Assembly: GCF_000020965.1 (NCBI RefSeq)
Contig: NC_011297.1
Coordinates: 248,001-312,000, forward strand
DNA length: 64,000 nt
DNA from: Dictyoglomus thermophilum H-6-12
GTDB taxonomy: Bacteria > Dictyoglomota > Dictyoglomia > Dictyoglomales > Dictyoglomaceae
Direction: 5' to 3'
Shown here: in pieces, positions 1-64,000 of the stretch
How the letters are laid out: the number at the start of each line of letters is the position of its first letter
How positions within the stretch are numbered: the stretch's first letter is position 1
Translations under genes and position numbers: made by a program
The notes under the pieces: generated by a model
Told to the model about the DNA's origin: nothing
The model's database searches: none
The model's input: the letters and a program-made list of their open reading frames with translations, nothing else

Positions 1-1065
1 ACCAAAGGAGGTTGTACCTCCTGCAACTATATATCCGCCATCTGATGTTTGCTGAATTGAAGCTGCCCCATCATCACCTTTTCCGCCGAAATATTTTTCC
101 CACATTTTATTTCCGTTACTATCCAGTTTTATTATGTAAACATCTACTCCTCCTGCACCAAAGGAATATGTACCTCCTGCGACAATATATCCCCCATCTG
201 ATGTTTGCTGAATTGAATATGCCCCATCATCACTTTTTCCGCCAAAAACTTTTTGCCAAGTTATCACTTCTTGTGATGAAGATGGTTGAGTAGGTTTTGA
301 AGATTCACCTGCGTCCAGTTTTATTATGTAAACATCGATTCCTCCTGCACCAAAGGAGGTTGTACCTCCTGCAACTATATATCCCCCATCTGATGTTTGC
401 TGAATTGAATTTGCATAATCATTACCACTTCCACCGAAAGTTTTTTCCCACATTTTATTTCCATTCCTATCCAGTTTTATTATGTAAATATCTTCTCCAC
501 CTGCGCCAAAGGAGGGTGTATATCCTGCGACGATATATCCGCCATCTGATGTTTGCTGAATTGAATTTGCCACATCATCACTTTTTCCGCCGAAAGTTTT
601 TTCCCACATTTTATTTCCATTGCTATCTAGTTTTATTATGTAAACATCTTCTTCTCCTGCACCAAAGGAATATGTACCTCCTGCAACTATATATCCCCCA
701 TCTGATGTTTGTTGAATTGAACATGCCAAATCATTATCACTTCCACCGAAAGTTTTCTCCCACATTTTATTTCCATCCTTATCCAGTTTTATTATGTAAA
801 CATCTGCTCTTCCTGCACCAAAGGAATATGTGCCTCCTGCGACGATATATCCGCCATCTGATGTTTGCTGAACTGAAGCTGCCACATCATCACTTTTTCC
901 CCCAAAAGTTTTTTCCCACATTTTATTTCCATCCTTATCCAGTTTTATTATGTAAAAATCGTTTCCTCCTGCACCAAAGGAGGTTGTAACTCCTGCGATG
1001 ATATATCCCCCATCTGATGTTTGCTGAATTGAATATGCCCCATCATCACTTTTTCCCCCAAAAAC
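1..1065 (-). repeat. Tandem 156-bp coding repeats, at least seven units
   Basis: The DNA itself is highly similar between units (for example catctgatgtttgctgaatt in most copies on the plus strand). Period is 156 nt with one 192-nt unit between cores 195 and 387. All spacings are multiples of three, so units can be gained or lost without breaking the frame. Confidence 0.9.
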
Positions 1066-1182
1066 TTTTTGCCAAGTTATTCCTTCTTGTGATGAAGATG
1101 ATTGAGTGGGGTTTGAAAATCCACAAGACAAAAGAAGGATTAAGATTAATGGAATAATTTTAATATACCCTTTTAAATTCAT
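1..1182 (-). CDS. Repeat-rich surface lipoprotein, probable beta-propeller (partial)
   Basis: Read leftwards from an ATG at 1182, the frame stays open to the window edge, so the C-terminus is missing. The first residues form a lipoprotein signal (MNLKGYIK, a run of I/L, then lipobox LLSC), so the product should be lipid-anchored outside the membrane. After a Ser/Gln linker come tandem repeats with the core QQTSDGGYIIAG, then SFGAG, YIIKLD and GNKMWEK.FGG. The repeat core recurs at 39, 195, 387, 543, 699, 855 and 1011. Spacing is 156 nt (52 residues) except for one 192-nt unit, which carries a second copy of the N-terminal Ser/Gln linker. Such units resemble SBBP/propeller blades; ligand unknown. 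Open frames on the plus strand here are only antisense shadows of the repeat. Confidence 0.85.
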   Translation of the reverse strand, partial: MNLKGYIKIIPLILILLLSCGFSNPTQSSSSQEGITWQKVFGGKSDDGAYSIQQTSDGGYIIAGVTTSFGAGGNDFYIIKLDKDGNKMWEKTFGGKSDDVAASVQQTSDGGYIVAGGTYSFGAGRADVYIIKLDKDGNKMWEKTFGGSDNDLACSIQQTSDGGYIVAGGTYSFGAGEEDVYIIKLDSNGNKMWEKTFGGKSDDVANSIQQTSDGGYIVAGYTPSFGAGGEDIYIIKLDRNGNKMWEKTFGGSGNDYANSIQQTSDGGYIVAGGTTSFGAGGIDVYIIKLDAGESSKPTQPSSSQEVITWQKVFGGKSDDGAYSIQQTSDGGYIVAGGTYSFGAGGVDVYIIKLDSNGNKMWEKYFGGKGDDGAASIQQTSDGGYIVAGGTTSFG

Positions 1183-1612
1183 TCTCTTTTACCCCCTTTT
1201 AAAGATTTGAGAGAGAAAGGAGAATGAATAGTTGTAAGAGATGTTATTACATTTTATTCTTGGCTATTAGTTTGACTTCTTTAAATTTTTTGTTATTATT
1301 TTAATCAATTTTAAAAAAATTTCAATATTCATATACTATCATATACTATTTTCACTTTAGTTTTTTATGCAAAAGACACAATGGGATATTTGTCATCAAA
1401 GGATCAAGCTCAATTGACCATCAATAAGCTGTAAAAATAATTTTTGAGTTTTTCTGTTCTATAGCTTGTGTGAATTGATAAAATCTTTATTTTAATAAAG
1501 CAAAATTTTTATGTTTTTAAATTTTTTTTGAAGATAAAGCGTTTTGGTAGTAAATTGCTTAGATTAAAGGATATGATATAATTAACAAAAAGTTTTTTCC
1601 CAATTTTGAGAT
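1183..1612. other. Intergenic region between divergent genes, with one copy of a degenerate repeat
   Basis: This 430-nt gap separates the lipoprotein gene (minus) from the TPR-like gene (plus). Very A/T rich, no open frame of note. Positions about 1477-1565 resemble 16097-16185, and more weakly 7706-7770 (shared elements: aaatcttta, ttttgaagataaa, cgttt). The last 40 nt hold the promoter of the next gene. Confidence 0.5.
1574..1582 (+). promoter_or_regulatory. Extended -10 promoter for the TPR-like gene
   Basis: TGATATAAT: a perfect TATAAT at 1577-1582 with the TGn extension. The -35 is weak (TTGCTT at 1555-1560). A start about seven bases downstream gives a leader of about 24 nt before the ATG at 1613. 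Confidence 0.6.
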
Positions 1613-3124
1613 ATGCCCAAGGAAATTTCTTATATCAATAAGATCATATCCACATATGGATCTTATGCGAAACCGTTTTTAAACTGGATTTTGGAAACAG
1701 GCAAAATTTCTTCAACTTGGAAAGCTTATTTTTGGGCATTGAAATTATATTGGAAAGGGGAATACTTTTTAGCTTTAAGTAAATTAGAAAAAGCCCTTAA
1801 TAAGGGCAATAATAGTAAAACATTATATTATCTTGTTCTTACGCAAAAGCTTGCATTCTTATCAAGAGTAAATAGTAAAGAAGGGGTAGAGCTCTTTCAC
1901 AAATTAAAACGAGAATTCCCTTATATTCCATCTTACGTAAGGAATATTACATCTTCAACCCTTATTAATTACTACAATTCATTTCTTTCTTCCAATTCTT
2001 CAAAGTTTCGTATTTGGAGTAATAGATATTATTCTAATCCTTCTTCTTTAGCTTTTGTCTTCTTAGGTAAGGCAGGAGAGGAATTAAGAAAAGGAAACCT
2101 TAGAAGAGCCATATTTTACTATGTTAAAGCTTTTAGAACATCCCTATCTATTCCCCATCCAACAGGAATTATCAATAGTTTAAACAATATCTCTTGGAAT
2201 CTTAAAGAAAGACATCCTAAATTTTCTCTATCATTAGCTAAAAAGGCTGTTTATTACTGTGCTTTATATAGGGAAGATCTATCTTATGATTTTGCTGTTC
2301 TTGATACTCTTTTTGAAGTACAGAAGATTAATAATGATCTTTCTATTTGTGAGACTTCTATGATTATTAAGCACTATTATAACTTTTTGTCGGATTCTTC
2401 TGGAAATTACAATAAACAGCACTACAAAAAAACCCTTGAATTCTCCAAAAGATTTTGTTTTGATCTGTCTTCTTCTAAAAACAATGAAAAATGGTTGGAT
2501 TTAAACGAGGATATTAAGCCTGATTTTAATAATCTATCTTTGGATATTTTGGCTGAATTAAAGAGAATAAGCATATTTAAGGATTTCTGGAGAACCATAG
2601 AATTACTAAATAATATATCAAAGGAAGAAAGAAAAATTTTGATCCTCTCAGCCTTTATGAGTCTTTGTAATAGAAAGAAGCTATTCCCCTCTACCTCTAA
2701 GAAGATTAAAGATATATTGGATTTCTCAGAGAATATTAAAAGACTCATTAATTTTGCGAAGAGGGATTTTGAAGTTATGAAATTCTTATCGTATATTTCT
2801 AATGACCATCCCTTCTTTAAAGCAAGAATGGATTTGGCTAAAAAGTTTTTGGAAGATTTATATCCTGAGAAAAGAGATCTTTTTATAGATTTTTATCTCT
2901 CTTTGGAAGAGAAAGGAAGAGAGTTTATAGACACTTTTGTGAGGAATTATGTAAGATATGATAGAGATTGGCATATTAAAATACCTACTCCAGAGGAAAT
3001 AGTTCCTTTTGTTAAAGAATTTCAGCTGAAGGAACTGCCTTCTTCTTTAGCTTATTTTTGCTTTGAGAAGAGAGAAAGAAGAAATTTCAATAAAATAATT
3101 AATGAAATGATGGTTAATGCTTAA
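1613..3124 (+). CDS. Hypothetical TPR-like helical protein, 503 aa
   Basis: I do not recognise the family. The first 250 residues look like degenerate tetratricopeptide helices (YWKGEYFLALSKLEKALNKG; LRKGNLRRAIFYYVKAF; FSLSLAKKAVYYCALY), suggesting a protein-interaction scaffold. The C-terminal half is helical and charged with no motif I can name. No signal peptide or membrane segment, so cytoplasmic. The ATG at 1613 sits close behind an extended -10 promoter and lacks a strong Shine-Dalgarno sequence. It is monocistronic and convergent with the HepT/MntA pair. Confidence 0.7.
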   Translation: MPKEISYINKIISTYGSYAKPFLNWILETGKISSTWKAYFWALKLYWKGEYFLALSKLEKALNKGNNSKTLYYLVLTQKLAFLSRVNSKEGVELFHKLKREFPYIPSYVRNITSSTLINYYNSFLSSNSSKFRIWSNRYYSNPSSLAFVFLGKAGEELRKGNLRRAIFYYVKAFRTSLSIPHPTGIINSLNNISWNLKERHPKFSLSLAKKAVYYCALYREDLSYDFAVLDTLFEVQKINNDLSICETSMIIKHYYNFLSDSSGNYNKQHYKKTLEFSKRFCFDLSSSKNNEKWLDLNEDIKPDFNNLSLDILAELKRISIFKDFWRTIELLNNISKEERKILILSAFMSLCNRKKLFPSTSKKIKDILDFSENIKRLINFAKRDFEVMKFLSYISNDHPFFKARMDLAKKFLEDLYPEKRDLFIDFYLSLEEKGREFIDTFVRNYVRYDRDWHIKIPTPEEIVPFVKEFQLKELPSSLAYFCFEKRERRNFNKIINEMMVNA

Positions 3125-3133
3125 TACTACAGT

Positions 3134-3550
3134 TTAAAAAATCCTTTTAATTGCCTCTATAAAATCAGTGAAGTCTTTAATATCCTTTTTGGCATACTCA
3201 TAAACTTTTTGATCTTCTATCTCCCAATATCTATGAACAAGTTTATTTCTGAATCTTATCATATTTCTTAATCTCTCCGAGAGATCTTTATCTAAGACTT
3301 TCTCTTTTTCAAGGATTTCTATGCATTCTCCTAAGCTGGAAACTCCCTTGTTGAATCTTTTAGCACAGATGTGAACACATATCCCTCCTAAGGCTTCTAT
3401 AGCCTGGAGAAGGAAGTATTTTAAGGCTGCTATATTTCTCTTGTCAGACCAGAATTCATTTACATCTAAGGAGGTTAATTTTTGAATCTCCTCTAAGGAT
3501 TCATTGATGTCAGAAATTCTCTGTTTTATTTTTTCAATATCTATCTGCAT
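3134..3550 (-). CDS. HepT-family (DUF86) HEPN toxin, putative RNase
   Basis: A small all-helical protein of about 138 residues. Near the C-terminal third is RNKLVHRY, the RX4HXY active-site signature of HEPN ribonucleases; the final Tyr is the residue modified by MntA antitoxins in characterised pairs. It lies just downstream of a MntA-type nucleotidyltransferase. The antitoxin TGA and the ATG at 3550 share one base; a TTG three bases earlier (3553) is an alternative start. An AAAGGAG lies about 10 nt before the ATG. Inference: an intact MntA/HepT type VII toxin-antitoxin module. Confidence 0.9.
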   Translation of the reverse strand: MQIDIEKIKQRISDINESLEEIQKLTSLDVNEFWSDKRNIAALKYFLLQAIEALGGICVHICAKRFNKGVSSLGECIEILEKEKVLDKDLSERLRNMIRFRNKLVHRYWEIEDQKVYEYAKKDIKDFTDFIEAIKRIF

Positions 3551-3978
3551 CAAGGAAGAAGCTCCTTTAAAGATAAGTAGGATATATACTCATTACTAAT
3601 GGCTTCAAGGGATGTTGTTTCTATTAAATCTGTAAGGAATTTTTCGTCTCTTGTAAAAAGGAGAAGACCTGTTCTAAAAATGTTGTTTAAAAAAGAATTT
3701 TTGGCATAATTTAATACCCTTAAGTCAATAATCTCAAAAGGTAGGTTAATCTTTTTGGAGATTTCTTTTATCATTTTAAGTTCTAATTCCTCAATGTTTT
3801 TTTCGTCAATTTTGTTGAGATAAATACCTATGTCAATATCTCTGAAAGAAAGAGCATTTAAGAAAGATCCATATAAATATGCAAAAATTATATTCTCTTC
3901 CTCTTGAAGAATTTTTCTAATCTCATCAATAATTCTTTTTCTTTCTTTTTCATCAAGGGAGTAAAATTCCTTGTTCAT
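3550..3978 (-). CDS. MntA-type minimal nucleotidyltransferase antitoxin
   Basis: 142 residues with the nucleotidyltransferase hallmark YGSF, eight residues, then DIDIGIYL (a GS...DXD motif that binds Mg-ATP). In known systems such proteins add AMP to the HepT tyrosine and neutralise the toxin. The order antitoxin then toxin, with one-base overlap, fits translational coupling. The start ATG at 3978 is at the head of the two-gene unit. A second, diverged copy of this family lies at 16222-16617. Confidence 0.9.
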   Translation of the reverse strand: MNKEFYSLDEKERKRIIDEIRKILQEEENIIFAYLYGSFLNALSFRDIDIGIYLNKIDEKNIEELELKMIKEISKKINLPFEIIDLRVLNYAKNSFLNNIFRTGLLLFTRDEKFLTDLIETTSLEAISNEYISYLSLKELLP

Positions 3979-3985
3979 AAAAATA

Positions 3986-5695
3986 TTATATCATTGTTAC
4001 TATATTTACGATTTTTCCATTCTCCAAATAAACAATTTTATTTATAAAGGTTTCCTTAGGTAAATCCTTAGGAGTAATGATGACACAAGTTGTATCTTTC
4101 ATCTTTTCTTTTATAAATTTAAATATCTTTTCTTCTACCCTTGTATCTATTTCAGAGGTTGCCTCGTCAAGTATGAGAATTTCAGGATTTTTCAATATAG
4201 CTCTGAGAAAAGCAATTATCTTGTTTTGTCCTCCAGATGTTTTTACTCCTCTTTCTCCTATTATGGTGTCAAGCCCATTGGGGAATCCTTCCATTAAAAA
4301 TTGGTATAAATCCATCTCTTTTAGGAGATTATTTATCTCATTATCAGAGATGTTGGGATTTGCATAGGAAATGTTATTTCTAACAGTATCATTAAATAAG
4401 AAGATATTTTGGGAAACAATTCCGATTTTTTCTCTTAAAGAGGAAAGCTTTATTTTACCTAAGTCGATACTGTCTATAAAAATTTTTCCTTCCGAAGGTT
4501 TATACATTCTAAGAAGCAGTCGGATTAGAGTAGTTTTTCCACTACCATTAGGACCTACTATTGCGACTTTTTCTCCTACTTTTATATCTAAGTTTATATT
4601 TTCTAAAACTTTATTTTTTCCATCATAGGAAAAGTAGACATTAACAAAAGATATTCCTTCTTTTAATTTATTAATTGTTATTTCACCTTCTTCTTCTTTT
4701 GCCATCTCCATAATTTCAGTAACTCTTTTTAAAGAGACAAGAGCTGGGTAAATAGTAAAATTAAAAGTAGCTAAACTTTGAATAGGACCATAAAGTCTCT
4801 GCGCATAGGCTGTGAAAGCAATATAACTTCCTAAAGTAAAGGATCCATTTATTATATCTAAACCTCCTCTCCATAGGATAAGAAGTCCGCCTAAAGCAAT
4901 AAGAGTGATATTAAATTCTGAGAATAATGTAAAGATTATACTTTGTAGAACATTTTTTCTGCTAATTTCTTTAAATCCCTTTTCAATTTCCATAGCCTCT
5001 CTTTCCTCGGTAGCAAAAAGTTTAATTACTTCTGCTCCTGAAATTCTTTCTTGTACTTTGCCCATTAATTTAGCAGAGGATTCTAAAACATCCTTTGTAA
5101 TATATGTAATTCTTTGAGACAAAGGTTTAAGAGCTAGATAATAAAAGGGTAAAATTGAAAGAGCAACTAAGGTTAATTTCCAATTAAGATAAAAGAGCAT
5201 AAAAAGGGCAAAAATAAATTCTCCTAATCTTATTAATTGGCTTACTAATGTAGAAGAGAAGAAGAATCCTAATCCTTCTATTTCTCCAATTCTGCTTAAA
5301 AGATAGCCTGTTTGAGCTTGATCGTAAAAAGAGAAAGGTAGTTTCAAAATCTTTTTAAATAACTCACTTTTTAAAGTTGCGATAATTTCTTGGTTTAACT
5401 TTGTAAAAAGATATTGGGTCATACCAGAGAATATACTTCTTGCTATGTGAAGAATTGCCATAATAATGACCAAATTAACAAGTAACTTTGCATTTTTACT
5501 TCCTAATAAAACCTTATCGATTACTATCTTTGTTAAATAGGGAACAGGAATTGTAATAAAGGACGAGATTATAAGAAATATACTTGCGATTACAAAACTA
5601 CCAAGATGAATTTTGAAATAAGGTAACAATATCTTAAGTTTTGCTAAGGAAATATCTTCTTTCTTGGGAGTAAGGAAATTAAAATCCTCTTTCAT
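3986..5695 (-). CDS. ABC exporter half-transporter (TMD-NBD fusion) lacking the H-loop His
   Basis: Type IV (MsbA/LmrA-like) exporter. About 300 residues with six predicted membrane helices precede an ATPase domain. Seen: Walker A GPNGSGKTT, Q-loop VSQN, signature TSGGQNK, Walker B ILILDEATSEID. Where the switch histidine is expected (IxxHR) the sequence reads VIITPKDLP, so the H-loop His is absent. The signature tail is also unusual (NKIIAF instead of RQRIAL). I chose the ATG at 5695; the frame extends up to a TTG at 5767 but without a ribosome site. Substrate unknown. It may work as a heterodimer or have reduced ATPase activity. It ends 8 nt from the MntA gene. Confidence 0.85.
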   Translation of the reverse strand: MKEDFNFLTPKKEDISLAKLKILLPYFKIHLGSFVIASIFLIISSFITIPVPYLTKIVIDKVLLGSKNAKLLVNLVIIMAILHIARSIFSGMTQYLFTKLNQEIIATLKSELFKKILKLPFSFYDQAQTGYLLSRIGEIEGLGFFFSSTLVSQLIRLGEFIFALFMLFYLNWKLTLVALSILPFYYLALKPLSQRITYITKDVLESSAKLMGKVQERISGAEVIKLFATEEREAMEIEKGFKEISRKNVLQSIIFTLFSEFNITLIALGGLLILWRGGLDIINGSFTLGSYIAFTAYAQRLYGPIQSLATFNFTIYPALVSLKRVTEIMEMAKEEEGEITINKLKEGISFVNVYFSYDGKNKVLENINLDIKVGEKVAIVGPNGSGKTTLIRLLLRMYKPSEGKIFIDSIDLGKIKLSSLREKIGIVSQNIFLFNDTVRNNISYANPNISDNEINNLLKEMDLYQFLMEGFPNGLDTIIGERGVKTSGGQNKIIAFLRAILKNPEILILDEATSEIDTRVEEKIFKFIKEKMKDTTCVIITPKDLPKETFINKIVYLENGKIVNIVTMI

Positions 5696-5769
5696 TTTTA
5701 TGAATTCCCTTTTTGTATAATTTTTTCTATACTTATTTTTAACAAGATAAAAGGAAATAATAAACAATA

Positions 5770-5865
5770 CTAAACTTTTTTAACATGAAAACTTGTTTTG
5801 TTCAAAGCGAAAATTTTTTCGTATTTCTTTACCACATTATTAAAGGAAATGAGAAAATCTTCCAA
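5770..5865 (-). CDS. Possible 31-aa small ORF between two ABC transporters
   Basis: Downstream of the decayed permease, a TTG at 5865 is preceded by AAGGGGG at about five nt and opens a 31-residue frame beginning MEDFLISFNNVV and ending SFHVKKV, stop at 5770. Composition looks coding (lysine-rich, amphipathic). It may be a real small peptide, for example something exported by the next gene, or the tail of a larger decayed gene. No family recognised. Confidence 0.35.
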   Translation of the reverse strand: MEDFLISFNNVVKKYEKIFALNKTSFHVKKV

Positions 5866-5875
5866 AGCTTCCCCC

Positions 5876-6665
5876 TTAATACATTCCTAATGTTCCTTTT
5901 CTTTTTGCATTTTTGTCAGCTATATCAAAAATCAAAATTCCTAATATGAAGAAGATTAGAGAGCTTATGACGAGCTTTGAAATATCAAGACTTAACGAGC
6001 TAAAGGGTATATTCTCTACATTATTTATTTTTTTAATAATGAAGCTCCTTGATGTATAGGAAAATATGAAAGGATTTCTTTTATCTCTGGAGTTAATAAT
6101 TTCTCCTGAATAATTAGAGGAATTAAAAGAATCAAATTTAAAACTCCAAGCCAATTTCCCATACTTTTTACAACTAATACAAGTCCTGCAAGCATAAAAG
6201 CAAACCCATACAATCCAAAAACAAGAATGAAGAAGATAAGAAAACTAAGGGGATTACTAATTATAGTTACTCTATGAATTAGAGAGACTATTATGGCTAT
6301 ATAAAAGATATTTTTTAACGCATTAATAAAAGCTCTTACCAATAGAATACTTTTTATATCTGAACAGGATAAATGTAAATGCTCAAAAGTGCCATAATTT
6401 ACTTCTTTTCCTATATCTTCTGGGATAGAGTCTATAGCAGATATTACGAAGAACCATATTATATATCCTATCATGTTATAGCTTATTACAGATATAGCTT
6501 ATTACAGATTTTACCATTCCTGAACTTCCCATAAGGAAGTTAGAGGACATTGAGATAAGCCAAAAGAAGATGTAGAGAAAAATAAAAAATGGGAAGATGA
6601 GAAAGAGGTGATTTTTTAAGAAATTTTACAAAATTTCTTAACTCCGTCTGAAGTAAATATTTCAC
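5876..6665 (-). pseudogene. ABC-2 type permease, inactivated by three frameshifts
   Basis: A good ribosome site (GAGGAGG) precedes GTG at 6665, and the protein can be followed to 5876 only by changing frame three times. (1) A run of six A (plus T6 at 6612-6617) would need five. (2) A perfect 16-bp tandem duplication, ATAGCTTATTACAGAT at 6478-6493 and 6494-6509, shifts the frame; removing one copy restores KSVISYNMIGYIIW. (3) At about 6030-6036, TTA AAA AAA TAA must shift to continue INNVENI. Apart from these the product is a typical hydrophobic ABC-2 permease. It follows a decayed ATPase by 2 nt. Confidence 0.85.
6478..6509 (-). repeat. 16-bp perfect tandem duplication
   Basis: ATAGCTTATTACAGAT occurs twice in direct contact. 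Sixteen is not a multiple of three, and deletion of one copy restores the permease frame, so this is a fresh-looking inactivating mutation. Confidence 0.95.
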
Positions 6666-6667
6666 TC

Positions 6668-7500
6668 TTAATTCCTCCTCTCTACAAAGCTTCTAAATAT
6701 CTCTTCAAAAGGCTCTCCTAAATTATGTATTTCAATAGGGACTACCAAATTTCTTTTTAATTCATCAAAAAGATTGTATATTAATTCAGGACTTGATAAG
6801 GTGATCTCTAACAAATCTGTATCTAATCTTTTTCGATCTCTTTTAAATATTCTCTATTTCCGGAGTTATTTAGGATTAACCTATACTTTGCGAAAGATAT
6901 TTTTCCTATTAACTCTTTTGTGGTCCCTTCTACCACTACGCTACCTTTGTTAATTATAAGAATCCTATCAGAAACTTTCTCTATAAATCTTAAATCGTGA
7001 GATGAGATTATTAGTGTTGATACTTCTCTCAATTCTTTGACGATCTTTTCTATTTCAAATCTTGTTAAAATGTCAAGTCCAAGAAGAAGCTCATCAAGAA
7101 TTAATATCTTTGGACTTGTTGAAATAGCACATATGATAGCTGATTTTTGTTGCATTCCGCTTCCTTTTAAATTAGCAAAATAGTAAACGTTTTCTCTTAG
7201 AGACGTATTCCAGTAAAGATTTCTTGATCCTTCTAAGATTACTCCTATTTCTCTCATAATATCTTTTTTATACTTTGGCATTTTCATACTTAATATTTCT
7301 ATCTCTCCTTTATCAGGTGTTACAAGATCAAGAATCATTTTTATGGTTGTCGTTTTTCCAGCACCATTAGGGCCAAGAAGGGCGAATATTTCATTATTTT
7401 TTACTTGAAAAGAAACTTCATTTACCACTTTTACTTTTTTATTTCCTTTCCCAAAAGTTTTTTCCAAATTTTCCACCTTAAGTATAGTCTCATCTCTCAT
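6668..7500 (-). pseudogene. ABC transporter ATPase, decayed (signature region deleted, C-terminal frameshift)
   Basis: The ATG at 7500 has TAGGAGGT before it. Walker A is intact (GPNGAGKTT). After YYFANLKG the sequence jumps to SGMQQKSAI: about 30-35 residues normally present before and including the start of the LSxGQ/LSRGM signature are missing in frame. Walker B reads ILILDELLLGLD instead of DEPTLGLD. The H-loop (ISSHD) is present. At T5 829-833 of the 6 kb block (6829-6833) the frame stops after KEIEKD, while a neighbouring frame continues RLDTDLLEIT to a TAA at 6668, adjacent to the permease GTG. Together with the permease this is a dead export operon. Confidence 0.85.
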
Positions 7501-7833
7501 GGCAAGACCTCCTAATCTAAATTCACTTTAGTTTTTTTGAGAGCATGAATATATCCTTTTTTAAAAATAAGAGATAGAGCTCCTAAAGGATCCTTATGTG
7601 TATCATAGTAAATATTAGCCTCACATATTTCTTCCCTTTAAGCTTTCTACGTTTACTTTACCCTTTTTGCATATGACTTTCCTATTTACCCTACTTGAGA
7701 ATGTTGATGAGATCTTGGTTTCAAAGTATTATTTTTTTTATATTTTTCAATTTTTTGTAATTTGAGTGTTTTTTGTGGAAAAATGTTTGTATATATGAAT
7801 TATCTTTTTAGGAAGATTTATACTCCAGTTCCT
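7501..7833. other. Gap of about 330 nt: possible gene tail plus a degenerate repeat
   Basis: On the minus strand, 7512-7622 reads as a coding-like tail (YYDTHKDPLGALSLIF then HALKKTKVNLD and a TAG overlapping the ATPase ribosome site), so an upstream gene of the dead operon may have been truncated. 7665-7730 closely resembles 16048-16116 (ctttttgcatatgactttcc, atttaccct, gatga.atctt). No complete gene seen. Confidence 0.4.
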
Positions 7834-8622
7834 TTATATTCTGGTACCTCTTATCCAAAGTTTATAGGCAATAATGAATAGAAATATACCTATAAAAGGA
7901 GAGATAAAAACTAATATATTGCTATTTTTTGGCCTTAAAAATATTTGAGAGGGGTAAAAAGCCACAAAAGCTATAGGAATTACAAAGCTGAAAATAAATC
8001 TAAAAAATGGATCAAATATGTCCGTTGGATATCTGGTATACTCTCTTAGTCTGAAGATAAAGTTTAATAATGGAGTAACGTTTAGCACCCAGAAAGCTAC
8101 GGCAGATCCCATTACCATAAGGGATATCATAACCAGTGAGCTACTTATTAGTGAAATTATTAAAATAATAAATTTCAAAAGATTGAACTCTAAGTTTAGT
8201 TTTACCCATGCATAGGAGAGAGTAATTATGCCTATGACGAGTTGGCTCAAGCCCTTCATGTCAAAAACCTCTGCAAAATAAAAGAAGAATATATTAAGAG
8301 GTTTTAGATAATATTTTATAAAGTCACCTGAAATTAAATAAGAAGGTAAGTTCCAAAGATTATCAAAGAAAAGTTGCAAGGGAGATAAGGCAAGTAAAGA
8401 AAAACCATATATAAATAAAATCTCATAGTAACTCCATCCTAAAATATTTGGAATAGATTGAAAGATTACATATATGGATAGTAGTCCCAAAAGATTTGTA
8501 ATTACCATACCAATAGTGCTAATAAAAAAGTCTACCCTATATTGCATCCTTCCTTTTATATCTTGAGCAATAAACCAAAAATATACCTTTATGTAGTACT
8601 TTAATCTGGATTTAACCACCAT
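7834..8622 (-). CDS. ABC-2 family permease (PF06182-like, COG3694 type)
   Basis: 262 residues with about six hydrophobic segments and a short cytoplasmic N-terminus (VVKSRLKYYIKVYFW). This is the second membrane subunit of the exporter type that pairs two unlike permeases with a COG4586 ATPase; substrates are mostly unknown, drug or cell-envelope molecules being usual suggestions. Its start overlaps the preceding permease by 11 nt. Loop PxDIFDPFF and the C-terminal GI(F)LF..YKLWIRG are typical. The gene appears intact. Confidence 0.85.
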   Translation of the reverse strand: MVVKSRLKYYIKVYFWFIAQDIKGRMQYRVDFFISTIGMVITNLLGLLSIYVIFQSIPNILGWSYYEILFIYGFSLLALSPLQLFFDNLWNLPSYLISGDFIKYYLKPLNIFFFYFAEVFDMKGLSQLVIGIITLSYAWVKLNLEFNLLKFIILIISLISSSLVMISLMVMGSAVAFWVLNVTPLLNFIFRLREYTRYPTDIFDPFFRFIFSFVIPIAFVAFYPSQIFLRPKNSNILVFISPFIGIFLFIIAYKLWIRGTRI

Positions 8623-9406
8623 TTATCTTAATAAATCTCTCGGTTAGTTTGTAATATGTTCTACTTAAAGCTAAAAAGACAAAAAGCCAAAAGATTTGTA
8701 CCACCAAAGAGTTTAAATAATCAAATATAGTAAGATTTTTATTGATTAAGATCTCTATGGGCATATGGTATATGGTTTTAAAAGGTAAAATTTCTAAGAT
8801 TCTTCTTAGATTTTCTGGAAAAAGAGGAATAGGTATTATACCTCCTGAAAGAAATAATATTATGGAATCCTTTGTGACAGAGAGTCCCCAGATAGATTCG
8901 GTGAAAAAGGCAGTAACTCCTACAATAAAATCAATATTGAAATATATTAAGTATGAAATGATTATAGAGATCACAAAGAATACAAAATTAATACCCATGT
9001 TAATTGGCATTCTAAGAATAAACTTTAAGAGAACTAAAACTGGCAGAGTTATAGTTAGTAAATTCAGAATGACCCATGTTATTCTCTTAAAAAACATATA
9101 AATTTGAAAGTCTAAGGGCTTTGTCAAAATTATGGAGAGATTTCCACTTATCATAAGCTGAGATATATCCCAATCTACCCATGTTTGGAATAATCCAAAG
9201 ATTGCAGTAGCTAAAGAAAGGTAGGTAAAAGTACTTTCAAAATTCATACTTAAATTTTCTTGTCCCAAGCTTTTATATATAGCCTTCCACAAAAAGAAAA
9301 TCAGTAAAATATAAATATACTTCTCTAAGGCATTAAAAAATAGAGAAAACCTATAAACCATCCTTTCAAGGAGAAATCCTTTGGCTATATAAATGTACTT
9401 TTTCAT
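8612..9406 (-). CDS. ABC-2 family permease (PF06182-like, COG4587 type)
   Basis: 264 residues, six predicted membrane helices. The motif WVDWDISQLMISGNLSIILTK near residue 80-100 and PL.FQIYMFFKRI are characteristic of the first permease of this exporter family. It overlaps the ATPase gene by 4 nt (ATGA) and the next permease by 11 nt, so the three are one operon. The frame is intact, unlike the ATPase before it. Confidence 0.85.
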   Translation of the reverse strand: MKKYIYIAKGFLLERMVYRFSLFFNALEKYIYILLIFFLWKAIYKSLGQENLSMNFESTFTYLSLATAIFGLFQTWVDWDISQLMISGNLSIILTKPLDFQIYMFFKRITWVILNLLTITLPVLVLLKFILRMPINMGINFVFFVISIIISYLIYFNIDFIVGVTAFFTESIWGLSVTKDSIILFLSGGIIPIPLFPENLRRILEILPFKTIYHMPIEILINKNLTIFDYLNSLVVQIFWLFVFLALSRTYYKLTERFIKINGG

Positions 9407-10429
9407 TTCCTTGACTCCTCATAAATAAGCTTTATTACTTCTTCGGTCTGTATATCTTCTGTATGGATATCCTCTATAGGTATGAAGTTTGTAATGAACC
9501 TGAGTATTTCTAACAAATTTACATCTTGTTTTTTAAAACTTATGTCTAACCAATAAGATTTAATCGCACAGTCAGATATTACATCGTTAAATTTTTCCAA
9601 TAGAAGTACTTTTATCTTATTGATCTCTTCTTCATTTACATCGTCTTTTATTCTTATTTTTGCCTTTCTATACATCTTGAATTTTTCCTTTAGATCTTCC
9701 AAAAGACCATCGTATATGATTTTCCCTTTATCTATTACAATAATACGAGGGCAAAGAGCTTCCACATCGTTCATATCATGGGTTGCGAGGAGGATGGTTG
9801 TATTTTTTCTTCTGTTTAGTTCTTTTATTAATTTCCTTACCTTATCCTTTATCAAGATATCAAGTCCTATAGTAGGTTCGTCTAAAAATACTACTTTGGG
9901 ATTATGGAGAAAAGAGGCTAAGATGTCACAAAGTACTCGTTGGCCTAAGGACATTTGCCTTACAGGTTTTCTGTAAAGAGCTTCTATACCGATGATTTCC
10001 TCAAAAAGCTCTAAATTCTCTTTGAAAGTTCTTTCATCTATCTCATAAATCTCTTTCAATATTTTAAAAGATTCAATAAGGGGTAGTGACCACCAAAGTT
10101 GAGTTCTTTGACCAAAAACTACCCCAATATTTTTTTGCATTTTTTATCCTATCTTTATAAGGGATAACATTATTTATTAAAACTTCTCCACCATCTGGTT
10201 CTAAGACTCCTGTCATTATCTTAATTGTTGTAGATTTTCCAGCTCCGTTAGGTCCTAAGAAGCCTACTATCTCTCCTTCTTTTATTTCCATAGAAATTCC
10301 GTCTACAGCCTTTACATAGAAATAATCTTGAGAAAAAAGGTCTTTTACTGTACCCCAAAATCCCTCTCTTCTGTTTAATACTTTAAAATACTTCCTCAAA
10401 TTATTTACTTTTATAACACTATCTACCAT
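9403..10429 (-). pseudogene. ABC exporter ATPase (COG4586 type) split by an A7 run; function uncertain
   Basis: The N-terminal piece starts at ATG 10429 (AAAGGA upstream): [13 protein letters not shown], Walker [11 protein letters not shown], then NAKKYWGSF in the wrong frame. The C-terminal piece resumes exactly at the same place ([14 protein letters not shown]) and carries signature MSLGQR, Walker B VVFLDEPTIGLD and H-loop ATHD. The break is at seven A (plus T7, 10130-10136); six A would give an unbroken protein of about 341 residues with every motif in place. Both partner permeases are intact. So the gene may be rescued by slippage on A7, may be newly dead, or may reflect a sequencing error. 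Confidence 0.75.
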
Positions 10430-10459
10430 AGGCTTAGGTCCTTTCTTAATTTTTCCTCT

Positions 10460-11509
10460 TCAAGTTTTATAGGAATATAAGGGAAATAAGAGTTTTATTA
10501 AGAATAATAATCTTGTAAAATTGAACTTATAAAATAGAGATTTAAAAACAAAAAGAATAGCCTTAAACTTGTTGATCTTATGATTCATAAAACCAAAGGT
10601 AAAATATTTTCTTCCAATAATATCCTTTATCCTATTAATACATTCCTTCTTTCTTACTATTTTCTGGGAGCTTTTTATAAGGTTTTTATGAATAGAATTT
10701 AATTTTATCTGACCTAAACCTACAAAAGTAAATTTTTCTATAAATTTTCTGTTTTCCAAAACATCGTCAATTTTTACATCTCTCCTATCAAAGAAGTTAT
10801 AGATATTATCGGAACCTTGGTAATAATAAAGATGATAATTGTCTATTAAACAGAAAGGATAATCGAGTATAACCCTATATACAAAATCTGAATCTTCACA
10901 TACAAGTAAATCCTCATTAAACAATCCAACCTTTTCAATAACATCCCTTTCAATAACTAATGTATTAATATTGGTACAATAAGAACCACCTTTAAGAAAC
11001 GATTCTTCATAGAAATTGTCTCCAAAGAAGATATACTTTCCCTCTATTTTAGGATTAAAAATGGAGATTGTTCTTTCTAATCTTGCACGTTCCTCTGATA
11101 TTTCTGGATCAAAGACTCTTCTAACTTCCCCATCTTCTTTAACTGCTATCCATAATGCAAAAGAAACTTTTATGTCATAATTCTTTAAAACGTCGATGCT
11201 CTCTTCTAAATGTATCTCTGACCATTCATCATCTGAGTCCAAAAATGCTATATATTTCCCCTTAGAGTTTAATATGCCAAAATTTCTTGCTCCTGCTGGT
11301 CCTTTTTTTCTCTCGTTCTTTAAATATATTATGCGATCATCTAAAGAAATATATTTTTTAACTAAGCTTTCAGTATTATCAGTGCTTCTATCGTCTACAA
11401 TTAAAAGCTCCCAATTTTTATAGGTCTGCCTTCTCACAGACTCTATAGCACGAGGAAGCAGTCTTTCTCTATTATATGTGGGAATGATAATACTAACTTC
11501 AGGGAACAT
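10460..11509 (-). CDS. Family 2 glycosyltransferase
   Basis: 349 residues. GT-A fold signals: VSIIIPTYNRERLL at the N-terminus, LLIVDDRSTDNT, ARNFGI, and the metal-binding DxD in FLDSDDEW near residue 95. The C-terminal part (about 230-349) is basic and aromatic with a final hydrophobic stretch (LLFLIKLLFPLYSY) that may touch the membrane. Probable role: transfer of a nucleotide-activated sugar to a cell-surface glycan or glycolipid; donor and acceptor cannot be told. The ATG at 11509 has no clear Shine-Dalgarno sequence. It ends about 30 nt before the ABC ATPase start and could lead that operon. Confidence 0.85.
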   Translation of the reverse strand: MFPEVSIIIPTYNRERLLPRAIESVRRQTYKNWELLIVDDRSTDNTESLVKKYISLDDRIIYLKNERKKGPAGARNFGILNSKGKYIAFLDSDDEWSEIHLEESIDVLKNYDIKVSFALWIAVKEDGEVRRVFDPEISEERARLERTISIFNPKIEGKYIFFGDNFYEESFLKGGSYCTNINTLVIERDVIEKVGLFNEDLLVCEDSDFVYRVILDYPFCLIDNYHLYYYQGSDNIYNFFDRRDVKIDDVLENRKFIEKFTFVGLGQIKLNSIHKNLIKSSQKIVRKKECINRIKDIIGRKYFTFGFMNHKINKFKAILFVFKSLFYKFNFTRLLFLIKLLFPLYSYKT

Positions 11510-12424
11510 GGTTAAAATAATTTAAATTTATGTAAAGGAAAAAAATCACTCTTTTAGAAATCCCCTCCCGTTTAAAATTCTCAAATAATAATTTTGTCCA
11601 CCTTTTTAAAAAAGTTATTGCTTTTATTATATAAAAAAATTATAACTAAACACCATCTTTCAAGGCAGATTAGATGTTTGTTTGAGTGAAACATTCAATT
11701 TTTCTAATCTACGTGCTATTCTCTGTGAGTATTATCCTTATATCTATGTCTCCCTATATAGAGGACACTCTCTAATATTGTCTTGATATTATTCTTTAAA
11801 AGTAATTTTCTTCGCCAAATTTATTATCCTTTTTTGCTACAATTCCAAAACTTTTCTTTCAGGGTAAAGATCAGAATTAAATTTATAAGCTACGTTTCTT
11901 TCTTATTTAGAATTAATATCTTGGCTTTTTTGTTATAATCAAAGCCTATAAGGACATTTTAGTTATACAGTTCACTCTTTTTAATTTAAATTTTTCTTTT
12001 TGCTAAGATTACTGTTTGTTCGTTTTACTCTTAAGCTCAGGAAAACCATTAGCTGATGGGAAAATACCTATATCCTAAAATAGTAGATGTATTAATATCT
12101 TGTTTTATAGTAATTAATTTGATTCTATCTTTGTTTAAATATCTACCGTTGTATACCAAGGAAGATCTCTTAAATTTCTGATTGTGCCATCAAGATCTGT
12201 GACAATTACTATTTAGAATTTTCTCAATGTGGTCTCTAAAAAGTTGATTTGTTTGAGGACAATTTTTGATGTTTGTTCCTAAAAGACATTCTTCCTTGCA
12301 GATATCTGACAGATTGGTAATTATGTTTTTATAATAAACTTCAAACAAATCTTGTTGGCATCAAGGGGATTTACTCTCTTATTTGTCTGTTCTTCTGTAG
12401 ATTTTATAATATAAATTGTAAGTC
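11510..12424. other. 915-nt gene-poor region, possibly a decayed locus
   Basis: No open frame of 60 codons on either strand. A short minus-strand stretch near 12140-12210 reads VTDLDGTIRNLRDLPWYTT then a stop and looks like worn coding sequence. A perfect extended -10 (TGTTATAAT, 11931-11939) points right, but no plus-strand gene follows. Nothing else recognised. Confidence 0.4.
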
Positions 12425-13354
12425 TTATTTATTTGTTTCCTCAAATAAAGATAAAATGTTTTGAGAACTTAAGAATTCCCTTATCCTTCTATTGGCAAGG
12501 TTCACGTATACCTTATTTATCTCATATCCAATATAAAACCTTTTAGCTTTTAAAGCTGCAATTGCTGTTTGTCCACTACCCATAAATGGGTCTAAAACCA
12601 CTTCACCCTCAAAAGTATAGAGCTGAATACAACGATAGGGGAGTTCTATTGGAAAAGGAGCTGGATGACCAATTTTTTTAGCTGATTCTGCAGGAAATGT
12701 CCAAACACTTTTTGTAAATTCAAGAAATTCTTCTTTGGTGATTGTGCTTTTTCTATTTCGGAGATTTTTTCTAGTAAATGTATCCTTAGAAAAGACTAAA
12801 ATATATTCATGAATATCTCTTAAGGTAGGGTTTGCTGGTGATAACCAACTTCCCCAAGCAGTCGATGGACTGGCGCTAGAGGCTTTATTCCATATAATTT
12901 CTCCTCTCATAAGAAAACCTATTTCTAGCATATCTTCAATAATGTAACAATGTAATGGAATATAGGGTTTTCTTCCTAAATTGGCTATATTTATACAAAC
13001 TCTCCCGCCGGGTACTAATACGCGATAGACTTCTTTCCATACTCGCTTTAGAAATTCTCTATATTCTTTTAAGGTAAGATTTTCATCATATTCCTTACCT
13101 ACATTATAAGGAGGAGAGGTAACCATAAGATGAATGCTATTATCAGGTATTTCCTCCATTTTTTCACTACTTTTACAAAATATCTGGTTTAGAGCTTCTT
13201 TAGGGATCTCTGATTCTTGGTGTTTGACCTTTTTTTCTTTAGGAAGATCTTTGTATAAATTACTTGAATAAAAAAGAGTTGAGTCATGGTTAATTCTTCC
13301 AGGAGCACCAAAAGAACTTGTTTTAGTTCCTCTTTTGTATTTTTTATCTTTCAT
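12425..13354 (-). CDS. Type II DNA methyltransferase (beta class, probably N4-cytosine or N6-adenine)
   Basis: 309 residues. Catalytic motif IV is TSPPYN near residue 80, and the AdoMet-binding motif I, DPFMGSGQTAIAA, is near residue 265. This order (IV before I) is the beta class. SPPY favours N4-cytosine methylation, but some N6-adenine enzymes share it. The opening TSSFGAPGRINHDST resembles the N-terminus of several restriction-system methylases. It overlaps the upstream nuclease-like gene by 11 nt. Role: protect the site cut by its partner. Confidence 0.9.
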   Translation of the reverse strand: MKDKKYKRGTKTSSFGAPGRINHDSTLFYSSNLYKDLPKEKKVKHQESEIPKEALNQIFCKSSEKMEEIPDNSIHLMVTSPPYNVGKEYDENLTLKEYREFLKRVWKEVYRVLVPGGRVCINIANLGRKPYIPLHCYIIEDMLEIGFLMRGEIIWNKASSASPSTAWGSWLSPANPTLRDIHEYILVFSKDTFTRKNLRNRKSTITKEEFLEFTKSVWTFPAESAKKIGHPAPFPIELPYRCIQLYTFEGEVVLDPFMGSGQTAIAALKAKRFYIGYEINKVYVNLANRRIREFLSSQNILSLFEETNK

Positions 13355-14243
13355 TTTCGTCCCTCAATAACTTTAAAAACATTTCTGCCTTTTTCTCATA
13401 AGTAGGTTCAAGATTAGCTATTTCTATAATTTTTCCTAATTCTTTCTTAGTTTTCATCCCAGAAAAGAATTCTTGTTCTTCAGAAATGAGATTAATTAAC
13501 TCCTGTTTCATTTCCTCATAAGAATCAAATCTTAAAAACCCTCTCCCAGGTGTTGATTTAATGTTGTTCTTATGAATAGGATCATCTAAGGGTTGCGGAT
13601 TAGTGGAGTAAAAGCCTTGAATGACACCAGTCTTTTTCAAATGATCAACTTTTTCATAATAACTATCCGTTATCGGAGTATTACCTAAAATAACAATGGG
13701 AATTTGGGCTGATTTAAAACTAGAAACCCGAATGTTTATGCTTTTTCCAATGGCTTTTAATATTGTATCTGATCTCAATAGTCCAGGATTACCTTGATGA
13801 GTTGTATAATCTCCTATACTTTTTAACTCTCCAGTAGAAGGATTATACTCCCAATTCCATACGATGGACATTTTTACCTCTATTATCATTAAAATGTTTT
13901 CGGGTTTCTGATGCTGATCTCTTGTCTTACATATTGCTACATCCGCTGGGGATTTTGCTGACAATCCTATATCTTCACAAATTACACCTTGTACCGTAAA
14001 CGCTCCTAATTCTTCTGCTGTTTCTTCTAAGAGTTCTTTAGTCCATTTTTCTGTAAAACTTCCAATAAAAGCGTTTCTACTTTGAAGTGTGGCTTTAATC
14101 CCTTTATAATTTTTAGGCCAATAGGCTATATATCTACCATCCTCAGTTATATAAAAAAGTTGTTCAGGAACAGCAACTTTTAGTGTTTTTGTAAAAAATT
14201 CTTTTTCTATATTCTTACTCCAAAGCCGTGATATGTTTATCAC
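13344..14243 (-). CDS. Probable type II restriction endonuclease
   Basis: 299 residues. A PD-(D/E)xK-like core is visible: ETAEELGA, then KSPADVAICK, then ILMIIEVKMSI, giving D ... E-V-K for metal binding. No family name recognised. Its position directly before a DNA methyltransferase, with 11-nt overlap, makes it the likely cutting partner. It precedes the methylase, so both are made from one message. The likely promoter is TTGAGA/17/TATACT at 14479-14507 (minus), giving a leader of about 230 nt. Recognition site cannot be predicted. Confidence 0.8.
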   Translation of the reverse strand: MINISRLWSKNIEKEFFTKTLKVAVPEQLFYITEDGRYIAYWPKNYKGIKATLQSRNAFIGSFTEKWTKELLEETAEELGAFTVQGVICEDIGLSAKSPADVAICKTRDQHQKPENILMIIEVKMSIVWNWEYNPSTGELKSIGDYTTHQGNPGLLRSDTILKAIGKSINIRVSSFKSAQIPIVILGNTPITDSYYEKVDHLKKTGVIQGFYSTNPQPLDDPIHKNNIKSTPGRGFLRFDSYEEMKQELINLISEEQEFFSGMKTKKELGKIIEIANLEPTYEKKAEMFLKLLRDENER

Positions 14244-14478
14244 CTTGATTCTCCTTTTACGGTTAATTTTTTCTGTTTCTTTAATTCATCCCCACAATAT
14301 TGAACTTTCTAACTCTCTACTAGCTGGCTATTTTAAGTCCGCAGGGCTTTAGCTTTCCTAAGCATCTCGTAAAGAGCATAATTGATTATTTTCAAGCATT
14401 TTAAAACTTCTTAAAGCGTCAGAAGGTCCTTAATTTGTTCATCTTGTTCTGTAAAAATTACCTGTTTTTATATCCAAT
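14244..14478. other. Leader region upstream of the restriction gene
   Basis: About 235 nt without an open frame of note. It would be the 5' leader if the promoter at 14479-14507 is used. No riboswitch or strong hairpin recognised. Confidence 0.4.
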
Positions 14479-14507
14479 AGTATATGAAAGTATATTAATT
14501 CTCTCAA
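14479..14507 (-). promoter_or_regulatory. Likely promoter for the restriction-modification operon
   Basis: Minus strand: TTGAGA (plus 14502-14507), 17-nt spacer, TATACT (plus 14479-14484). The IS end at 14525 lies 17 nt upstream of the -35. Confidence 0.55.
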
Positions 14508-14524
14508 TAAAAATCAAGTAGAAG

Positions 14525-14640
14525 AACCACATAGGTATGGAGATAGGTACCAGTATGAGGAATATAGGAATAATAATGAAGATAAGAAGATAAAAAGAAT
14601 TGAGGCTGTATCCCTTCTCCTTAATCTTTTCCAATTACCA
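14525..14640 (+). mobile_element. IS remnant A: transposase N-terminal end fragment
   Basis: Begins AACCACATAGGTATGG and continues, on the plus strand, the same sequence found reversed at the right ends of 27359-27776 and 37011-37719. Translated it reads RYGDRYQYEEYRNNNEDKK then IKRIEAVS. Only about 115 bp survive. Confidence 0.85.
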
Positions 14641-14652
14641 AGAATTTATCAA

Positions 14653-14681
14653 CAAGGAGCAGGGTTTTTCCCTGCTCCTTG
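14653..14681. terminator. Strong hairpin, probable terminator
   Basis: CAAGGAGCAGGG, five T, CCCTGCTCCTTG: 12-bp perfect stem. It lies past the end of the MFS gene (minus) and beside IS remnant A; the better T-run (aaattttt) is on the plus-strand side, so it could stop transcription from either direction. Confidence 0.7.
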
Positions 14682-14737
14682 AAATTTTTCATAAAAAGCC
14701 GAGTTCTTAGGTAATCCACATAAGATTAATTTTGCGT

Positions 14738-16000
14738 TTATTCTATACTTATCCATGGTTCTTTTTTACTCTTCAAGAAAATTTGAAGCCTGATAAATCT
14801 AATAATGCTTATAATAAGAATTATGATCGAACCTATTCTATAAACAGTTTGAATGTTAAATATGGTTAGCAATTTTTGGCTTATGAGTAATGAGATCACA
14901 CTACCCAAGGTAGAGGCTAATATGTAAAAAGAAAATATCTTTCCTCTCACTTCAGAGAGAACATTTGCCATTATGGCACTCATGAAGCCTATTTGTAAAA
15001 GAGCGTTGGCTATACCATTTAAAAGGAAAATTATTAAACCTAAAAGAATATTATTAGCAAAGGAAAACATAGTCAAAAAAATTCCAATAGCTATTAGCCC
15101 CGTGAAATACAATTTATAACTTGGAATTTTCATATTTAAATTCCCCAAAATAAAAGAACCTATTAAGGCTCCTATACTTCCTGCAGAAAGTAAATAACCA
15201 TACATGACTTCAGAACTATGAAGAGCTTCTTTAGTAAAAACCACAAGTAGGCTATTTATAGTACCACCTGCTAAAAGTAACAAAAATTCAGTAACAAGTA
15301 TATAATTTACATACTTTCCTTCATTTACAAGAAATTTTATAGCCTCTTTTGTATCATTATAAAAAGATGATATCACAGAGTTGATTTTAACTTTCTTCTC
15401 AACTGCCTCTTCCTCTGAGATGAAGGTTATTGATAATAAAAATGCGTTTATAAAAAAGGTAATAGAATCAATGATAAAAGCAGGGATCAAGCCCCAGAAT
15501 TTCACTATAATTGCACCTAAAGATGGCCCTAAAACGTCTACTAAATTCTCACTGAAATTGTTTAGCGAATTTGCTGTTACTATATCATCTTTATTTTTTA
15601 CAGTTTGAGGAATTACTGAGTAAAAGGAAGTAGAGAAAAAGACTCCCAAAATACCCTGAAGAAAAACCAAAATATAAAATACTACAGGATCTTTTGCTAT
15701 GATATAACCCAATACTAAAAATCCATTTACTGCTTGAGAAAATATTAAGATTTTTTTTCTTGAAATAAAATCTGAAAGCCATCCTGCGATGGGGCTCATT
15801 AAAATAGAGGGCAACATGGAAAAAATACTAAAAATAGCTACAGCACTTGGAGAGTTAGTGAGTTGATAAAATAAAACAGTCCTTGCGATCATGGTGAATG
15901 TACTACCTATAGTACTCTGAGAATAGCCAAGCCACACCTTAAAGAAAGAAGGATTTTCTCTCAAAAATTCTACAAAACGAAACAGTTTAAAATTACGCAA
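14738..16000 (-). CDS. MFS transporter (MFS_3/EntS-like efflux family)
   Basis: 420 residues, about 12 hydrophobic helices. Between helices 2 and 3 is GWLSDFISRKKILI, the MFS loop motif; NSLNNFSENLVDVLGPSLGA is typical of the EntS/MFS_3 group that pumps out siderophores, macrolides or other small molecules. No ligand can be assigned. The start ATG at 16000 follows an AGGGATC-type site. Monocistronic, with a strong hairpin about 60 nt past the stop. Confidence 0.85.
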   Translation of the reverse strand: MRNFKLFRFVEFLRENPSFFKVWLGYSQSTIGSTFTMIARTVLFYQLTNSPSAVAIFSIFSMLPSILMSPIAGWLSDFISRKKILIFSQAVNGFLVLGYIIAKDPVVFYILVFLQGILGVFFSTSFYSVIPQTVKNKDDIVTANSLNNFSENLVDVLGPSLGAIIVKFWGLIPAFIIDSITFFINAFLLSITFISEEEAVEKKVKINSVISSFYNDTKEAIKFLVNEGKYVNYILVTEFLLLLAGGTINSLLVVFTKEALHSSEVMYGYLLSAGSIGALIGSFILGNLNMKIPSYKLYFTGLIAIGIFLTMFSFANNILLGLIIFLLNGIANALLQIGFMSAIMANVLSEVRGKIFSFYILASTLGSVISLLISQKLLTIFNIQTVYRIGSIIILIISIIRFIRLQIFLKSKKEPWISIE

Positions 16001-16047
16001 AAAGATCCCTCCTTGATAGAGATGTTCTCATAAGAGCATATAGATGT

Positions 16048-16185
16048 ATTTTAACTTTTTGCATATGACTTTCCAATTTACCCTAATCGGGAACGCTGAT
16101 GAAATCTTTATTTCAAGTGGTCAAAATTCTTATATTTTTAAAAATTTTGAAGATAAAACGTTTCACCTCATAGATTACTTATTAA
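16048..16185 (+). repeat. Degenerate intergenic repeat, copy 3
   Basis: First half resembles 7665-7730; second half (16097-16185) resembles 1477-1565, including aaatcttta, ttttgaagataaa and the following cgttt. It ends directly before the promoter of the MntA gene, as copy 1 does before the TPR gene. Confidence 0.55.
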
Positions 16186-16206
16186 CTAATGTTATTATTC
16201 CTAATG

Positions 16207-16215
16207 TGCTATAAT
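16207..16215 (+). promoter_or_regulatory. Extended -10 placing transcription start at the MntA ATG
   Basis: TGCTATAAT with TATAAT at 16210-16215. The expected start is about 16222, exactly the A of the MKEKII start codon, which suggests a leaderless transcript. Confidence 0.55.
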
Positions 16216-16221
16216 CTCCAT

Positions 16222-16617
16222 ATGAAGGAGAAAATTATTGAAATTATAAAAGAGGAGTTAGAGAAGAGAGAAAATATTTTGTTTGCCTATATATTTGGCT
16301 CTTTTGTTGATTCTGAGAAATACAATGATATAGATATAGCAATTTATGTTTCTGACTTTAATAGAGAAAAAGTTTTGGATATGGAATTTGAATTAGAGAG
16401 GATATTAGAGGATAAACTGAAGATACCTTTTGATGTAAGGATAATAAATGAAGCTCCCCTTGGATTTGTATATAATGTTTTGAAAAATAAAATTATTGTT
16501 TTAGATAGGGATAGTCTTCTAAGGTCTGATTTTGAGAGTTTAATATTTCGAAAGTATTTTGATTATCAACATTTAATAGACGAATATCTAAGGGAGATTA
16601 AAAATGCTTCGATATAA
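16222..16617 (+). CDS. MntA-type nucleotidyltransferase antitoxin, partner toxin broken
   Basis: 131 residues from the ATG at 16222 (the frame extends 11 codons further up, into the promoter). Motif FGSF, eight residues, DIDIAIYV matches MntA antitoxins and parallels the copy at 3550-3978; the tail DYQHLIDEYLREI is typical. The HepT partner overlaps its 3' end (16604) but is truncated, so this antitoxin is either a relic or has another role. Probably leaderless. Confidence 0.85.
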   Translation: MKEKIIEIIKEELEKRENILFAYIFGSFVDSEKYNDIDIAIYVSDFNREKVLDMEFELERILEDKLKIPFDVRIINEAPLGFVYNVLKNKIIVLDRDSLLRSDFESLIFRKYFDYQHLIDEYLREIKNASI

Positions 16618-16839
16618 TAAGGATAAAGTTTCTAAACTAATTTTTGAAATGCAAAAAGCCTTAAACCGTTTGGACTCCATAAGTAAAATTGAGAAAGAGG
16701 AGTTTTTGAGCAATCCAGACAAGATTGATAGTGCCAAATATAATTTCATACTTGCTATTGAATCTGCCATAGATATCTTGTGAACAATTTGAGAAATATG
16801 GTTAAATTTAGAAATAGGTTTATATATGTAGGAGGTTAA
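16604..16839 (+). pseudogene. HepT (DUF86) toxin remnant without its active site
   Basis: From the ATG at 16604, 59 residues match the HepT N-terminal helices (QKALNRLDSI, KYNFILAIESAIDIL), then TGA at 16781. A second frame continues NNLRNMVKFRNRFIYVGG and stops at 16837. Compared with the intact copy (LRNMIRFRNKLVHRYW), an internal stretch of about 40 residues is gone and RX4HXY has become RNRFIY, so the catalytic His is lost. The end of the remnant contains the ribosome site of the next gene. Confidence 0.85.
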
Positions 16840-16841
16840 TT

Positions 16842-18170
16842 ATGTCTTTACCTTCTGTAAAAGTCTCTGAGAATGGAAGGTTTTTAATAACAGAGGATGG
16901 AAGTCCATTCTTTTATTTAGGGGATACTGCATGGGAATTATTCCATAGATTAACCTTAGAGGAAGCTGATCTATACTTGACGGTAAGAAGTAATCAGGGA
17001 TTCAATGTGATTCAGGCAGTAATACTCGCAGAACTTGATGGCCTTCATACTCCTAATGCCAATGGACATATACCTCTTATTGGAGATGATCCTACAAAGC
17101 CTAATGAGTACTATTTTAGGCATGTTGATAGTATTATAAAACTTGCAGAGAAGAAAGGGATTTATATGGGTATTCTTCCTACCTGGGGTGATAAGGTTCA
17201 TAGTGAACTTTGGGGAATAGGTCCTGCGATTTTTGATAGGAGTAATGCTTATTTATATGGTAAATTTCTTGGAGAACGCTATAGAGATTTTAATAATATA
17301 ATATGGATTTTAGGAGGAGATCGACCTGGCGAGGGCTATGAAGATATTTGGACATCTATGGCAAAGGGAATTTCTGAAGGATTAGGAAGAAAGCCTATTA
17401 TTACTTATCATCCAACAGGAGGACAAAGTTCTTCTCAGTGGTTTCATAATATGGAATGGCTAAGCTTTAACATGTGGCAATCTGGACACTGTCTCGTAGA
17501 TGCTCCCAATTGGGATATGATAAGAAGTGATTACGATAAGACCCCTATAAAACCAGTTATTGATGGAGAGCCTAATTATGAAGGTCACCCTATAGATCCA
17601 TATTTACGTAAATGGAAACCCGAATATGGAAGGTTTACAGATTATGAAGTAAGAAAACAAGCATACAGAGCAGTGTTTTCAGGTGCTTGTGGACATACTT
17701 ATGGACATCATTCAGTTTGGCAAATGTATGATGAAAGGTATAAACCAACAACCTTCCCAAGTGTTTATTGGTACGAAGCTATATATGCTCCAGGTGCAAA
17801 GCAGATGATACATTTAAAAAATCTTCTTCTTTCCTTCCCTTATTTCACTAGAATTCCTGCTCAAGATATGCTAATTGGGATAACACCTCCCCCTTCCCCA
17901 AAGGATATAGATGACAGAATTAATGATAAAAGAGCGAGTTATCCCGTTGCTACTCGTGATAAAGAGGGAAGTTATGCCTTGATATATTTTACTTTTGCCA
18001 ATCAAACCCTTAACATTGATACAAGTTCTCTTTTGGGACATGTAATAAAAGCAAGTTGGTTTGATCCAAGAACAGGTGAGCGGTATTATATTGGAGAGTT
18101 TTCTAAGGGAACTTTGAAATTTACATCTCCTCTGGGTGGTCCGGACTGGGTGCTGATATTAGAGGTTTAA
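16842..18170 (+). CDS. DUF4038/apiosidase-like glycoside hydrolase, cytoplasmic
   Basis: 442 residues. N-terminal VSENGRFLITEDGSPFFYLGDTAWELFHRL is the hallmark of the DUF4038 (PF13204) TIM-barrel. Likely catalytic acids lie in WILGGDRP and VIDGEPNYEG. The C-terminal 90 residues (SSLLGHVIKASWFDPRTGE to PDWVLILEV) match the small beta domain usually paired with it (PF12904). Relatives act on plant pectin side chains such as apiose, but the substrate here is unknown. No signal peptide, so it would act on imported oligosaccharides. TAGGAGG precedes the ATG. Confidence 0.85.
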   Translation: MSLPSVKVSENGRFLITEDGSPFFYLGDTAWELFHRLTLEEADLYLTVRSNQGFNVIQAVILAELDGLHTPNANGHIPLIGDDPTKPNEYYFRHVDSIIKLAEKKGIYMGILPTWGDKVHSELWGIGPAIFDRSNAYLYGKFLGERYRDFNNIIWILGGDRPGEGYEDIWTSMAKGISEGLGRKPIITYHPTGGQSSSQWFHNMEWLSFNMWQSGHCLVDAPNWDMIRSDYDKTPIKPVIDGEPNYEGHPIDPYLRKWKPEYGRFTDYEVRKQAYRAVFSGACGHTYGHHSVWQMYDERYKPTTFPSVYWYEAIYAPGAKQMIHLKNLLLSFPYFTRIPAQDMLIGITPPPSPKDIDDRINDKRASYPVATRDKEGSYALIYFTFANQTLNIDTSSLLGHVIKASWFDPRTGERYYIGEFSKGTLKFTSPLGGPDWVLILEV

Positions 18171-18289
18171 GTAGATTTGTTGGGATGAATGGAAGTATAA
18201 GGTATGGAGGAAAAATTGGTAAAGAGGTTGTTATCTTTAATTTTACATTTTTTGAATTAAGGTTTTAATTTAATCAGGAAGGCAAAAAA

Positions 18290-18991
18290 ATGTGTAGGTT
18301 ATTTGGATTGATATCTCCAATAGAGAAAAAGGTTGAATATTATATGCTATATGCAAGGAATAATTTCAAAAAGCAGTCAGAGAGACATCCTCATGGGTTT
18401 GGTTTTGGCTGGTATGAGAATGGGGCTCCTAAAATAAAAAAGTCGGGAGAAAAAGCTTTAGAATCGGATCTTTTTGATAAATTGGCAAAGGAGGTCTCAT
18501 CTCAAATTATAATAGCTCATATAAGAGATGCATCAGACGGGGCTATAAAAGAAGAGAATTCTCATCCTTTCTCATATGAAAATTTTATCTTTGCCCACAA
18601 TGGAACCCTACATAAAAAGGATAAGATTTTTGATATGCTTGAATATCCTTATAATAAGGATTTTACCAGTGATGGGATCGATTCAGAGATTTATTTTAGA
18701 TTTCTGGTGCAGAACATTAAAAATGAAAAAGATGTTATTTTAGGCTTACAAAAAGGTATAAGGAAGATTATTTATTTAAATATTGGATCTGCTAATTTTT
18801 TACTGTCCGATGGAGAGAGGCTTTATGCATTTAAATATGGGAGAAGTTTATTTTACTCGTTAATGGAAGATTGCTTAATTGTGTCTTCTGAAATAATAGG
18901 GAGGGATAAAAATAGATGGAAAAAATTTGAAGAAGGCTTATTGTTGGTTGTGGATAAGAGTTTAGAATTGAGAGAGATAAAAATAGAGTAG
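18290..18991 (+). CDS. Class II glutamine amidotransferase (YafJ/GATase_4-like)
   Basis: 233 residues beginning MCRLFG, where Cys2 is the N-terminal nucleophile after Met removal. Also seen: HPHGFGFGWYENG, IIAHIRDASDGA and FIFAHNGTLH, the usual glutamine-site motifs. It is a stand-alone glutaminase-like domain with no synthase partner; the acceptor is unknown. AGGAAGG precedes the ATG. It follows the glycosidase by about 120 nt. Confidence 0.85.
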   Translation: MCRLFGLISPIEKKVEYYMLYARNNFKKQSERHPHGFGFGWYENGAPKIKKSGEKALESDLFDKLAKEVSSQIIIAHIRDASDGAIKEENSHPFSYENFIFAHNGTLHKKDKIFDMLEYPYNKDFTSDGIDSEIYFRFLVQNIKNEKDVILGLQKGIRKIIYLNIGSANFLLSDGERLYAFKYGRSLFYSLMEDCLIVSSEIIGRDKNRWKKFEEGLLLVVDKSLELREIKIE

Positions 18992-19313
18992 GACTGGATT
19001 TGTATTGAAAATCTATTAGTCTGTTTATAATTTTTTTTAGAACTTAATGTAAATTTATTGAAATTTTGCTTTTTACAATGTTTCTGGAGGGGAAAGAGCT
19101 ATCCTAGGAGAGAAAATATAAAAAGTTAAATTTGAATTTTATCTAAGTGATGACAGTATCTTGTGGGATATTTTTAGACAGCTTTTCTGTAAAGTGGGGA
19201 TCTAGTATTTCTGTTGATATTTATAATTTTTAACTTTGTTATAATAAAAACATATAGGGGGATAATGATCTTTTTGGAAAAATCGAAAGAGAGTTCAAGA
19301 GTATTCTTTAATT
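18992..19313. other. Gap of about 320 nt with a promoter at its end
   Basis: A/T-rich, no gene seen. An extended -10, TGTTATAAT with TATAAT at 19240-19245, faces the next gene; a TTGATA at 19214 is 20 nt upstream of it, longer than ideal. Confidence 0.5.
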
Positions 19314-20432
19314 ATGGGAAATTCTAAAGAAGAGCTTATTGAGAAATTAATTAGCGAAATTTTAAGGGTAATTAAAGAGGGGATATTTAATGAGAATATT
19401 ATCAGATATAGAGAGCTACTTTATATATTAGGTCATTTGTTACACGAAAAAGGATTTTTAAAGAGAAATACCGAAGAAGAGAGATCTATATTAGAAGAGG
19501 CTATAAATCAATTAGCACAAAAATATGGCGATACTTCTGAGAAGTTTTTAGATAATATTTATGATAAAGTTTTAGATGAGCTTAAGGAAGTTCGTAGAAC
19601 TGAACCTGAGTTCCAGAGCTTTTTTGTATTATTTACTTATAATCTTTCAGAAGAGGATATGCAGTTACTTTCTGGGGTAAAATTTATGCAAATACCTATT
19701 GAAATTGTTAAATTTGATGATTACAGGTTTATTCTTAACCATTGTCAAAGCTTTGTTAAATATTCTGGAAGATACTATAACGACTTTTGGGTCAAGATTA
19801 AAGTGAAAGCACATAGTATTAATGAGGCTCTTAAGTGTGGATGGAGATATGCAGAAAATCTAAGATCTTTGGCTAACTTTTTTCTTACAAAGAATACCTA
19901 TGCTCTTTACCAATTTCCTCCTCAACCTTTGTCTGTAATACTCCCTTCAAAATTTTATTTTGTCCTTGATGATAATGAAAAATACTGCACTCATGGCTTA
20001 AATAGCGGAGAGTATGAATTTAGAACTACATATTTAAATGTGGATAAGATGAGAGAAGTTATAGACTTTGTCAATAAGTTTGATGACTTTCAAGAAGAAA
20101 AAATAAAAGAAATCTTATTAGAGTGTATCTGGCTATATTGTATAGCTTTAGATTTGACAGGTGTAGACTACCCCTATTCCTACGGCTTACTATGGAGTGT
20201 TATTGAAAAAATCGTTAAAAAAATATTTGGAGAAAACAAAAAATTTATAAGTTTTCTTAAGAGTTTATACCATAATGATAATATCTTATCTGAGTTGATA
20301 AATGCTTTGTGGAAGAAGAGAAATCTTTTTGCTCACGAAGGAACTATCTTGGATGTAGAGCTTGAAGATATGAATTGGGTTAGACTTATAGTTTGTGATT
20401 TAATAAACAAAGCTATCTCAAAATACTTTTAA
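19314..20432 (+). CDS. Hypothetical protein with Apea-like HEPN C-terminal domain
   Basis: 372 residues. The N-terminal 100 residues are helical and charged; the middle is mixed. The last 90 resemble an Apea-like HEPN domain: SYGLLWSVIEKIVKKIFG, then ELINALWKKRNLFAHEG, where RNLFAH is an RX4H signature of HEPN proteins. HEPN domains often cleave RNA in defence or toxin systems, but no partner is visible here, so function is open. The ATG at 19314 lies about 70 nt past an extended -10; no strong Shine-Dalgarno sequence. Confidence 0.65.
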   Translation: MGNSKEELIEKLISEILRVIKEGIFNENIIRYRELLYILGHLLHEKGFLKRNTEEERSILEEAINQLAQKYGDTSEKFLDNIYDKVLDELKEVRRTEPEFQSFFVLFTYNLSEEDMQLLSGVKFMQIPIEIVKFDDYRFILNHCQSFVKYSGRYYNDFWVKIKVKAHSINEALKCGWRYAENLRSLANFFLTKNTYALYQFPPQPLSVILPSKFYFVLDDNEKYCTHGLNSGEYEFRTTYLNVDKMREVIDFVNKFDDFQEEKIKEILLECIWLYCIALDLTGVDYPYSYGLLWSVIEKIVKKIFGENKKFISFLKSLYHNDNILSELINALWKKRNLFAHEGTILDVELEDMNWVRLIVCDLINKAISKYF

Positions 20433-20623
20433 TGATTAGGTATTTTATGATTTTTTTCTTACTTTAAACTGAGATATTAATAACGCCTTAAATTTGCTTT
20501 TTACAATCTTTACTCAAAGACTTGATAGCGAAGAACTTCTTAGTAAAGAGTATGTAAAAGAGAGAATAGTTAATTTTCTGTGTTATGATTTATACAAGAA
20601 AAAGATTGTTAAGGGGGAATATT

Positions 20624-22393
20624 ATGATTAAAAAAACTTTTCTACTTTTACTAATTTTCCTCTTATTTGTATCCTTTATTTTTTCCTCAGAAGAATCCAT
20701 AGAGGAAAAAGTAGAGAGATTGTTATCTCAAATGACCCTTGAGGAAAAGGTAGGGCAGATGACTCAAGTTGATAGCTCTTATTTATATAATCCTGAGGAT
20801 GTGAAGAGATATTTTATAGGCTCTGTATTAAGTGGAGGAAATTCAGGACCTTCAAATCCTACTCCTGCAAATTGGGTAGAGTATGTGAATAGATTTCAAT
20901 ATTATGCTCTTCAAACAAGGCTGAGAATTCCTATTCTCTATGGGATAGATGCAGTGCATGGGAATGCAAAGGTTTATTCTGCGGTAGTTTTTCCTCACAA
21001 TATTGGTCTTGGATGCACTAGGAATGAGAAGTTGGTAGAAGATTGTGCAAGGATAACAGCCATAGAGACCTCTGCCATAGGAATACGTTGGAGCTTTGCT
21101 CCTTGTGTTGCAGTGGTACAGGATGTAAGGTGGGGAAGAACTTATGAGAGTTTTTCAGAAAATCCAGATGTGGTTGCTCTTTTAGGTTCTGCTGTAGTGA
21201 GAGGTTTTCAGGGAGGCTCTTTAAGTAATAAAGACAGTATATTAGCATGTCCTAAGCATTTTGTGGGAGATGGAGGGACAAAATTTGGTACAAGTATAAA
21301 CGGACTTTTAGATCAAGGAGATACAAGAATTTCTGAAAAGGAATTGAGGAATATCCATTTGAAGCCCTATATTTTTGCCATTAAAAATAGTGCCAAATCT
21401 ATAATGGTCTCTTTTTCAAGTTGGAATGGTATAAAGATGCATGCTAATAAATATCTCTTAACAGATGTATTAAAGAAGGAGCTTGGATTTGATGGATTTT
21501 TAGTTTCTGATTGGAAGGCTATAGAACAGCTTCCTGGAAATTACGAAGATCAGGTGGCTATGAGTATAAATGCGGGAATAGATATGATAATGGTGCCAGA
21601 TAACTATGTAAGGTTCATAAATACTTTGATATCTTGTGTCCAAAAGGGTAGGGTACCTATATCTCGTATTGATGATGCTGTAAGAAGAATATTAAAAGTA
21701 AAGTTCCTTTTAGGACTTTTTGAGAACCCTTATGCTAATAAAGATTTGATCAATAAGATAGGTTCAAAAGAACATAGAGAAGTAGCAAGACGAGCAGTGA
21801 GAGAAAGTGTTGTGGTTTTACAGAATAAAAACAAAATTCTTCCTCTTTCTAAAAATTTAAAACATATCTGCGTAGTAGGTCCAAAAGCTAATGATATTGG
21901 ATCTCAATGTGGAGGTTGGACTATTTCATGGCAGGGTCAAAAGGGCAACATCACGGTAGGAACTACTATTTTAGAGGCTATTAAAAAGAGTGTAAGTAAT
22001 AATACAAAAGTTACTTTTTCTCCTTATGGGGATAATATACCTAAGGATGCTGAAGTGATTGTAGCGGTAGTAGGGGAGAAACCTTATGCTGAATCTATGG
22101 GAGACACTTTTAAGCCTGAGATAGAATATTCCGATCATTTGATCCTTCAAAATATTTTTAAAGAGAAAAAGCCTATAGTAATGATCCTCTTAGTGGGAAG
22201 ACCAGTAGATATAGAAAATTATCTTAGTAAAACTTTTGGGGTTATTTGTGCTTGGCTTCCTGGAACAGAAGGAGAAGGGATAACAGATATACTTTTTGGC
22301 GATTTTAATCCTAAGGGGAGGTTGTCCTTCACTTGGTATACTGTAGATAGAAATAAGGCTACTTTTCCCTATGGTTATGGACTTTCTTATTAA
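20624..22393 (+). CDS. Secreted GH3 beta-glucosidase / beta-glycosidase
   Basis: 589 residues from ATG 20624 (AAGGGGG 8 nt upstream), preferred to the earlier in-frame ATG because MIKKTFLLLLIFLLFVSFIFSS is a clear signal peptide. Domain 1 (TIM barrel): VGQMTQVD, YGIDAVHGN, CPKHFVGDGG, and the nucleophile in VSDW, Asp296. Domain 2 (alpha/beta sandwich) ends PFPYGYGLSY-like (TFPYGYGLSY). The fibronectin-III domain common in GH3 is absent, as in ExoP-like exo-glucanases. Likely releases glucose from beta-glucans outside the cell. Confidence 0.9.
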   Translation: MIKKTFLLLLIFLLFVSFIFSSEESIEEKVERLLSQMTLEEKVGQMTQVDSSYLYNPEDVKRYFIGSVLSGGNSGPSNPTPANWVEYVNRFQYYALQTRLRIPILYGIDAVHGNAKVYSAVVFPHNIGLGCTRNEKLVEDCARITAIETSAIGIRWSFAPCVAVVQDVRWGRTYESFSENPDVVALLGSAVVRGFQGGSLSNKDSILACPKHFVGDGGTKFGTSINGLLDQGDTRISEKELRNIHLKPYIFAIKNSAKSIMVSFSSWNGIKMHANKYLLTDVLKKELGFDGFLVSDWKAIEQLPGNYEDQVAMSINAGIDMIMVPDNYVRFINTLISCVQKGRVPISRIDDAVRRILKVKFLLGLFENPYANKDLINKIGSKEHREVARRAVRESVVVLQNKNKILPLSKNLKHICVVGPKANDIGSQCGGWTISWQGQKGNITVGTTILEAIKKSVSNNTKVTFSPYGDNIPKDAEVIVAVVGEKPYAESMGDTFKPEIEYSDHLILQNIFKEKKPIVMILLVGRPVDIENYLSKTFGVICAWLPGTEGEGITDILFGDFNPKGRLSFTWYTVDRNKATFPYGYGLSY

Positions 22394-22398
22394 AAGAG

Positions 22399-23457
22399 AT
22401 GGTGGATTTCCCTAAAGAAGGAAGATGTAAAATATGTGGTAAAGAGTCTATCTTGATATCCTCCTTCTTGGGGATATGTAGAGATTGTATTTTAAATAGA
22501 TTTGAAGAGGCTTTACCCATTATTGAATCTGCCCATAAGAGGGCAAGGGCTTACTTTAATCTCTCTTATCCTGCTTATTCTCAGAAACCCTACTGTAATC
22601 TTTGTATTCATAAGTGTGCTCTTAATTCTGAAAAGAGTTTTTGTGGGCTTATTGAAAATGGTAGTAGATGGGCTGGGAGCTCTGAAAAGGGTCTATTAGA
22701 ATGGTATTATGATCCTCTTCCTACAAATTGTGTGGCAAGTTTTGTTTGTCCTGAAAAGGATCATTATGGTTATAAAAACTTGGCTGTTTTTTATGCGAGT
22801 TGTAATTTTAATTGTCTTTTTTGTCAAAATTGGCACTTCCATGATTATTTAAAAAGAAAGTCTCCTCTTTATTCTGTGGAAGACTTGATAGAAAAGATAG
22901 ATAGCAAAACTTCTTGTATATGTTTTTTTGGAGGGGACCCTACTACCCAGGTTGCACATGCTTTAGCCTTGGCTAAAAAGGTTAAAGATAGAGTAAGGGT
23001 ATGTTGGGAAACTAATGGTTCTATGGATTCTAAAATTCTGAAAGAAATTTTTTATATCTCTGTTGAAAGTGGGGGAATAATAAAATTTGATTTGAAGGCA
23101 TTTGATGAGAGGATTCATATTGCATTAACAGGGGTCGCTAATAAGAATACTCTTGAGAATTTTAGATGGGCAGGAGAGGAAAGTAAAAAGATTAAGGATA
23201 GGGTAGTGGTGGTGGCAAGTACTTTACTTGTTCCTGGCTATGTAAATGAGGAGGAAGTAGAAAAGATAGCAGATTTTATCGCAAGGATCAATCCTGATAT
23301 TCCTTATTCTCTTCTTGGTTTTTCTCCTAATTTTTTCTTTGATAATCTTCCTACTACTTCGAAGAGGCATGCAGAAAGAAGTTTTAGAGTTGCAAAGGAA
23401 AAGGGTTTAAAATATGTAAATATTGGAAATAGGTTTCTTCTTTCTAATTACTATTAG
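22399..23457 (+). CDS. Radical SAM protein, PflA-like, with zinc-ribbon N-terminus
   Basis: 352 residues. N-terminal CKIC and CRDC look like a zinc ribbon; a second Cys set CNLCIHKC and FCGL follows. The radical SAM cluster is CNFNCLFC (CX3CX2C) near residue 135, with GGDPT as the SAM-binding GGE-like motif. The layout resembles the PflA-like/COG1313 group of activases of unknown target. It starts 5 nt after the GH3 stop, yet the two have no obvious functional link. Ends at a strong terminator. Confidence 0.85.
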   Translation: MVDFPKEGRCKICGKESILISSFLGICRDCILNRFEEALPIIESAHKRARAYFNLSYPAYSQKPYCNLCIHKCALNSEKSFCGLIENGSRWAGSSEKGLLEWYYDPLPTNCVASFVCPEKDHYGYKNLAVFYASCNFNCLFCQNWHFHDYLKRKSPLYSVEDLIEKIDSKTSCICFFGGDPTTQVAHALALAKKVKDRVRVCWETNGSMDSKILKEIFYISVESGGIIKFDLKAFDERIHIALTGVANKNTLENFRWAGEESKKIKDRVVVVASTLLVPGYVNEEEVEKIADFIARINPDIPYSLLGFSPNFFFDNLPTTSKRHAERSFRVAKEKGLKYVNIGNRFLLSNYY

Positions 23458-23487
23458 CTTAAAAATACAGAATAAGTAAGGATTTAT

Positions 23488-23511
23488 GGGGGCTACAATT
23501 TTGTAGCCCCC
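23488..23511. terminator. Rho-independent terminator, shared by convergent genes
   Basis: GGGGGCTACAA, two-base loop, TTGTAGCCCCC followed by tatttttat. It sits between the convergent radical SAM gene (plus) and esterase gene (minus). Confidence 0.9.
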
Positions 23512-23516
23512 TATTT

Positions 23517-24716
23517 TTATTTACTTTTCTTTTGTTGGAAAAGCCAATCTATTACTTCCTCATTATCGTAGACTGGGATCCATGAGGCGTGAGGATGATA
23601 TCCTTGTCTTTCCATTTCACCCCATAAGAATTCTGTATACTTTACTTTTCCACCGATTTCTACAAGCCTTCTTACTACTGCCCTTGAAAATTCTACAAGT
23701 ACTACATTGTCATCTTCTGCATGGAATATCCAAAGAGGTATATCTTTGATCCTTTCTAATCTATTTACATCACCACCGCCACATATAGGAATAGCAGCTG
23801 CAAAAAGTTCTGGATATTCTATGAGGATGGCAAAGGTTCCAAAACCTCCCATAGAAAGTCCTGTTACGTAGACTCTATCTGGGTCTATGTTTTCTTCCTT
23901 TAGGATTTTCTTGATTAGGTTGGCTACTGCAATGAGATTTCTTGTAGGTTTGAAAGGATTTCCTCCAGTAAGTAGTTCAGTCCAGCTGCTTCCTGCAGGG
24001 CACTGAGGAGCAAGGACAAAGCAAGGATGCTCTGCTTGTTGACCTGGTTCTGCAAAGGTTACTGCACCTCTATACCAAGCTATGTGGAGGAAGTTATCGT
24101 TTCCTCTTTCACCAGCACCATGTAGGAATACCACCAATGGATATTTTTTGTTTTTATCTACGTTTTTAGGCACATAGAATCTATAAGGTATAGTGACGCC
24201 TAATTCTTTATCCTCATAGACTAAAGCTTTAAATTCATCTATTATGAGATGTTTTTCCTCGGAGGTAGTCAAAGAGAATGGAGAAAATTCTTTTCCATCA
24301 ACACTTCTTATACTTACTTTTTGCTCTACTTTATACTCAAGTTTTAATCTCTTTGAGATAAGCCTTTGGGGATCGTGGGTGGCAGTGACGGCTGATGGTT
24401 CGTAGGGATCTAATTCAAGCACCAAAAATTTTCCTTGATTGGTAAATGGGGCAGGAAGTAATGCTCCATTGTTGTTGGCATAAACTTTTTTTATGGTTCT
24501 TTTTACAAAATTTCCTTCGAGTTTTGTTTCCACTGAGAACATGTCTGGTTTTAAGTTGTTGGCATTTATCTCACTGCTGTATTCAAGAGTTACTGCCACA
24601 ACTCTTTCACCTATAGGCATGACTCTTGTTACGATGGTTGCTTTAGGAACCTCTTGAGCGTAAGTGATAGAGAAGGGTAGGAAGCGATTTAAAAAGTTTA
24701 ATAATGAAGACTTCAT
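23517..24716 (-). CDS. Secreted alpha/beta-hydrolase esterase with N-terminal Ig-like domain
   Basis: 399 residues. A short N-terminus ending ITYA-QE may be a weak signal peptide. Residues about 25-150 form a beta-rich domain; from about 165 the hydrolase fold gives VVFLHGAGERG (oxyanion), GLSMGGFG (nucleophile Ser), IFHAEDDNV (Asp) and HPHASW (His). This layout resembles EstA-type esterases of Thermotoga and feruloyl-esterase-like enzymes. Probable role: deacylation of plant polysaccharides. GGGGAGG precedes the ATG. Confidence 0.88.
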   Translation of the reverse strand: MKSSLLNFLNRFLPFSITYAQEVPKATIVTRVMPIGERVVAVTLEYSSEINANNLKPDMFSVETKLEGNFVKRTIKKVYANNNGALLPAPFTNQGKFLVLELDPYEPSAVTATHDPQRLISKRLKLEYKVEQKVSIRSVDGKEFSPFSLTTSEEKHLIIDEFKALVYEDKELGVTIPYRFYVPKNVDKNKKYPLVVFLHGAGERGNDNFLHIAWYRGAVTFAEPGQQAEHPCFVLAPQCPAGSSWTELLTGGNPFKPTRNLIAVANLIKKILKEENIDPDRVYVTGLSMGGFGTFAILIEYPELFAAAIPICGGGDVNRLERIKDIPLWIFHAEDDNVVLVEFSRAVVRRLVEIGGKVKYTEFLWGEMERQGYHPHASWIPVYDNEEVIDWLFQQKKSK

Positions 24717-24831
24717 CTTTTAAGACCTCCCCTTTTATGAATTTATAAAAACGATTTTATTATATGAAGTAAAGGTTTATAAAATCAATAACTAAAATAT
24801 TTAGCTTATTATAGAGAAAAAATCTTTCTAT

Positions 24832-26658
24832 TCACTTAATAGTAAACTCTGTCCAGTACATATCTGAGATTACCTCTTTTACTATTTCTTCATCTTTGTA
24901 GGTATATGTGACGAAGATTAAAATTTCGTTTACACCACCCTTTAGATTTCCTTTGAGGATATTTTTAACTTCGTCAATGGAAAAGTTGATGATATTTCTT
25001 TTATCAGGACCTAACGTTATAGGAGATTCTGCACCATCGATAAAGTTCCAAGCTATCTTATCTTTTGGTCTTACATATACATAAACCTTATACACCGATG
25101 CCATACTACTTACATATTTTGATAAGTCTGCATTGGGATTTTCTTTTTGAACATCACTCCAACCCTTTCCTTGTTCGAGCCATATAAGATTTTTAGGCCT
25201 TAGAATTATGGATAAATTCATTGGAGCATTTCCTCTTAAATTGATATCCTCTATTGATATAGGGCATAATCCGTAAGGAGATTTGCTATCATCTAGAGAA
25301 GCGTAGTATATGGGTACAGAATCAAAGTAAAAAGGTGCAGAGGAAGAGGTTGTTATTCCTGTGAATTTGTTGTCAATCTCTAAATAGTTAGAAAATTTTG
25401 ATATGCCTAAAATATCAATTTTAAATTGGCCTCTTTCAATCTTTCTTGGTTTTTCAATCCAGATCAGATATTTAGAGTAATTTTTGGTAAAGTCTAAGAA
25501 CTTTATACTAAAAATTCTTAAGGGTTCATTGTTGAAATAGACCTTTATTTCATTCTCATTGGCTAAAGTTAATGGTAAATAGCTATTGACTCTTATGTAC
25601 ATTAAATTGTTTTCTTTTCTTGGAAACTCCTTGGGAGTGGCGGGAGCAGGTGATATGGAAGATAATTTTTCAGGGTAGAAGGAGATTATTTCAAAGGAGT
25701 TACTACCAAAAGAAACACTCTTTGTAACTATATTGTTTTGCCAGTTTTTATCCCCAAAAAAGTGATAGTAGATAATATTTGATTCCTCTATCTTGGCATC
25801 AAAACCTATGGTAATGTCAAAATCGCCGATTAGAGAAAATGGATCAGAGTACTCTGCCTTAAAAGTTAATTTCCTCTTTTCTTTAGGAGGTATCATTAAA
25901 TTAGTGTCAATGTATATGCTCAAATTGTTTTCTCTTTCATTGTTTATTTCAGGATATGCGTTAAGAACTGCAACAATCTTTTTATCACTTTTTCTTCTAA
26001 CAATGATTTTAACAAAAGAAGTCTCTAAGGTTTTTTTGTTTTTATCCTTGAGGAATATGGGCGACATATCGCCAATATTTTCTAACTCAATGGATACTTT
26101 TAAGTAATTAAAGTGAAATCCACTTTTTATCTCATGTAGATCCTCAATTTCTACATTGTTAACCTTTAAATCTGCAAGTTGTGGTTTCCATAAGAAATCG
26201 CCCTCGTATGTATAGTATCTATCTTTATATTTAATGCTTATGCGAAAATGATTTGGAGAGTTGTATATGAGTATTCCTTCGTCCATTTGTTTTAGAATCT
26301 CTTCTCTACTATTATTACATTTGTATATTAGCTGAAAAGAAGCCTTAGGCTGGATTTGAGTATCTAAAGATGGTTTTCTAAGCTCAATGGAAGGAGCCCA
26401 CGCACCTCTGAAATTTGATCCTACGTGATATATCTCTACCTTAAGATCTTTCACAGAAATGGTATAAGAGCTGTTGTTTTTTAAATTTATTGTATACTGC
26501 ATGTTTATATCATTTGATATTTCAACCTTTTCAAAGAGTATAGGATCGGAAGGAGTTATTTTCAATGGTGGATTTTGGGGTAATGAAATTTGATTGGAAT
26601 AAACCATTTGGTTGAAGATTAAAAATAATGCTGAGATTATCAAAAACTTTTTTAACAT
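24832..26658 (-). CDS. Secreted protein of unknown function, 608 aa
   Basis: Not recognised. A clear signal peptide (LKKFLIISALFLIFNQMVYS) is followed by beta-rich sequence. Two segments look like Ig-like or COG1470-type domains (YTINLKNNSSYTISVKDLKVEIYHV; LKVSIELENIGDMSP). Further on are VRVNSYLPLTLANENEIKVYF and a C-terminal GGVNEILIFVTYTYKDEE. No catalytic motif. GGGGGGT precedes the ATG. It follows the NlpC lipoprotein by 26 nt, so both are probably one envelope operon. Confidence 0.7.
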   Translation of the reverse strand: MLKKFLIISALFLIFNQMVYSNQISLPQNPPLKITPSDPILFEKVEISNDINMQYTINLKNNSSYTISVKDLKVEIYHVGSNFRGAWAPSIELRKPSLDTQIQPKASFQLIYKCNNSREEILKQMDEGILIYNSPNHFRISIKYKDRYYTYEGDFLWKPQLADLKVNNVEIEDLHEIKSGFHFNYLKVSIELENIGDMSPIFLKDKNKKTLETSFVKIIVRRKSDKKIVAVLNAYPEINNERENNLSIYIDTNLMIPPKEKRKLTFKAEYSDPFSLIGDFDITIGFDAKIEESNIIYYHFFGDKNWQNNIVTKSVSFGSNSFEIISFYPEKLSSISPAPATPKEFPRKENNLMYIRVNSYLPLTLANENEIKVYFNNEPLRIFSIKFLDFTKNYSKYLIWIEKPRKIERGQFKIDILGISKFSNYLEIDNKFTGITTSSSAPFYFDSVPIYYASLDDSKSPYGLCPISIEDINLRGNAPMNLSIILRPKNLIWLEQGKGWSDVQKENPNADLSKYVSSMASVYKVYVYVRPKDKIAWNFIDGAESPITLGPDKRNIINFSIDEVKNILKGNLKGGVNEILIFVTYTYKDEEIVKEVISDMYWTEFTIK

Positions 26659-26684
26659 TTCTACACACCCCCCTGTAATTTAAA

Positions 26685-27227
26685 TTATCTAAGGACTAAA
26701 GACACTATCAATCTTCCAAAGCCACAAATACGGTAACCTCTTAGTGGTTCATTAGGGTTACATTCTTCTAATACCACTTTATTAAGTCCTCCTGATGCAT
26801 GAATAACTTTTATATTATTTTCGTTAGTTCTTTCCACATATAAACCACAATGTTCTATGTTATTTTCTTCATCTGCAAAAAAGACGATGTCACCTTCTCT
26901 TAATTCATCAGTCTCAATATGTCTTGTATTCTCATTATATAAAGCCTCTACCGTAGCATCAGGATATAACTTTCCATTATTGAAAAACATAGCATTTGGA
27001 ATTACTTGCTGATAACTCCAAATAACAAGACCTGAGCAGTCAAATCCCACTTTAGGATCCTGACCACCATATACGTAGGGTTTCCCAATTTGCTTTAGTG
27101 CAAATTCTAAAGCTTTTTTGCTTTCTTCATAAGTTACCTCTCTGGAGGAGTACTTTAAAGCACATCCAGAGATTAGGAGCAAGATAACTAAGAGAAAAAA
27201 ATAAAAAAAATACTCTTTTTTTCTCAT
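26685..27227 (-). CDS. NlpC/P60 peptidase lipoprotein
   Basis: 180 residues. Lipoprotein signal ends LLISGCAL (Cys22), so outer-face anchored. The NlpC/P60 papain-like triad is visible: Cys in FDCSGLVIW, His in IEHCGLYVE, and the third polar residue in VIHASGG. Role: cuts peptide cross-bridges of peptidoglycan (D-gamma-Glu to diamino acid is usual). First gene of a likely two-gene operon with the secreted protein downstream. Confidence 0.9.
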   Translation of the reverse strand: MRKKEYFFYFFLLVILLLISGCALKYSSREVTYEESKKALEFALKQIGKPYVYGGQDPKVGFDCSGLVIWSYQQVIPNAMFFNNGKLYPDATVEALYNENTRHIETDELREGDIVFFADEENNIEHCGLYVERTNENNIKVIHASGGLNKVVLEECNPNEPLRGYRICGFGRLIVSLVLR

Positions 27228-27358
27228 AATTTATCCCAATTTCATAGGTCTTTTTTATAATATCACCTTTTTATGAAAAATAAAATATTTTAGCTTTGTC
27301 TTTGAGGATGGCTTTCTTAATATATCATTTTATAGTTAGCTGATGATCAATATGAGTA

Positions 27359-27776
27359 TATACAAACTTTTAGGATAAGAAGATAAATTATTTATAAATA
27401 TTCAATATGGTGGAAGATGATAAAAAAGTAAGCATTACATCTTGTTCTTGTTTTAGCATCAATGATATTCCATTCATACTGAGGTAGGTTAAACTTAACC
27501 AAATGATTATACACATCAGTAGGAAGAGAATTTTTATCAAGGAGATGTTTAGTATCCAGTTGAAATTCTTGGAAAGGGAGAAGAGCTTCATAGAAAGGTA
27601 AGATCATAGGCTGTATCCTCCTCCTTGGAAAGGATTGAGAGATCTAAAGAAGTTGAGATTTAATTTCTTAATTATACCAAGGAGAAGGGATACAGCCTCA
27701 ATTCTTTTTATCTTCTTATCTTCATTATTATTCCTATATTTCTCATACTGGTACCTATCTCCATACCTATGTGGTT
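27359..27776 (-). mobile_element. IS remnant B: internally deleted transposase copy
   Basis: Right end AACCACATAGGTATGG (read on the minus strand) and the first 150 nt match remnants A and C; the core LPTDVYNHLVKFNLPQYEW then NIIDAKTRTR is a DDE/rve-type transposase piece. Relative to copy C, the middle and about 80 nt near the left end are missing, so it is dead. No full frame remains. Confidence 0.85.
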
Positions 27777-27794
27777 AAGTCTTTTTGATATTTC

Positions 27795-27822
27795 TTGACA
27801 TTAAAGAGATTTTATATACAAT
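27795..27822 (+). promoter_or_regulatory. Promoter of the beta-helix lipoprotein gene
   Basis: TTGACA at 27795-27800, 16-nt spacer, TACAAT at 27817-27822. The IS end lies 18 nt upstream of the -35. Confidence 0.65.
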
Positions 27823-27875
27823 AATAATTAATAAATTAAATAAAATATTTAAATCTAAAATAGGGGGTACTAAGA

Positions 27876-29349
27876 ATGAGAAAGACTACTTTTTTTAGTA
27901 TTTTTAATTTTTTTAATTGCTTTGAGTAGTATTTCTTGTTCTAAAAATCAGCCCCCTCCACCACCGCCTCCTGGAGATACTACTGGTAACGTTTATTATG
28001 TATCTCTTAATGGAAATGATAATAATCCTGGTACCTATGATCAACCTTGGAGAAATCCAGGCTATGCTTCAAGACAGCTAAAACCAGGCGATACATTAAT
28101 AATTCTTGGAGGAACTTACATTTTACGACAGTATGACGATGATATAATAAAGCCACCCTCAGGAAATCCTAATGCATGGATAACCATAAAAGGACAAGAA
28201 AATAATAGACCAATCCTTGCAGGAAGAGAAGCTTTAGCTACCGCTATAGATCTTTCTGGTGTTTCTTATGTGAGGATTGAAAACCTTGAAATCACCCATG
28301 ATCCTAATGCTCAAGGAGAAGCTGTATACTTTTGGGATGGTATTTTAATCCAAGGATCACCTGCCTCTCACATTATTTTAAAAGACCTTTATATTCATCA
28401 TATAGATGGGATGGGTATGAATTTTCAGGATGTAGAGGACTTACAAATATTAAATTGTAATATTGAATATTGCGGATTTGGAGCAATTGGTGGACCAGAA
28501 GGAGCATATGGTGGTTGGAAAAATGTAAGAATTGAAAAATGTAGATTAGCATATAGTGGTCGTTACTATCAAGGAGTGTTTGATAATCCTGAAAATCCTT
28601 ATGATAGGTCTGACGGCTTTGGAATTGAATCTTCAGAAGGACTAATCTACATTATAGATACTATAATAGCAGAATATAACAAGGGAGACGGCTTAGATTC
28701 TAAAGCAGAAAGGACATTAATTTCTGGATGTATAGTAGCAAATAATACTTGTGATGGAGTAAAGCTTTGGGGAGATGGAAGTAGAATTGAAAATACTCTT
28801 ATTTATGGAAGAAGATATGGAGATCCTACTCCAGCACCATGGGCAGCTATTGTAATTAGTAGTGTATCTAGGTCAAACGCACGTTTTGAAATTGTAAATG
28901 TTACAGTAGATGATTGTGTTGGAGAAAACTATCTTATGTATTTCCAGTATCCTGATGAAAGTGATCCTAATACACTTTTACCTATCCCAGTATTACTGCG
29001 AAATAATATCTTCTGTGGAAGAGGGCCTGAATGTCCAATTTATATGGGAGAGTGTGTAACTCCTACTATAGATCATAACTTATTCTATTTTCCAAATTCG
29101 CTTTGGGTTTTGCAGCATGGAGAAAACCAATACACATCTCAGGATATTTCAAGTTTAGGTCCAGGGAATAAATATGGTGATCCTTTATTTGAAAATCCTG
29201 CCATATTGGGACAGGTAGGAGATTATCACTTACGGAATGGAAGCCCTGCAATTGATAGTGGTACCTCAGAAGGTGCACCCAATAAGGACTTAGATAAAAA
29301 CTCGAGGCCTCAAGGGAATGGCTATGATATGGGTTGTTATGAGAGATAA
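27876..29349 (+). pseudogene. Beta-helix lipoprotein (pectate-lyase-like) with a T7 frameshift in its signal peptide
   Basis: The ATG at 27876 (GGGGG upstream) starts MRKTTFFS, but the frame dies at a TAG after 17 codons. With six rather than seven T at 27890-27896 it would read MRKTTFLVFLIFLIALSSISC, a textbook lipoprotein signal joined to the remaining protein. Mature part: a poly-proline linker, YYVSLNGNDNNPGT, then a right-handed beta-helix (YVRIENLEIT, HIILKDLYIHH, LQILNCNIEY, ENTLIYG) and the ending SPAIDSGT. Likely a surface polysaccharide lyase or hydrolase. Without correction, only a leaderless protein from an internal start is possible. It could be phase-variable. Confidence 0.75.
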
Positions 29350-29405
29350 ATTGAAATTTTAAGGATAGGTTAAAATTTGATACTAATAAAAAAATCTAAT
29401 TATCG

Positions 29406-29444
29406 AAGGGGAGAGAGATTGCAAATTCCAATTTCTCTCCCCTT
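29406..29444 (+). terminator. Rho-independent terminator of the beta-helix gene
   Basis: AAGGGGAGAGA, 17-nt loop with partial pairing, TCTCTCCCCTT then taatat. Confidence 0.7.
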
Positions 29445-29557
29445 TAATATGGAGTTGAGGTTTATACCCTTATCTTAAAACTTTTTTCCTTTTCAAGGTT
29501 TTTTAGAATAGGAAAAAAATAGGTTTAAGTGGTTTTAAATTTTTTATAGAAAAAAAT

Positions 29558-29584
29558 AAGGTGGGGCTTTTTGCTCCCCACCTT
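29558..29584 (-). terminator. Terminator of the redox operon
   Basis: AAGGTGGGG, loop, CCCCACCTT; on the minus strand it is followed by ATTTTTTTC. It lies about 40 nt past the stop of the HdrA-like gene. Confidence 0.8.
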
Positions 29585-29622
29585 AGCATAGATAATTTCC
29601 TTCTTTTTTATATTTTAATTCC

Positions 29623-29976
29623 TTAAGACTCTTGAATTAATTTTCTTATTGCTTCAAGAGCCTGCTCTGTGTTCATATTTCTTATATCCACACCTACATG
29701 TTTTATCCTGTCAAAACCTGCTTTTTCAAAGGCATCTCTAAACATTTTTGCTTGCATCTTAGGATCGCATCCTGCTATGTATAGTTTCTCTATACTATTT
29801 CCGTCTTTTGCTATTTGAGATAAGAAGTTATCTCCATCATCAGCACAAAGCTGTGGATGAATAGCCACAAAGTCTACAAGCCCCTCTCTTCTTAATGTAT
29901 TTAAAATTTCAAAAATATTCATATTTTGGAATGAGGGGCAGGTCCCTTGACATACACAAAGAAGTAGTCCTTTCAT
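29623..29976 (-). CDS. Stand-alone HdrA N-terminal-like cysteine protein
   Basis: 117 residues. CVCQGTCPSF at the N-terminus, HPQLCADDG in the middle, AGCDPKMQAKMF and VGVDIRNM towards the end correspond to the N-terminal, non-flavin part of heterodisulfide reductase subunit A. Four or five conserved Cys could hold an Fe-S cluster. It overlaps the ferredoxin gene by 4 nt (ATGA), so the two probably work as one electron-carrying unit. Electron donor and acceptor unknown. Confidence 0.75.
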   Translation of the reverse strand: MKGLLLCVCQGTCPSFQNMNIFEILNTLRREGLVDFVAIHPQLCADDGDNFLSQIAKDGNSIEKLYIAGCDPKMQAKMFRDAFEKAGFDRIKHVGVDIRNMNTEQALEAIRKLIQES

Positions 29977-30209
29977 TGTGCTTCACCTCCATCGGTGATA
30001 GTTTTAACTTTGTCTCCTACGAAGCTTATAGCTCCTGTAGGGCATGCGCCCTTAAGACATCCTTTGCAGAAATCCACACATTCCTCAGGCCTTACCACAA
30101 CTGGTTTTCCATCTTGCACGTCGTATACTCCATGAGGACAAAAATTAACACAAGCAAGACAAGAAATGCATTTTTCATAATCAATAACTGGATACCAAGT
30201 CTTGGACAT
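29973..30209 (-). CDS. Two-cluster [4Fe-4S] ferredoxin
   Basis: 78 residues. First cluster CISCLACVNFCP (CX2CX2CX3CP). Second cluster CVDFCKGCLKGACP, where the first spacing is three residues (CX3CX2CX4CP). Cytoplasmic electron carrier. AAGGAGG 8 nt before the ATG. It lies 14 nt after the ArsR-type gene and overlaps the HdrA-like gene; the three form an operon. Confidence 0.9.
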   Translation of the reverse strand: MSKTWYPVIDYEKCISCLACVNFCPHGVYDVQDGKPVVVRPEECVDFCKGCLKGACPTGAISFVGDKVKTITDGGEAQ

Positions 30210-30223
30210 ATTTTATAACCTCC

Positions 30224-30620
30224 TTATTTAATTTTAACCTCTTTTACTATTTCTTCCCATTTAGGGTGTTTTCTCATGACGCACTTGTTTTCTTCTCTTA
30301 GAGAGACTCTTAACTTAAGAAGTTCTTTAGCCTTTTCGAGATCTTCATTTTTAATAGATAAAATTGCATCGTATAAGTTTTTCAAAAACTCATCTTTAGC
30401 TCTTTTACTGAATATAAAACTCCTTTACTATTCTATTTTCTTCTACAAGATCTACCATTTTAAGCTCTTTCAAGTATTTAGATACGTTATAGTGAAATTC
30501 TTCAAGAGCGTCTGCAATTTCACAAACATAATATTCTCCTCCCATATGTAGGAGGAGAGCAAAAACTTTTAATCTTTTTTCTTCTGATAAAGCTTTTAGA
30601 ATTCTCTCATATCTTTTCAT
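30224..30620 (-). pseudogene. ArsR-family regulator with a one-base frameshift
   Basis: ATG at 30620: MKRYERILKALSEEKRLKVFALLL, then YYVCEIADALEEFHYNVSKYLKELK is the ArsR winged helix. The frame stops after KEFYIQ at 30405. A neighbouring frame continues naturally FIFSKRAKDEFLKNLYDAI to VKIK and a TAA at 30224, right at the ribosome site of the ferredoxin gene. One T fewer in TTTT near 30421 would give a 131-residue protein. The HTH remains intact in the short form (about 71 residues), so it may still bind DNA. Confidence 0.7.
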
Positions 30621-30631
30621 TTTATCTTCCC

Positions 30632-30651
30632 ATTTGCCTATATTAGCATAT
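30632..30651. promoter_or_regulatory. Candidate ArsR operator
   Basis: Imperfect inverted repeat ATTTGC, 8 nt, GCATAT covering the -10 box; position fits autorepression. Confidence 0.35.
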
Positions 30652-30668
30652 GATTTATGGAAAAGCAA
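30640..30668 (-). promoter_or_regulatory. Promoter of the ArsR-ferredoxin-HdrA-like operon
   Basis: Minus strand: TTGCTT (plus 30663-30668), 17-nt spacer, TAATAT (plus 30640-30645), 20 nt before the ArsR ATG. Confidence 0.6.
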
Positions 30669-30752
30669 GTTAAAAACTGAAATTTTAATTAAAATTTAAT
30701 ATTAAAAGAGATTTTTTAAAGGTGAATTACAAGATTAAAATTTTTTGATTTG

Positions 30753-30778
30753 AAGGGGGCTGAGGTGTTAGCCCCCTT
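30753..30778 (-). terminator. Terminator of the TPR membrane protein gene
   Basis: AAGGGGGCT, 8-nt loop, AGCCCCCTT; T-rich on the minus side, 10 nt past the stop. Confidence 0.85.
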
Positions 30779-30787
30779 TATTTTTGC

Positions 30788-31249
30788 TTATTTTGCGTAC
30801 TCTTTGAGGTACTCAATACTTGATTTTGCAGCTTCGACATATTCGCTATTAGGATAATTCTTTATAAGCTTTTCATATTCTTCAATTGCTTTTTTGTAAT
30901 CTTCTGTGAACTCATAGCATAATGCGATTTCGTATTGTGCATCGTCGGCATACTCACTTTTTGGATAGTCCTTTAAGAATTTCCTATAAGCTTCTATAGC
31001 TTCTTTGTATTTTCCTTCGTAATACAGATCTCTTGCTTTTTCATATGCTTCTTCATCTGGTGTTTTTGCAGTTTTGGTTTCTTCTGTAGGAGTTGTTGTA
31101 GTTTCTTGGACTATAGGAGTTTGAGTTTCAGGAGTAGTAGTTACTTGCTCAGCAGGTTTTTTAGAGGTGCTTACTATTACTCCAATAACAATTATAACAA
31201 TTACTGCTACAATTATGTAGGGTAGCCATTTACGAATTTTGTTATTCAT
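30788..31249 (-). CDS. Membrane-anchored TPR protein
   Basis: 153 residues. One N-terminal membrane helix (WLPYIIVAVIVIIVIGVIV) is followed by a Thr/Pro/Glu-rich linker (about residues 30-65) and two tetratricopeptide repeats (YEKARDLYYEGKYKEAIEAY; YEIALCYEFTEDYKKAIEEY). This resembles YbgF-like envelope scaffolds: the TPR part would lie outside the membrane and bind partner proteins. No partner evident nearby. GGAGGG precedes the ATG. Confidence 0.8.
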   Translation of the reverse strand: MNNKIRKWLPYIIVAVIVIIVIGVIVSTSKKPAEQVTTTPETQTPIVQETTTTPTEETKTAKTPDEEAYEKARDLYYEGKYKEAIEAYRKFLKDYPKSEYADDAQYEIALCYEFTEDYKKAIEEYEKLIKNYPNSEYVEAAKSSIEYLKEYAK

Positions 31250-31361
31250 TTATTTATCCCTCCTTTTGAGTATATTTCTCCTTCTAGAAAGATTTGACGG
31301 TTATAGTTGTTATTTTATTCCCAGAATAAGGAAGGATTTTTAATAATTTTATTTTTAATTT

Positions 31362-32651
31362 TTACTCAAATATTTTTATCCATTCTTTCTCTGCCTCAAG
31401 CATTTCATCTACCATCTTTTTAACTTCTCTTAGCTCTAAGATTGCAGATGTTAATGGGTCTAACATAATTGCTTGATAAATTTTATTGGGATCTTTCTCT
31501 AATGCCCCTAAAACTGCTAATTCCTGTACGTTAATGTTTGTTCTATTCAAGGCTGCCAGTTGAGGTGGTAAGTCTCCTACAAAGCATGGATGAATTCCTG
31601 ATTTGTCCACCAAGCAAGGGACTTCGACACAGCAGTCTTTGGGCAAGTTTGTAATGAGATTATCGTTATTTACGTTGCCATTTATTCTACAGGGGTTGTT
31701 TGTTTCCATGGAATATATAATAGATGATGCATATTCATGGGATCTTTCAATGATTATAGGTTCCTCTCCTTTAATTTCCTTTTTTATCCTTTCATAGTGG
31801 GGTTGCCATCCGTTTTTGCAAATCTCTAAATAATCCCATCTCTCAGGTATAAGTTCTTTTATCCTTTCAGGATTCTTTCTAAAGTATGGAACATACTCGG
31901 ACATGTGGTGGGTTGATTCGGTGACAAAGTATCCAAAATATTTCATAATTTCAAATCTTACTGCATCTTTTTTATATATTTCAGGGTTTTCCATTGCTTG
32001 CCAAAGTCTTGGATAGAGATCTTCACCATTTCTTTTAAACTCTAAAAACCAAGCCATATGGTTTATTCCAGCCACCCAGTAGTAAACTTCCTCATAGGGT
32101 ACTCCTATGTAACTTGCAAGCTGCATAGCAGTTCCTTGAACGCTATGGCAGAGCCCTACATTTTTTATTTTAGTTGCCTTGTTTAGAGCCCAGCAGTTAA
32201 TAGCCATTGGATTGCTGTAGTTTATAAAAAGAGCATCTGGACATAATTCTTCCATGTCTCTTGCAATATCAAGAAGTACAGGTATGGTTCTTAGCCCTCT
32301 AAAAACTCCTCCTGGCCCAATGGTATCACCTACTGTCTGATCTATTCCATATTTCCTTGGTATTTCCACATCTTTTTCAAACATTTCTAAGCCACCAACT
32401 TGTATCATGTTTATCACATAATTGGCACCATCAAGAGCTTCTCTTCGGTCTAATGTGGCTATAACTTTTGCAGGTGAGTTTAATTTTTCTATTATCTTTT
32501 TAGTAAGTTCATAGATAAGCTCTAATCTTTCTTTATTTATATCCATCAAGGCTATTTCAGCATCTGACAATTCAGGGTATGAGAGTATGTCCATTATAAG
32601 TCTTTTGGCAAATACGACACTTCCAGCGCCGATAAACGCAATTTTAGGCAT
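31362..32651 (-). CDS. GH4 alpha-galactosidase (MelA family), NAD- and metal-dependent
   Basis: 429 residues. N-terminal Rossmann motif IAFIGAGSVVF binds NAD. FINYSNPMAINCWAL and GLCHSVQGTA place the metal-binding Cys and His; GINHMAWFLEF completes the GH4 site. CHSVQGT is characteristic of the MelA alpha-galactosidase subgroup rather than phospho-glucosidases. Cytoplasmic; would hydrolyse imported melibiose/raffinose-type sugars by a redox-elimination mechanism. Divergent from the FAA hydrolase gene. Confidence 0.9.
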   Translation of the reverse strand: MPKIAFIGAGSVVFAKRLIMDILSYPELSDAEIALMDINKERLELIYELTKKIIEKLNSPAKVIATLDRREALDGANYVINMIQVGGLEMFEKDVEIPRKYGIDQTVGDTIGPGGVFRGLRTIPVLLDIARDMEELCPDALFINYSNPMAINCWALNKATKIKNVGLCHSVQGTAMQLASYIGVPYEEVYYWVAGINHMAWFLEFKRNGEDLYPRLWQAMENPEIYKKDAVRFEIMKYFGYFVTESTHHMSEYVPYFRKNPERIKELIPERWDYLEICKNGWQPHYERIKKEIKGEEPIIIERSHEYASSIIYSMETNNPCRINGNVNNDNLITNLPKDCCVEVPCLVDKSGIHPCFVGDLPPQLAALNRTNINVQELAVLGALEKDPNKIYQAIMLDPLTSAILELREVKKMVDEMLEAEKEWIKIFE

Positions 32652-32750
32652 CTTATAATTTCCCCCTTTCTTTCGTACATTGCATTAGAATTTATTTTAG
32701 CATTATTACTAGGTTTGTAAATTTTCAAAACAGTTTTATAATGTAGCTTG

Positions 32751-32759
32751 TGATATAAT
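32751..32759 (+). promoter_or_regulatory. Extended -10 promoter for the FAA hydrolase gene
   Basis: TGATATAAT with TATAAT at 32754-32759. The sequence GATATAATTAAC is shared with the promoter at 1574. Confidence 0.55.
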
Positions 32760-32795
32760 TAACTTTAAGGTTTTTGTCAAAAGGAGGAGCTATAA

Positions 32796-33689
32796 ATGAA
32801 GATAGCTAACTTAATATCAGGAGATAGATTTTTTATAGGTCTCCTTTTCGAGGATAAAATTCTAAATCTTACAAAGGCTATTTTAATGTACTCTTCTATT
32901 TATGATAAAACTCTAAAGCATATGGAAAAGATAGATGATCTTCTTTACATAGATAATCTTTATGAGTATTTAAATAAAGTGCAGGATTTTATTTTAGAAC
33001 ACAATTTAATATATTCTTTGGCCGAAGAGAAATATAAGTTTTTGCCTCCAATTTTGAAACCTCAAAAGATTCTTGCCTTAGGAAGAAACTATGTAGAACA
33101 TGCTAAGGAGTTAGGGCATAAAGTGCCTAAGGAACCTGTATTTTTTAGCAAAGCTCTCTCCTCTCTTTTGGCTCATGAAGGAAAGATCGTTTATCCTAGC
33201 TTTTTGACAAGGGTGGATCCTGAGGTAGAGTTGGGAGTTATTATTAGGAAAAGAGGGAAATATATAAAAGAGGATGAAGCCTTCGATTATGTCTTAGGTT
33301 ATACAGTGGTAAATGATGTTACGGCAAGGGATATGCAAGCTGAAGATTTCTCTAATACCAATCCATGGTTTAGATCAAAGAGTTTTGATACCTTTTGTCC
33401 TGTTGGCCCATTCTTAGTATTAAAAGAGAGTATAAAGGATCCTCATAATTTAAATATAGAGTTAAGAGTTAATGGAGAGGTACGTCAAAAGGATAATACT
33501 AAAAATATGTTATTTAAGATACCTCAAATAATCTCCTATATCTCCAAGCATCTCACCTTAGAGGCAGGAGATATTATAGCAACAGGCACGCCTTCTGGAA
33601 TTGCTCCTATTTATCCAGGAGATGTAGTGGAATGTATTGTAGAAAAGATTGGAGTTTTAAGAAATAAAGTGGTCAAGGAAGATTTATGA
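32796..33689 (+). CDS. Fumarylacetoacetate hydrolase family protein
   Basis: 297 residues. The FAH fold is seen from about residue 95: ILALGRNYVEHAKE, then the metal ligands in DPEVELGVII, VNDVTARDMQ, WFRSKSFDTFCPVGPFLV and ATGTPSGI. Members hydrolyse C-C bonds in diketo acids or decarboxylate oxaloacetate; diketo-deoxy-sugar acid hydrolases of rhamnose/fucose oxidation also belong here, but substrate cannot be read from sequence. AAAGGAGG precedes the ATG. Its 3' end overlaps the convergent peroxiredoxin gene by 6 nt. Confidence 0.85.
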   Translation: MKIANLISGDRFFIGLLFEDKILNLTKAILMYSSIYDKTLKHMEKIDDLLYIDNLYEYLNKVQDFILEHNLIYSLAEEKYKFLPPILKPQKILALGRNYVEHAKELGHKVPKEPVFFSKALSSLLAHEGKIVYPSFLTRVDPEVELGVIIRKRGKYIKEDEAFDYVLGYTVVNDVTARDMQAEDFSNTNPWFRSKSFDTFCPVGPFLVLKESIKDPHNLNIELRVNGEVRQKDNTKNMLFKIPQIISYISKHLTLEAGDIIATGTPSGIAPIYPGDVVECIVEKIGVLRNKVVKEDL

Positions 33690-34145
33690 TGCAATTAATT
33701 CATCAAGTTTCTTAATAACTTCCTCTACATGTCCATCAACCTTTACATTCTTCCATTCGTGAAGAATTTCTCCTTCTGGTGAGATAATAAAAGTACTTCT
33801 TATAGTGCCTTCTGTTTCTTTGCCATACATTTTCTTCTTTCCCCAAGCCCCATATTCTTTTATTACCTTTGCATCTTTATCTGAGAGCAAAGTTATTTTT
33901 AAATTGTACTTATCGGCAAATTTTTTATGGCTTTCTACAGAGTCCTTGCTTATTCCAATTACTACTGCATTCCTTTTTGTAAATTCATCGATCTTTTCAG
34001 AGAATCCTACGGCCTCTTTGGTACATCCTGAAGTCATATCTTTAGGATAAAAGTATAATATTACCCATTTTCCTTTGTAATCTGAAAGGGAAATTTCTTT
34101 TCCATTCTGATCAGGAAGAGTAAAGTTTGGAGCTTTTTTCTCCAT
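33684..34145 (-). CDS. Peroxiredoxin, BCP/PrxQ type, probably 1-Cys
   Basis: 153 residues. PDQNGKEISLSDYKGKWVILYFYPKDMTSGCTKEAVGF carries the peroxidatic Cys (TSGCTKE; TPGCT is usual). The resolving Cys that normally lies five residues later (TxEACGF) is Val here, so the enzyme should use an external thiol. Reduces peroxides in an anaerobe. GGGGG precedes the ATG; it follows the NMO-like gene by 15 nt and ends inside the FAA gene. Confidence 0.9.
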   Translation of the reverse strand: MEKKAPNFTLPDQNGKEISLSDYKGKWVILYFYPKDMTSGCTKEAVGFSEKIDEFTKRNAVVIGISKDSVESHKKFADKYNLKITLLSDKDAKVIKEYGAWGKKKMYGKETEGTIRSTFIISPEGEILHEWKNVKVDGHVEEVIKKLDELIAS

Positions 34146-34160
34146 TATTCAGACCCCCTT

Positions 34161-35234
34161 TCACATGTTTTCTTCTGCTTCTTTTACCAGTTCTGCCATG
34201 AGATCTTTTACCTTTACTATCTTTTCGATTCTGTAGGCATTTGCACCTGCGAAGGCAAAGCCATATTTAAAATTTCCTTTTTTAGCATTTAGAAGGGCTA
34301 TGGCAATACAGTAGGGAGAGTTCTGGTAATCACAGGTTCTTATACAATGAAATGGACATTTATATGGTTTTTTCTCTCCTCTTTCTACTGCTTCAAGAAA
34401 TTCATTTTTTATAGCTCTTCCAGGAAGTCCTACTGGGCTATCTATTATCACTATATCTTCCTTTTTACATTTTAAGTAGGCTTCTTTGAATTTTTCGTCT
34501 GCATCGCACTCGTAAGTTGCTACAAATCTTGTTGCCATTTGTACACCTTTTGCTCCTAATTTTAAGAATTTGGCGATATCTTTTCCATCGTATATTCCTC
34601 CTCCTGCTATAACAGGAATTTCTTTGTCGTATTTTTCTTCTAATATTTTTACCTCATCTAATACTTCTTTGAGCCTACTTTCAAGAGTAATCTCGGGATC
34701 TTTCAATTCTTCTTTTTTAAATCCGAGATGTCCTCCCGCTAAAGGGCCTTCTACTACAAAGGCATCAGGGATATAGTTGTATTTTTCAATCCAATTTTTG
34801 GCTATGATTCTTGCTGCTCTTCCTGAAGATACAATGGGTACGAGTTTTGTTTTATCTCCCTTTTTAAGATATTTAGGAAGATCTAAAGGAAGGCCTGCTC
34901 CTGAAAAAATAATATCAATCTTTTCTTCTAAGGCCGTTTTAACCATATCTGCAAAGTTAGAAAGAGCAACTAATATGTTTACTCCTATTATTCCCTTTGT
35001 TTTTTCCTTTGCTTTTCTAATCTCTTTTCTTAAGGCTCTAATATTTGCTTCTATAAAATTTTCAAAAAAGTCTTCTTCTTCCATTCCTATTCCTGCGGTG
35101 CCTATAACTCCTATTCCTCCTTCTTCGGCTACTGCCGATGCTAATCCTGAAAGAGATATTCCTACCGCCATTCCACCTTGTACGATAGGCACCGAGGCTA
35201 TGAGGTTGCCGATCTTTAAGCTTGGTAATTTCAT
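34161..35234 (-). CDS. FMN-dependent NMO/FabK-like reductase with C-terminal Cys cluster
   Basis: 357 residues. TIM-barrel FMN enzyme: PIVQGGMAVGIS, GVIGTAGIG, FVVEGPLAGGHLG (catalytic His), VIAGGGIYDG and GVQMATRF are the nitronate monooxygenase / enoyl-ACP reductase II signatures. Near residue 295 a cluster CPFHCIRTCDYQNSPYC is added, likely an Fe-S site. It sits next to FabI, so a fatty-acid or redox role is possible; FabK proper lacks this cluster, so I do not give a gene name. AAAAGGAG precedes the ATG. Confidence 0.8.
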   Translation of the reverse strand: MKLPSLKIGNLIASVPIVQGGMAVGISLSGLASAVAEEGGIGVIGTAGIGMEEEDFFENFIEANIRALRKEIRKAKEKTKGIIGVNILVALSNFADMVKTALEEKIDIIFSGAGLPLDLPKYLKKGDKTKLVPIVSSGRAARIIAKNWIEKYNYIPDAFVVEGPLAGGHLGFKKEELKDPEITLESRLKEVLDEVKILEEKYDKEIPVIAGGGIYDGKDIAKFLKLGAKGVQMATRFVATYECDADEKFKEAYLKCKKEDIVIIDSPVGLPGRAIKNEFLEAVERGEKKPYKCPFHCIRTCDYQNSPYCIAIALLNAKKGNFKYGFAFAGANAYRIEKIVKVKDLMAELVKEAEENM

Positions 35235-35259
35235 TTTAAAACTCCTTTTTAGTAAGATT

Positions 35260-36027
35260 TTACATACCCATTATGTTATATCCAGCATCCACGTATATAA
35301 CCTCACCTGTAATTCCAGAAGATAGATCGCTCAAAAGAAATACTGCAGTGTCTCCTACCTCTCTATGTTCAATATTTCTTCTCAAAGGTGCTCTTTCTTT
35401 ATGGTATTCCAGCATATCAGTAAATCTTGCTATACCTCTTGCTGCTAAGGTACTTAATGGTCCTGCAGATATGGCATTGACTCTTATGTTTTCACTGCCA
35501 AGATCATAAGCAAGATATCTTACCGAAGCTTCTAAGGCTGCTTTTGCAACTCCCATTACATTGTAATTAGGAATAACCTTTTCAGAACCATAGTAGGTAA
35601 GGGTAATGATACTGGAATTTGTATTTAAAATGGGCTTAAAGATTCTACTCATGGCAACAAAGGAATAAACACTTACCTCCATGGCTGTAAGGAAGGCTTC
35701 TCTTGATGTCTCTATGAAGGGGTTTTTTAGGGCTTCTGAGGGGGCAAAGGCTATGGAGTGGACAAATCCATCTATTTTTCCCACATTGCTCTCTATTTCT
35801 TTTACTACTTTTTCAATATTTTCATCTTTAGAGACGTCACATTCTAAAATTAGAGGCTTTGGATTTAAATCAGCTATAAGTTCCTCTACATTTTCTTTTA
35901 GCCTCTCATTTTGATAACCAATGATTACTTCTCCTCCAAATTTCATTATGGATTGGGCAATGGCCCAAGCAATACTTTTTTTATTGGCTACGTTGAAAAC
36001 AGCTATTTTTTTCCCTTGAAGTAGCAT
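35260..36027 (-). CDS. fabI: Enoyl-ACP reductase FabI
   Basis: 255 residues from ATG 36027 (AAAGGAG about 8 nt upstream), rather than the longer frame starting 16 codons earlier. Classic FabI features: KIAVFNVANKKSIAWAIA (NAD binding), VHSIAFAP, catalytic pair Y and K in YYGSEKVIPNYNVMGVAKAAL, NAISAGPLSTLAARGI and the C-terminal YVDAGYNIMGM. It reduces trans-2-enoyl-ACP in fatty acid synthesis. It heads an apparent operon with the NMO-like reductase (25-nt gap) and peroxiredoxin. Confidence 0.92.
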   Translation of the reverse strand: MLLQGKKIAVFNVANKKSIAWAIAQSIMKFGGEVIIGYQNERLKENVEELIADLNPKPLILECDVSKDENIEKVVKEIESNVGKIDGFVHSIAFAPSEALKNPFIETSREAFLTAMEVSVYSFVAMSRIFKPILNTNSSIITLTYYGSEKVIPNYNVMGVAKAALEASVRYLAYDLGSENIRVNAISAGPLSTLAARGIARFTDMLEYHKERAPLRRNIEHREVGDTAVFLLSDLSSGITGEVIYVDAGYNIMGM

Positions 36028-36096
36028 AAAGGAACACTCCTTTCCTTTGAGTTTTTTAAAGATTATATCATGCAAGAGATTGAGAGAATAGGGAAA

Positions 36097-36870
36097 TTAA
36101 TCTTCTACAGGGGCTATTATTACTTCTACACCCTGGTTTTTTAATTCATCTATATAGTGAGTAGGTACTTTTTCATCCACTATTATTTTATTCATCGCTT
36201 TTGTTGGGGCAACAAATGCAAAGCACTCCTTACCAAATTTGCTATGATCACTAACTCCTATTATTTCTCTTCCCATCTCTATAATTAACTTTTTAATTTG
36301 AGCCTCAGCTATACTTGCTGTATACATTCCTTTTGAGGGAATAATTCCTGATATTCCTAAAAATACTTTATCCACTCTAAATTCTTTTAAAACTCTTTCT
36401 GCAAGAGGACCAATAAGAGCCACAGTTTCCTTTCTTAGTAACCCTCCTGTTAGTATAACCTCTACTCCTCTTGCACTCAAAAGCTCTCTTGCTACTTCTA
36501 TAGAGTTTGTAATTACCGTAACATCATGTTTATGTTTAATATTTTTAGCAATTTGTAAGGTAGTACTTCCTGTCTCAATAAATACGCTTTCTCCGTCATT
36601 TATTAATTCTGCAGCTACTTTTCCTATGGCTTGTTTTTCTTTAAGATTTTGACGCTTCTTAGTTATGTATAAAGGTTCAAAAGAAAAACTATGAGGTAAA
36701 ACTGCACCACCATGAGTTCTTTTAAGGAGTCCTTCTTTTTCTAAGGTCTCCAAATCTCTTCTAATAGTTGCTCCTGTAACGTTAAATATTTTTACTAAAT
36801 CAGAGACTTTGACTCCTCTTTCTTTTTCTAACAGCTCTAATATTTTTGTCCTTCTTTCTTCTGGTAACAT
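36097..36870 (-). CDS. DeoR-family sugar-responsive regulator
   Basis: 257 residues from ATG 36870 (AAAGGTG upstream). N-terminal DeoR helix-turn-helix: ERRTKILELLEKERGVKVSDLVKIFNVTGATIRRDLETLEKEG. The DeoRC sensor follows with GESVFIETGSTT, VITNSIEVA and VILTGGLLRKET, which binds a sugar phosphate. Divergent from the oligosaccharide ABC operon across about 1 kb containing an IS remnant; target genes unknown. Its own promoter is clear (TTGACA/18/TATTAT). Confidence 0.88.
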   Translation of the reverse strand: MLPEERRTKILELLEKERGVKVSDLVKIFNVTGATIRRDLETLEKEGLLKRTHGGAVLPHSFSFEPLYITKKRQNLKEKQAIGKVAAELINDGESVFIETGSTTLQIAKNIKHKHDVTVITNSIEVARELLSARGVEVILTGGLLRKETVALIGPLAERVLKEFRVDKVFLGISGIIPSKGMYTASIAEAQIKKLIIEMGREIIGVSDHSKFGKECFAFVAPTKAMNKIIVDEKVPTHYIDELKNQGVEVIIAPVED

Positions 36871-36905
36871 ATTTTCACCTTTATTAAATCGTTTTTTGTT
36901 GAAAA

Positions 36906-36935
36906 ATAATATCATAGAATTTGGATTTTTGTCAA
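36906..36935 (-). promoter_or_regulatory. Promoter of the DeoR gene
   Basis: Minus strand: TTGACA (plus 36930-36935), 18-nt spacer, TATTAT (plus 36906-36911) with a TGn extension. Confidence 0.7.
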
Positions 36936-37010
36936 AAAAGTCTATAAGACTGTTATGGTATTTTCTTATTAATCTTAAAATAATAAGACTTAATAAACTG
37001 TAAAAGATAT

Positions 37011-37719
37011 TGGCACTTGGTCAGGACATAGGTACCACTTTTAAGAAATAAAGATAAATTCTTTGTAAATAGACCATATTGAAAAAGAAGATCTTTACTC
37101 CTCACTATTATCTACTCTTATACTTATTTTAATGTCTCACATTATGAGCTCTCAACCACAAAACCACAAAGATAATAAAAGAGTAAGCAGTGAATCTTGT
37201 TCTTGTTTTAGCATCAATGATATTCCATTCATACTGAGGTAGGTTAAACTTAACCAAATGATTATACACGTCAGTAGGAAGGGAAGTTTTATCAAGGAGA
37301 TGCTTTTTGATAGTATTTTCAGAAATAGATAGGGAATATTTTCTTAGGATAAGAGCTTTAAGTCTTCTATAGGAGAAGCCAGTTCTTTTAGCCTCGAGAG
37401 TTATCAAGTTTTCGAGGGAAGGAGGAGTTTATTAGGAGAGGAATAAGGGTTTTTATGGAGGTCATGAAGGGGGCCATTTATAGCTCTTATTACAATTTCT
37501 CTTGCCTTTTCAGGAGACAAATTTCTAATTTCGTGGTAAGATAAGATCATAGGCTGTATCCTCATCCTTGGAAAGGATTGAGAGATCTAAAGAAGCTGAG
37601 ATTTAATTTCTTAATTATACCAAGGAGACGAGATACAGCCTCAATTCTTTTTATCTTCTTATCTTCATTATTATTCCTATATTCCTCATACTGGTACCTA
37701 TCTCCATACCTATATGGTT
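37011..37719 (-). mobile_element. IS remnant C: most complete copy, frameshifted
   Basis: Right end AACCATATAGGTATGG; the inner part GGAGATAGGTACCA is mirrored at the left by GGACATAGGTACCA (37023-37036), a likely terminal inverted repeat. On the minus strand three pieces of one transposase can be read: YRYGDRYQYEEYRNNN, then YHEIRNLSPEKAREIVIRAI, then ITLEAKRTGFSYRRLKALIL to PTDVYNHL and NIIDAKTRTRFTAYSF (DDE/rve-type). Frameshifts and stops separate them and the C-terminal catalytic part is missing. Family not assigned. Confidence 0.85.
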
Positions 37720-37737
37720 GATTGAAATTGTTTCTTA

Positions 37738-37766
37738 TTGACAAAAAGTCTTAAAAAAGTTAATAT
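37738..37766 (+). promoter_or_regulatory. Strong promoter of the oligosaccharide ABC operon
   Basis: Perfect TTGACA at 37738-37743, 17-nt spacer, TAATAT at 37761-37766. The leader to the ATG at 37883 is about 110 nt. The IS end lies 18 nt upstream of the -35. Confidence 0.8.
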
Positions 37767-37882
37767 ATAAACAAAGAAATAGAAAAAAAATGAAAATAAA
37801 AGAAAGGGGTTGAGATGTTATATTTAAAGTAAAGCTTAGTTTTTGTTGTTAAATTTAAATCTCTTAAGGGAGGGGAATTTTA

Positions 37883-39772
37883 ATGAAAAAATTTTTAATT
37901 ACAAGTTTACTCTTAACCTTCTTATTCTTAATGGGGGGTAATGTTTTTTCTCAGGGTTTACCAGCAGGTATAGAGAGAACAGAAACTTTTATTGTTGATC
38001 AAATATATAGACATAGTAATACTCTAAAATATAATGTCTGGGTTCCCAATGGTGGAGAGACACCCATAAGTCATGCTTTACTTACTGATACTTTATGGTT
38101 TGTAGACCAACAGACTGGTAAATGGATTAACTCTCTCGCAAAAGAGCCTCCAAAATATAATTCAGATTTTACAGAAATGACAGTTAATCTAAGAAATAAT
38201 ATTTATTGGAGTGATGGAGTGAGATTTACAGCTGATGATTTAGTTTTTACTGTGCAAACTATAATGAATACGCCTGGAATGCTTTGGAATGCAGAATTAA
38301 CAAAGTACGTTAAGTCTGTAGAAAAACTTAATGACTTTTCAGTGAGATTTAAATTAAAGGAACCTAACCCAAGATTTCATTATTATTTCACTGTTAGATG
38401 GAATGGCGTTTATATGATGCCTAAGCATGTTTGGGAAAAAGTAAAGGATCCATTGCAATTTACCTTCTGGCCTCCTGTGTCTCTAGGGGCATATGTAATA
38501 AAGGATGCTGATCCTCAAGGGTATTGGATACTCTATCAATTGAGAGATGATTGGAAAAGAACTACCTCTGGGATAATTACAGGAAGGTCTGGTCCTAAAT
38601 ATATTTTGCAAATTTTCTATGGTCCTAATGAAAAGAAAGTAGCAGCAATGTTAGGGCATAACTTAGATGTATTAATGGATTTGGACATAGAAGCCTTCTT
38701 AGCTTTAATTAAGAGGAATCCGTATGCTCGTTCTTGGTATAAAGATTTTCCATGGGCATGGCCAGATGAATTAGATTCAAGAATTTTTGCGTTTAATAAT
38801 GAGAAATATCCGTTTAATTTGAAAGATGTAAGATGGGCTTTAACATTAGCTTTAGATATAGTTAAACTAAATACAGAATATGTAGGAGGAGTTTCTAAAG
38901 TTAATCCAATACCACAGCCTCCAGTTCCATTTTTGATGAAATATTATCATAAACCTTTAAAGACTTGGTTGAAGGCATTTAGGTTGGATTTAGGAGACGG
39001 ACAATACTTTAAGCCTTTTGATGATACAATTCCTCAAAAAATAGCTGATTGGGCTAAAAAACAGGGATATACTGTGAGTGGTAATCCTGAGGATGTATTT
39101 GGGATTGGTTGGTGGAAATATGCACCTGACGTGGCAGAAAAATTATTGATAAAGAATGGATTTAAAAAAGTTGGAGGAAAATGGTATTTGCCAGATGGAA
39201 AACCTTGGAAATTTAGTATAGTTGCTGCACCTGATGAAGTGGATGCTTTTAGATTAGCACTTGGAGCTGCTGATCAATGGAAGAAGTTTGGAATAGATGT
39301 TACGGTAGAAGCTCTTGAGAGAACACCATATTATGAAAGAGTCCAGTTAGGAGATTTTGATGTAAGTTCAAGCTGGTCTGATGCTTGCTCTGCCTGTGCA
39401 GCAAACGCAGTAATCGATAAATGGCAGTATATACAAGGATTGCATTCTACATACTATGCTCCTATAGGTCAACGCTCTTTGACAGGCAATTCTTTAAGAG
39501 TAAAGGATAAAAAATTGGATGAAATAATTGAAAAGCTATCTAAGATTAGCCCTAATGATCCTAAAACTCTTGAGTATGGAAGAGAATTTATGAAACTTTG
39601 GGTTGAAAATATGTATGGAATAATAACACATGGATTTAAGAAATTTATAACAATAGACACTTACTACTGGACTGGATATCCAACTGCAGAATCTCCTAAG
39701 GTACAGCCTAATTACTGGTTTATGGGGGGTAAATTTACTTTCCCATATCTTGAACCCACTGGAAGAAAATAA
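37883..39772 (+). CDS. Family-5 ABC substrate-binding protein, oligosaccharide/oligopeptide type
   Basis: 629 residues. Signal peptide (KKFLITSLLLTFLFLMGGNVFSQ). SBP_bac_5 features: MTVNLRNNIYWSDGVRFTADDLVFTVQTI, PKHVWEK, and the end of the fold with DVSSSWSDACS and a Trp-rich tail. In thermophilic sugar degraders this family often binds beta-oligosaccharides instead of peptides; the adjacent alpha-L-rhamnosidase suggests a rhamnose-containing glycoside. GGGAGGGG precedes the ATG. A GC-rich hairpin after the gene fits its need for higher expression than the permeases. Confidence 0.88.
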   Translation: MKKFLITSLLLTFLFLMGGNVFSQGLPAGIERTETFIVDQIYRHSNTLKYNVWVPNGGETPISHALLTDTLWFVDQQTGKWINSLAKEPPKYNSDFTEMTVNLRNNIYWSDGVRFTADDLVFTVQTIMNTPGMLWNAELTKYVKSVEKLNDFSVRFKLKEPNPRFHYYFTVRWNGVYMMPKHVWEKVKDPLQFTFWPPVSLGAYVIKDADPQGYWILYQLRDDWKRTTSGIITGRSGPKYILQIFYGPNEKKVAAMLGHNLDVLMDLDIEAFLALIKRNPYARSWYKDFPWAWPDELDSRIFAFNNEKYPFNLKDVRWALTLALDIVKLNTEYVGGVSKVNPIPQPPVPFLMKYYHKPLKTWLKAFRLDLGDGQYFKPFDDTIPQKIADWAKKQGYTVSGNPEDVFGIGWWKYAPDVAEKLLIKNGFKKVGGKWYLPDGKPWKFSIVAAPDEVDAFRLALGAADQWKKFGIDVTVEALERTPYYERVQLGDFDVSSSWSDACSACAANAVIDKWQYIQGLHSTYYAPIGQRSLTGNSLRVKDKKLDEIIEKLSKISPNDPKTLEYGREFMKLWVENMYGIITHGFKKFITIDTYYWTGYPTAESPKVQPNYWFMGGKFTFPYLEPTGRK

Positions 39773-39793
39773 ATAATAGTCTGCTCATTTTTG

Positions 39794-39822
39794 ATACCCC
39801 CGGGAGAAGTTCCCGGGGGTAT
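39794..39822 (+). terminator. Intercistronic hairpin after the binding-protein gene
   Basis: ATACCCCCGGGA, gaagt, TCCCGGGGGTAT. Very stable but without a T-run, so more likely message protection or partial termination than a full stop. Confidence 0.75.
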
Positions 39823-39847
39823 ATAAAGTGAAAGGAGTTTAGAGTAT

Positions 39848-40849
39848 ATGGAGAATTATGTGAAATATATCATAACTAGGTTTATTCAGACACTAATTGT
39901 AATATTTATAGGGATAACAATAGTATTTTTTGCTCCTAGGTTTACTCCTATGGATCCTGTACAGAGTGTTATTATGCGAGCTTATTCTCAAAGTACGGTA
40001 GATGCCTCAGTTATACAAGGTCTTGTTGAAACCTTAAAAGATTTATATGGTCTAAGAGGAACAATATGGGAACAATATATTAGATTCTGGAAGCATTTGT
40101 TGAAGGGAGATTTAGGACCTTCTTTTACAATGTTTCCAACTCCGGTTATTCAAATAATATTTAAAGCTTTGCCATGGACAATTGGGCTCTTGTTGACATC
40201 CACCTTAATAGCTTGGCTTTTAGGGATTATACTTGGTACGTTAGTAGGATATTTTCCAAATAAAAGCTTTTCTAAGATCTTAAGTATCATTATTACTTGT
40301 ATTTATCCCATACCTTATTATATAATTGCTCTAATTTTAATATTCATATTTTGTTATATTTTTCCTATCTTTCCTCTCATGGGAGGAGTTCAAATTGGTT
40401 TAAAACCCTCTTTTAGTTTAACTTATATTTTAAGTGTAATAAAACACGGATTTCTACCTGCTTTGTCTTTAATTATTGGAACCACATGTTTTATATTTAT
40501 GACTCAAAGAGCTTTAGTTTCTACTTTGATAGCGAGCGATTTTATTGTTTTTTCAGAAGTAGCAGGTCTTTCAAGAAAGAGGATATTCTTATATTTAATA
40601 AGGAATAGTATGCTTCCTCAAATAACTGATCTTGCACTGTTTTTGGGTGGTATTTTTGGTGGAGCTTTAATGACTGAGATAGTTTTTTCTTATCCAGGGA
40701 TAGGACAAATATTATACTCGGCTATTTTACAATCTGATTTTAATCTTATAATGGGTATATCAATATTTTCCGTGGTAGGTGTTGCTTTTGCTGCTTTTAT
40801 TTTGGATCTTATTTATCCATTGTTAGATCCAAGAATTAGGGTCAAGTAG
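39848..40849 (+). CDS. ABC permease, DppB type
   Basis: 333 residues, six membrane helices. N-terminal YIITRFIQTLIVIFIGITIVFFA is typical of DppB/OppB; the cytoplasmic EAA-like loop appears as SEVAGLSRKRIFLYLIRNSMLP, and the C-terminus ends DLIYPLLDPRIRVK. Channel subunit of the family-5 transporter. AAAGGAG precedes the ATG; 11 nt to the next gene. Confidence 0.9.
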   Translation: MENYVKYIITRFIQTLIVIFIGITIVFFAPRFTPMDPVQSVIMRAYSQSTVDASVIQGLVETLKDLYGLRGTIWEQYIRFWKHLLKGDLGPSFTMFPTPVIQIIFKALPWTIGLLLTSTLIAWLLGIILGTLVGYFPNKSFSKILSIIITCIYPIPYYIIALILIFIFCYIFPIFPLMGGVQIGLKPSFSLTYILSVIKHGFLPALSLIIGTTCFIFMTQRALVSTLIASDFIVFSEVAGLSRKRIFLYLIRNSMLPQITDLALFLGGIFGGALMTEIVFSYPGIGQILYSAILQSDFNLIMGISIFSVVGVAFAAFILDLIYPLLDPRIRVK

Positions 40850-40860
40850 GAGGAAAATTT

Positions 40861-41727
40861 ATGAAGGTAATAAGAGACTTACTGAAATATGATAAAAATT
40901 TTTTAGTGGGGTTTATTTTTTTAGTATTTGCTTTATTGCTTGCGATTTTATCTTTTTTTTCCCCATATAGTCCACAAGAAAGATACGTTGTAGAAAGGGA
41001 CAAACCCCCCTCTTTTAGTCATATTTTGGGGACTAATTCTTTAGGGCAAGATGTATTTTGGTATTTAACCTTTGCAATAAGGAACTCTCTAATTATAGGT
41101 TTATTAGCTGTAATTCTTGGAAGAGCCGTTGCAGTTGTAGTTGGACTTCTTTCAGGTTATTTAGGGGGTAGATTTGACAGAATTGTTACTACAATAACTG
41201 ATAGTTTTATTGTTCTTCCAAGATTACCCATTTTGATTCTTTTATCCTTTACCATAAAGGGAAATATGAACTTCATTACAATGGCATTATTAATTGCCTT
41301 TTTTGATTGGGCTTGGCCCTCGAAAAGATATAGATCGCAAATTTTAAGCCTGAAAGAAATGGAATTTACGAATACTGCAAAATTTTCTGGTAGAAGAATT
41401 TTTCAAATTGTTTTTAAAGAGCATATGCCATTTTTAATACCGTACCTCCTTGCAGATAGTATTAGTGGATTCTTATTTGCTATTGGAATGGAAATAACTC
41501 TCTCAGTTTTAGGACTCACTAATCTAGATATTCCTACTATTGGAACTATGATTTTCTGGGCAAATTATTATCAATCTATGCTAAATGGCACATGGTGGTG
41601 GATAAGTTCCCCAGTATTGATATTGATAATTACAGTATTAGGTTTTTATTTATTATCTGTAAGTATTGGTACATTCCTTGATCCAAGGGTTAGATTACAA
41701 AAGATAAGTGTGGGGGAAAATAAATGA
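40861..41727 (+). CDS. ABC permease, DppC type
   Basis: 288 residues, six helices. HILGTNSLGQDVF after the first periplasmic segment is the classic DppC mark (usually GTDxxGRD), and NTAKFSGRRIFQIVFKEHMPFL is the EAA loop contacting the ATPases. Ends SIGTFLDPRVRLQK. Pairs with the DppB-type subunit. AGGAGG precedes the ATG; overlaps the next gene by 4 nt. Confidence 0.9.
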   Translation: MKVIRDLLKYDKNFLVGFIFLVFALLLAILSFFSPYSPQERYVVERDKPPSFSHILGTNSLGQDVFWYLTFAIRNSLIIGLLAVILGRAVAVVVGLLSGYLGGRFDRIVTTITDSFIVLPRLPILILLSFTIKGNMNFITMALLIAFFDWAWPSKRYRSQILSLKEMEFTNTAKFSGRRIFQIVFKEHMPFLIPYLLADSISGFLFAIGMEITLSVLGLTNLDIPTIGTMIFWANYYQSMLNGTWWWISSPVLILIITVLGFYLLSVSIGTFLDPRVRLQKISVGENK

Positions 41728-42740
41728 TGAGTAGAGATAGCAAAGACTTATTAGTTGATGTTGATAATTTAAAAGCCTATTATGTAACTAGATTATACGG
41801 GATAAATAGAATAGTAAAAGCTGTGGATAATGTATCTTTTGAGATTTATAAGAATGAAATTTTAGGGATAGCTGGGGAAAGTGGTTGTGGAAAATCTACT
41901 TTGTTAAAGGTTTTACTTAGAATTATAAAACCGCCTTTATTTGTATATGATGGTTCTGTTAATTATTTTCTTCAAGATAAAGAGTATATAAACATTATAA
42001 GTCTAGGAGAAGAAGAAATTAAAAGTTTGAGATGGAAGTTAATGTCTTATATTCCTCAGGGGTCTATGAATGTCCTTAATCCTGTAAGAAAAATAAAAAA
42101 TACTTTTAGAGATTTTATAAAAGAACATTTTAAAGAAGAATTTGAAGAGGTTAATATTAATAAACTTATAAAAGAACATTTAGAATCTCTAGGTTTACCT
42201 TCTGAGGTGTTGGATTTATATCCTCATCAACTTTCTGGAGGAATGAAACAGAGAGTAACTATTGCTTTGTCTACGTTGTTCAAACCTAAGATAATCTTTG
42301 CTGATGAGCCTACGACTGCTCTTGATGTAATAGTACAACGGGGAGTTTTACAGCTTTTAAAAAAAATCCAGAGAGAAGAAAAGAATACTATAGTGATTGT
42401 TTCTCATGATATGGGAATTCATGCATATGTGAGTCAAAGAATTGCTATTATGTATGCAGGAAAAATTATTGAAATTGCTGATAAAAGAGAGATATACACT
42501 AATCCACTTCATCCTTATACTAAATACTTAATAAATTCACTTCCTAGAATTGGAGATAAGTCTTATAAAGCAAGTATACCAGGAACGCCCCCTTCTTTGG
42601 CTAATCCTCCTATGGGATGTCGATTTCATGAACGTTGTCCTGAAGCACAAAATGTATGTAGGGAACAAGAACCTTTATTGGAAGATGTTGGTAATAACCA
42701 TAAGGTTGCATGTCACTTTGTCAAAGGGGGAAAATTATGA
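41724..42740 (+). CDS. ABC ATPase, DppD/OppD type
   Basis: 338 residues. Walker A GESGCGKST, Q-loop YIPQ, signature LSGGMKQR, Walker B IIFADEPTTALD, H-loop VSHD. The C-terminal oligopeptide-transporter extension has CRFHERCPEAQNVC, the Cys set often holding an Fe-S cluster in DppD/OppD proteins. Energises the family-5 importer. Two ATG codons in a row at 41724 and 41727; the ribosome site GGGGG is just upstream. Confidence 0.92.
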   Translation: MMSRDSKDLLVDVDNLKAYYVTRLYGINRIVKAVDNVSFEIYKNEILGIAGESGCGKSTLLKVLLRIIKPPLFVYDGSVNYFLQDKEYINIISLGEEEIKSLRWKLMSYIPQGSMNVLNPVRKIKNTFRDFIKEHFKEEFEEVNINKLIKEHLESLGLPSEVLDLYPHQLSGGMKQRVTIALSTLFKPKIIFADEPTTALDVIVQRGVLQLLKKIQREEKNTIVIVSHDMGIHAYVSQRIAIMYAGKIIEIADKREIYTNPLHPYTKYLINSLPRIGDKSYKASIPGTPPSLANPPMGCRFHERCPEAQNVCREQEPLLEDVGNNHKVACHFVKGGKL

Positions 42741-43723
42741 GACAAGAAGATTTTCTTATTGTAAGAAATCTCAAAAAGGTTTTCTCTGTTGGTAGTTTAC
42801 TGTTAAAAACTAATATTTATGCAGTTAATAATGTCTCTTTTGAGATAGATCTTACCAGACCTGAAATTTTTACTTTAGCCGGAGAAAGTGGGAGTGGAAA
42901 ATCCACTTTAGCCCGTATGCTTCTTGGATTGATTAAACCGACCTTTGGAGAGATATTATATAAAGGAAGAGATATAACCAAGCTGTCCTCTCAAAAAGAC
43001 TGGTATAATTTTTCTAAAGAAGTTCAGCCTATTTTTCAAAATCCTTTTGAAACTTTTAATCCATTAGTTAAAGTTGAAACATATTTGTATGATACAGCTT
43101 TAAATTATAAAGTTGTGAGTTCTCTCAATTCACATGATTATATTGAAGAAATATTAATAACTGTAGGTTTAACTTTAGAAGAAATTAAAAATAGATATCC
43201 ACATGAATTTTCAGGGGGACAGCTTCAAAGACTCTCTATAGCAAGAGCTCTGATTACACGACCAACTCTTTTAATAGCTGATGAACCTGTATCTATGATT
43301 GATGCTTCTCTTAGAATGTCAATAGTTAACCTGTTTAAAGAATTAAAAGAGAAATTTAATGTAACAGTGATTTATATAACTCATGATCTTGCAACTGCCT
43401 ATTACATAAGTGATCGCATAGCAATAATGTTAAGAGGGAATATAGTTGAATTAGGCCCTGTGGAAAGGGTGTTATTAAATCCATTACATCCATATACAAA
43501 GCTTTTGAAGTCCTCCATTCCTGAGCCCACAGCTGAATTATCCTGGGATGAAGAAGTAAAGCTTACAGTTTTAGAGGAAAAAGAATTTGGTTTGGGAGGG
43601 TGTAAATTTGCGTATAGATGTACAGAGGCTAGTGATATTTGTTTCGAGAGAGAACCTATTGAAAGCTTTGTGGACGAGAGAATTGTTAAGTGTCATATGT
43701 ATTCTTCGCATAAGTTTATTTAA
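42737..43723 (+). CDS. ABC ATPase, DppF/OppF type
   Basis: 328 residues from ATG 42737, which overlaps the previous stop (ATGA) and has GGGGG upstream; the frame's earlier start at 42710 lies inside the previous gene. Walker A GESGSGKST, signature FSGGQLQR, Walker B LLIADEPVSMID, H-loop THD, and a C-terminal Cys set CKFAYRCTEASDIC. Partner of the DppD-type ATPase. Confidence 0.92.
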   Translation: MRQEDFLIVRNLKKVFSVGSLLLKTNIYAVNNVSFEIDLTRPEIFTLAGESGSGKSTLARMLLGLIKPTFGEILYKGRDITKLSSQKDWYNFSKEVQPIFQNPFETFNPLVKVETYLYDTALNYKVVSSLNSHDYIEEILITVGLTLEEIKNRYPHEFSGGQLQRLSIARALITRPTLLIADEPVSMIDASLRMSIVNLFKELKEKFNVTVIYITHDLATAYYISDRIAIMLRGNIVELGPVERVLLNPLHPYTKLLKSSIPEPTAELSWDEEVKLTVLEEKEFGLGGCKFAYRCTEASDICFEREPIESFVDERIVKCHMYSSHKFI

Positions 43724-43765
43724 AGCTTAATAAATTTAATAAAAATGAAGGAGGGTAAATTTTAT

Positions 43766-46531
43766 ATGAAGTCAAGTAATATTTACTCACCCTTTGATCT
43801 GAAATGTGAATTTACTACGAATCCTTTAGGCGTAGACAAGAAGAATCCTATATTTTCATGGAAATTAAGACATTTAGAGAAGAACGAAAAACAAACTGCA
43901 TATCAAGTAATCGTTTCTAGTTCATTGGAGACAATAAATGATAACATTGGGGATGTCTGGGATACAGGAAAAGTATTATCATCTGAGCAAGTAATTAAGT
44001 ATGAGGGAAAAGAGTTAGAACCTTGTAAAGTTTATTTTTGGAAAGTTAGATGGTGGGATAGTAAAGATCAGGAAAGTCCTTTCAGTGTAGTTAATACTTT
44101 TGAAACTGGGCTTATGAATGAAGAAAATTGGAAAGCAAAATGGATAACCAAAAAGGAACATAAGTATGAAGTTTATTCTCCAGATGGGGCTCCTTTCGGC
44201 TTAAATTATACAATAGCTTATGCTCCTATGTTTAGGAAAAGTTTCAGTATTTCTAAAAAAATAAAAAGAGCAAGAGTTTATATAGCGGGTTTAGGGCTCT
44301 ACGAACTTTATATTAATGGAGAGAGAATTGGGGATAGAGTCCTTGATCCTGGGCAGACTGATTATAAGAAGAGAGTCCTTTATACTGTTTATGATGTCTC
44401 AAAAAATATAAGAGATGGTAAGAATGCTATTGGGGTTATCTTAGGAAACGGAAGGTATGTGAAGGAATATGGTTATGATTTTCCCAAATTAATAATACAA
44501 GTTCTTGTTGAGTATGAAGATGATTCTATTGAATGGATTGTAAGTGATGAATCTTGGAAAACGACTTATGGACCTATTACTTTAAACAGTTTATATCATG
44601 GAGAGATATATGATGGTAGAAAGGAAATAAAAGGATGGAATTTGCCAGATTTTGATGATTCTACGTGGGAGAATGCAATATTAGCAGAACCTCCTGGAGG
44701 CAAACTATATTCCGAGATTTACCCACCTATAAGAATAACAAAAACTATTAAACCTATAAAAATGTGGAGTCCAGAACCTGGCACTTATGTTTATGATTTT
44801 GGACAAAACTATACTGGATGGATAAAAATAAAAGTAAGAACTAACGAGTCAGGAAAAGAAATAAGAATAAGGCATGCTGAGTTGACCTATGAGGATGGTA
44901 CCTTAAACTATTCAACAAATAGAACTGCTCTTGCAACAGATGTTTATATCACTAAAGGAGAAGGATACGAAGAATATGAACCAAGATTTACATATCATGG
45001 GTTTAGATATGTAGAAATATTAGGGTATCCTGGTGTTCCTACCTTGGAAGATATAGAAGGAAAAGTGGTTCACACAGCGGTAGAATCTAACGGAGAATTT
45101 ATATGTTCTAATGAGTTAATAAATAAAATTCATCACAATATTATCTGGGGACAGCTTAGTAACTTGATGAGTATCCCTACGGACTGTCCACAAAGAGATG
45201 AAAGAATGGGATGGATGGGGGATGCTCAGCTTTCTGCAGAAGAAGCTATTTTTAATTTTGACATGATAGGTTTCTATAGAAAATATCTAAATGATATTAG
45301 AGATGCTCAAAAAGAAAATGGTAGTTTATCTGATGTCATACCACCTTATTGGAGCATATATCCTGGTGATCCTGCTTGGAGCACTGCATATATTACTATA
45401 GCCTGGTATTTATATCAGTACTATGGAGATAAATATGTTCTTGAGGAACACTATGAAGGATTCAAGAAATATGTAGAGTTTTTGAAAAAATTGGCACCAG
45501 ATTACATAGTTAGTTTCTATAAATATGGTGATTGGTGTCAACCCGGGACAGTAAGACCTAAGGATAATTCAGGAGAACTAACTTCTACTTTTTATTTTTA
45601 TCATGATGTCATTACTTTGTCAAAGATAGCAAAACTGTTAGGTAAAGAGGCGGATTATAAATATTATTCAGAACTTGCTGATAAGATAAAGAGCGCCTTT
45701 AATAAGAAGTTTCTAAAAGAAAAGGCTTATGCGTCTATTCCAACAGAGTTGAGTGAAGAAAATGTAAAAGCACTCTTAGAAAAGTATCCTGAAGATATAA
45801 AAGACTTTCTGAGGCAACAATTTACTATTTTATCGTCTTTAGGGATGTTTACAAGTCAGACTTTGAATACTCTGCCTCTATATTTAAATCTTGTTCCTGA
45901 AGATAAGGTGCAAGATGTTTTAAAGACATTATTAGAGGATATTATTATTAGACATGATTATCATCTTGATACAGGAATTGTTGCTACAAGATATATATTT
46001 GATGTTCTAACTAGTTATGGGTATGACGAGGTGGCTTATAAAATAGTTAATCAAAAAACATATCCGAGTTTTGGATATATGATCGAAGAGGGTGCTACAA
46101 CTTTATGGGAAAGATGGGAGAAATTAACATCTACAGGTATGAATTCTCATAATCATATTATGTTTGGTAGTGTAGATGCTTGGTTCTATAGAGTTATTGC
46201 TGGAGTAAGAGTAGGAGAGCCAGGGTGGAATAAAATAATATTTGAGCCTCATCCAGTTGGAGATCTAAAGTACGCCAAGGCGAGATTAAATACCATTAAA
46301 GGGGAAGTGGAGATAAATTGGCAGAAAACTGAAAATATATTTAGTATGAGGATATCTGTACCAGTGAACTCTGAGGGAGAAGTGCATGTACCTAAGTTGT
46401 TTGAGAGATTTGTAGTGAAAGAAGGAGATAATATAATTTATGAAAAAAAGGGTGATCTTGAAGAAAATGAGAAGTATATAGTCATAAGAGTTGGATCCGG
46501 ATCATACAACTTTTATATGGAAAAGATATAA
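43766..46531 (+). CDS. GH78 alpha-L-rhamnosidase
   Basis: 921 residues from ATG 43766 (AGGAGGG 10 nt upstream; the ATG at 43745 overlaps that site). Domain order: N-terminal beta domains (YSPFDLKCEFTTNPLGV; KRARVYIAGLGLYELYINGERIGD), an (alpha/alpha)6 barrel, and a C-terminal beta domain. The acidic catalytic cluster DCPQRDERMGWMGD lies at about residues 472-485; a second acid is expected in GATTLWERWE. No signal peptide, so it releases L-rhamnose inside the cell from glycosides brought in by the upstream transporter. Confidence 0.93.
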   Translation: MKSSNIYSPFDLKCEFTTNPLGVDKKNPIFSWKLRHLEKNEKQTAYQVIVSSSLETINDNIGDVWDTGKVLSSEQVIKYEGKELEPCKVYFWKVRWWDSKDQESPFSVVNTFETGLMNEENWKAKWITKKEHKYEVYSPDGAPFGLNYTIAYAPMFRKSFSISKKIKRARVYIAGLGLYELYINGERIGDRVLDPGQTDYKKRVLYTVYDVSKNIRDGKNAIGVILGNGRYVKEYGYDFPKLIIQVLVEYEDDSIEWIVSDESWKTTYGPITLNSLYHGEIYDGRKEIKGWNLPDFDDSTWENAILAEPPGGKLYSEIYPPIRITKTIKPIKMWSPEPGTYVYDFGQNYTGWIKIKVRTNESGKEIRIRHAELTYEDGTLNYSTNRTALATDVYITKGEGYEEYEPRFTYHGFRYVEILGYPGVPTLEDIEGKVVHTAVESNGEFICSNELINKIHHNIIWGQLSNLMSIPTDCPQRDERMGWMGDAQLSAEEAIFNFDMIGFYRKYLNDIRDAQKENGSLSDVIPPYWSIYPGDPAWSTAYITIAWYLYQYYGDKYVLEEHYEGFKKYVEFLKKLAPDYIVSFYKYGDWCQPGTVRPKDNSGELTSTFYFYHDVITLSKIAKLLGKEADYKYYSELADKIKSAFNKKFLKEKAYASIPTELSEENVKALLEKYPEDIKDFLRQQFTILSSLGMFTSQTLNTLPLYLNLVPEDKVQDVLKTLLEDIIIRHDYHLDTGIVATRYIFDVLTSYGYDEVAYKIVNQKTYPSFGYMIEEGATTLWERWEKLTSTGMNSHNHIMFGSVDAWFYRVIAGVRVGEPGWNKIIFEPHPVGDLKYAKARLNTIKGEVEINWQKTENIFSMRISVPVNSEGEVHVPKLFERFVVKEGDNIIYEKKGDLEENEKYIVIRVGSGSYNFYMEKI

Positions 46532-46558
46532 AACTAAAAATAATTTAAGCTTCTACCT

Positions 46559-46592
46559 AACAGGGGGATATTTTTATAAATGTCCCCCTGTT
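46559..46592 (+). terminator. Rho-independent terminator after the rhamnosidase gene
   Basis: AACAGGGGGA, 14-nt loop, TCCCCCTGTT then tttaat. Ends the oligosaccharide operon. Confidence 0.85.
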
Positions 46593-46599
46593 TTTAATG

Positions 46600-46935
46600 G
46601 TACTTGGTAAGGATTTAAATACTATTTTAAATAATTAAATATAAGTTCTTTGTAAAAGACCATATTAAAGAAAGTCCTTCTATAAGAAAATAATAGATAA
46701 AAAGGAGATATTCAGTTCCTTTTGTTATTGATTTTATTTCTACACCTTTTTATTTTCCATACAGAGCTCCTCACTATTATCTACTCTTATATCCATTTCA
46801 TATCTCACGTTATGCGCTCTCTTGAATAAAGGTTAAACTTAATCATGGGATTATACATATCAGGAGGAGGAAGGATAAGCCAATTTTAAAATCTTAGCGG
46901 TTTTTGAGATGTTGCAATTATAAGGAAGAAGTAAT
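46600..46935 (-). mobile_element. IS remnant D: strongly eroded copy
   Basis: Aligned to the left half of copy C: ttctttgtaaa.agaccatatt, cctcactattatctactcttat, catttca.atctcac.ttatg, and ggttaaactta..ca..attatac. On the minus strand PDMYNPMIKFNL still mirrors PTDVYNHLVKFNL. No open frame remains. Confidence 0.7.
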
Positions 46936-46980
46936 ACAGTTATTCTTTATGCTGATGCTTATCTTTATACATATAGGGTG

Positions 46981-47009
46981 TTTACTATTTTTAATTTTTA
47001 TAGTATAAT
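46981..47009 (+). promoter_or_regulatory. Promoter of the LacI-led sugar operon
   Basis: TTTACT at 46981-46986, 17-nt spacer, perfect TATAAT at 47004-47009. Confidence 0.7.
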
Positions 47010-47024
47010 GTTATCGTTAACATT
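47007..47024. promoter_or_regulatory. LacI-family operator
   Basis: AATGTTATCGTTAACATT: seven-base perfect inverted arms (AATGTTA / TAACATT) around a CG-containing centre, the usual LacI/GalR operator form. It covers the -10 box and start site of the adjoining LacI gene, so autorepression is likely, relieved by the pathway sugar. Confidence 0.8.
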
Positions 47025-47051
47025 AAAATAAAAGTTTTAGGGGGATTTATA

Positions 47052-48080
47052 TTGGTCACCATAAAAGATGTGGCTAAAAAAGCAGGGGTTTCAGTGATGA
47101 CCGTATCCCGAGTTATTAATGGGAGTAAGAATGTAAAGGAAAGTACTCGGGAGAAGGTTTTGAGGGCGATCGAAGAGTTAGGTTATGTTCCTAATTCAGT
47201 AGCAAGGAGTCTTATTTTAAATAAAACTTTAACTATAGGACTTGTAATATCAGATATAACAAACCCATTTTTTACAACCATTGCAAGGGGAGTTGAGGAT
47301 ACTGCAATTTCTAAACATTTTACTGTTATCCTTTGTAATACTGACGAAGATCCAGAAAAAGAAATGATGTATGCTGAGGTTTTAGCTAGGAGTAAAGTTG
47401 ATGGGGTTATTTATGCCTCTGCCTCTGGCAAAAAAGCTCCTTTAAAATCTTTATTTTTAAAAAAGATTCCTATTGTTTTAATTGATAGAACTATAGAAGG
47501 CGTAAATGACTTAGATATTGTAAGAGGAGACAGTGTTTTAGGGGCTTACCTTCTTACTAAACATTTAATTGATTTAGGACATAGAAGAATTGGAATTATT
47601 GTAGGAAGTCATTTTATTTCAACAGCAAGGGACAGAATAGAAGGATATAAAAAAGCTCTTAATGAGGCAAATATACCGATAGATGAATCATTAATTAAGA
47701 TCAATGAAAACTCTAAGTTTTCTAAAGAGGATGGCTATAGATTAACTAAGGAACTTTTGAATTTGGAAAATCCTCCTACTGCCATTTTTGGAGGAAACAA
47801 CCTTATGGCTGTAGGAGCACTTCTTGCGATAAGAGAAAGAGGATTAGAGATACCTGAAGATATCTCTCTTGTCTCTTTTGATGATATTGAAAGTTTATCA
47901 GAAGTCTATCCTTTTTTAACGGTTGTTAAACAACCTGCTTATACTATGGGGGTTATTGCTACGGAGATTTTAATAAGGAGAATAGAGAACAGAGATAAAA
48001 TTAAGGAAAAAAGAGAGATACTTCTTACCCCTGAGTTAATCATAAGAAAGTCAACTGCTCCACCCAAAAGAAAAATATAG
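47052..48080 (+). CDS. LacI/GalR-family transcriptional regulator
   Basis: 342 residues. TTG start at 47052 (GGGGG 8 nt upstream); no ATG is available because [24 protein letters not shown], the LacI helix-turn-helix, begins at residue 2. The hinge [11 protein letters not shown] and periplasmic-binding-like sensor ([41 protein letters not shown]) follow. It should sense a free sugar, probably L-fucose, L-rhamnose or a derivative, and control the operon it heads. Confidence 0.93.
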
Positions 48081-48100
48081 ATAGAGGGGAGGAATTTATA

Positions 48101-49921
48101 ATGAACAGGATTTTTCCTGTGAGAGTTGGAGAAAAAAGGTTTATTGAGGAATATCCTAAGGTGGGAATTCGTCCAACCATCGATGGTAGATATGGAGGAG
48201 TAAGAGAATCGTTGGAAGAACAAACCATGAATTTAGCCAAGGCTGTTGCTGAATTTATTGAAAACAATGTTTATTTACCCAATGGAGAGAAAGTTAAATG
48301 TGTGATTCCTCAAAGGTGCATTGGAGGGGTAGCTGAAGCAAGAATGGCGGATGAGTTGTTTAGAAAAGAAGGAGTAGGAGTTTCTATTACTGTTACACCC
48401 TGCTGGTGTTATGGCGCAGAAACCATGGAGATGAGTCTGGATGTACCGAAAGCAGTGTGGGGATTTAATGGGACAGAAAGGCCTGGGGCTGTTTACTTGG
48501 CGGCTGTTTCTGCTGCGCATAATCAGAAGGGTCTACCTATATTTAAGATCTATGGAAAAGATGTACAGGATAAAGATGATTACAGTATACCTTCAGATGT
48601 AAAAGAAAAGATTTTAAAGTTCGTCAAAAGCGCTCTTGCAGTAGCAATTATGAAGAATAAATCTTATCTTTCTATCGGTAGTGTTTCCATGGGTATTGCT
48701 GGATCTATTGTAGATCCTGACTTCTTTGAAGATTATTTGGGGATGAGAGTTGAATATGTGGATATGACGGAGATTATTAGGAGAATAGAGAGAAAAATTT
48801 ATGATGAAGAAGAATTTAAGAGGGCAATGGAGTGGGTGAAGAAATATTGTAAGGAGGGAGAGGATCCCAATCCTCCTGATAAGAGGGTTGATGAAAAGAA
48901 GAAGCAAGAGGTTTGGGAATTTGTAGTTAAGATGACTTTAATTATAAGAGATTTAATGGTAGGAAATAAAAAGTTAGAGGAATTAGGTTATCCTGAAGAA
49001 AGCTTGGGTCACAACGCAATAGTTGCAGGCTTTCAAGGACAACGTCAATGGACAGATCATTTCCCTAATGGTGATTTTACAGAGGCAATTTTAAATACTT
49101 CTTTTGATTGGAATGGGCTTAGACAGCCATATATATTGGCTACAGAGAATGATAGTCTTAATGGTGTGGTTATGCTTTTTGGGCATTTATTGACAAATAC
49201 TGCCCAAATCTTTGCTGATGTAAGAACCTATTGGAGTCCTGAAGCGATTTATAGGGTTACAGGTTGGAAGCCAGAAGGGTTAGCTCAAAACGGAATAATT
49301 CATTTGATAAATTCTGGACCTGCAGCACTTGATGGAACAGGTCAGCAAGAGATTGAAGGTAGACCAGCAATAAAACCATTCTGGGAGATAAGCGATGAGG
49401 AAGTTATAAAATGTTTAGATGCAACTAAGTTCTGCTATGCTAATTTAGGTTATTTTAGGGGTGGAGGATTCTCTACTAAATTCATCACAAGAGGTGGAAT
49501 GCCTATAACTATAAGCAGATTAAATATAGTTAAGGGACTTGGGCCTGTATTACAAATTGCTGAAGGATACACAGTAGAACTTCCTCCTCATGTCCATGAA
49601 ATTCTCGATAGAAGGACAGATCCAACTTGGCCTACCACATGGTTTGTTCCTAAATTAACAGGTAAAGGTGCCTTTAAGAGTGTTTACTCTGTGATGGAAA
49701 ATTGGGGAGCTAATCATTGTGCCATAACCTATGGACATGTAGGAGATTTGTTTATTACTCTCGCTTCTATTTTGAGAATTCCAGTAAATATGCATAATGT
49801 GGAAGAAGAAAGAATATTTAGGCCTAGTGCTTGGTCTATGTTTGGTACGGAGGATTTAGAAGGTGCTGATTTTAGGGCTTGTGTGAATTTTGGTCCTTTA
49901 TATAAGAAGGTAGCCAAGTAA
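48101..49921 (+). CDS. fucI: L-fucose isomerase family protein
   Basis: 606 residues, near the usual 590. [19 protein letters not shown] at the N-terminus, [23 protein letters not shown], the metal-binding Glu/Asp in [13 protein letters not shown] and the His in [13 protein letters not shown] are FucI marks. Interconverts L-fucose and L-fuculose with Mn2+; family members also use D-arabinose and related sugars, so the in vivo substrate could be another 6-deoxyhexose. GGGGAGG precedes the ATG; 20 nt after the regulator. Confidence 0.92.
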
Positions 49922-49941
49922 AAGGAAGGGGGACTGAAACT

Positions 49942-51450
49942 ATAAGTACTGAAACCTTAGTTTTAATGGAGAATATAAACAAAAGCTTTCCTGGAGTTCA
50001 GGCTTTAAAAGATGCTTATTTTGAACTTAATCGAGGAGAAGTACATGCATTAGTTGGGGAAAATGGTGCAGGAAAGTCCACCCTAATGAAAATTTTAGTA
50101 GGAGCTTACAGGAAAGATTCTGGAAGGATTATTTACAAGGGGAAAGAGGTAGATATTCCTAATCCTCGTGTTGCTCAAGAGATGGGAATAAGTATGGTAT
50201 TTCAGGAGTTGAACTTAATGCCGCATTTAACTGTGGCACAAAATATATTCATCGGAAGAGAACCAAAACGAAAAAATATACCTATATTTTTAGATGATAA
50301 TGAGATAAACAAGAGAACAAAAGAGCTTCTTGATATGCTTCATTTAAAGGTAGAACCTAATGTTAAAGTCTCGAATTTGAGTGTAGGGAAGCAGCAAATG
50401 GTAGAAATTGCAAAAGCACTATCTTTTAATTCAGAGGTTATCATTTTTGATGAACCTACTGCTGCGTTGAGTGAAGCAGAAACTGAAGAACTTTTTAATG
50501 TGATAAGAAAGCTTAAAAGTCAAGGAATAGGAATAATATATATTTCTCATAGGTTGGAAGAATTAAAAGAAATAGCTGATAGAGTTACTGTTATGAGAGA
50601 TGGACAATACATAGCTACTGATTACATGAAAAATTTAACTATAGAGAAGATTATAAGCATGATGGTGGGTAGAGAGATATATGAGACTTTACGGGAGAGA
50701 GAAGTAGATGAAAATGCTGAGGTTGTATTAGAAGTAAGAAATCTTAAAAGAGGTAAAGTTTTTAAAGATATTAGTTTTAGTTTGAGAAAAGGAGAAATTT
50801 TAGGATTTGCAGGTTTAATAGGAGCAGGAAGAACGGAGGTTGCAAGAGCTATATTTGGGGCTGATCCTATAGATTCTGGCGAGATCTATGTTAAAGGTAA
50901 AAGAGTAAGTATAAAAAATCCATGGGATGCTATTAATCATAGAATTGCATATCTTTCTGAGGATAGAAAGAGATATGGATTGATGCCTGATCTTGATGTC
51001 AAATCTAATATTATTTTACCTTCGATGAGAGATTTTCTCAGAGCCTTAGGTTTTGTGGATGATAAAAAGGCTGAAAGTGTAAGTAATGAGTATGTAAAAA
51101 GATTAAAAATAAGGACCCCATCGGTAAAGCAAAAAGTTAAGAATCTTTCTGGAGGAAATCAACAGAAGGTAGTAGTAGCAAAATGGTTGCTTAAAAACTG
51201 TGATATTCTCATATTTGATGAACCCACCAGAGGGATAGATGTAGGTGCAAAAAATGAAATATATAAGTTGTTGAATGAATTGATAGCTGAGGGAAAATCG
51301 ATAATTATGATTTCTTCAGAGCTTCCTGAGATTTTGAGAATGAGTCATAGAATTGTGGTGATGTGTGAAGGAAGAATTACCGGAATATTAGATGCCAATG
51401 AGGCAACGGAAGAGAAGATTTTAAAATATGCTACCATGTATGAGGATTAA
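49942..51450 (+). CDS. Sugar ABC ATPase, RbsA/MglA type; possible ATA start
   Basis: Two ATPase halves. Half 1: GENGAGKST, QELNLMPHLTV, LSVGKQQM, VIIFDEPTAALS. Half 2: degenerate Walker A GLIGAGRTE, LSGGNQQK, DEPTRGIDVG. The first ATG is 49966, but it has no ribosome site and would cut off the first strand. The 8 codons upstream (STETLVL before MENINKSFPGV) match the normal RbsA N-terminus, begin at an ATA (49942), and have GGAAGGGGG at the right distance. So translation may start at AUA, or the ATG was mutated. Energises the ribose-type importer encoded next. Confidence 0.85.
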   Translation: MSTETLVLMENINKSFPGVQALKDAYFELNRGEVHALVGENGAGKSTLMKILVGAYRKDSGRIIYKGKEVDIPNPRVAQEMGISMVFQELNLMPHLTVAQNIFIGREPKRKNIPIFLDDNEINKRTKELLDMLHLKVEPNVKVSNLSVGKQQMVEIAKALSFNSEVIIFDEPTAALSEAETEELFNVIRKLKSQGIGIIYISHRLEELKEIADRVTVMRDGQYIATDYMKNLTIEKIISMMVGREIYETLREREVDENAEVVLEVRNLKRGKVFKDISFSLRKGEILGFAGLIGAGRTEVARAIFGADPIDSGEIYVKGKRVSIKNPWDAINHRIAYLSEDRKRYGLMPDLDVKSNIILPSMRDFLRALGFVDDKKAESVSNEYVKRLKIRTPSVKQKVKNLSGGNQQKVVVAKWLLKNCDILIFDEPTRGIDVGAKNEIYKLLNELIAEGKSIIMISSELPEILRMSHRIVVMCEGRITGILDANEATEEKILKYATMYED

Positions 51451-51467
51451 AAGGAGGTTTAATTTAG

Positions 51468-52454
51468 ATGGCTGAAAAATTATCAGCTTTATTTTCTAAA
51501 AGTGGCTTGAGACAGATATTAATGTTTGCAAGTCTGTTTTTGCTTTTTGCTTTTTTCTCATTAGCTTCGCCTAATTTTTTAACTTATGAGAATGTAATTG
51601 CGATTTTACTTGCAACTTGTGTAAATGGGCTTCTTGCTCTTGGTGTAACTTTTGTAATTATTACAGGAGGTATTGATCTTTCTATTGGAACGGTTATGAC
51701 GATTTCTTCTGTTATGAGTGGTGTTTTTATAACTTTCTGGAAATTACCTGTTTTTGTTGGAGTTCTTGGGGGAATTCTAACTGGGGTTTTGGCGGGGTTT
51801 ATAAACGGTACTGTTATTTCTAAGATGAAATTACCACCTTTTATTGCCACCTTAGGTATGATGATGATAGCTAAAGGTTTAGCTTTGGTAGTTTCAGGAT
51901 GTAAACCTATATATTTTAATGACGCTCCTATTTTTAATAAGATTGCTATGGGATCTATATTGGGTAGTATATTTCCTGGTTTAGGTGAGTTTCCTAATGC
52001 AATCTTATGGTTTATTCTATTTATAATTATTGCACATATTATTCTTACAAGAACTGCTCTTGGTAGATATACCTTTGCAATTGGAAGTAATGAAGAAGCT
52101 GCAAGACTTTCAGGGTTAAATGTAGATAAATGGAAGACCATAATATATGCCTTATGTGGAATGTTTGTGGGTATAGCAGGAGTTATAATGGCTTCCAGAT
52201 TGAATTCAGCCCAACCTGCTTTAGGCCAAGGATATGAGCTTGATGCTATAGCTGCTGTAGTAATAGGAGGGACGTCTTTGAGAGGGGGAGAAGGTTCAAT
52301 AATTGGAACTGTTATAGGAGCCTTGATAATGAGCACTCTTACTAATGGTTTAAGAATCTTATCTGTACCTCAGGAATGGCAGATTGTGGTAAGTGGAATT
52401 ATAATTATCGGTGCTGTTTATCTTGATATCATAAGAAGGAGCAGAGAAGTATGA
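51468..52454 (+). CDS. Sugar ABC permease, RbsC type
   Basis: 328 residues with about ten hydrophobic segments. VTFVIITGGIDLSIGTVM is the RbsC hallmark near residue 65; NEEAARLSGLNVDKWKTIIYALCG is the ATPase-contact loop; VVIGGTSLRGGEGSIIGTVIGALI follows. AAAGGAGG precedes the ATG. Works as a homodimer with the ATPase before it and the binding protein after it; sugar presumably a 6-deoxyhexose or pentose by context. Confidence 0.92.
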   Translation: MAEKLSALFSKSGLRQILMFASLFLLFAFFSLASPNFLTYENVIAILLATCVNGLLALGVTFVIITGGIDLSIGTVMTISSVMSGVFITFWKLPVFVGVLGGILTGVLAGFINGTVISKMKLPPFIATLGMMMIAKGLALVVSGCKPIYFNDAPIFNKIAMGSILGSIFPGLGEFPNAILWFILFIIIAHIILTRTALGRYTFAIGSNEEAARLSGLNVDKWKTIIYALCGMFVGIAGVIMASRLNSAQPALGQGYELDAIAAVVIGGTSLRGGEGSIIGTVIGALIMSTLTNGLRILSVPQEWQIVVSGIIIIGAVYLDIIRRSREV

Positions 52455-52464
52455 ATAAATTAGG

Positions 52465-52492
52465 TAATATTTGCCAGTTCTGGCAAATATTA
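52465..52492 (+). terminator. 12-bp intercistronic hairpin before the binding-protein gene
   Basis: TAATATTTGCCA, gttc, TGGCAAATATTA, no T-run. Probably an RNA-processing or stability element giving extra binding protein relative to permease. Confidence 0.7.
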
Positions 52493-52523
52493 TAAAAATC
52501 TTAATTTGGGGGAGGTTTTCAAA

Positions 52524-53462
52524 ATGAAGCGTTTTCTAATTGTAACCTTAATTTCTCTTTTCCTAATTGGTTTCTCAATTACATCAGCTCAAAGACCATA
52601 TATTGCAATGATCTCAAAAGGGTTCCAACATCAATTTTGGCAAGCAGTGAAAATGGGAGCTGAAAAGGCAGCAAAAGATTTGAATGTTACTATTACTTTT
52701 GAGGGACCTGAGTCTGAAGCAATGGTAGATAAGCAAATTGAGATGTTACAAGCTGCTCTCGCTAAGAAACCTGCAGCTCTTTGTATTGCAGCTCTTGACA
52801 GTAAAGCAGTTATACCATATCTTGAAAAGGCACATTCTATGGGAATTCCAGTAATTGGTTTTGACTCTGGAGTAGACAGCGATATTCCTGTGACTACTGT
52901 AGCAACTGACAATATTAAAGCAGCAGGATATGCTGCCGATATGATGGCAAAGTTTATTAACAGGGTGGGAGAGGTGGCTTTAGTAGTTCATGACCAAACA
53001 AGTAGAACTGGAATTGATAGAAGGGATGGTTTTGTAAATAGGATTAAACAAAAATACCCATTAATTAAGATTGTAGCTATTCAATATGGTGGAGGAGATC
53101 ATCTTAAGTCTACTGATTTAGCAAAGGCTATTATACAGGCTCATCCAAGATTAAAGGGAATATTTGGTGCTAATGAGGGATCAGCTATAGGAGTTATTAA
53201 TGCTGTGAGAGAGATGAACAAAGTTGGAAAAATAGTGGTAATAGGATACGATTCTGGTAAACAGCAAATTGATGCTATAAAATCTGGCTTGATGGCAGGA
53301 GCTATTACTCAGAACCCAGTAGGAATGGGTTATATGGCTGTTGAAGCAGCTGTAAAGGCAATCAAAGGCGAGAAATTACCAAAATTTATCGACAGTGGTT
53401 TCTATTGGTATGATAAGACTAATATAGATGATCCTAAGATAAAACAGTGCTTATACGAATAG
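52524..53462 (+). CDS. Sugar-binding protein, RbsB family
   Basis: 312 residues from ATG 52524 (GGGGGAGG upstream), giving the signal peptide KRFLIVTLISLFLIGFSITSAQ. Periplasmic-binding-protein type 1 fold: YIAMISKGFQHQFWQAVKMGAEKAA, IPVIGFDSGVDSD, VGEVALVVHDQTSRTG, GIFGANEGSAIG, VIGYDSGKQQ. Binds a monosaccharide outside the membrane and delivers it to the RbsA/C-type importer. Ends at a strong terminator. Confidence 0.92.
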   Translation: MKRFLIVTLISLFLIGFSITSAQRPYIAMISKGFQHQFWQAVKMGAEKAAKDLNVTITFEGPESEAMVDKQIEMLQAALAKKPAALCIAALDSKAVIPYLEKAHSMGIPVIGFDSGVDSDIPVTTVATDNIKAAGYAADMMAKFINRVGEVALVVHDQTSRTGIDRRDGFVNRIKQKYPLIKIVAIQYGGGDHLKSTDLAKAIIQAHPRLKGIFGANEGSAIGVINAVREMNKVGKIVVIGYDSGKQQIDAIKSGLMAGAITQNPVGMGYMAVEAAVKAIKGEKLPKFIDSGFYWYDKTNIDDPKIKQCLYE

Positions 53463-53507
53463 TTACAAATCTGACTGCTAATTGATAAATAGAAGATAGA
53501 AATCATA

Positions 53508-53529
53508 GGGGAGGCTAAAAAGCCTCCCC
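53508..53529 (+). terminator. Rho-independent terminator of the first sugar operon
   Basis: GGGGAGGCT, aaaa, AGCCTCCCC then ttttatttttg. Confidence 0.95.
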
Positions 53530-53547
53530 TTTTATTTTTGTCTCTTT

Positions 53548-53576
53548 TTGACAAATCATATATTTTTATGTAGAAT
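53548..53576 (+). promoter_or_regulatory. Promoter of the RhaS-like operon
   Basis: TTGACA at 53548-53553, 17-nt spacer, TAGAAT at 53571-53576. Leader of about 115 nt; no LacI-type palindrome seen in it. Confidence 0.75.
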
Positions 53577-53695
53577 AAAAACAAATGAAAGTAAAAAATA
53601 ATCAAAAATGAAAAAAATTACTAAGGAGGAGGTGTAAAATTAATAAGCCTTTAATTGTACCTTTTAACTACAAAATCTTATTTGGGGGGAGCTAT

Positions 53696-54700
53696 ATGAA
53701 AAAGTTTTTAATTTTTGTACTTCTTGTATTGCTAATTGTGTTAGGTACAGAGAGTTTTGCTCAAAAGAAGTATGTAATTGGATTAGTAACAAAGACAGCT
53801 GGTAATCCATTCTTTGAGGCAGTAAATAAGGGGGCACAAGAAGCAGCAAAGGAATTAGGTATTACTGTGATACATCAAGCTCCTGCAGCATCAAGTGTAC
53901 AAGGTCAGATTGATATAATTAACTCAATGATTGCTCAAAAGGTAAGTGCAATCTGTATTTCTGCAAATGATCCTGATGCTTTGGTACCTGCATGCAGAAA
54001 GGCACAACTTAGGGGAATTCCGGTAGTAACTTTTGACTCAGCAGTAAAACCACAGGGAAGGAAGTTATTTGTAAACCAAGCAGATATGGAACAGATAGGA
54101 AGAATTCAAGTACAACTTTTGGCAAAGATGATCAACTATGAAGGTGAAATTGCTATACTGAGTGCTGCCTCCACAATGGCAAACCAAAATACTTGGATTG
54201 CTTGGATGAAGGAAGAATTAAAGAAACCAGAATATAGTAAGATGAAATTGGTAGCTATAGTTTACGGGGATGATATAAGGGAAAAGAGTTATAATGAGGC
54301 AATGGGATTATTTAAATCCTATCCTAACTTAAAGGGTATAATTGCTCCTACTACTGTTGGTATTGCAGCAGCTGCTCGTGCCATTGAAGATGCTGGATTA
54401 TCTGGAAAAGTTCAACTTACAGGACTTGGTTTGCCGAGTGAAATGGCGGAGTATGTGAAGAGAGGTACTTGTAAAGCATTTGCTTTGTGGAATCCTATAG
54501 ATTTAGGATACGCAACAATTTATGCTACTTATCGTTTGTTAACTAGAGAAATTAAAGGGAATGTGGGAGAAAAGGTTAATTTGGGAAAACTTGGAGAAAG
54601 AACAATTGTAGATGAAGGAAACGGGGGAAGAATGATAATTCTTGGACCTCCATTTGTATTTGATGCTTCTAATATAGATTATTGGTCTAAGGTCTACTAA
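53696..54700 (+). CDS. Rhamnose-type sugar-binding protein (RhaS-like)
   Basis: 334 residues. Signal peptide (KKFLIFVLLVLLIVLGTESFAQ). VTKTAGNPFFEAVNKGAQEAA and VVTFDSAV show the type 1 binding fold. LGLPSEMAEYVKRGT and ALWNPIDLGYAT are characteristic of the rhamnose ABC binding proteins, more so than of RbsB. Context (rhamnosidase and fucose isomerase upstream) supports L-rhamnose or a similar 6-deoxy sugar. GGGGGGAG precedes the ATG. Confidence 0.88.
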   Translation: MKKFLIFVLLVLLIVLGTESFAQKKYVIGLVTKTAGNPFFEAVNKGAQEAAKELGITVIHQAPAASSVQGQIDIINSMIAQKVSAICISANDPDALVPACRKAQLRGIPVVTFDSAVKPQGRKLFVNQADMEQIGRIQVQLLAKMINYEGEIAILSAASTMANQNTWIAWMKEELKKPEYSKMKLVAIVYGDDIREKSYNEAMGLFKSYPNLKGIIAPTTVGIAAAARAIEDAGLSGKVQLTGLGLPSEMAEYVKRGTCKAFALWNPIDLGYATIYATYRLLTREIKGNVGEKVNLGKLGERTIVDEGNGGRMIILGPPFVFDASNIDYWSKVY

Positions 54701-54712
54701 TAGAAAAATTCT

Positions 54713-54742
54713 AAAGGGGGAGGGTGTTAATTCTCCCCCTTT
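54713..54742 (+). terminator. Attenuating hairpin between binding protein and ATPase
   Basis: AAAGGGGGAG, ggtgttaatt, CTCCCCCTTT followed by tattttta; it ends 30 nt before the next ATG, so partial termination is likely. Confidence 0.8.
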
Positions 54743-54771
54743 TATTTTTAATTGAGAGGAGTTTTCAGATT

Positions 54772-56286
54772 ATGGAAGAGTATATTTTAGAGGTTAGAAA
54801 TATATATAAATCTTTTACAGGAACAAAACCAGTTTTAGAAGGAGTAAGTTTTAGCTTAAAAAAGGGCGAGATCCATGCTTTACTGGGTGAAAACGGAGCT
54901 GGAAAGTCTACATTGATAAAAATTATAAGTGGGGTTCTACAGCCTGACCATGGAGATATTCTATTAAAGGGTAAGAAAGTACATTTTAGTAATCCGTTAG
55001 ATGCTCAAAGACATGGTATTGCAGCAGTTTTTCAGGAACTTGCTTTATTTCCTGAGTTAAGTGTAGCAGAGAATATATTTATTGGGCATTATAAGTATAA
55101 GACTCCTTTTAAAAGTATTAATTGGAAGGATTTATACAAAGAGGCAAAGGATTTTTTAAGTTCCTTAGGTATTGAAATAGATCCCAAGGTTCCTGTTAAG
55201 AATTTGAGTATTGCAGAAAGACAAATAGTAGAAATTGCGAGAGTTCTATCTATAAATCCTGAGATTTTGATTATGGATGAGCCTACATCTTCTTTAACCT
55301 TAGAAGAGACTCAGAGGCTTTTTAGTATTATCAAGAGCTTAAAAGAAAGAGGAACATCCATAATTTTCATCTCTCATAGATTGGAAGAAGTTTTTGAAAT
55401 AGCAGATAGGGTAACGGTTTTAAGGGATGGGCAATATATAGGGACAAAAAATGTGTCAGAGACTAATGTAGACGAACTTATCCAGATGATGGTAGGAAGA
55501 AAGTTAGAAGATATGTATCCAAAGGTAGAAGCAAAAAGAGGAGAACTTTTATTAAAGGTTGATGGTTTGACAAGAAGTGGAGAATTTTATGATGTTTCTT
55601 TTGAACTTTTTGAAGGAGAGGTTTTAGGTATTGCTGGTCTTGTTGGTTCGGGTAGGACCGAAGTTGCTCAAACTATATTTGGTATAAGAAAGAAGGATAA
55701 AGGAAAGATATATGTAAGGGGGAGAGAAGTAGATATAAAGAGTCCAAAAGATGCTATAAGTCTTGGAATTGTATATGTCCCTGAAGATAGACATCAGCAT
55801 GGTTTACTTTTACCTATGGATATAGTTTGTAATATTACACTTCCTGTTTTAGAAAGTTTGGCGAGTAGGGGAATAATAGATAGAAGAGAGGAGGAAATAC
55901 TTACAAAAAGATATTTTGAAATTCTTGATATTAGGGCATCTGGAATAAGGCAGAAGGTAATGAGTCTTTCGGGAGGAAATCAGCAGAAGGTTGTACTTGC
56001 AAAATGGCTTGCTACTAAGCCAAAAGTTCTTATTCTTGATGAACCTACGAGAGGAATAGATGTAGGAGCAAAGGTGGCTATATATCAGCTGATAAATAAG
56101 CTTGCCCAGGAAGGCTATGGTATAATTCTCATTTCATCTGAGATGCCAGAGATTATTGGAATGAGTGATAGGATACTTGTAATGCACGAAGGAAGAATAG
56201 TTGGTACTATCTCAAGAAAGGAAGCAACTCAGGAGAAGATTTTGTCTATGGCTTTAGGAAGAAAGATATATTCGAAAAGTTTGTAA
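54772..56286 (+). CDS. Rhamnose-type ABC ATPase (double NBD)
   Basis: 504 residues from ATG 54772 (GAGAGGAG upstream; earlier in-frame starts lie in the terminator hairpin). Half 1: GENGAGKSTLIKI, FQELALFPELSV, LSIAERQIVEIA, LIMDEPTSSLT. Half 2: GLVGSGRTEVAQTIFG, LSGGNQQKVVLAKWL, LILDEPTRGIDVGAK. Typical of RbsA/RhaT-type ATPases serving two permeases. Energises uptake of the sugar bound by the RhaS-like protein. Confidence 0.9.
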   Translation: MEEYILEVRNIYKSFTGTKPVLEGVSFSLKKGEIHALLGENGAGKSTLIKIISGVLQPDHGDILLKGKKVHFSNPLDAQRHGIAAVFQELALFPELSVAENIFIGHYKYKTPFKSINWKDLYKEAKDFLSSLGIEIDPKVPVKNLSIAERQIVEIARVLSINPEILIMDEPTSSLTLEETQRLFSIIKSLKERGTSIIFISHRLEEVFEIADRVTVLRDGQYIGTKNVSETNVDELIQMMVGRKLEDMYPKVEAKRGELLLKVDGLTRSGEFYDVSFELFEGEVLGIAGLVGSGRTEVAQTIFGIRKKDKGKIYVRGREVDIKSPKDAISLGIVYVPEDRHQHGLLLPMDIVCNITLPVLESLASRGIIDRREEEILTKRYFEILDIRASGIRQKVMSLSGGNQQKVVLAKWLATKPKVLILDEPTRGIDVGAKVAIYQLINKLAQEGYGIILISSEMPEIIGMSDRILVMHEGRIVGTISRKEATQEKILSMALGRKIYSKSL

Positions 56287-56301
56287 TTTAAGGAGGAGAA
56301 G

Positions 56302-57309
56302 ATGGGAAGAGTGGGTTCTGTAAATGAGCTAAAGGAGAAGACTTATGATATTTCAAGGTTAAGAGAGATCGGAATAATCTTTCCTCTTTTTCTTTTTGGA
56401 CTAATTATAGCATTGAGAAATCCTTATTTTATAAGCTGGGAAAATCTTCGTTATATTTTTCTTGACGCATCTATATTAACTATTGTGGCTGTAGGGGAAA
56501 TGATGGTTATACTTACTGGTGGAATAGATCTTTCCGTAGGTTCCAATCTTGCTTTAACTGGAATGATAGTATCAATGCTTTATAGAGACTTACCCAATTT
56601 CCCTGTAATATTAGCTCCTTTGATTGGAATTTTAATTGGAGGAATATGTGGAACTATAAATGGCCTTTTTGTGGCAAAGGGAAAAGTTATTCCTATAATT
56701 GCTACTCTTTCGACTATGTATATATTTAGGGGGATTGTGTATATAATTAGTAAGGGAAGATGGGTTAATGCTCATGAGATGCCCGAAGGCTATAAACTTC
56801 TTACCCGAGTTGAGATATTAGGTATCCCTATATTGGTAATTTATGCAATCATTGTTTTTTTGCTTTTTTATTATCTTTTGAACTACAAGGCCATTGGAAG
56901 GAGTATATATGCTGTTGGAAATAATCCTCAGTCAGCAGTATATATTGGTATTAATAGGGTGAAAGTCTTATTTTTGGTTTATCTTATCTCAGGCATTCTT
57001 GCTGGACTTGGTGGAGTTTTATATACATCCCGTTTTGCCTCTGCAGAAAGCAGTGCTGCAATGGGGTTTGAACTTTCTGCTATTTCTGCTGTGGTTATCG
57101 GAGGAGTAAAAACTACAGGTGGAGCTGGTAAGATAGGTGGGGTAGTTTTAGGAGCTTTGCTCTTGACAATGATTGTTAATGGGTTGAACGTTATGAAGAT
57201 ATCACCTTTTTATAAGCTTGCTCTTCAAGGTTTAATGTTCTTAATTGCCGTAATTGTAGATTCTTTAATTGCAGAGAGATACCAGAAGGGATATAGGAGG
57301 AGAGCATGA
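56302..57309 (+). CDS. Sugar ABC permease (RhaP/RbsC family)
   Basis: 335 residues, about nine hydrophobic segments. VGEMMVILTGGIDLSVGSNLALTG is the family motif; GNNPQSAVYIGINRVKVL is the ATPase-contact loop. AGGAGG precedes the ATG at 56302. First of two different permeases, consistent with a heterodimeric channel as in the rhamnose system. Overlaps the next gene by 4 nt. Confidence 0.9.
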   Translation: MGRVGSVNELKEKTYDISRLREIGIIFPLFLFGLIIALRNPYFISWENLRYIFLDASILTIVAVGEMMVILTGGIDLSVGSNLALTGMIVSMLYRDLPNFPVILAPLIGILIGGICGTINGLFVAKGKVIPIIATLSTMYIFRGIVYIISKGRWVNAHEMPEGYKLLTRVEILGIPILVIYAIIVFLLFYYLLNYKAIGRSIYAVGNNPQSAVYIGINRVKVLFLVYLISGILAGLGGVLYTSRFASAESSAAMGFELSAISAVVIGGVKTTGGAGKIGGVVLGALLLTMIVNGLNVMKISPFYKLALQGLMFLIAVIVDSLIAERYQKGYRRRA

Positions 57310-58262
57310 AGATAAAACTAAAAATAACATGGGAAATAATACTTCTCATATTAATTATACTGGTCTTTTTAGTAAGTAGTTTTCTCTCACCTTACTTTTT
57401 AGATATTGTTAATCTATTAGATACTACTACGAACTTTATGGAAAAAGGTCTTATTTCCCTTGCAATGACTTACATTATCATAAGTGGCAATATAGATATC
57501 TCGGTAGCATCTAATATGGGAATGGCTTCTGCTTTTATGGGAGTTCTTCATAGAATGGGAACTAATATTTGGATCTGTGCCCTTATAGGACTTATAATTG
57601 CTACCTTAGGGGGTTATTTAAATGGATATTTGATTGTAAGATTTAAGCTTCCCGCTATTGCAGTGACCTTAGGTACCTATGCACTATATAGGGGAATAGC
57701 TTATATTTTGCTTCAAGATACAGCTGTAGGCGTTGACTCAGAGAGTTTTATGTATTTAGGTCAGGGTTATATTGCAGGAACACCTATTCCTTTTTCTTTG
57801 GTTTTGTACATTATTTTTGCAATCATTTTTGGTTTTATCCTACATAAAACTACTTTTGGAAGATATGTCTATTCCATTGGAAATAACGAACAGGCATGTA
57901 AATTTTCAGCAATTCCGGTAGAGAAGATAAAGATAATTCTTTTTACCATTACCGGCTTTATGTCTGGGTTAGGAGCTATTCTTCTTACTTCTAGATTGAG
58001 TAGTATAAGACCAGATATTGGTAGTGGCTTGGAGCTTGAGGTTATTGCAACGGTAGTTCTTGGAGGAGTTAGTATTCTTGGAGGATCTGGAAATATGATT
58101 GGGGTTGTCTTATCTTTGTTTTTGATTGGTTTTTTAACCTATAGTTTGAATTTGTTAAACATACCAAGCCAGGTGATAACCATAATTATGGGTTCACTTC
58201 TTGTAGGGACTGTTCTCATATCTAATTTGTTAGAACAAAGGAGAGTAAAAGTAGGTAAATAA
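57306..58262 (+). CDS. Sugar ABC permease (RhaQ/RbsC family)
   Basis: 318 residues, hydrophobic throughout. AMTYIIISGNIDISVASNMGMASA replaces the usual TGGIDLS with SGNIDIS, as in the second rhamnose permease; GNNEQACKFSAIPVEKIKII is the coupling loop; VVLGGVSILGGSGNMIG follows. Start ATG overlaps the RhaP-like stop (ATGA); AGGAGG in the preceding gene end. Confidence 0.9.
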   Translation: MKIKLKITWEIILLILIILVFLVSSFLSPYFLDIVNLLDTTTNFMEKGLISLAMTYIIISGNIDISVASNMGMASAFMGVLHRMGTNIWICALIGLIIATLGGYLNGYLIVRFKLPAIAVTLGTYALYRGIAYILLQDTAVGVDSESFMYLGQGYIAGTPIPFSLVLYIIFAIIFGFILHKTTFGRYVYSIGNNEQACKFSAIPVEKIKIILFTITGFMSGLGAILLTSRLSSIRPDIGSGLELEVIATVVLGGVSILGGSGNMIGVVLSLFLIGFLTYSLNLLNIPSQVITIIMGSLLVGTVLISNLLEQRRVKVGK

Positions 58263-58284
58263 ATAGAAAGGTGGTGTAGAGAAG

Positions 58285-58659
58285 ATGGATAGAGAGATAG
58301 GAGCAAGGATTTGGCTTATTCCTGATGCTTATTTACCTGAAATTGGTGATCCTAATTTGCCAAGTCACGAATCTACTTGTATTTTAAATGTCAATGACAA
58401 GCCTGCTAAGGTCAAATTTACTTTTTATTTTGAAGATAAGGATCCCATAGAGTCCAAGGAGATAATTGTACCTCCAAAAAGGACTTGGCACGTAAGACTT
58501 GACAAGTCAGAGGAAATTCTTGGGGTTAAACTTGAGAGAAATGTACCTTTTGCAATAAAAGTAGAGAGTGATGTAAAGATTGTAGTTCAACATTCCAGGC
58601 TGGATACTCGGCAACCTAATCTTTCATATATGACTGCTATAGCTTGGGATGTTGATTAA
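58285..58659 (+). CDS. ASRT-family small-molecule-binding protein (PF07100-like)
   Basis: 124 residues. GARIWLIPDAYLPE, SHESTCILNVNDKPAKV, FYFEDKDPIESKEIIVPPKRTWHVRL and VQHSRLDTRQPNLSYMTAIAW line up with the Anabaena sensory rhodopsin transducer family, a compact all-beta soluble domain thought to bind small molecules such as sugars. No rhodopsin gene is here. Wedged between a sugar transporter (22-nt gap) and catabolic enzymes, it is more likely a sugar sensor, chaperone or mutarotase-like helper. AAAGGTGGT precedes the ATG. Confidence 0.85.
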   Translation: MDREIGARIWLIPDAYLPEIGDPNLPSHESTCILNVNDKPAKVKFTFYFEDKDPIESKEIIVPPKRTWHVRLDKSEEILGVKLERNVPFAIKVESDVKIVVQHSRLDTRQPNLSYMTAIAWDVD

Positions 58660-58723
58660 CATTATTTAATATTGAGACAAAATAACAAAATAAAAGCTAG
58701 TTAAAAAATAGGAGGTGTTTAAA

Positions 58724-61099
58724 TTGCCAAAGGAAATACCTATACTTCCGGAATTTGAACCAGGATATATTGAGGTAGGTGGAAAAATACCTAAATTTCA
58801 ATACAGAAAATCTTTAAAAGAAGAATTAAAAGAAGGAAATATAACTAAAGAAGAGAGTATAGATCTCTTTAAATGCATGCTTATGATTAGAAATTTTGAG
58901 GAAATGATCTATGAGTTAAGAGTTAATAAAGGTAAATATGGAAATATTAGGTATTTATACATAGGTGCTACTCATCTTTCCATTGGACAAGAAGCAGTTC
59001 CTACAGGAGGCATTTCGGTTATTAAAAAGGATGATTATATCACCAGTACTCATAGAGGGCATGGTGATGCTATTGCCAAAAGCTATTTTGGATTAAAAGA
59101 TATGAGTGAAGAAGAACTGATAGCTTTCATTGAGAATAATAGGGAGATTGCAAGTTTTTTGGGCTATGAGTGGAAGAATAAAGATAGAAATACTCTTTAT
59201 CAATATGCTCTTGATATTGAATTGTTTAAGGCAATAGGAGAACTTTTTGGGAAAGAATGGGGGGCTTGCAAAGGAAGAGGAGGATCTATGCACATTGCAG
59301 ATTTTAGTGTGGGGCATTTGGGCGCAAATGCCATTGTTGGTGGCAGTATGGGAATAGCAGTAGGATCTGCTATGGCTTCAAGATACATGGAAGATGGTAG
59401 AGTAACATTGTGTTTCATAGGGGATGGTGCAATGAATACAGGAATAGCTCATGAGGCAATAAATATGGCGTGTATGTCGCAATTTACCAATGGGCTTATG
59501 AGCAAAAGATTTGGAGTTCCTGTAATATTTATGGTTATGAATAATCAATATGGAGAATCAGGGCAACAAAGGGGCGAGGTAACAGGGATAGATTATATTG
59601 CAGAGAGGGGTTTTGCATATAGCAAGAATGGTATGAATGCAGAAATAGTAAATGCTATGAATGTACTTGCAGTAAGAGATGCAGTTAAAAGAGCCGTAGA
59701 AAAGGCAAGAAAAGGAGAGGGACCAATTCTTCTTGAATTTTGGGGATATAGATTTATGGGACATTCATTAAGTGATACCTTAGAAAAACCAGAAGATGGT
59801 ACTTATAGGACTTATGATGAACTACAAGCATGGAAGAAATATGATCCCTTAGAGCTTTATGCCAAAGAGTTGATAGATGCAGAAGTGCTTACTCCTGAAG
59901 AAATTGAGAATCTGAAAAAAGAATATAGACAGAGAAATGAAAATATTGCTGCAAAGGTAATAGAATCTCCTAATCCGGATCCTAAGGATATGACCAAATA
60001 TGTTTTTAAAGAGGATTCCATAGATAGTTTTGTACCTGAAAAGTTTAGAAACGTTACTGTGCTTAAGGAACCAAAATTCAAAGATAGAGATCCAGATGTA
60101 GAAATAAACTACAAAGAAGCAATTATTGAAGCATTGTATCAAGAGATGAAAAGAGATGGAAGAGTATTAATGTGGGGGGAGGATATAGCTGATTATGGTG
60201 GATCTTTTGGAGAGACGAAGGGACTTTTAGAAATATTTGGAAGGGATAGGATATTCAATACTGCCATTTCTGAGGCGGCAATAGTAGGGGCAGGGGTTGG
60301 AGCAGCAATGAGAGGTTTGAGGCCTATAGTAGAAATAATGTATATCGATTTTATTTTAATTGCTATGGATCAAATAGCAAATCAGGCTGCTAAGATGCGT
60401 TATATGTCGGGAGGACAAGCAGAAATACCTCTCACTATAATAACCACCATTGGTGGTGGTAAAGGGTATGCAGGTCAGCATTCTCAGAGTATCGAATCAA
60501 TTCTGACTCATTTCCCAGGATTGAAAGTTGTTGCTCCTTCAGATGCTTATGATGCAAAAGGCTTATTGATAGCTTCCATAAGAGATAAAAATCCTGTAAT
60601 TTATATAGAGCATCAAAATCTACTTCAAGATCCTTTATTACTATCTTTATCAAAGAGAAAGGTTCCTAAAGAAGATTACATAGTCCCTATTGGAAAAGCA
60701 GATATTAAGAGAAAAGCTAAAAATTATGATAAAAGTGTGACTGTAGTTTCATGGTCTGCTATGATTTATGCTGTGCTTAAGGCGGCAGAGGAATTAGAAA
60801 AAGAAGGGATTGAATTAGAGGTGGTAGATCTTAGAAGTTTATATCCTTTAGATATAGATACCATCATTGATTCTGTAAAAAGGACAGGAAGGTTTGCTGT
60901 TGTTACTCAAGCTGTAGAATTCATGTCCTTATCTTCTGAGATAATAACTCAGCTTTATCAAAAAGCTTCGTCTTTTCTTGTTAGGCCACCGATAAGAATA
61001 GGTGCTCCTTTCTGCCCTCCACCAGCTTCTCCTGTTCTTGAAAAAGCGTATTTACCTAATGATAAAAGGATTATAGAAGAAATTAAGAAGTTATTTTAA
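58724..61099 (+). CDS. 2-oxoacid dehydrogenase-type E1, fused alpha and beta subunits
   Basis: 791 residues from TTG 58724 (AGGAGGT 8 nt upstream; the GTG at 58715 overlaps that site). Alpha part: STHRGHGDAIA, CKGRGGSMHIAD, the TPP/Mg motif GDGAMN at 233-238 to NNQYG, FWGYRFMGHSLSD. Beta part from about 459: VEINYKEAIIEALYQEM, GEDIADYGGSFG, SEAAIVGAGVGAAMRG, YAGQHSQSIES, DLRSLYPLD. It decarboxylates a 2-oxoacid or cleaves a diketone with TPP and passes the acyl group to lipoate. An extra segment of about 40 residues (SEEELIAFIENNREI to TLYQYALDIELF) follows HRGHG and may shape the substrate pocket. Confidence 0.9.
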   Translation: MPKEIPILPEFEPGYIEVGGKIPKFQYRKSLKEELKEGNITKEESIDLFKCMLMIRNFEEMIYELRVNKGKYGNIRYLYIGATHLSIGQEAVPTGGISVIKKDDYITSTHRGHGDAIAKSYFGLKDMSEEELIAFIENNREIASFLGYEWKNKDRNTLYQYALDIELFKAIGELFGKEWGACKGRGGSMHIADFSVGHLGANAIVGGSMGIAVGSAMASRYMEDGRVTLCFIGDGAMNTGIAHEAINMACMSQFTNGLMSKRFGVPVIFMVMNNQYGESGQQRGEVTGIDYIAERGFAYSKNGMNAEIVNAMNVLAVRDAVKRAVEKARKGEGPILLEFWGYRFMGHSLSDTLEKPEDGTYRTYDELQAWKKYDPLELYAKELIDAEVLTPEEIENLKKEYRQRNENIAAKVIESPNPDPKDMTKYVFKEDSIDSFVPEKFRNVTVLKEPKFKDRDPDVEINYKEAIIEALYQEMKRDGRVLMWGEDIADYGGSFGETKGLLEIFGRDRIFNTAISEAAIVGAGVGAAMRGLRPIVEIMYIDFILIAMDQIANQAAKMRYMSGGQAEIPLTIITTIGGGKGYAGQHSQSIESILTHFPGLKVVAPSDAYDAKGLLIASIRDKNPVIYIEHQNLLQDPLLLSLSKRKVPKEDYIVPIGKADIKRKAKNYDKSVTVVSWSAMIYAVLKAAEELEKEGIELEVVDLRSLYPLDIDTIIDSVKRTGRFAVVTQAVEFMSLSSEIITQLYQKASSFLVRPPIRIGAPFCPPPASPVLEKAYLPNDKRIIEEIKKLF

Positions 61100-61116
61100 G
61101 AAGGAGGTAATAATTT

Positions 61117-61377
61117 ATGGTGAAAAATGTCATTATGCCTAAAGTTAGTGATGTGATGGAAAATGGTACTGTTGCTTCTTGGCTTAAAAAAGAGGGAGAT
61201 AAGGTAGAAAAAGGCGAGCCTTTATTAGAGATTGAAGTAGAAAAAGCAATAATGGAGATAGAAAGTGAATATGACGGTTATTTAAGAAAGATATTGGTAA
61301 AAGAGGGTGAAACAGTACCTGTAGGTACCATTTTAGCCTATATTACTGATACCTTAGATGAGAATATACCTGAGTAA
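61117..61377 (+). CDS. Stand-alone lipoyl domain protein
   Basis: 86 residues: one biotinyl/lipoyl-attachment domain and nothing else. IMPKVSDVMENGTVASWLKKEGDKVEKGEPLLEIE, then EVEKAIMEIES where the Lys would carry lipoate (usual motif ETDKA), and YLRKILVKEGETVPVG. It supplies the swinging arm that in most complexes is fused to E2. AAGGAGG precedes the ATG; 17 nt after E1. Confidence 0.92.
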   Translation: MVKNVIMPKVSDVMENGTVASWLKKEGDKVEKGEPLLEIEVEKAIMEIESEYDGYLRKILVKEGETVPVGTILAYITDTLDENIPE

Positions 61378-61390
61378 GGAGGTTTAAACT

Positions 61391-62095
61391 TTGAACGAGA
61401 ACAATGTAAGCAAGAGAATTCCTTTAAATACTGTAAGAAGAACTATTGCCGAAAGATTATCAAAAAGCAAGCAATCAATTCCTCATTTTTATGCTGTAGC
61501 TGAAGTTGATGCTACAAATTTAGTTGAAGCAAGAGCTAATTTTGTCAATGAGAAAAATATAAAGATTTCTTATGATGATTTCATAATTAAAGCTACAGCC
61601 CTTTCTATGAAAGAATTTCCATTGATAAATGCTCGTTTTAGAGAAACAGAAATAGAGCTTTTAGAACACATAAATATTGGTTTTGCCGTAGCCTTAGGAG
61701 AAGAGGGTGTAGTAGTACCTGTTATAAGAGATGCTGATAAAAAGGCTATAACTCAAATATTTGAAGAAAGGATTTCTCTTGTAGAAAAAGCAAGAAATAG
61801 AAAATTAAGAGTAGAAGATATCTCTGATAGAAGTATTACCGTGAATAATGTAGGCGTATTTGGAGTGAGATCAATACTTGCTATAATTAATCCTCCAGAA
61901 GTAGCTATTGTTACATGTGGGGCTATTCAGGATAGAGTGGTGGTAGTTAATGGGGAAGTAAGAATCAGAAAGATGATGGATATAACTCTCTCAGCAGATC
62001 ATAGGGTAATAGATGGAGCATATGGATCTAAGTTTCTTATGAAAATAAAGGAATTTTTAGAAAGTCCTGATTTATTAGTAAGCAGGGAGGAATAA
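61391..62095 (+). CDS. E2 acyltransferase catalytic domain, without lipoyl or subunit-binding domains
   Basis: 234 residues from TTG 61391 (AAGGAGG upstream). RIPLNTVRRTIAERLSKSKQSIPHFYAVAEVDATNLVEAR opens the 2-oxoacid dehydrogenase acyltransferase fold; INIGFAVALGEEGVVVPVI and the active-site ADHRVIDGAYG (HxxxD) complete it. Transfers the acyl group from lipoate to CoA. The usual N-terminal lipoyl and E1/E3-binding domains are missing; the former is the gene just upstream. No E3 gene is present in the window. Confidence 0.92.
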   Translation: MNENNVSKRIPLNTVRRTIAERLSKSKQSIPHFYAVAEVDATNLVEARANFVNEKNIKISYDDFIIKATALSMKEFPLINARFRETEIELLEHINIGFAVALGEEGVVVPVIRDADKKAITQIFEERISLVEKARNRKLRVEDISDRSITVNNVGVFGVRSILAIINPPEVAIVTCGAIQDRVVVVNGEVRIRKMMDITLSADHRVIDGAYGSKFLMKIKEFLESPDLLVSREE

Positions 62096-62097
62096 AG

Positions 62098-63369
62098 ATG
62101 GAGACAATAGCTTTGAGAATGTATGGAAAGATGGATTTGAGACTTGAGAAATTTGAACTTCCTCAGATTAAGGAAGATGAAATACTTGCAGAGATAATTT
62201 CAGATACTAGTTGTCCTTCAACCTATAAAGAAATTTTACAAGGGCCAGATCATCCAAGAGTTCCAAAAGATGTGGACAAGAATCCTGTTATTGTAGGACA
62301 TGAAATGGCAGGGGTAATTTTGAAGGTAGGATCTAAATGGAAGGGTAAATATGAGGAGGGTCAAAAGTTTACAATTCAACCTGCCTTACTGTATGAAAAG
62401 GGTCCTGTAGGAGTGTTAAGCGCTCCAGGCTATTCATATAAATATTTGGGAGGTCTTGCCACAAAGGTTATTATTCCTAACGAGGTTATGGAACAAGATT
62501 GCCTTTTAATTTATGAAGGAGATGCCTTTTATAAAGCATCTTTAGTAGAGCCTTTGTCTTGTGTCGTAGGTGCTGTAAATGCTCAATATCATACTAAGGA
62601 AAATTCTTATGAGCATATAATGGGGATAAAACGTGGTGGTAAGACTGCAATTCTTGGTGGTGCAGGACCTATGGGACTTGCTTTCCTTGCTTATCTTATC
62701 TATGGTCCTCAAAATCCAAGCTTACTGGTTATTACTGATATTGATGATATGAAATTACAAAGAGCTATGAGAGCTTTTCCTAAGGAAGAAGTGAATAAAA
62801 GAGGAATAGATATTAGATTTGTAAATCCAACGAAAGATCAATCTTATAAAGATATAAGATATGATGACATTTTTGTTTTATATCCAAGTCCTAAATTAGT
62901 AGAAGAAGCGGATTCTCTTCTTGCTAGAGATGGTTGTTTAAATTTCTTTGCGGGGCCTACCGATCATAACTTTACTGCTTGTGTTAACTTTTATAAAGTC
63001 CATTATGATAAACATCATTTTGTGGCTACATCTGGTGGTAATGCTGATGATATGAAAATAGCATTAGATCTTGTGCAAAGAAAAATAATAGATCCTTCTC
63101 CTATGATTACTCATGTAGGTGGTTTGAATGTGGCAAAGGATGTGCTTTTGAACTTTCCTAACATTCCGGGTGGTAAAAAGTTGATCTATACTCATATAAG
63201 ATTTCCATTATCAGAAATAGAGGATTTTGAGAGATTAAGTGTAGAGGGACCTAAAGAGTTGAGAGATATATATAGAGATTTAGCTCAAATAGTGAGAAGT
63301 AATAACGGCTGGTGGTGTAAAGAAGCTGAAGAATATTTATTGACAAGGGGGGAGAAAATAGATGTGTGA
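62098..63369 (+). CDS. Zinc-type alcohol dehydrogenase, L-sorbose-1-P reductase-like
   Basis: 423 residues. GroES-like half: SDTSCPSTYKE and VGHEMAGVILKVG supply Zn-ligand Cys and His. Rossmann half: KTAILGGAGPMGLAFLAYLI and VITDIDDMKLQRA (NAD-preferring Asp). Large inserts and VEPLSCVVGA recall the SorE-type polyol/sugar-phosphate reductases. Probably oxidises or reduces a sugar or polyol in the pathway. ATG 2 nt after the E2 stop; overlaps the next gene by 8 nt. Confidence 0.85.
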   Translation: METIALRMYGKMDLRLEKFELPQIKEDEILAEIISDTSCPSTYKEILQGPDHPRVPKDVDKNPVIVGHEMAGVILKVGSKWKGKYEEGQKFTIQPALLYEKGPVGVLSAPGYSYKYLGGLATKVIIPNEVMEQDCLLIYEGDAFYKASLVEPLSCVVGAVNAQYHTKENSYEHIMGIKRGGKTAILGGAGPMGLAFLAYLIYGPQNPSLLVITDIDDMKLQRAMRAFPKEEVNKRGIDIRFVNPTKDQSYKDIRYDDIFVLYPSPKLVEEADSLLARDGCLNFFAGPTDHNFTACVNFYKVHYDKHHFVATSGGNADDMKIALDLVQRKIIDPSPMITHVGGLNVAKDVLLNFPNIPGGKKLIYTHIRFPLSEIEDFERLSVEGPKELRDIYRDLAQIVRSNNGWWCKEAEEYLLTRGEKIDV

Positions 63370-64000
63370 ATGTCAAAGATTAAAAGATAGGGTTGCGATT
63401 GTTACAGGTGCAGCTCAGGGGCTTGGAGAGGCTCTTTCTTATAGACTTGCTAAAGAGGGATGTAATGTAACTGTGGCTGATATAAAAATAGAAAAACTTC
63501 AAGAGGTAGCAAAAAGGATTGAAGAAGAATATGGCAGAAAGGCTCTTGCGGTGAAGTGTGATGTTACCAGCGAAGAAGATGTAAAAAATATGGTAGAAAA
63601 AACTGTTGAGGCCTTTGGAAAGCTTGATATAATGGTAGCCAATGCTGGTATTTTGATTGCTCATGATATTACGGAGTTTCCTCTTGAGGATTGGAAGAAG
63701 GTAATAGATGTTAATTTGACAGGATATTTCCTTTGTGCAAGAGAGGCAGCAAAAGTTATGGTAAAGCAGAAGTCTGGAGTAATAATTCAGATCAATTCAA
63801 AATCTGGAAAAAAAGGAAGTTTTAGAAATTCTGCTTATTCCGCATCAAAATTTGGAGGAATAGGATTTACTCAAAGTATTGCATTAGATCTTGCACCTTA
63901 TAACGTAAGAGTGGTAGCGGTATGTCCAGGGGATCTTTTAGATTCTCCACTATGGAAGGAAAGCCTTTATGATCAGTATGCTAAGAGATTAGGAATAAGT
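63362..64000 (+). CDS. Short-chain dehydrogenase, SrlD-like (partial)
   Basis: 213 residues seen; the C-terminus is beyond the window. ATG 63362 with GGGGGGAG upstream. VAIVTGAAQGLGEALS (NAD-binding TGxxxGxG), VANAGI, IIQINSKSGKKGS, catalytic YSASKFGG and CPGDLLDSPLW. The stretch GYFLCAREAAKVM with INSKSG matches sorbitol-6-phosphate 2-dehydrogenases closely, so a polyol/ketose (phosphate) oxidation is likely. Last visible member of the 53.7-64 kb operon. Confidence 0.88.
   Translation, partial: MCECQRLKDRVAIVTGAAQGLGEALSYRLAKEGCNVTVADIKIEKLQEVAKRIEEEYGRKALAVKCDVTSEEDVKNMVEKTVEAFGKLDIMVANAGILIAHDITEFPLEDWKKVIDVNLTGYFLCAREAAKVMVKQKSGVIIQINSKSGKKGSFRNSAYSASKFGGIGFTQSIALDLAPYNVRVVAVCPGDLLDSPLWKESLYDQYAKRLGIS

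Follow-up and report, generated by a model that had tools for sequence, protein, structure and literature searches.

Our analysis of a 64,000-nucleotide stretch of the Dictyoglomus thermophilum H-6-12 genome (the window) leads us to propose, tentatively, that the operon reaching its right-hand end imports L-rhamnose and breaks down 6-deoxyhexoses in such a way that the methyl end of the sugar is freed as acetyl-CoA. Among the major sugars of plants and algae are rhamnose and fucose, whose textbook breakdown via phosphorylated intermediates ends in dihydroxyacetone phosphate (DHAP) and lactaldehyde. The earlier note on this DNA had suspected an undescribed pathway, and no description of the route was found in the literature searched. 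The operon comprises the following genes; coordinates above 64000 continue the numbering of the window.

53696-54700, plus strand: RhaS-type protein that binds rhamnose for an ABC importer and opens the transcription unit (540 bits to the NCBIfam RhaS equivalog, cut-off 342)
54724-58262, plus strand: monosaccharide ABC importer, an ATPase and two permeases of ribose/arabinose-type families (open reading frames 54724-56286, 56302-57309 and 57306-58262)
58285-58659, plus strand: ASRT protein that binds small molecules (sugars), probably a metabolite sensor (Pfam PF07100, 149 bits, cut-off 25)
58715-61099, plus strand: E1 (ThDP) with alpha and beta parts fused, from a dehydrogenase complex of acetoin type (Pfam E1_dh, Transket_pyr and Transketolase_C in one 794-aa chain)
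61117-61377, plus strand: free-standing lipoyl carrier protein (Pfam Biotin_lipoyl, 81 bits)
61391-62095, plus strand: catalytic domain of an E2 acyltransferase, lacking both lipoyl and E3-binding domains (Pfam 2-oxoacid_dh only, 258 bits)
62098-63369, plus strand: SorE-family Zn dehydrogenase (ketose-1-phosphate reductase), 48% identical over 99-100% of its length to annotated sorE (L-sorbose-1-phosphate reductase)
63362-64159, plus strand, running past the window end: SrlD-family short-chain dehydrogenase (SDR; hexitol-phosphate dehydrogenase; sorbitol-6-phosphate dehydrogenase equivalog, 408 bits, cut-off 307)
64164-65153, plus strand: EryC-like TIM barrel, with Brucella EryC as closest solved relative
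65143-65811, plus strand: FucA-like class II aldolase (best PDB match FucA, 111 bits; curated models all under cut-off)

The genes from the transporter to the SDR had been named in the earlier note, and all were found on the plus strand where it had placed them. From ASRT to the SDR the intergenic gaps measure 2-55 bases, with an overlap between the two dehydrogenase genes, and the same run extends beyond 64000 to the TIM barrel and the aldolase, which overlap as well. Three further genes lie upstream:

43745-46531, plus strand: GH78-type alpha-L-rhamnosidase (resembles alpha-L-rhamnosidase models, with scores under their cut-offs), likely an upstream source of rhamnose
47052-48080, plus strand: regulator of the LacI family for the upstream fucose/ABC1 unit (family match; palindrome ATGTTATCGTTAACAT at 47008, just 5' of the gene)
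48101-49921, plus strand: L-fucose isomerase FucI of the LacI-headed unit (fucI equivalogs, 1110 and 1035 bits), the likely source of a second 6-deoxyketose

Since a hairpin resembling a terminator and a likely promoter (TTGACA/TAGAAT), both read by eye, set off the LacI/FucI/ABC1 unit, the E1 block would belong to the transcription unit that begins at 53696. The ASRT protein probably senses a sugar metabolite; its location beside monosaccharide ABC transporters and its presence in Dictyoglomus are both already on record (PMC2739507). The RhaS, RhaI, RhaB and FucI equivalogs in and around the operon uphold its earlier assignment to deoxyhexoses. RhaI and RhaB are encoded in the next, separate operon, and no regulator site common to both operons was found, which counts against the route. 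A LacI regulon linking the two was considered and dropped, as the palindrome at 47008 was the single one near an operon start. Of the genes expected past 64000, the aldolase was there; the kinase, RhaB, is in that next operon, and the E3 is encoded some 74 kb away.

The E1 of the operon probably cleaves a sugar-derived methyl ketone, and we infer its substrate to be a 1-deoxyketose phosphate. In the phylogenetic tree it fell in a clade of its own (support 100/99), apart from the acetoin, 2-oxoacid and DXR-II-linked E1s; the acetoin reference operons L098 and L099, which carry butanediol/acetoin reductases, formed another well-supported clade. Its H87, H113-R114-G115-H116 and K122 are identical in five acetoin-type E1s (HRGHG motif), while residue 85, two positions before the catalytic His, is small (A/G/P/T; Ala85 in D. 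thermophilum) where acetoin and available PDH-like E1s have Phe, a substitution that should widen the pocket. Tyr versus His at position 113 was discarded because it does not cleanly mark 2-oxoacid E1s: a PdhA-annotated orphan (L101) carries HR. Comparison with DXS and transketolase revealed no convincing phosphate-binding residues in E1, an observation that counts against the route. The structure model of E1 reached a mean pLDDT of 77 and was set aside because its active-site loops were below 50.

The lipoyl protein also recalls acetoin dehydrogenase (AcoABC plus E3): its top NCBIfam match is the lipoyl part of the acetoin dehydrogenase E2 (86 bits). The E2 of the window carries the catalytic HRVIDG motif. 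LipB is encoded in the genome, and no E3_binding domain was present in 7 Dictyoglomota genomes. Both systems would share the ThDP-dependent cleavage of CH3-CO-CHOH-R to acetyl-CoA and an aldehyde; they differ in that the window complex has a fused E1 of a separate clade without the pocket Phe, lipoyl and E2 domains on separate chains, no E3-binding domain, and no butanediol or acetoin enzymes around it.

The E1 is the sole one in the genome and matches curated PDH E1 models, always under their cut-offs, so that an ordinary pyruvate dehydrogenase has to be considered, oxidizing pyruvate formed from lactaldehyde via lactate, with the neighbouring dehydrogenases unrelated to it. In organisms with RhaEW, rhamnose does yield lactate, probably followed by pyruvate (PMC3870299). 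We consider this reading quite unlikely: the E1 lies outside the 2-oxoacid clade, with an acetoin-type HRGHG and no Phe at position 85; the single-chain E2 of PDH complexes, which combines lipoyl, E3-binding and catalytic domains, is replaced by a lone lipoyl protein and a bare E2; no lactaldehyde or lactate dehydrogenase was seen within the operon; and related E1s are strongly linked to hexitol-phosphate enzymes. Likewise, branched-chain amino acid or plain pyruvate neighbourhoods, which the earlier note had taken as the outcome that would speak against it, did not predominate across 80 related loci.

The nature of the two dehydrogenases shapes the route we propose. The SDR shows 50% full-length identity to SrlD, grouped in the SrlD clade (support 98/97), and had 5o3z, a sorbitol-6-P dehydrogenase, as its best PDB match; it did not group with RhaW, SorD or acetoin reductases. 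Its identification as the lactaldehyde dehydrogenase RhaW was rejected, since RhaW (the C-terminal domain of RhaEW) constitutes a separate clade (100/100). The idea that two dehydrogenases feed an acetoin-dehydrogenase-like cleavage thus stands, but not as generic oxidases making a diketone: as SorE and SrlD homologues they would act as a redox-neutral pair yielding a 1-deoxyketose-6-phosphate, and diketone cleavage was abandoned as the lead reading. By analogy, such a pair would shift the carbonyl of a ketose-1-phosphate to the opposite end of the molecule, and by our own derivation the carbinol oxidized by SrlD would be the equivalent of C5 in an L-ketohexose-1-P such as that of rhamnulose or fuculose. 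The adjacent SorE and SrlD homologues and the same presumed net conversion of ketose-1-P to ketose-6-P are reminiscent of the L-sorbose pair SorE plus SorD/SrlD of the Klebsiella sor operon. In contrast to the latter, the window pair has an SDR of SrlD rather than SorD type, lacks a PTS, and shares its operon with an E1/E2 complex, the rhamnose ABC importer and an EryC-like enzyme.

In the proposed route, RhaI or FucI would generate L-rhamnulose or L-fuculose, which RhaB would convert to the ketose-1-phosphate; the substrates of every step from here onward are those we infer. The SorE-like enzyme would reduce the C2 carbonyl to give a 6-deoxyhexitol-1-phosphate, and the SrlD-like SDR would oxidize C5, producing a 1-deoxyketose-6-phosphate (CH3-CO-CHOH-R), a homologue of acetoin; these two steps would apply the L-sorbose scheme, redox-neutral, to L-rhamnulose-1-P or L-fuculose-1-P. 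The acetoin-type E1, with the free lipoyl protein, the bare E2 and the remote E3, would then cleave the C2-C3 bond oxidatively, releasing acetyl-CoA, NADH and a tetrose-4-phosphate. Finally, the EryC-like TIM barrel would steer the C4 sugar phosphate to erythrose-4-phosphate and the pentose phosphate pathway. EryC itself racemises tetrulose-4-P (PMC5992420, PMC11508834). The sequence and fold of the TIM barrel were matched best, well above other epimerases, by 4k3z (123 bits; TM 0.80/0.86). From its old name, we take this structure to be EryC. The likeness to the Brucella erythritol pathway ends there: identity is only about 20%, which counts against the route, no EryA, EryB or EryD is found around the operon, and it is a hexose that would be cleaved to give the tetrose phosphate.

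The known L-sorbose pathway handles non-deoxy hexoses with SorE and SrlD, fructose-6-P is the normal product of MtlD-like partners, and E1 folds are akin to transketolase. Hence, the complex might act as an oxidative transketolase in an operon for a sorbose-like sugar, splitting a common ketose-6-phosphate such as fructose-6-P or sorbose-6-P into glycolyl-CoA and a tetrose-phosphate. This seems unlikely to us, as the operon contains a rhamnose-binding protein and sits between FucI and RhaI/RhaB, fructose-6-P has no need of such a complex, and a thiolase follows E1 in three related loci (L019, L028 and L041), which fits acetyl-CoA as the product.

Like the classical and RhaEW rhamnose pathways, the region has RhaI, RhaB and a class II aldolase nearby; it departs from them in the additional E1, E2, SorE, SrlD and EryC-like genes and in that no RhaW-type or AldA-type lactaldehyde dehydrogenase was found in the operon. 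The aldolase retains the PSSE, HTH and NHG motifs, with Glu at the FucA Glu73 position. A role as an AraD-type epimerase merging the rhamnose and fucose branches is disfavoured by this Glu, presumably the aldolase residue, where an epimerase would have Asp. The enzyme probably provides a parallel classical branch to DHAP and lactaldehyde, and the complex may be a branch and not the sole route, since genes for the canonical isomerase and kinase and for an aldolase occur as well. That our model gives just a side role to a true-looking FucA-type aldolase of the same operon counts against it, as do the aldolase genes of the related loci L054, L082 and L022.

Acetoin-type E1s work on small methyl ketones, and a C3-level route was accordingly weighed, in which the aldolase splits the ketose-1-phosphate into DHAP and L-lactaldehyde, the two dehydrogenases convert the latter to hydroxyacetone or methylglyoxal, and the E1 yields acetyl-CoA and a C1 unit. 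The FucA-like residues and PDB neighbours of the aldolase agree with it, and so does the company of aldolase and SDR genes with E1 in Dictyoglomota and in loci L054 and L082, the aldolase being fused to an SrlD-type SDR in L022. Nevertheless, SorE and SrlD are sugar-phosphate enzymes (48-50% identity) and the SDR is not RhaW; the EryC-like TIM barrel, the MtlD-like enzyme and a Lyx-isomerase-like cupin would be left without a job; formaldehyde or methylglyoxal would arise as a product; and many loci with E1, MtlD and ADH lack the aldolase. We regard it as rather unlikely.

The order E1, lipoyl, E2, ADH, (MtlD), SDR, TIM barrel and aldolase is kept in five Dictyoglomota genomes, which excludes a chance arrangement; the four relatives showed 65-97% identity per protein. 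The MtlD-like enzyme occurs in the sister genus and is absent from D. thermophilum and D. turgidum, which counts against the route and implies that the pathway differs or that one dehydrogenase is dispensable. In several other phyla related E1s recurrently adjoin hexitol-phosphate dehydrogenases, FGGY kinases and sugar isomerases: 15 of 67 loci have an MtlD-like neighbour and 16 of 67 an ADH/SorE, and the combination of E1 with a hexitol-phosphate dehydrogenase spans Spirochaetota, KSB1, Bacillota, Armatimonadota, Omnitrophota, Atribacterota and Dictyoglomota. Two further cases count against the proposed route: L082, where RhaA, RhaB, the aldolase, the SDR and E1 occur with no SorE or MtlD nearby, and genome G005, whose block lacks the rhamnose transporter.

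A separate E1 clade adjoins DXR-II (PDB 3upl, 701 bits), either with a PfkB kinase and an ABC transporter or with a PTS, and this neighbourhood implies cleavage of 1-deoxyxylulose-5-P (DXP) by that clade. Point mutants of the E. coli PDH E1 are able to produce DXP (PMC3424233). The DXR-II-linked clusters of rhizobia, Paracoccus and Priestia resemble the window in placing the complex beside a 1-deoxyketose phosphate (DXP) enzyme, a sugar transporter and sometimes a kinase; they differ in the E1 clade, in a split E1, in an E2 with an E3-binding domain (tested in Agrobacterium) and in a C5 branched substrate, which would be methylerythritol. With still more reserve than for the operon itself, we suggest that both may belong to one class of lipoate-dependent 1-deoxyketose-phosphate dehydrogenase complexes, widespread and so far overlooked, converting rhamnose and fucose to acetyl-CoA and tetrose-4-phosphate after a SorE/SrlD shift in Dictyoglomota, and methylerythritol via DXP to acetyl-CoA and glyceraldehyde-3-phosphate in the other clade.

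If the proposed route is correct, CoA-dependent NADH formation is to be expected from DXP or 1-deoxyfructose-6-phosphate, and orphan PDH-like E1 complexes in many uncultured phyla would be explained. The second, seemingly redundant DXP enzyme of some bacteria has been raised as a puzzle (PMC3847144), for which the DXR-II-linked clusters would help account. Furthermore, a yield of acetyl-CoA and tetrose phosphate would alter the carbon and redox balances drawn up for anaerobes that degrade polysaccharides.

The genome of D. thermophilum is a single contig (C1) of 1,959,987 bases, the window being G000:C1:248001-312000. An earlier note described a plus-strand run of a RhaS-like transporter, ASRT, fused E1, lipoyl, E2, Zn-ADH and SDR genes, and all of them are present in that order. 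The run continues past the window end (window-equivalent coordinates after 64000).

Genes of the E1 operon and of the operon next after it
53696-54700, plus strand: RhaS-type binding protein
between this gene and ASRT, plus strand: importer ATPase, then two permeases
58285-58659, plus strand: ASRT
58715-61099, plus strand: fused E1
61117-61377, plus strand: lone lipoyl domain
61391-62095, plus strand: lone E2 catalytic domain
62098-63369, plus strand: Zn-ADH
63362-64159, plus strand: SDR, running beyond the window end
64164-65153, beyond the window end: TIM-barrel protein
65143-65811, after the TIM-barrel protein: class II aldolase
next operon: MalEFG-type importer
next operon: RhaI (702 bits, cut-off 531)
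next operon: RhaB (528.4 bits, cut-off 527.95)

The earlier note asked whether a kinase, an aldolase and an E3 follow position 64000; the aldolase does, in the operon with the TIM-barrel protein, whereas the kinase RhaB belongs to the next operon and E3 stands alone at C1:382509-383900, scoring 559 bits where the lipoamide dehydrogenase model requires 409. On the 3' side of the E1 operon, a short SDR on the opposite strand comes after the aldolase. Upstream, a GH78-type rhamnosidase precedes a separate LacI-headed unit containing L-fucose isomerase and a second ABC importer; by eye, a terminator-like hairpin and promoter-like sequence (53462-53696) lie between this unit and the E1 unit. Only one LacI-type palindrome was found at an operon start, at 47008. 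The long upstream regions 36915-37883 and 46531-47052 share similar stretches, such as TTCTTTGTAAAxAGACCATATT and CTCCTCACTATTATCTACTCTTATA; these may be what is left of a mobile element.

The operon is real and conserved: a genome search recovered the order E1, lipoyl, E2, ADH, SDR, TIM-barrel, aldolase in five Dictyoglomota genomes. Three of the five, all of the sister genus, carry a mannitol-1-phosphate-dehydrogenase-like (MtlD-like) gene between ADH and SDR; none was found in D. thermophilum or D. turgidum. About 85,000 species genomes were scanned, which left 80 related E1 loci, 67 of them long enough for neighbour counts (genes within roughly 5 kb). An MtlD-like gene was found near E1 in 15 of the 67 and an ADH or SorE relative in 16, such loci covering at least seven phyla, Dictyoglomota included.

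Related E1 loci in other phyla
L054 (Elusimicrobia): SrlD-like SDR, aldolase, ADH, RhaB, E1, E2, E3
L082 (Armatimonadota): E1, aldolase, SrlD-like SDR, RhaA, RhaB
L046 (Atribacteria): MtlD-like, ADH, E1, EryC-like TIM barrel, two FGGY kinases, RhaI-like isomerase, SDR, lipoyl-E2

Most of a Spirochaetota set (L018, L023, L025, L029, L030, L032) have a short operon of E1 then an MtlD-like gene, and in most a CHASE2-adenylate cyclase gene is close upstream of E1; in L030 the E2 genes are at another place in the genome. A Clostridioides difficile plasmid record (L092:11998-24000) contains E1ab-E2-E3, a sugar-binding regulator, PTS IIABC, a class II aldolase and lipoate ligase and, judged from these genes, is likely a further sugar-linked member.

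The earlier note had proposed that two dehydrogenases feed the complex. Aligned along its whole length, the window ADH shares 48% identity with annotated sorE (L-sorbose-1-phosphate reductase); it also retains the stretch surrounding the S-x-x-K and G-x-x-H positions common to the SorE family. The window SDR scores 408 bits against an SrlD equivalog cut-off of 307, shares 50% identity with annotated srlD, and has sorbitol-6-phosphate dehydrogenase as its best PDB match. In the tree it falls in the SrlD clade (98/97) with the SDRs of L054, L082, L050 and an L022 fusion; RhaW, SorD and acetoin reductases lie outside this clade. In the L-sorbose route, such a pair converts ketose-1-phosphate to hexitol-6-phosphate and then to ketose-6-phosphate. 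Klebsiella sorE shares the sor operon with an SDR and a sorbose PTS, whereas the window SDR groups with SrlD, not SorD. The window pair would convert L-rhamnulose-1-phosphate or L-fuculose-1-phosphate to a 1-deoxyketose-6-phosphate; by our own derivation, the hydroxyl oxidised by SrlD matches C5 of L-rhamnulose and L-fuculose in configuration. In E. coli, the SorE-family YggP (46% to the window ADH) is clustered with cmtAB, transketolase and erythrose-4-phosphate dehydrogenase (L132:822-9785).

Acetoin (CH3-CO-CHOH-CH3) is split by acetoin dehydrogenase into acetyl-CoA and acetaldehyde. A 1-deoxyketose-6-phosphate (CH3-CO-CHOH-R) would offer E1 the same cleavable grouping. The window E1 has the acetoin-type motif HRGHG and the catalytic histidines, as acetoin dehydrogenase does, but belongs to a separate clade (100/99, 43 rows in the beta-half tree), apart from the acetoin E1s (100/99), most of the 2-oxoacid E1s (100/99) and the DXR-II-linked E1s (99/97); human PDH sits at a different place in the tree, at the end of a long branch. 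At position 85, two residues ahead of His87, the window E1 has Ala; the fused, Omnitrophota and DXR-II-linked clades have Ala, Gly, Thr or Pro at this position, whereas it is Phe in five acetoin E1s and both PDH-like E1s compared; the small residue would make for a wider pocket. The E1 structure model was not used, its active site being too uncertain. Single substitutions in E. coli PDH E1 led to DXP formation in vivo (PMC3424233), so an E1 can handle 1-deoxyketose phosphate chemistry.

The fused E1 is the sole E1 of the D. thermophilum genome, the two other Transket_pyr proteins being of DXS and transketolase size. Readings in which it acts on pyruvate, works at the C3 level or yields glycolyl-CoA are each improbable in our judgement. 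Neither the block nor the related loci resemble a branched-chain or pyruvate setting. The specific route from deoxyhexose through 1-deoxyketose-6-phosphate to acetyl-CoA and tetrose-4-phosphate is a tentative proposal, to which we give slightly less than even credence, and we infer all its substrates from the SorE-like reduction onward.

Cleavage would leave tetrose-4-phosphate (D-threo or L-erythro, by our own derivation), which would need isomerisation before entering the pentose phosphate pathway. The structure nearest to the TIM-barrel protein is that of a Brucella protein, 4k3z, whose deposited name is D-erythrulose 4-phosphate dehydrogenase and which we take to be EryC. The activity of EryC was later established as tetrulose-4-phosphate racemase (PMC5992420, PMC11508834). 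With the sequence profile, 4k3z scored 123 bits, an uncharacterised protein 96 and the next family 28; by fold, TM scores were 0.80/0.86, the next-ranked psicose/tagatose epimerases reaching 0.60-0.66 (query-normalised). As the tetrose was predicted from E1 chemistry alone, the resemblance to EryC fits it independently, though identity is only 20%. A small Lyx-isomerase-like cupin (PF07385) resembling D-lyxose isomerase directly follows the aldolase in genomes of the sister genus (L124:5625-6173) and lies away from it in D. thermophilum (G000:C1:547117-547575); it is a candidate tetrose-phosphate or sugar isomerase.

A free lipoyl protein with a bare E2 catalytic domain is an unusual arrangement. 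Across the seven Dictyoglomota genomes searched, no E3-binding (peripheral subunit-binding) domain was found (the control search was positive in 10 of 14 standard genomes); the complex must be held together in some other way. Two sister-genus genomes examined have lipoyl and E2 on one chain, also without this domain, which is retained in relatives L009, L046, L054, L076 and L095. A LipB-like gene and GcvH are both found in D. thermophilum; no canonical LipA reached the cut-off in any of the Dictyoglomota. The weak radical-SAM match near GcvH (G000:C1:1343705-1348268) could represent a lipoyl synthase of a different type.

Several observations weigh against the proposed route. The operon aldolase seems to be a functional enzyme of FucA type, and L054 and L082 have aldolase genes too; the classical branch to DHAP and lactaldehyde may thus coexist or dominate. 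Near E1 and SorE, L022:9861-11888 encodes a fusion of a class II aldolase with an SrlD-type SDR, a hint of a closer aldolase link than our model explains; its layout is identical to that of RhaEW, but its SDR comes from a different clade and the fusion apparently arose independently. No SorE was seen at L082, RhaI and RhaB are in an operon other than that of E1, and the block of another Dictyoglomota genome (G005) sits behind a DeoR regulator without a rhamnose importer.

The occurrence of ASRT next to monosaccharide ABC transporters and sugar enzymes has been known since 2009, from a paper that also noted ASRT in Dictyoglomus (PMC2739507), so this element is not new. Dictyoglomus, acetoin, lipoyl and a dehydrogenase complex all go unmentioned in a 2013 rhamnose survey (PMC3870299), and the literature searched yielded no paper describing routes from deoxyhexose or methylerythritol to acetyl-CoA. 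The enzyme families are known; their combination appears to be new.

A parallel is offered by split E1 relatives near a SAF-domain oxidoreductase on plasmids of Sinorhizobium (L093), Aminobacter (L094), Agrobacterium (L095), Priestia (L096) and Paracoccus (L106). The Agrobacterium oxidoreductase matches Brucella DRL (3upl) with 701 bits, and DRL/DXR-II converts DXP to methylerythritol phosphate (PMC3847144). These clusters contain E2 and mostly E3, together with a sugar ABC importer or glucitol-type PTS, and some also have a PfkB kinase; their gene content can be read as a pathway from methylerythritol through MEP and DXP to acetyl-CoA and glyceraldehyde-3-phosphate. They would share with the window complex the cleavage of a 1-deoxyketose phosphate, their E1 being split rather than fused. 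If such methylerythritol catabolism is true, it would be a possible reason for the occurrence of DXR-II in genomes that also have DXR-I.

Follow-up and report, generated by a model that had tools for sequence, protein, structure and literature searches.

The open reading frame (ORF) at positions 58285-58659 (+) of the window, a 64,000-nucleotide stretch of the Dictyoglomus thermophilum H-6-12 genome (NC_011297.1), encodes a full-length member of the Anabaena sensory rhodopsin transducer (ASRT) family, PF07100. Its operon, its clade and its phyletic pattern indicate that the protein would act in the cytosol in the catabolism of L-rhamnose (a 6-deoxyhexose), and on balance we consider it probable that it is an analogous, non-homologous L-rhamnose mutarotase doing the job of RhaM (PF05336).

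The ORF is intact, with an ATG start, 124 codons and a GGTGG-type ribosome site 5' of the start, and begins 22 bases past the end of the upstream permease gene. PF07100 was the sole Pfam family matched (E 9.6e-44; 148.6 bits against a cut-off of 25), with positions 1-118 of the 119-position profile aligned to residues 5-121. As the family fills nearly the whole of the 124 amino acids, with no visible leader or fused domain, the protein is of the stand-alone intracellular type, and it is the only PF07100 protein encoded in this genome (a single contig of 1,959,987 bases). Searches of the PDB with phmmer retrieved the Anabaena transducer (2ii7, E 1.4e-22) and TM1070 of Thermotoga maritima (1nc7, E 2.7e-21). 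The AlphaFold model of the monomer (pLDDT 93.9, pTM 0.87) was matched best by 1nc7 in Foldseek (TM 0.88/0.93, rmsd 1.4 A), followed by 2ii7 and its relatives 2ii8, 2ii9 and 2iia; beyond 1nc7 and the 2ii7 group, no PDB entry was matched at E <0.001. The model and these matches give the protein the eight-stranded beta-sandwich of the 1nc7 type.

The initial annotation had assigned the family by eye from two motifs and had named a profile search and a structure prediction as checks; both confirmed the assignment. The first motif, SHESTCILN, is the published SHExxCxxN signature, and the second, VQHSRLDTRQ, holds the conserved residues Q102, R105 and D107. Trp10 (the N-terminal Trp) and Asn35 (at the end of strand 2), both conserved in the family alignment, are also present.

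The features of the surrounding region, including a 6-deoxysugar cluster just upstream, are as follows.

43745-46531 (+), alpha-L-rhamnosidase-like enzyme of the upstream 6-deoxysugar cluster (NF041573, E 1.5e-215, below its cut-off)
47052-48080 (+), LacI-type regulator of the same cluster
48101-49921 (+), L-fucose isomerase FucI of the same cluster (TIGR01089, 1035 bits, cut-off 850)
53507-53576 (+), terminator-like hairpin (53507-53530), then a promoter-like site (53548-53576; 11 of 12, the best of the region; consensus scan)
53696-54700 (+), rhamnose ABC transporter substrate-binding protein RhaS (TIGR02637, 540 bits, cut-off 342)
54713-54742 (+), terminator-like hairpin after RhaS, possibly a partial terminator (consensus scan)
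54724-56286 (+), sugar ABC transporter ATPase (ORF with two ABC modules; orthologues in cluster c13 lie in rhamnose operons)
56302-57309 (+), sugar ABC permease (PF02653)
57306-58262 (+), sugar ABC permease adjoining the ASRT gene on its 5' side (PF02653)
58285-58659 (+), 124-aa ASRT protein of the rhamnose clade, a proposed L-rhamnose mutarotase analogue (Pfam, fold, clade and phyletic pattern)
58715-61099 (+), fused E1 alpha-beta of a thiamine-diphosphate 2-oxoacid/acetoin-type dehydrogenase (PF00676, PF02779, PF02780)
61117-61377 (+), stand-alone lipoyl domain protein (PF00364)
61391-62095 (+), E2 acyltransferase catalytic domain lacking lipoyl and E3-binding domains (PF00198)
62098-63369 (+), alcohol-dehydrogenase-like protein (PF08240)
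63362-64000 (+), short-chain dehydrogenase of the sorbitol-6-phosphate dehydrogenase (SrlD) type, extending beyond the window (NF009050, 408 bits, cut-off 307, for the whole gene in locus L008)

The ASRT gene is the fifth of the same-strand run from RhaS to the SrlD-type dehydrogenase, and judging from the sequence signals its transcription unit probably starts at 53548-53696, after the first hairpin. The GTG-started ATPase ORF overlaps the hairpin at 54713-54742, and its real start is probably later. Beyond the window, the order downstream is a xylose-isomerase-like TIM barrel, a class II aldolase, RhaI (L-rhamnose isomerase; 702 bits, cut-off 531) and RhaB (rhamnulokinase; 528.4 bits, cut-off 527.95), the last two located 11-14 kb further along the chromosome. 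The placement between sugar permeases and catabolic enzymes described in the initial annotation is therefore correct, given the PF02653 permeases on the 5' side and the dehydrogenase genes on the 3' side. Its statement that no rhodopsin is present holds for the neighbouring genes, the extent of this check, among which none was found.

By description, the E1/lipoyl/E2 complex can be likened to the acetoin-dehydrogenase-like three-subunit enzyme (Athe_0702-4) of the C. bescii rhamnose cluster, whose predicted substrate is L-lactaldehyde, a cleavage product of rhamnose (PMC8579813), and by this analogy it is possibly an L-lactaldehyde dehydrogenase complex. Unlike in Athe_0702-4, the E1 of the window is one fused chain and its E2 is split. 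In the split E2 (61117-62095), the lipoyl protein has 86 aa and the catalytic domain, which lacks an E3-binding domain, has 234 aa; the corresponding E2 ORF in a relative (G004, locus L012) has 320 aa, and no E3 gene was seen near these positions. In a second locus, from a Bacillota MAG (L027:9998-15906), ASRT also lies close to a complex of this kind, 5' of a sigma-54 activator gene and an operon of the E1/E2 acetoin-dehydrogenase type. Two further observations concern the window itself: a second sugar ABC system at 49966-53462, with a D-allose/rhamnose-type binding protein (under every cut-off), has a strong hairpin at its end, just before the RhaS unit, and the translation of the ORF at 297-989 is internally repeated and rich in histidine and phenylalanine, which suggests repeated DNA at the window start.

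A scan of 84,980 genomes with the family alignment yielded 458 loci, the best 80 of which were used for the comparison of neighbourhoods; genes were called with a finder weighted by codon-position composition, which missed 12 loci. The commonest arrangement in Bacillota among these best 80 was RhaEW-ASRT-RhaA or RhaI-RhaB-DeoR, often with LutABC, and two more operons, from Chloroflexota, read DeoR-ASRT-ABC-RhaS-RhaI-RhaEW. The consistent neighbours of the gene in other genomes are sugar genes, and neither of the outcomes that the initial annotation had named as refuting, a missing PF07100 match or a constant neighbour unrelated to sugars, was observed. In a tree of 72 ASRT sequences, of which only the main split was trusted because the sequences are short, a clade of 47 (Bacillota, Dictyoglomota, Thermotoga, Chloroflexota and others) that includes the window protein and TM1070 was separated from the Anabaena-type sequences (SH-aLRT 99%, branch 0.76). 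All 23 loci with RhaA, RhaI, RhaB or RhaEW within 9 kb, from Bacillota, one actinomycetote and one Thermomicrobia genome, fell in the clade of the window protein and none with the Anabaena protein; the neighbours in the Anabaena-type clade were alpha-amylase, sugar-lactone oxidase, luciferase-like and TPP-enzyme genes. Common to both clades is a polar core of His28, Glu29, Cys32, Asn35, Asp51, Arg66, His69, Arg71, Gln102, Arg105 and Asp107, and the rhamnose clade is marked by Asp14, Glu56, Gly80, Pro88 and Ser104.

The isomerase beside ASRT can be of either type, RhaA or RhaI, and ASRT therefore tracks the sugar rather than one enzyme. From the clade and its neighbours, the sugar of the window protein is very probably L-rhamnose, which supports and narrows the earlier suggestion of a sugar ligand and a metabolic role instead of light signalling. 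A light-signal transducer like that of Anabaena, with which the window protein shares family and fold, is highly improbable: the protein lies in the other clade across the well-supported long branch, rhodopsin is lacking among its neighbours, and Dictyoglomus is an anaerobic thermophile.

Several of the other loci had features of their own. Diverged or second ASRT-like copies adjoin a sugar-lactone oxidase gene in Nitrosomonas and in a Bacteroidales MAG (L055:11066-11446 (-), L074:10946-11326 (-) and L076:2459-2833 (-)); in the two Nitrosomonas copies SHExxC reads SQDRIA, with the His and Cys lost, as in a paralogue with a presumably altered site. In two Peptococcaceae loci (L025 and L023), the ASRT-rhamnose operons run on into small ORFs of 84-124 aa and conserved enzymes, which could be a bacterial microcompartment locus. 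In the lineage with the nearest relatives outside Dictyoglomus (L014, L017 and L018), ASRT is always flanked on one side by an aldo/keto reductase-like gene and on the other by a gene for a 235-aa protein for which no Pfam match was found.

If ASRT did the work of a rhamnose mutarotase, genomes should tend to carry one or the other of ASRT and RhaM. This pattern was analyzed in 151 genomes of one order, the sample being named Paenibacillales after its centre genome, a Cohnella, and all replacement statistics come from this order. A RhaB-type kinase was found in 120 of the 151 genomes, including all 65 with ASRT. Amongst these 120, ASRT only was present in 55, RhaM only in 48, both in 10 and neither in 7 (Fisher 6e-16, kinship not corrected for). 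Kinship was accounted for with a DnaN species tree of the same 120 genomes, on which ASRT required a minimum of 13 changes and RhaM 20. The independent-pairs test gave about 5 pairs in the opposite direction and 0.4 in the same direction, with a borderline median p of 0.06 in a test of little power. In a two-trait Markov model, dependent evolution was preferred over independent evolution (LR 23.5, 4 degrees of freedom, p 1e-4), with an equal advantage once long branches were removed and with a fitted RhaM loss rate that was high with ASRT and about nil without it. When one gene was simulated along this tree with the other kept as observed, 10 or fewer genomes with both were obtained in 0.15% of the draws, and at least 103 genomes carrying exactly one gene in 0 of 2000.

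Amongst the Paenibacillales with RhaB, ASRT and RhaM replace each other, though not strictly, as seen from the genomes with both or neither. The small sugar mutarotase family RbsD/FucU (PF05025), used as a control in the same 120 genomes, was unassociated with ASRT or RhaM (p 0.77 and 0.76), and a replacement of this fucose/ribose mutarotase family by ASRT was rejected for that reason. The Chloroflexota were unsuited to a replacement test in a second phylum, since the 10 ASRT genomes among 301 were too few. Outside Paenibacillales, RhaM was present in 2 of 15 genomes with rhamnose-clade ASRT and in 5 of 10 with the Anabaena-type protein, a difference in the direction expected of a replacement, though not significant (p 0.08) and not conditioned on rhaB.

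The same pattern was seen closer to the window. No match to PF05336 was found in the window genome, and in the well-assembled Dictyoglomota ASRT and RhaB were present in 5 of 5 genomes and RhaM in 0 of 5; in two of the five, the ASRT gene lies away from the operon, and RhaM is absent there too. A related MAG also has RhaB without RhaM. T. maritima, one of the control genomes, carries ASRT and RhaB but lacks RhaM; the controls with RhaM and RhaB but no ASRT were E. coli, B. subtilis, Deinobacterium and Bacteroides.

Adjacency to rhaB is not a rule for the family, and the idea that ASRT must adjoin this gene was rejected: only 20 of the 68 Paenibacillales copies lie within 10 kb of it. Most of the inspected copies away from rhaB are in rhamnogalacturonan-type operons. 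In six loci (L216, L217, L220, L222, L223 and L224) ASRT is the last gene of an operon with an ABC importer and a GDSL esterase, mostly headed by a response regulator and with a further hydrolase in three, and in a seventh (L219) the esterase adjoins ASRT. In L217, Pfam searches showed that the GDSL esterase carries a YXIM-type domain and that the hydrolase is of family GH88. This combination is typical of rhamnogalacturonan use, in which L-rhamnose is released. Locus L221, where ASRT has a GH14 amylase on one side and an ABC system on the other, does not fit this arrangement.

In the mutarotase reading, L-rhamnose arriving from the RhaS-type importer or from rhamnosidases would be bound by ASRT, which would speed the exchange between the alpha and beta rings of the sugar and thereby supply the isomerase with the anomer that it uses. 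The candidate site is the cleft at His28 and Cys32 that has been described in TM1070: in this tetrameric protein the cleft is deep, holds ethanediol beside the conserved His and Cys, and could accommodate a monosaccharide (PMC2739507). The chemical act would be ring opening and closing, for which a mutarotase requires a general acid and a general base near the ring oxygen and the C1 hydroxyl; the invariant His, Glu, Asp and Arg round the cleft would suffice, with the acid/base pair expected among His28, Glu29, His69, Arg71, Gln102, Arg105 and Asp107. The invariance of the polar residues in both clades is as expected for a catalytic site. A pure sensor might be expected to tolerate more change in its site and not to substitute for an enzyme, which is an argument rather than a proof. 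To our knowledge, no activity, binding or sugar-bound structure has been reported for any member of the family. The fold of RhaM is ferredoxin-like, unlike the beta-sandwich of ASRT, so a shared function would be convergence and not homology. Mutarotation is fast at the 70-80 C at which Dictyoglomus and Thermotoga live, and the need for a mutarotase is thus less obvious there.

The published proposal for this family is an intracellular sugar sensor (PMC2739507), in which the tetramer would bind rhamnose or a pathway intermediate and, by touching it directly, regulate an enzyme or a transporter encoded in the operon. The ethanediol in the 1nc7 cleft, the close tie of ASRT to operons and the claimed contact of the Anabaena relative with a membrane protein (PMC2739507) agree with such a sensor, and one that substituted indirectly for the contribution of RhaM would give the same phyletic pattern as a mutarotase. 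However, mutual replacement with RhaM is not something that a sensor predicts, ASRT travels with two isomerase types, no constant partner protein was found round it, and the gene often lies apart from any single enzyme or transporter partner (48 of 68 Paenibacillales copies are not within 10 kb of rhaB). We consider a sensor unlikely on these grounds, while noting that the authors of the 2009 study favoured it (PMC2739507).

Additionally, ASRT could carry out some other enzymatic or sugar-handling step of the rhamnose route, acting for instance on L-lactaldehyde, a lactone or a rhamnose oligosaccharide, so that RhaM and ASRT would merely mark two variants of the pathway. The pathway does vary, in its isomerase (RhaA or RhaI), its aldolase (RhaEW or a separate enzyme) and its end steps (Lut or acetoin-dehydrogenase-like), and ASRT adjoins an acetoin-dehydrogenase-like complex in the window and lies near one in L027. 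Yet ASRT occurs with every one of these variants, and on the tree its exchange with RhaM is seen many times over, which makes this explanation quite unlikely. Mutarotase activity, which the initial annotation had listed only as a test, is favoured by the evidence.

A wider and somewhat doubtful extension is that the whole ASRT beta-sandwich represents a new, non-homologous class of sugar mutarotase, with the rhamnose clade acting on L-rhamnose and the Anabaena clade on another sugar such as glucose, given its amylase and lactone-oxidase operons; the rhodopsin transducer would then be a sugar mutarotase recruited, or mistaken, for signalling.

The sugar-operon and sugar-binding reading is not new, since De Souza, Iyer and Aravind named the superfamily in 2009, listed Dictyoglomus and proposed intracellular sugar binding or sensing in sugar operons (PMC2739507). 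They mention operons of an isomerase, an aldolase and a kinase as well as monosaccharide ABC operons, and their main text names no particular sugar and no catalysis (PMC2739507). Rodionov et al. (2013) wrote the T. maritima operon, induced 27-37-fold by rhamnose, as rhaMADBC; in their main text the name rhaM comes with no mention of mutarotase, no argument and no assay (PMC3750489). Read with the 2009 gene order, the T. maritima "rhaM" is very probably TM1070, and the mutarotase idea may have been in the minds of those authors. A survey of rhamnose pathways describes RhaM, and a term search of it did not find the ASRT family (PMC3870299). Our literature search found no paper joining the transducer with mutarotase or rhamnose, and none naming PF07100.

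What is new here is L-rhamnose as the very probable sugar, the replacement between ASRT and RhaM and, as an argued claim, the proposal of an analogous L-rhamnose mutarotase, backed in one order by a test that corrects for kinship. Structures of ASRT proteins exist, there is no settled function outside Anabaena, and in the literature searched no test of the statement that they bind some sugar has appeared since 2009. With one sugar and one reaction named, the question becomes answerable by a single assay on the already crystallised TM1070. If the proposal is true, a missing mutarotase step is filled in Dictyoglomus, Thermotoga and many Paenibacillales, the family gains a function, and the question arises whether the sole photoreceptor "transducer" of its kind is really a sugar enzyme.

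Compared with known systems, the window protein is closest to TM1070, with which it shares the fold, 42% identity over the aligned part, the signature and a rhamnose context, the gene order published for TM1070 placing it in an isomerase-aldolase-kinase operon (PMC2739507); it differs in that its gene is inside the RhaS transporter/acetoin-dehydrogenase-like unit and not beside the isomerase and kinase. With Anabaena ASRT it has in common PF07100, the fold and all invariant residues, whereas the two belong to separate clades between which, for example, Asp14 is changed to Glu, Ser104 to Thr and Glu56 to Gly, and the Anabaena protein has a rhodopsin partner. RhaM/RhaU (PF05336) resembles it in proposed function, as a small cytosolic protein of rhamnose use that tends to exclude it from the same genome, and is unlike it in having no sequence match and in being absent from the Dictyoglomota tested.
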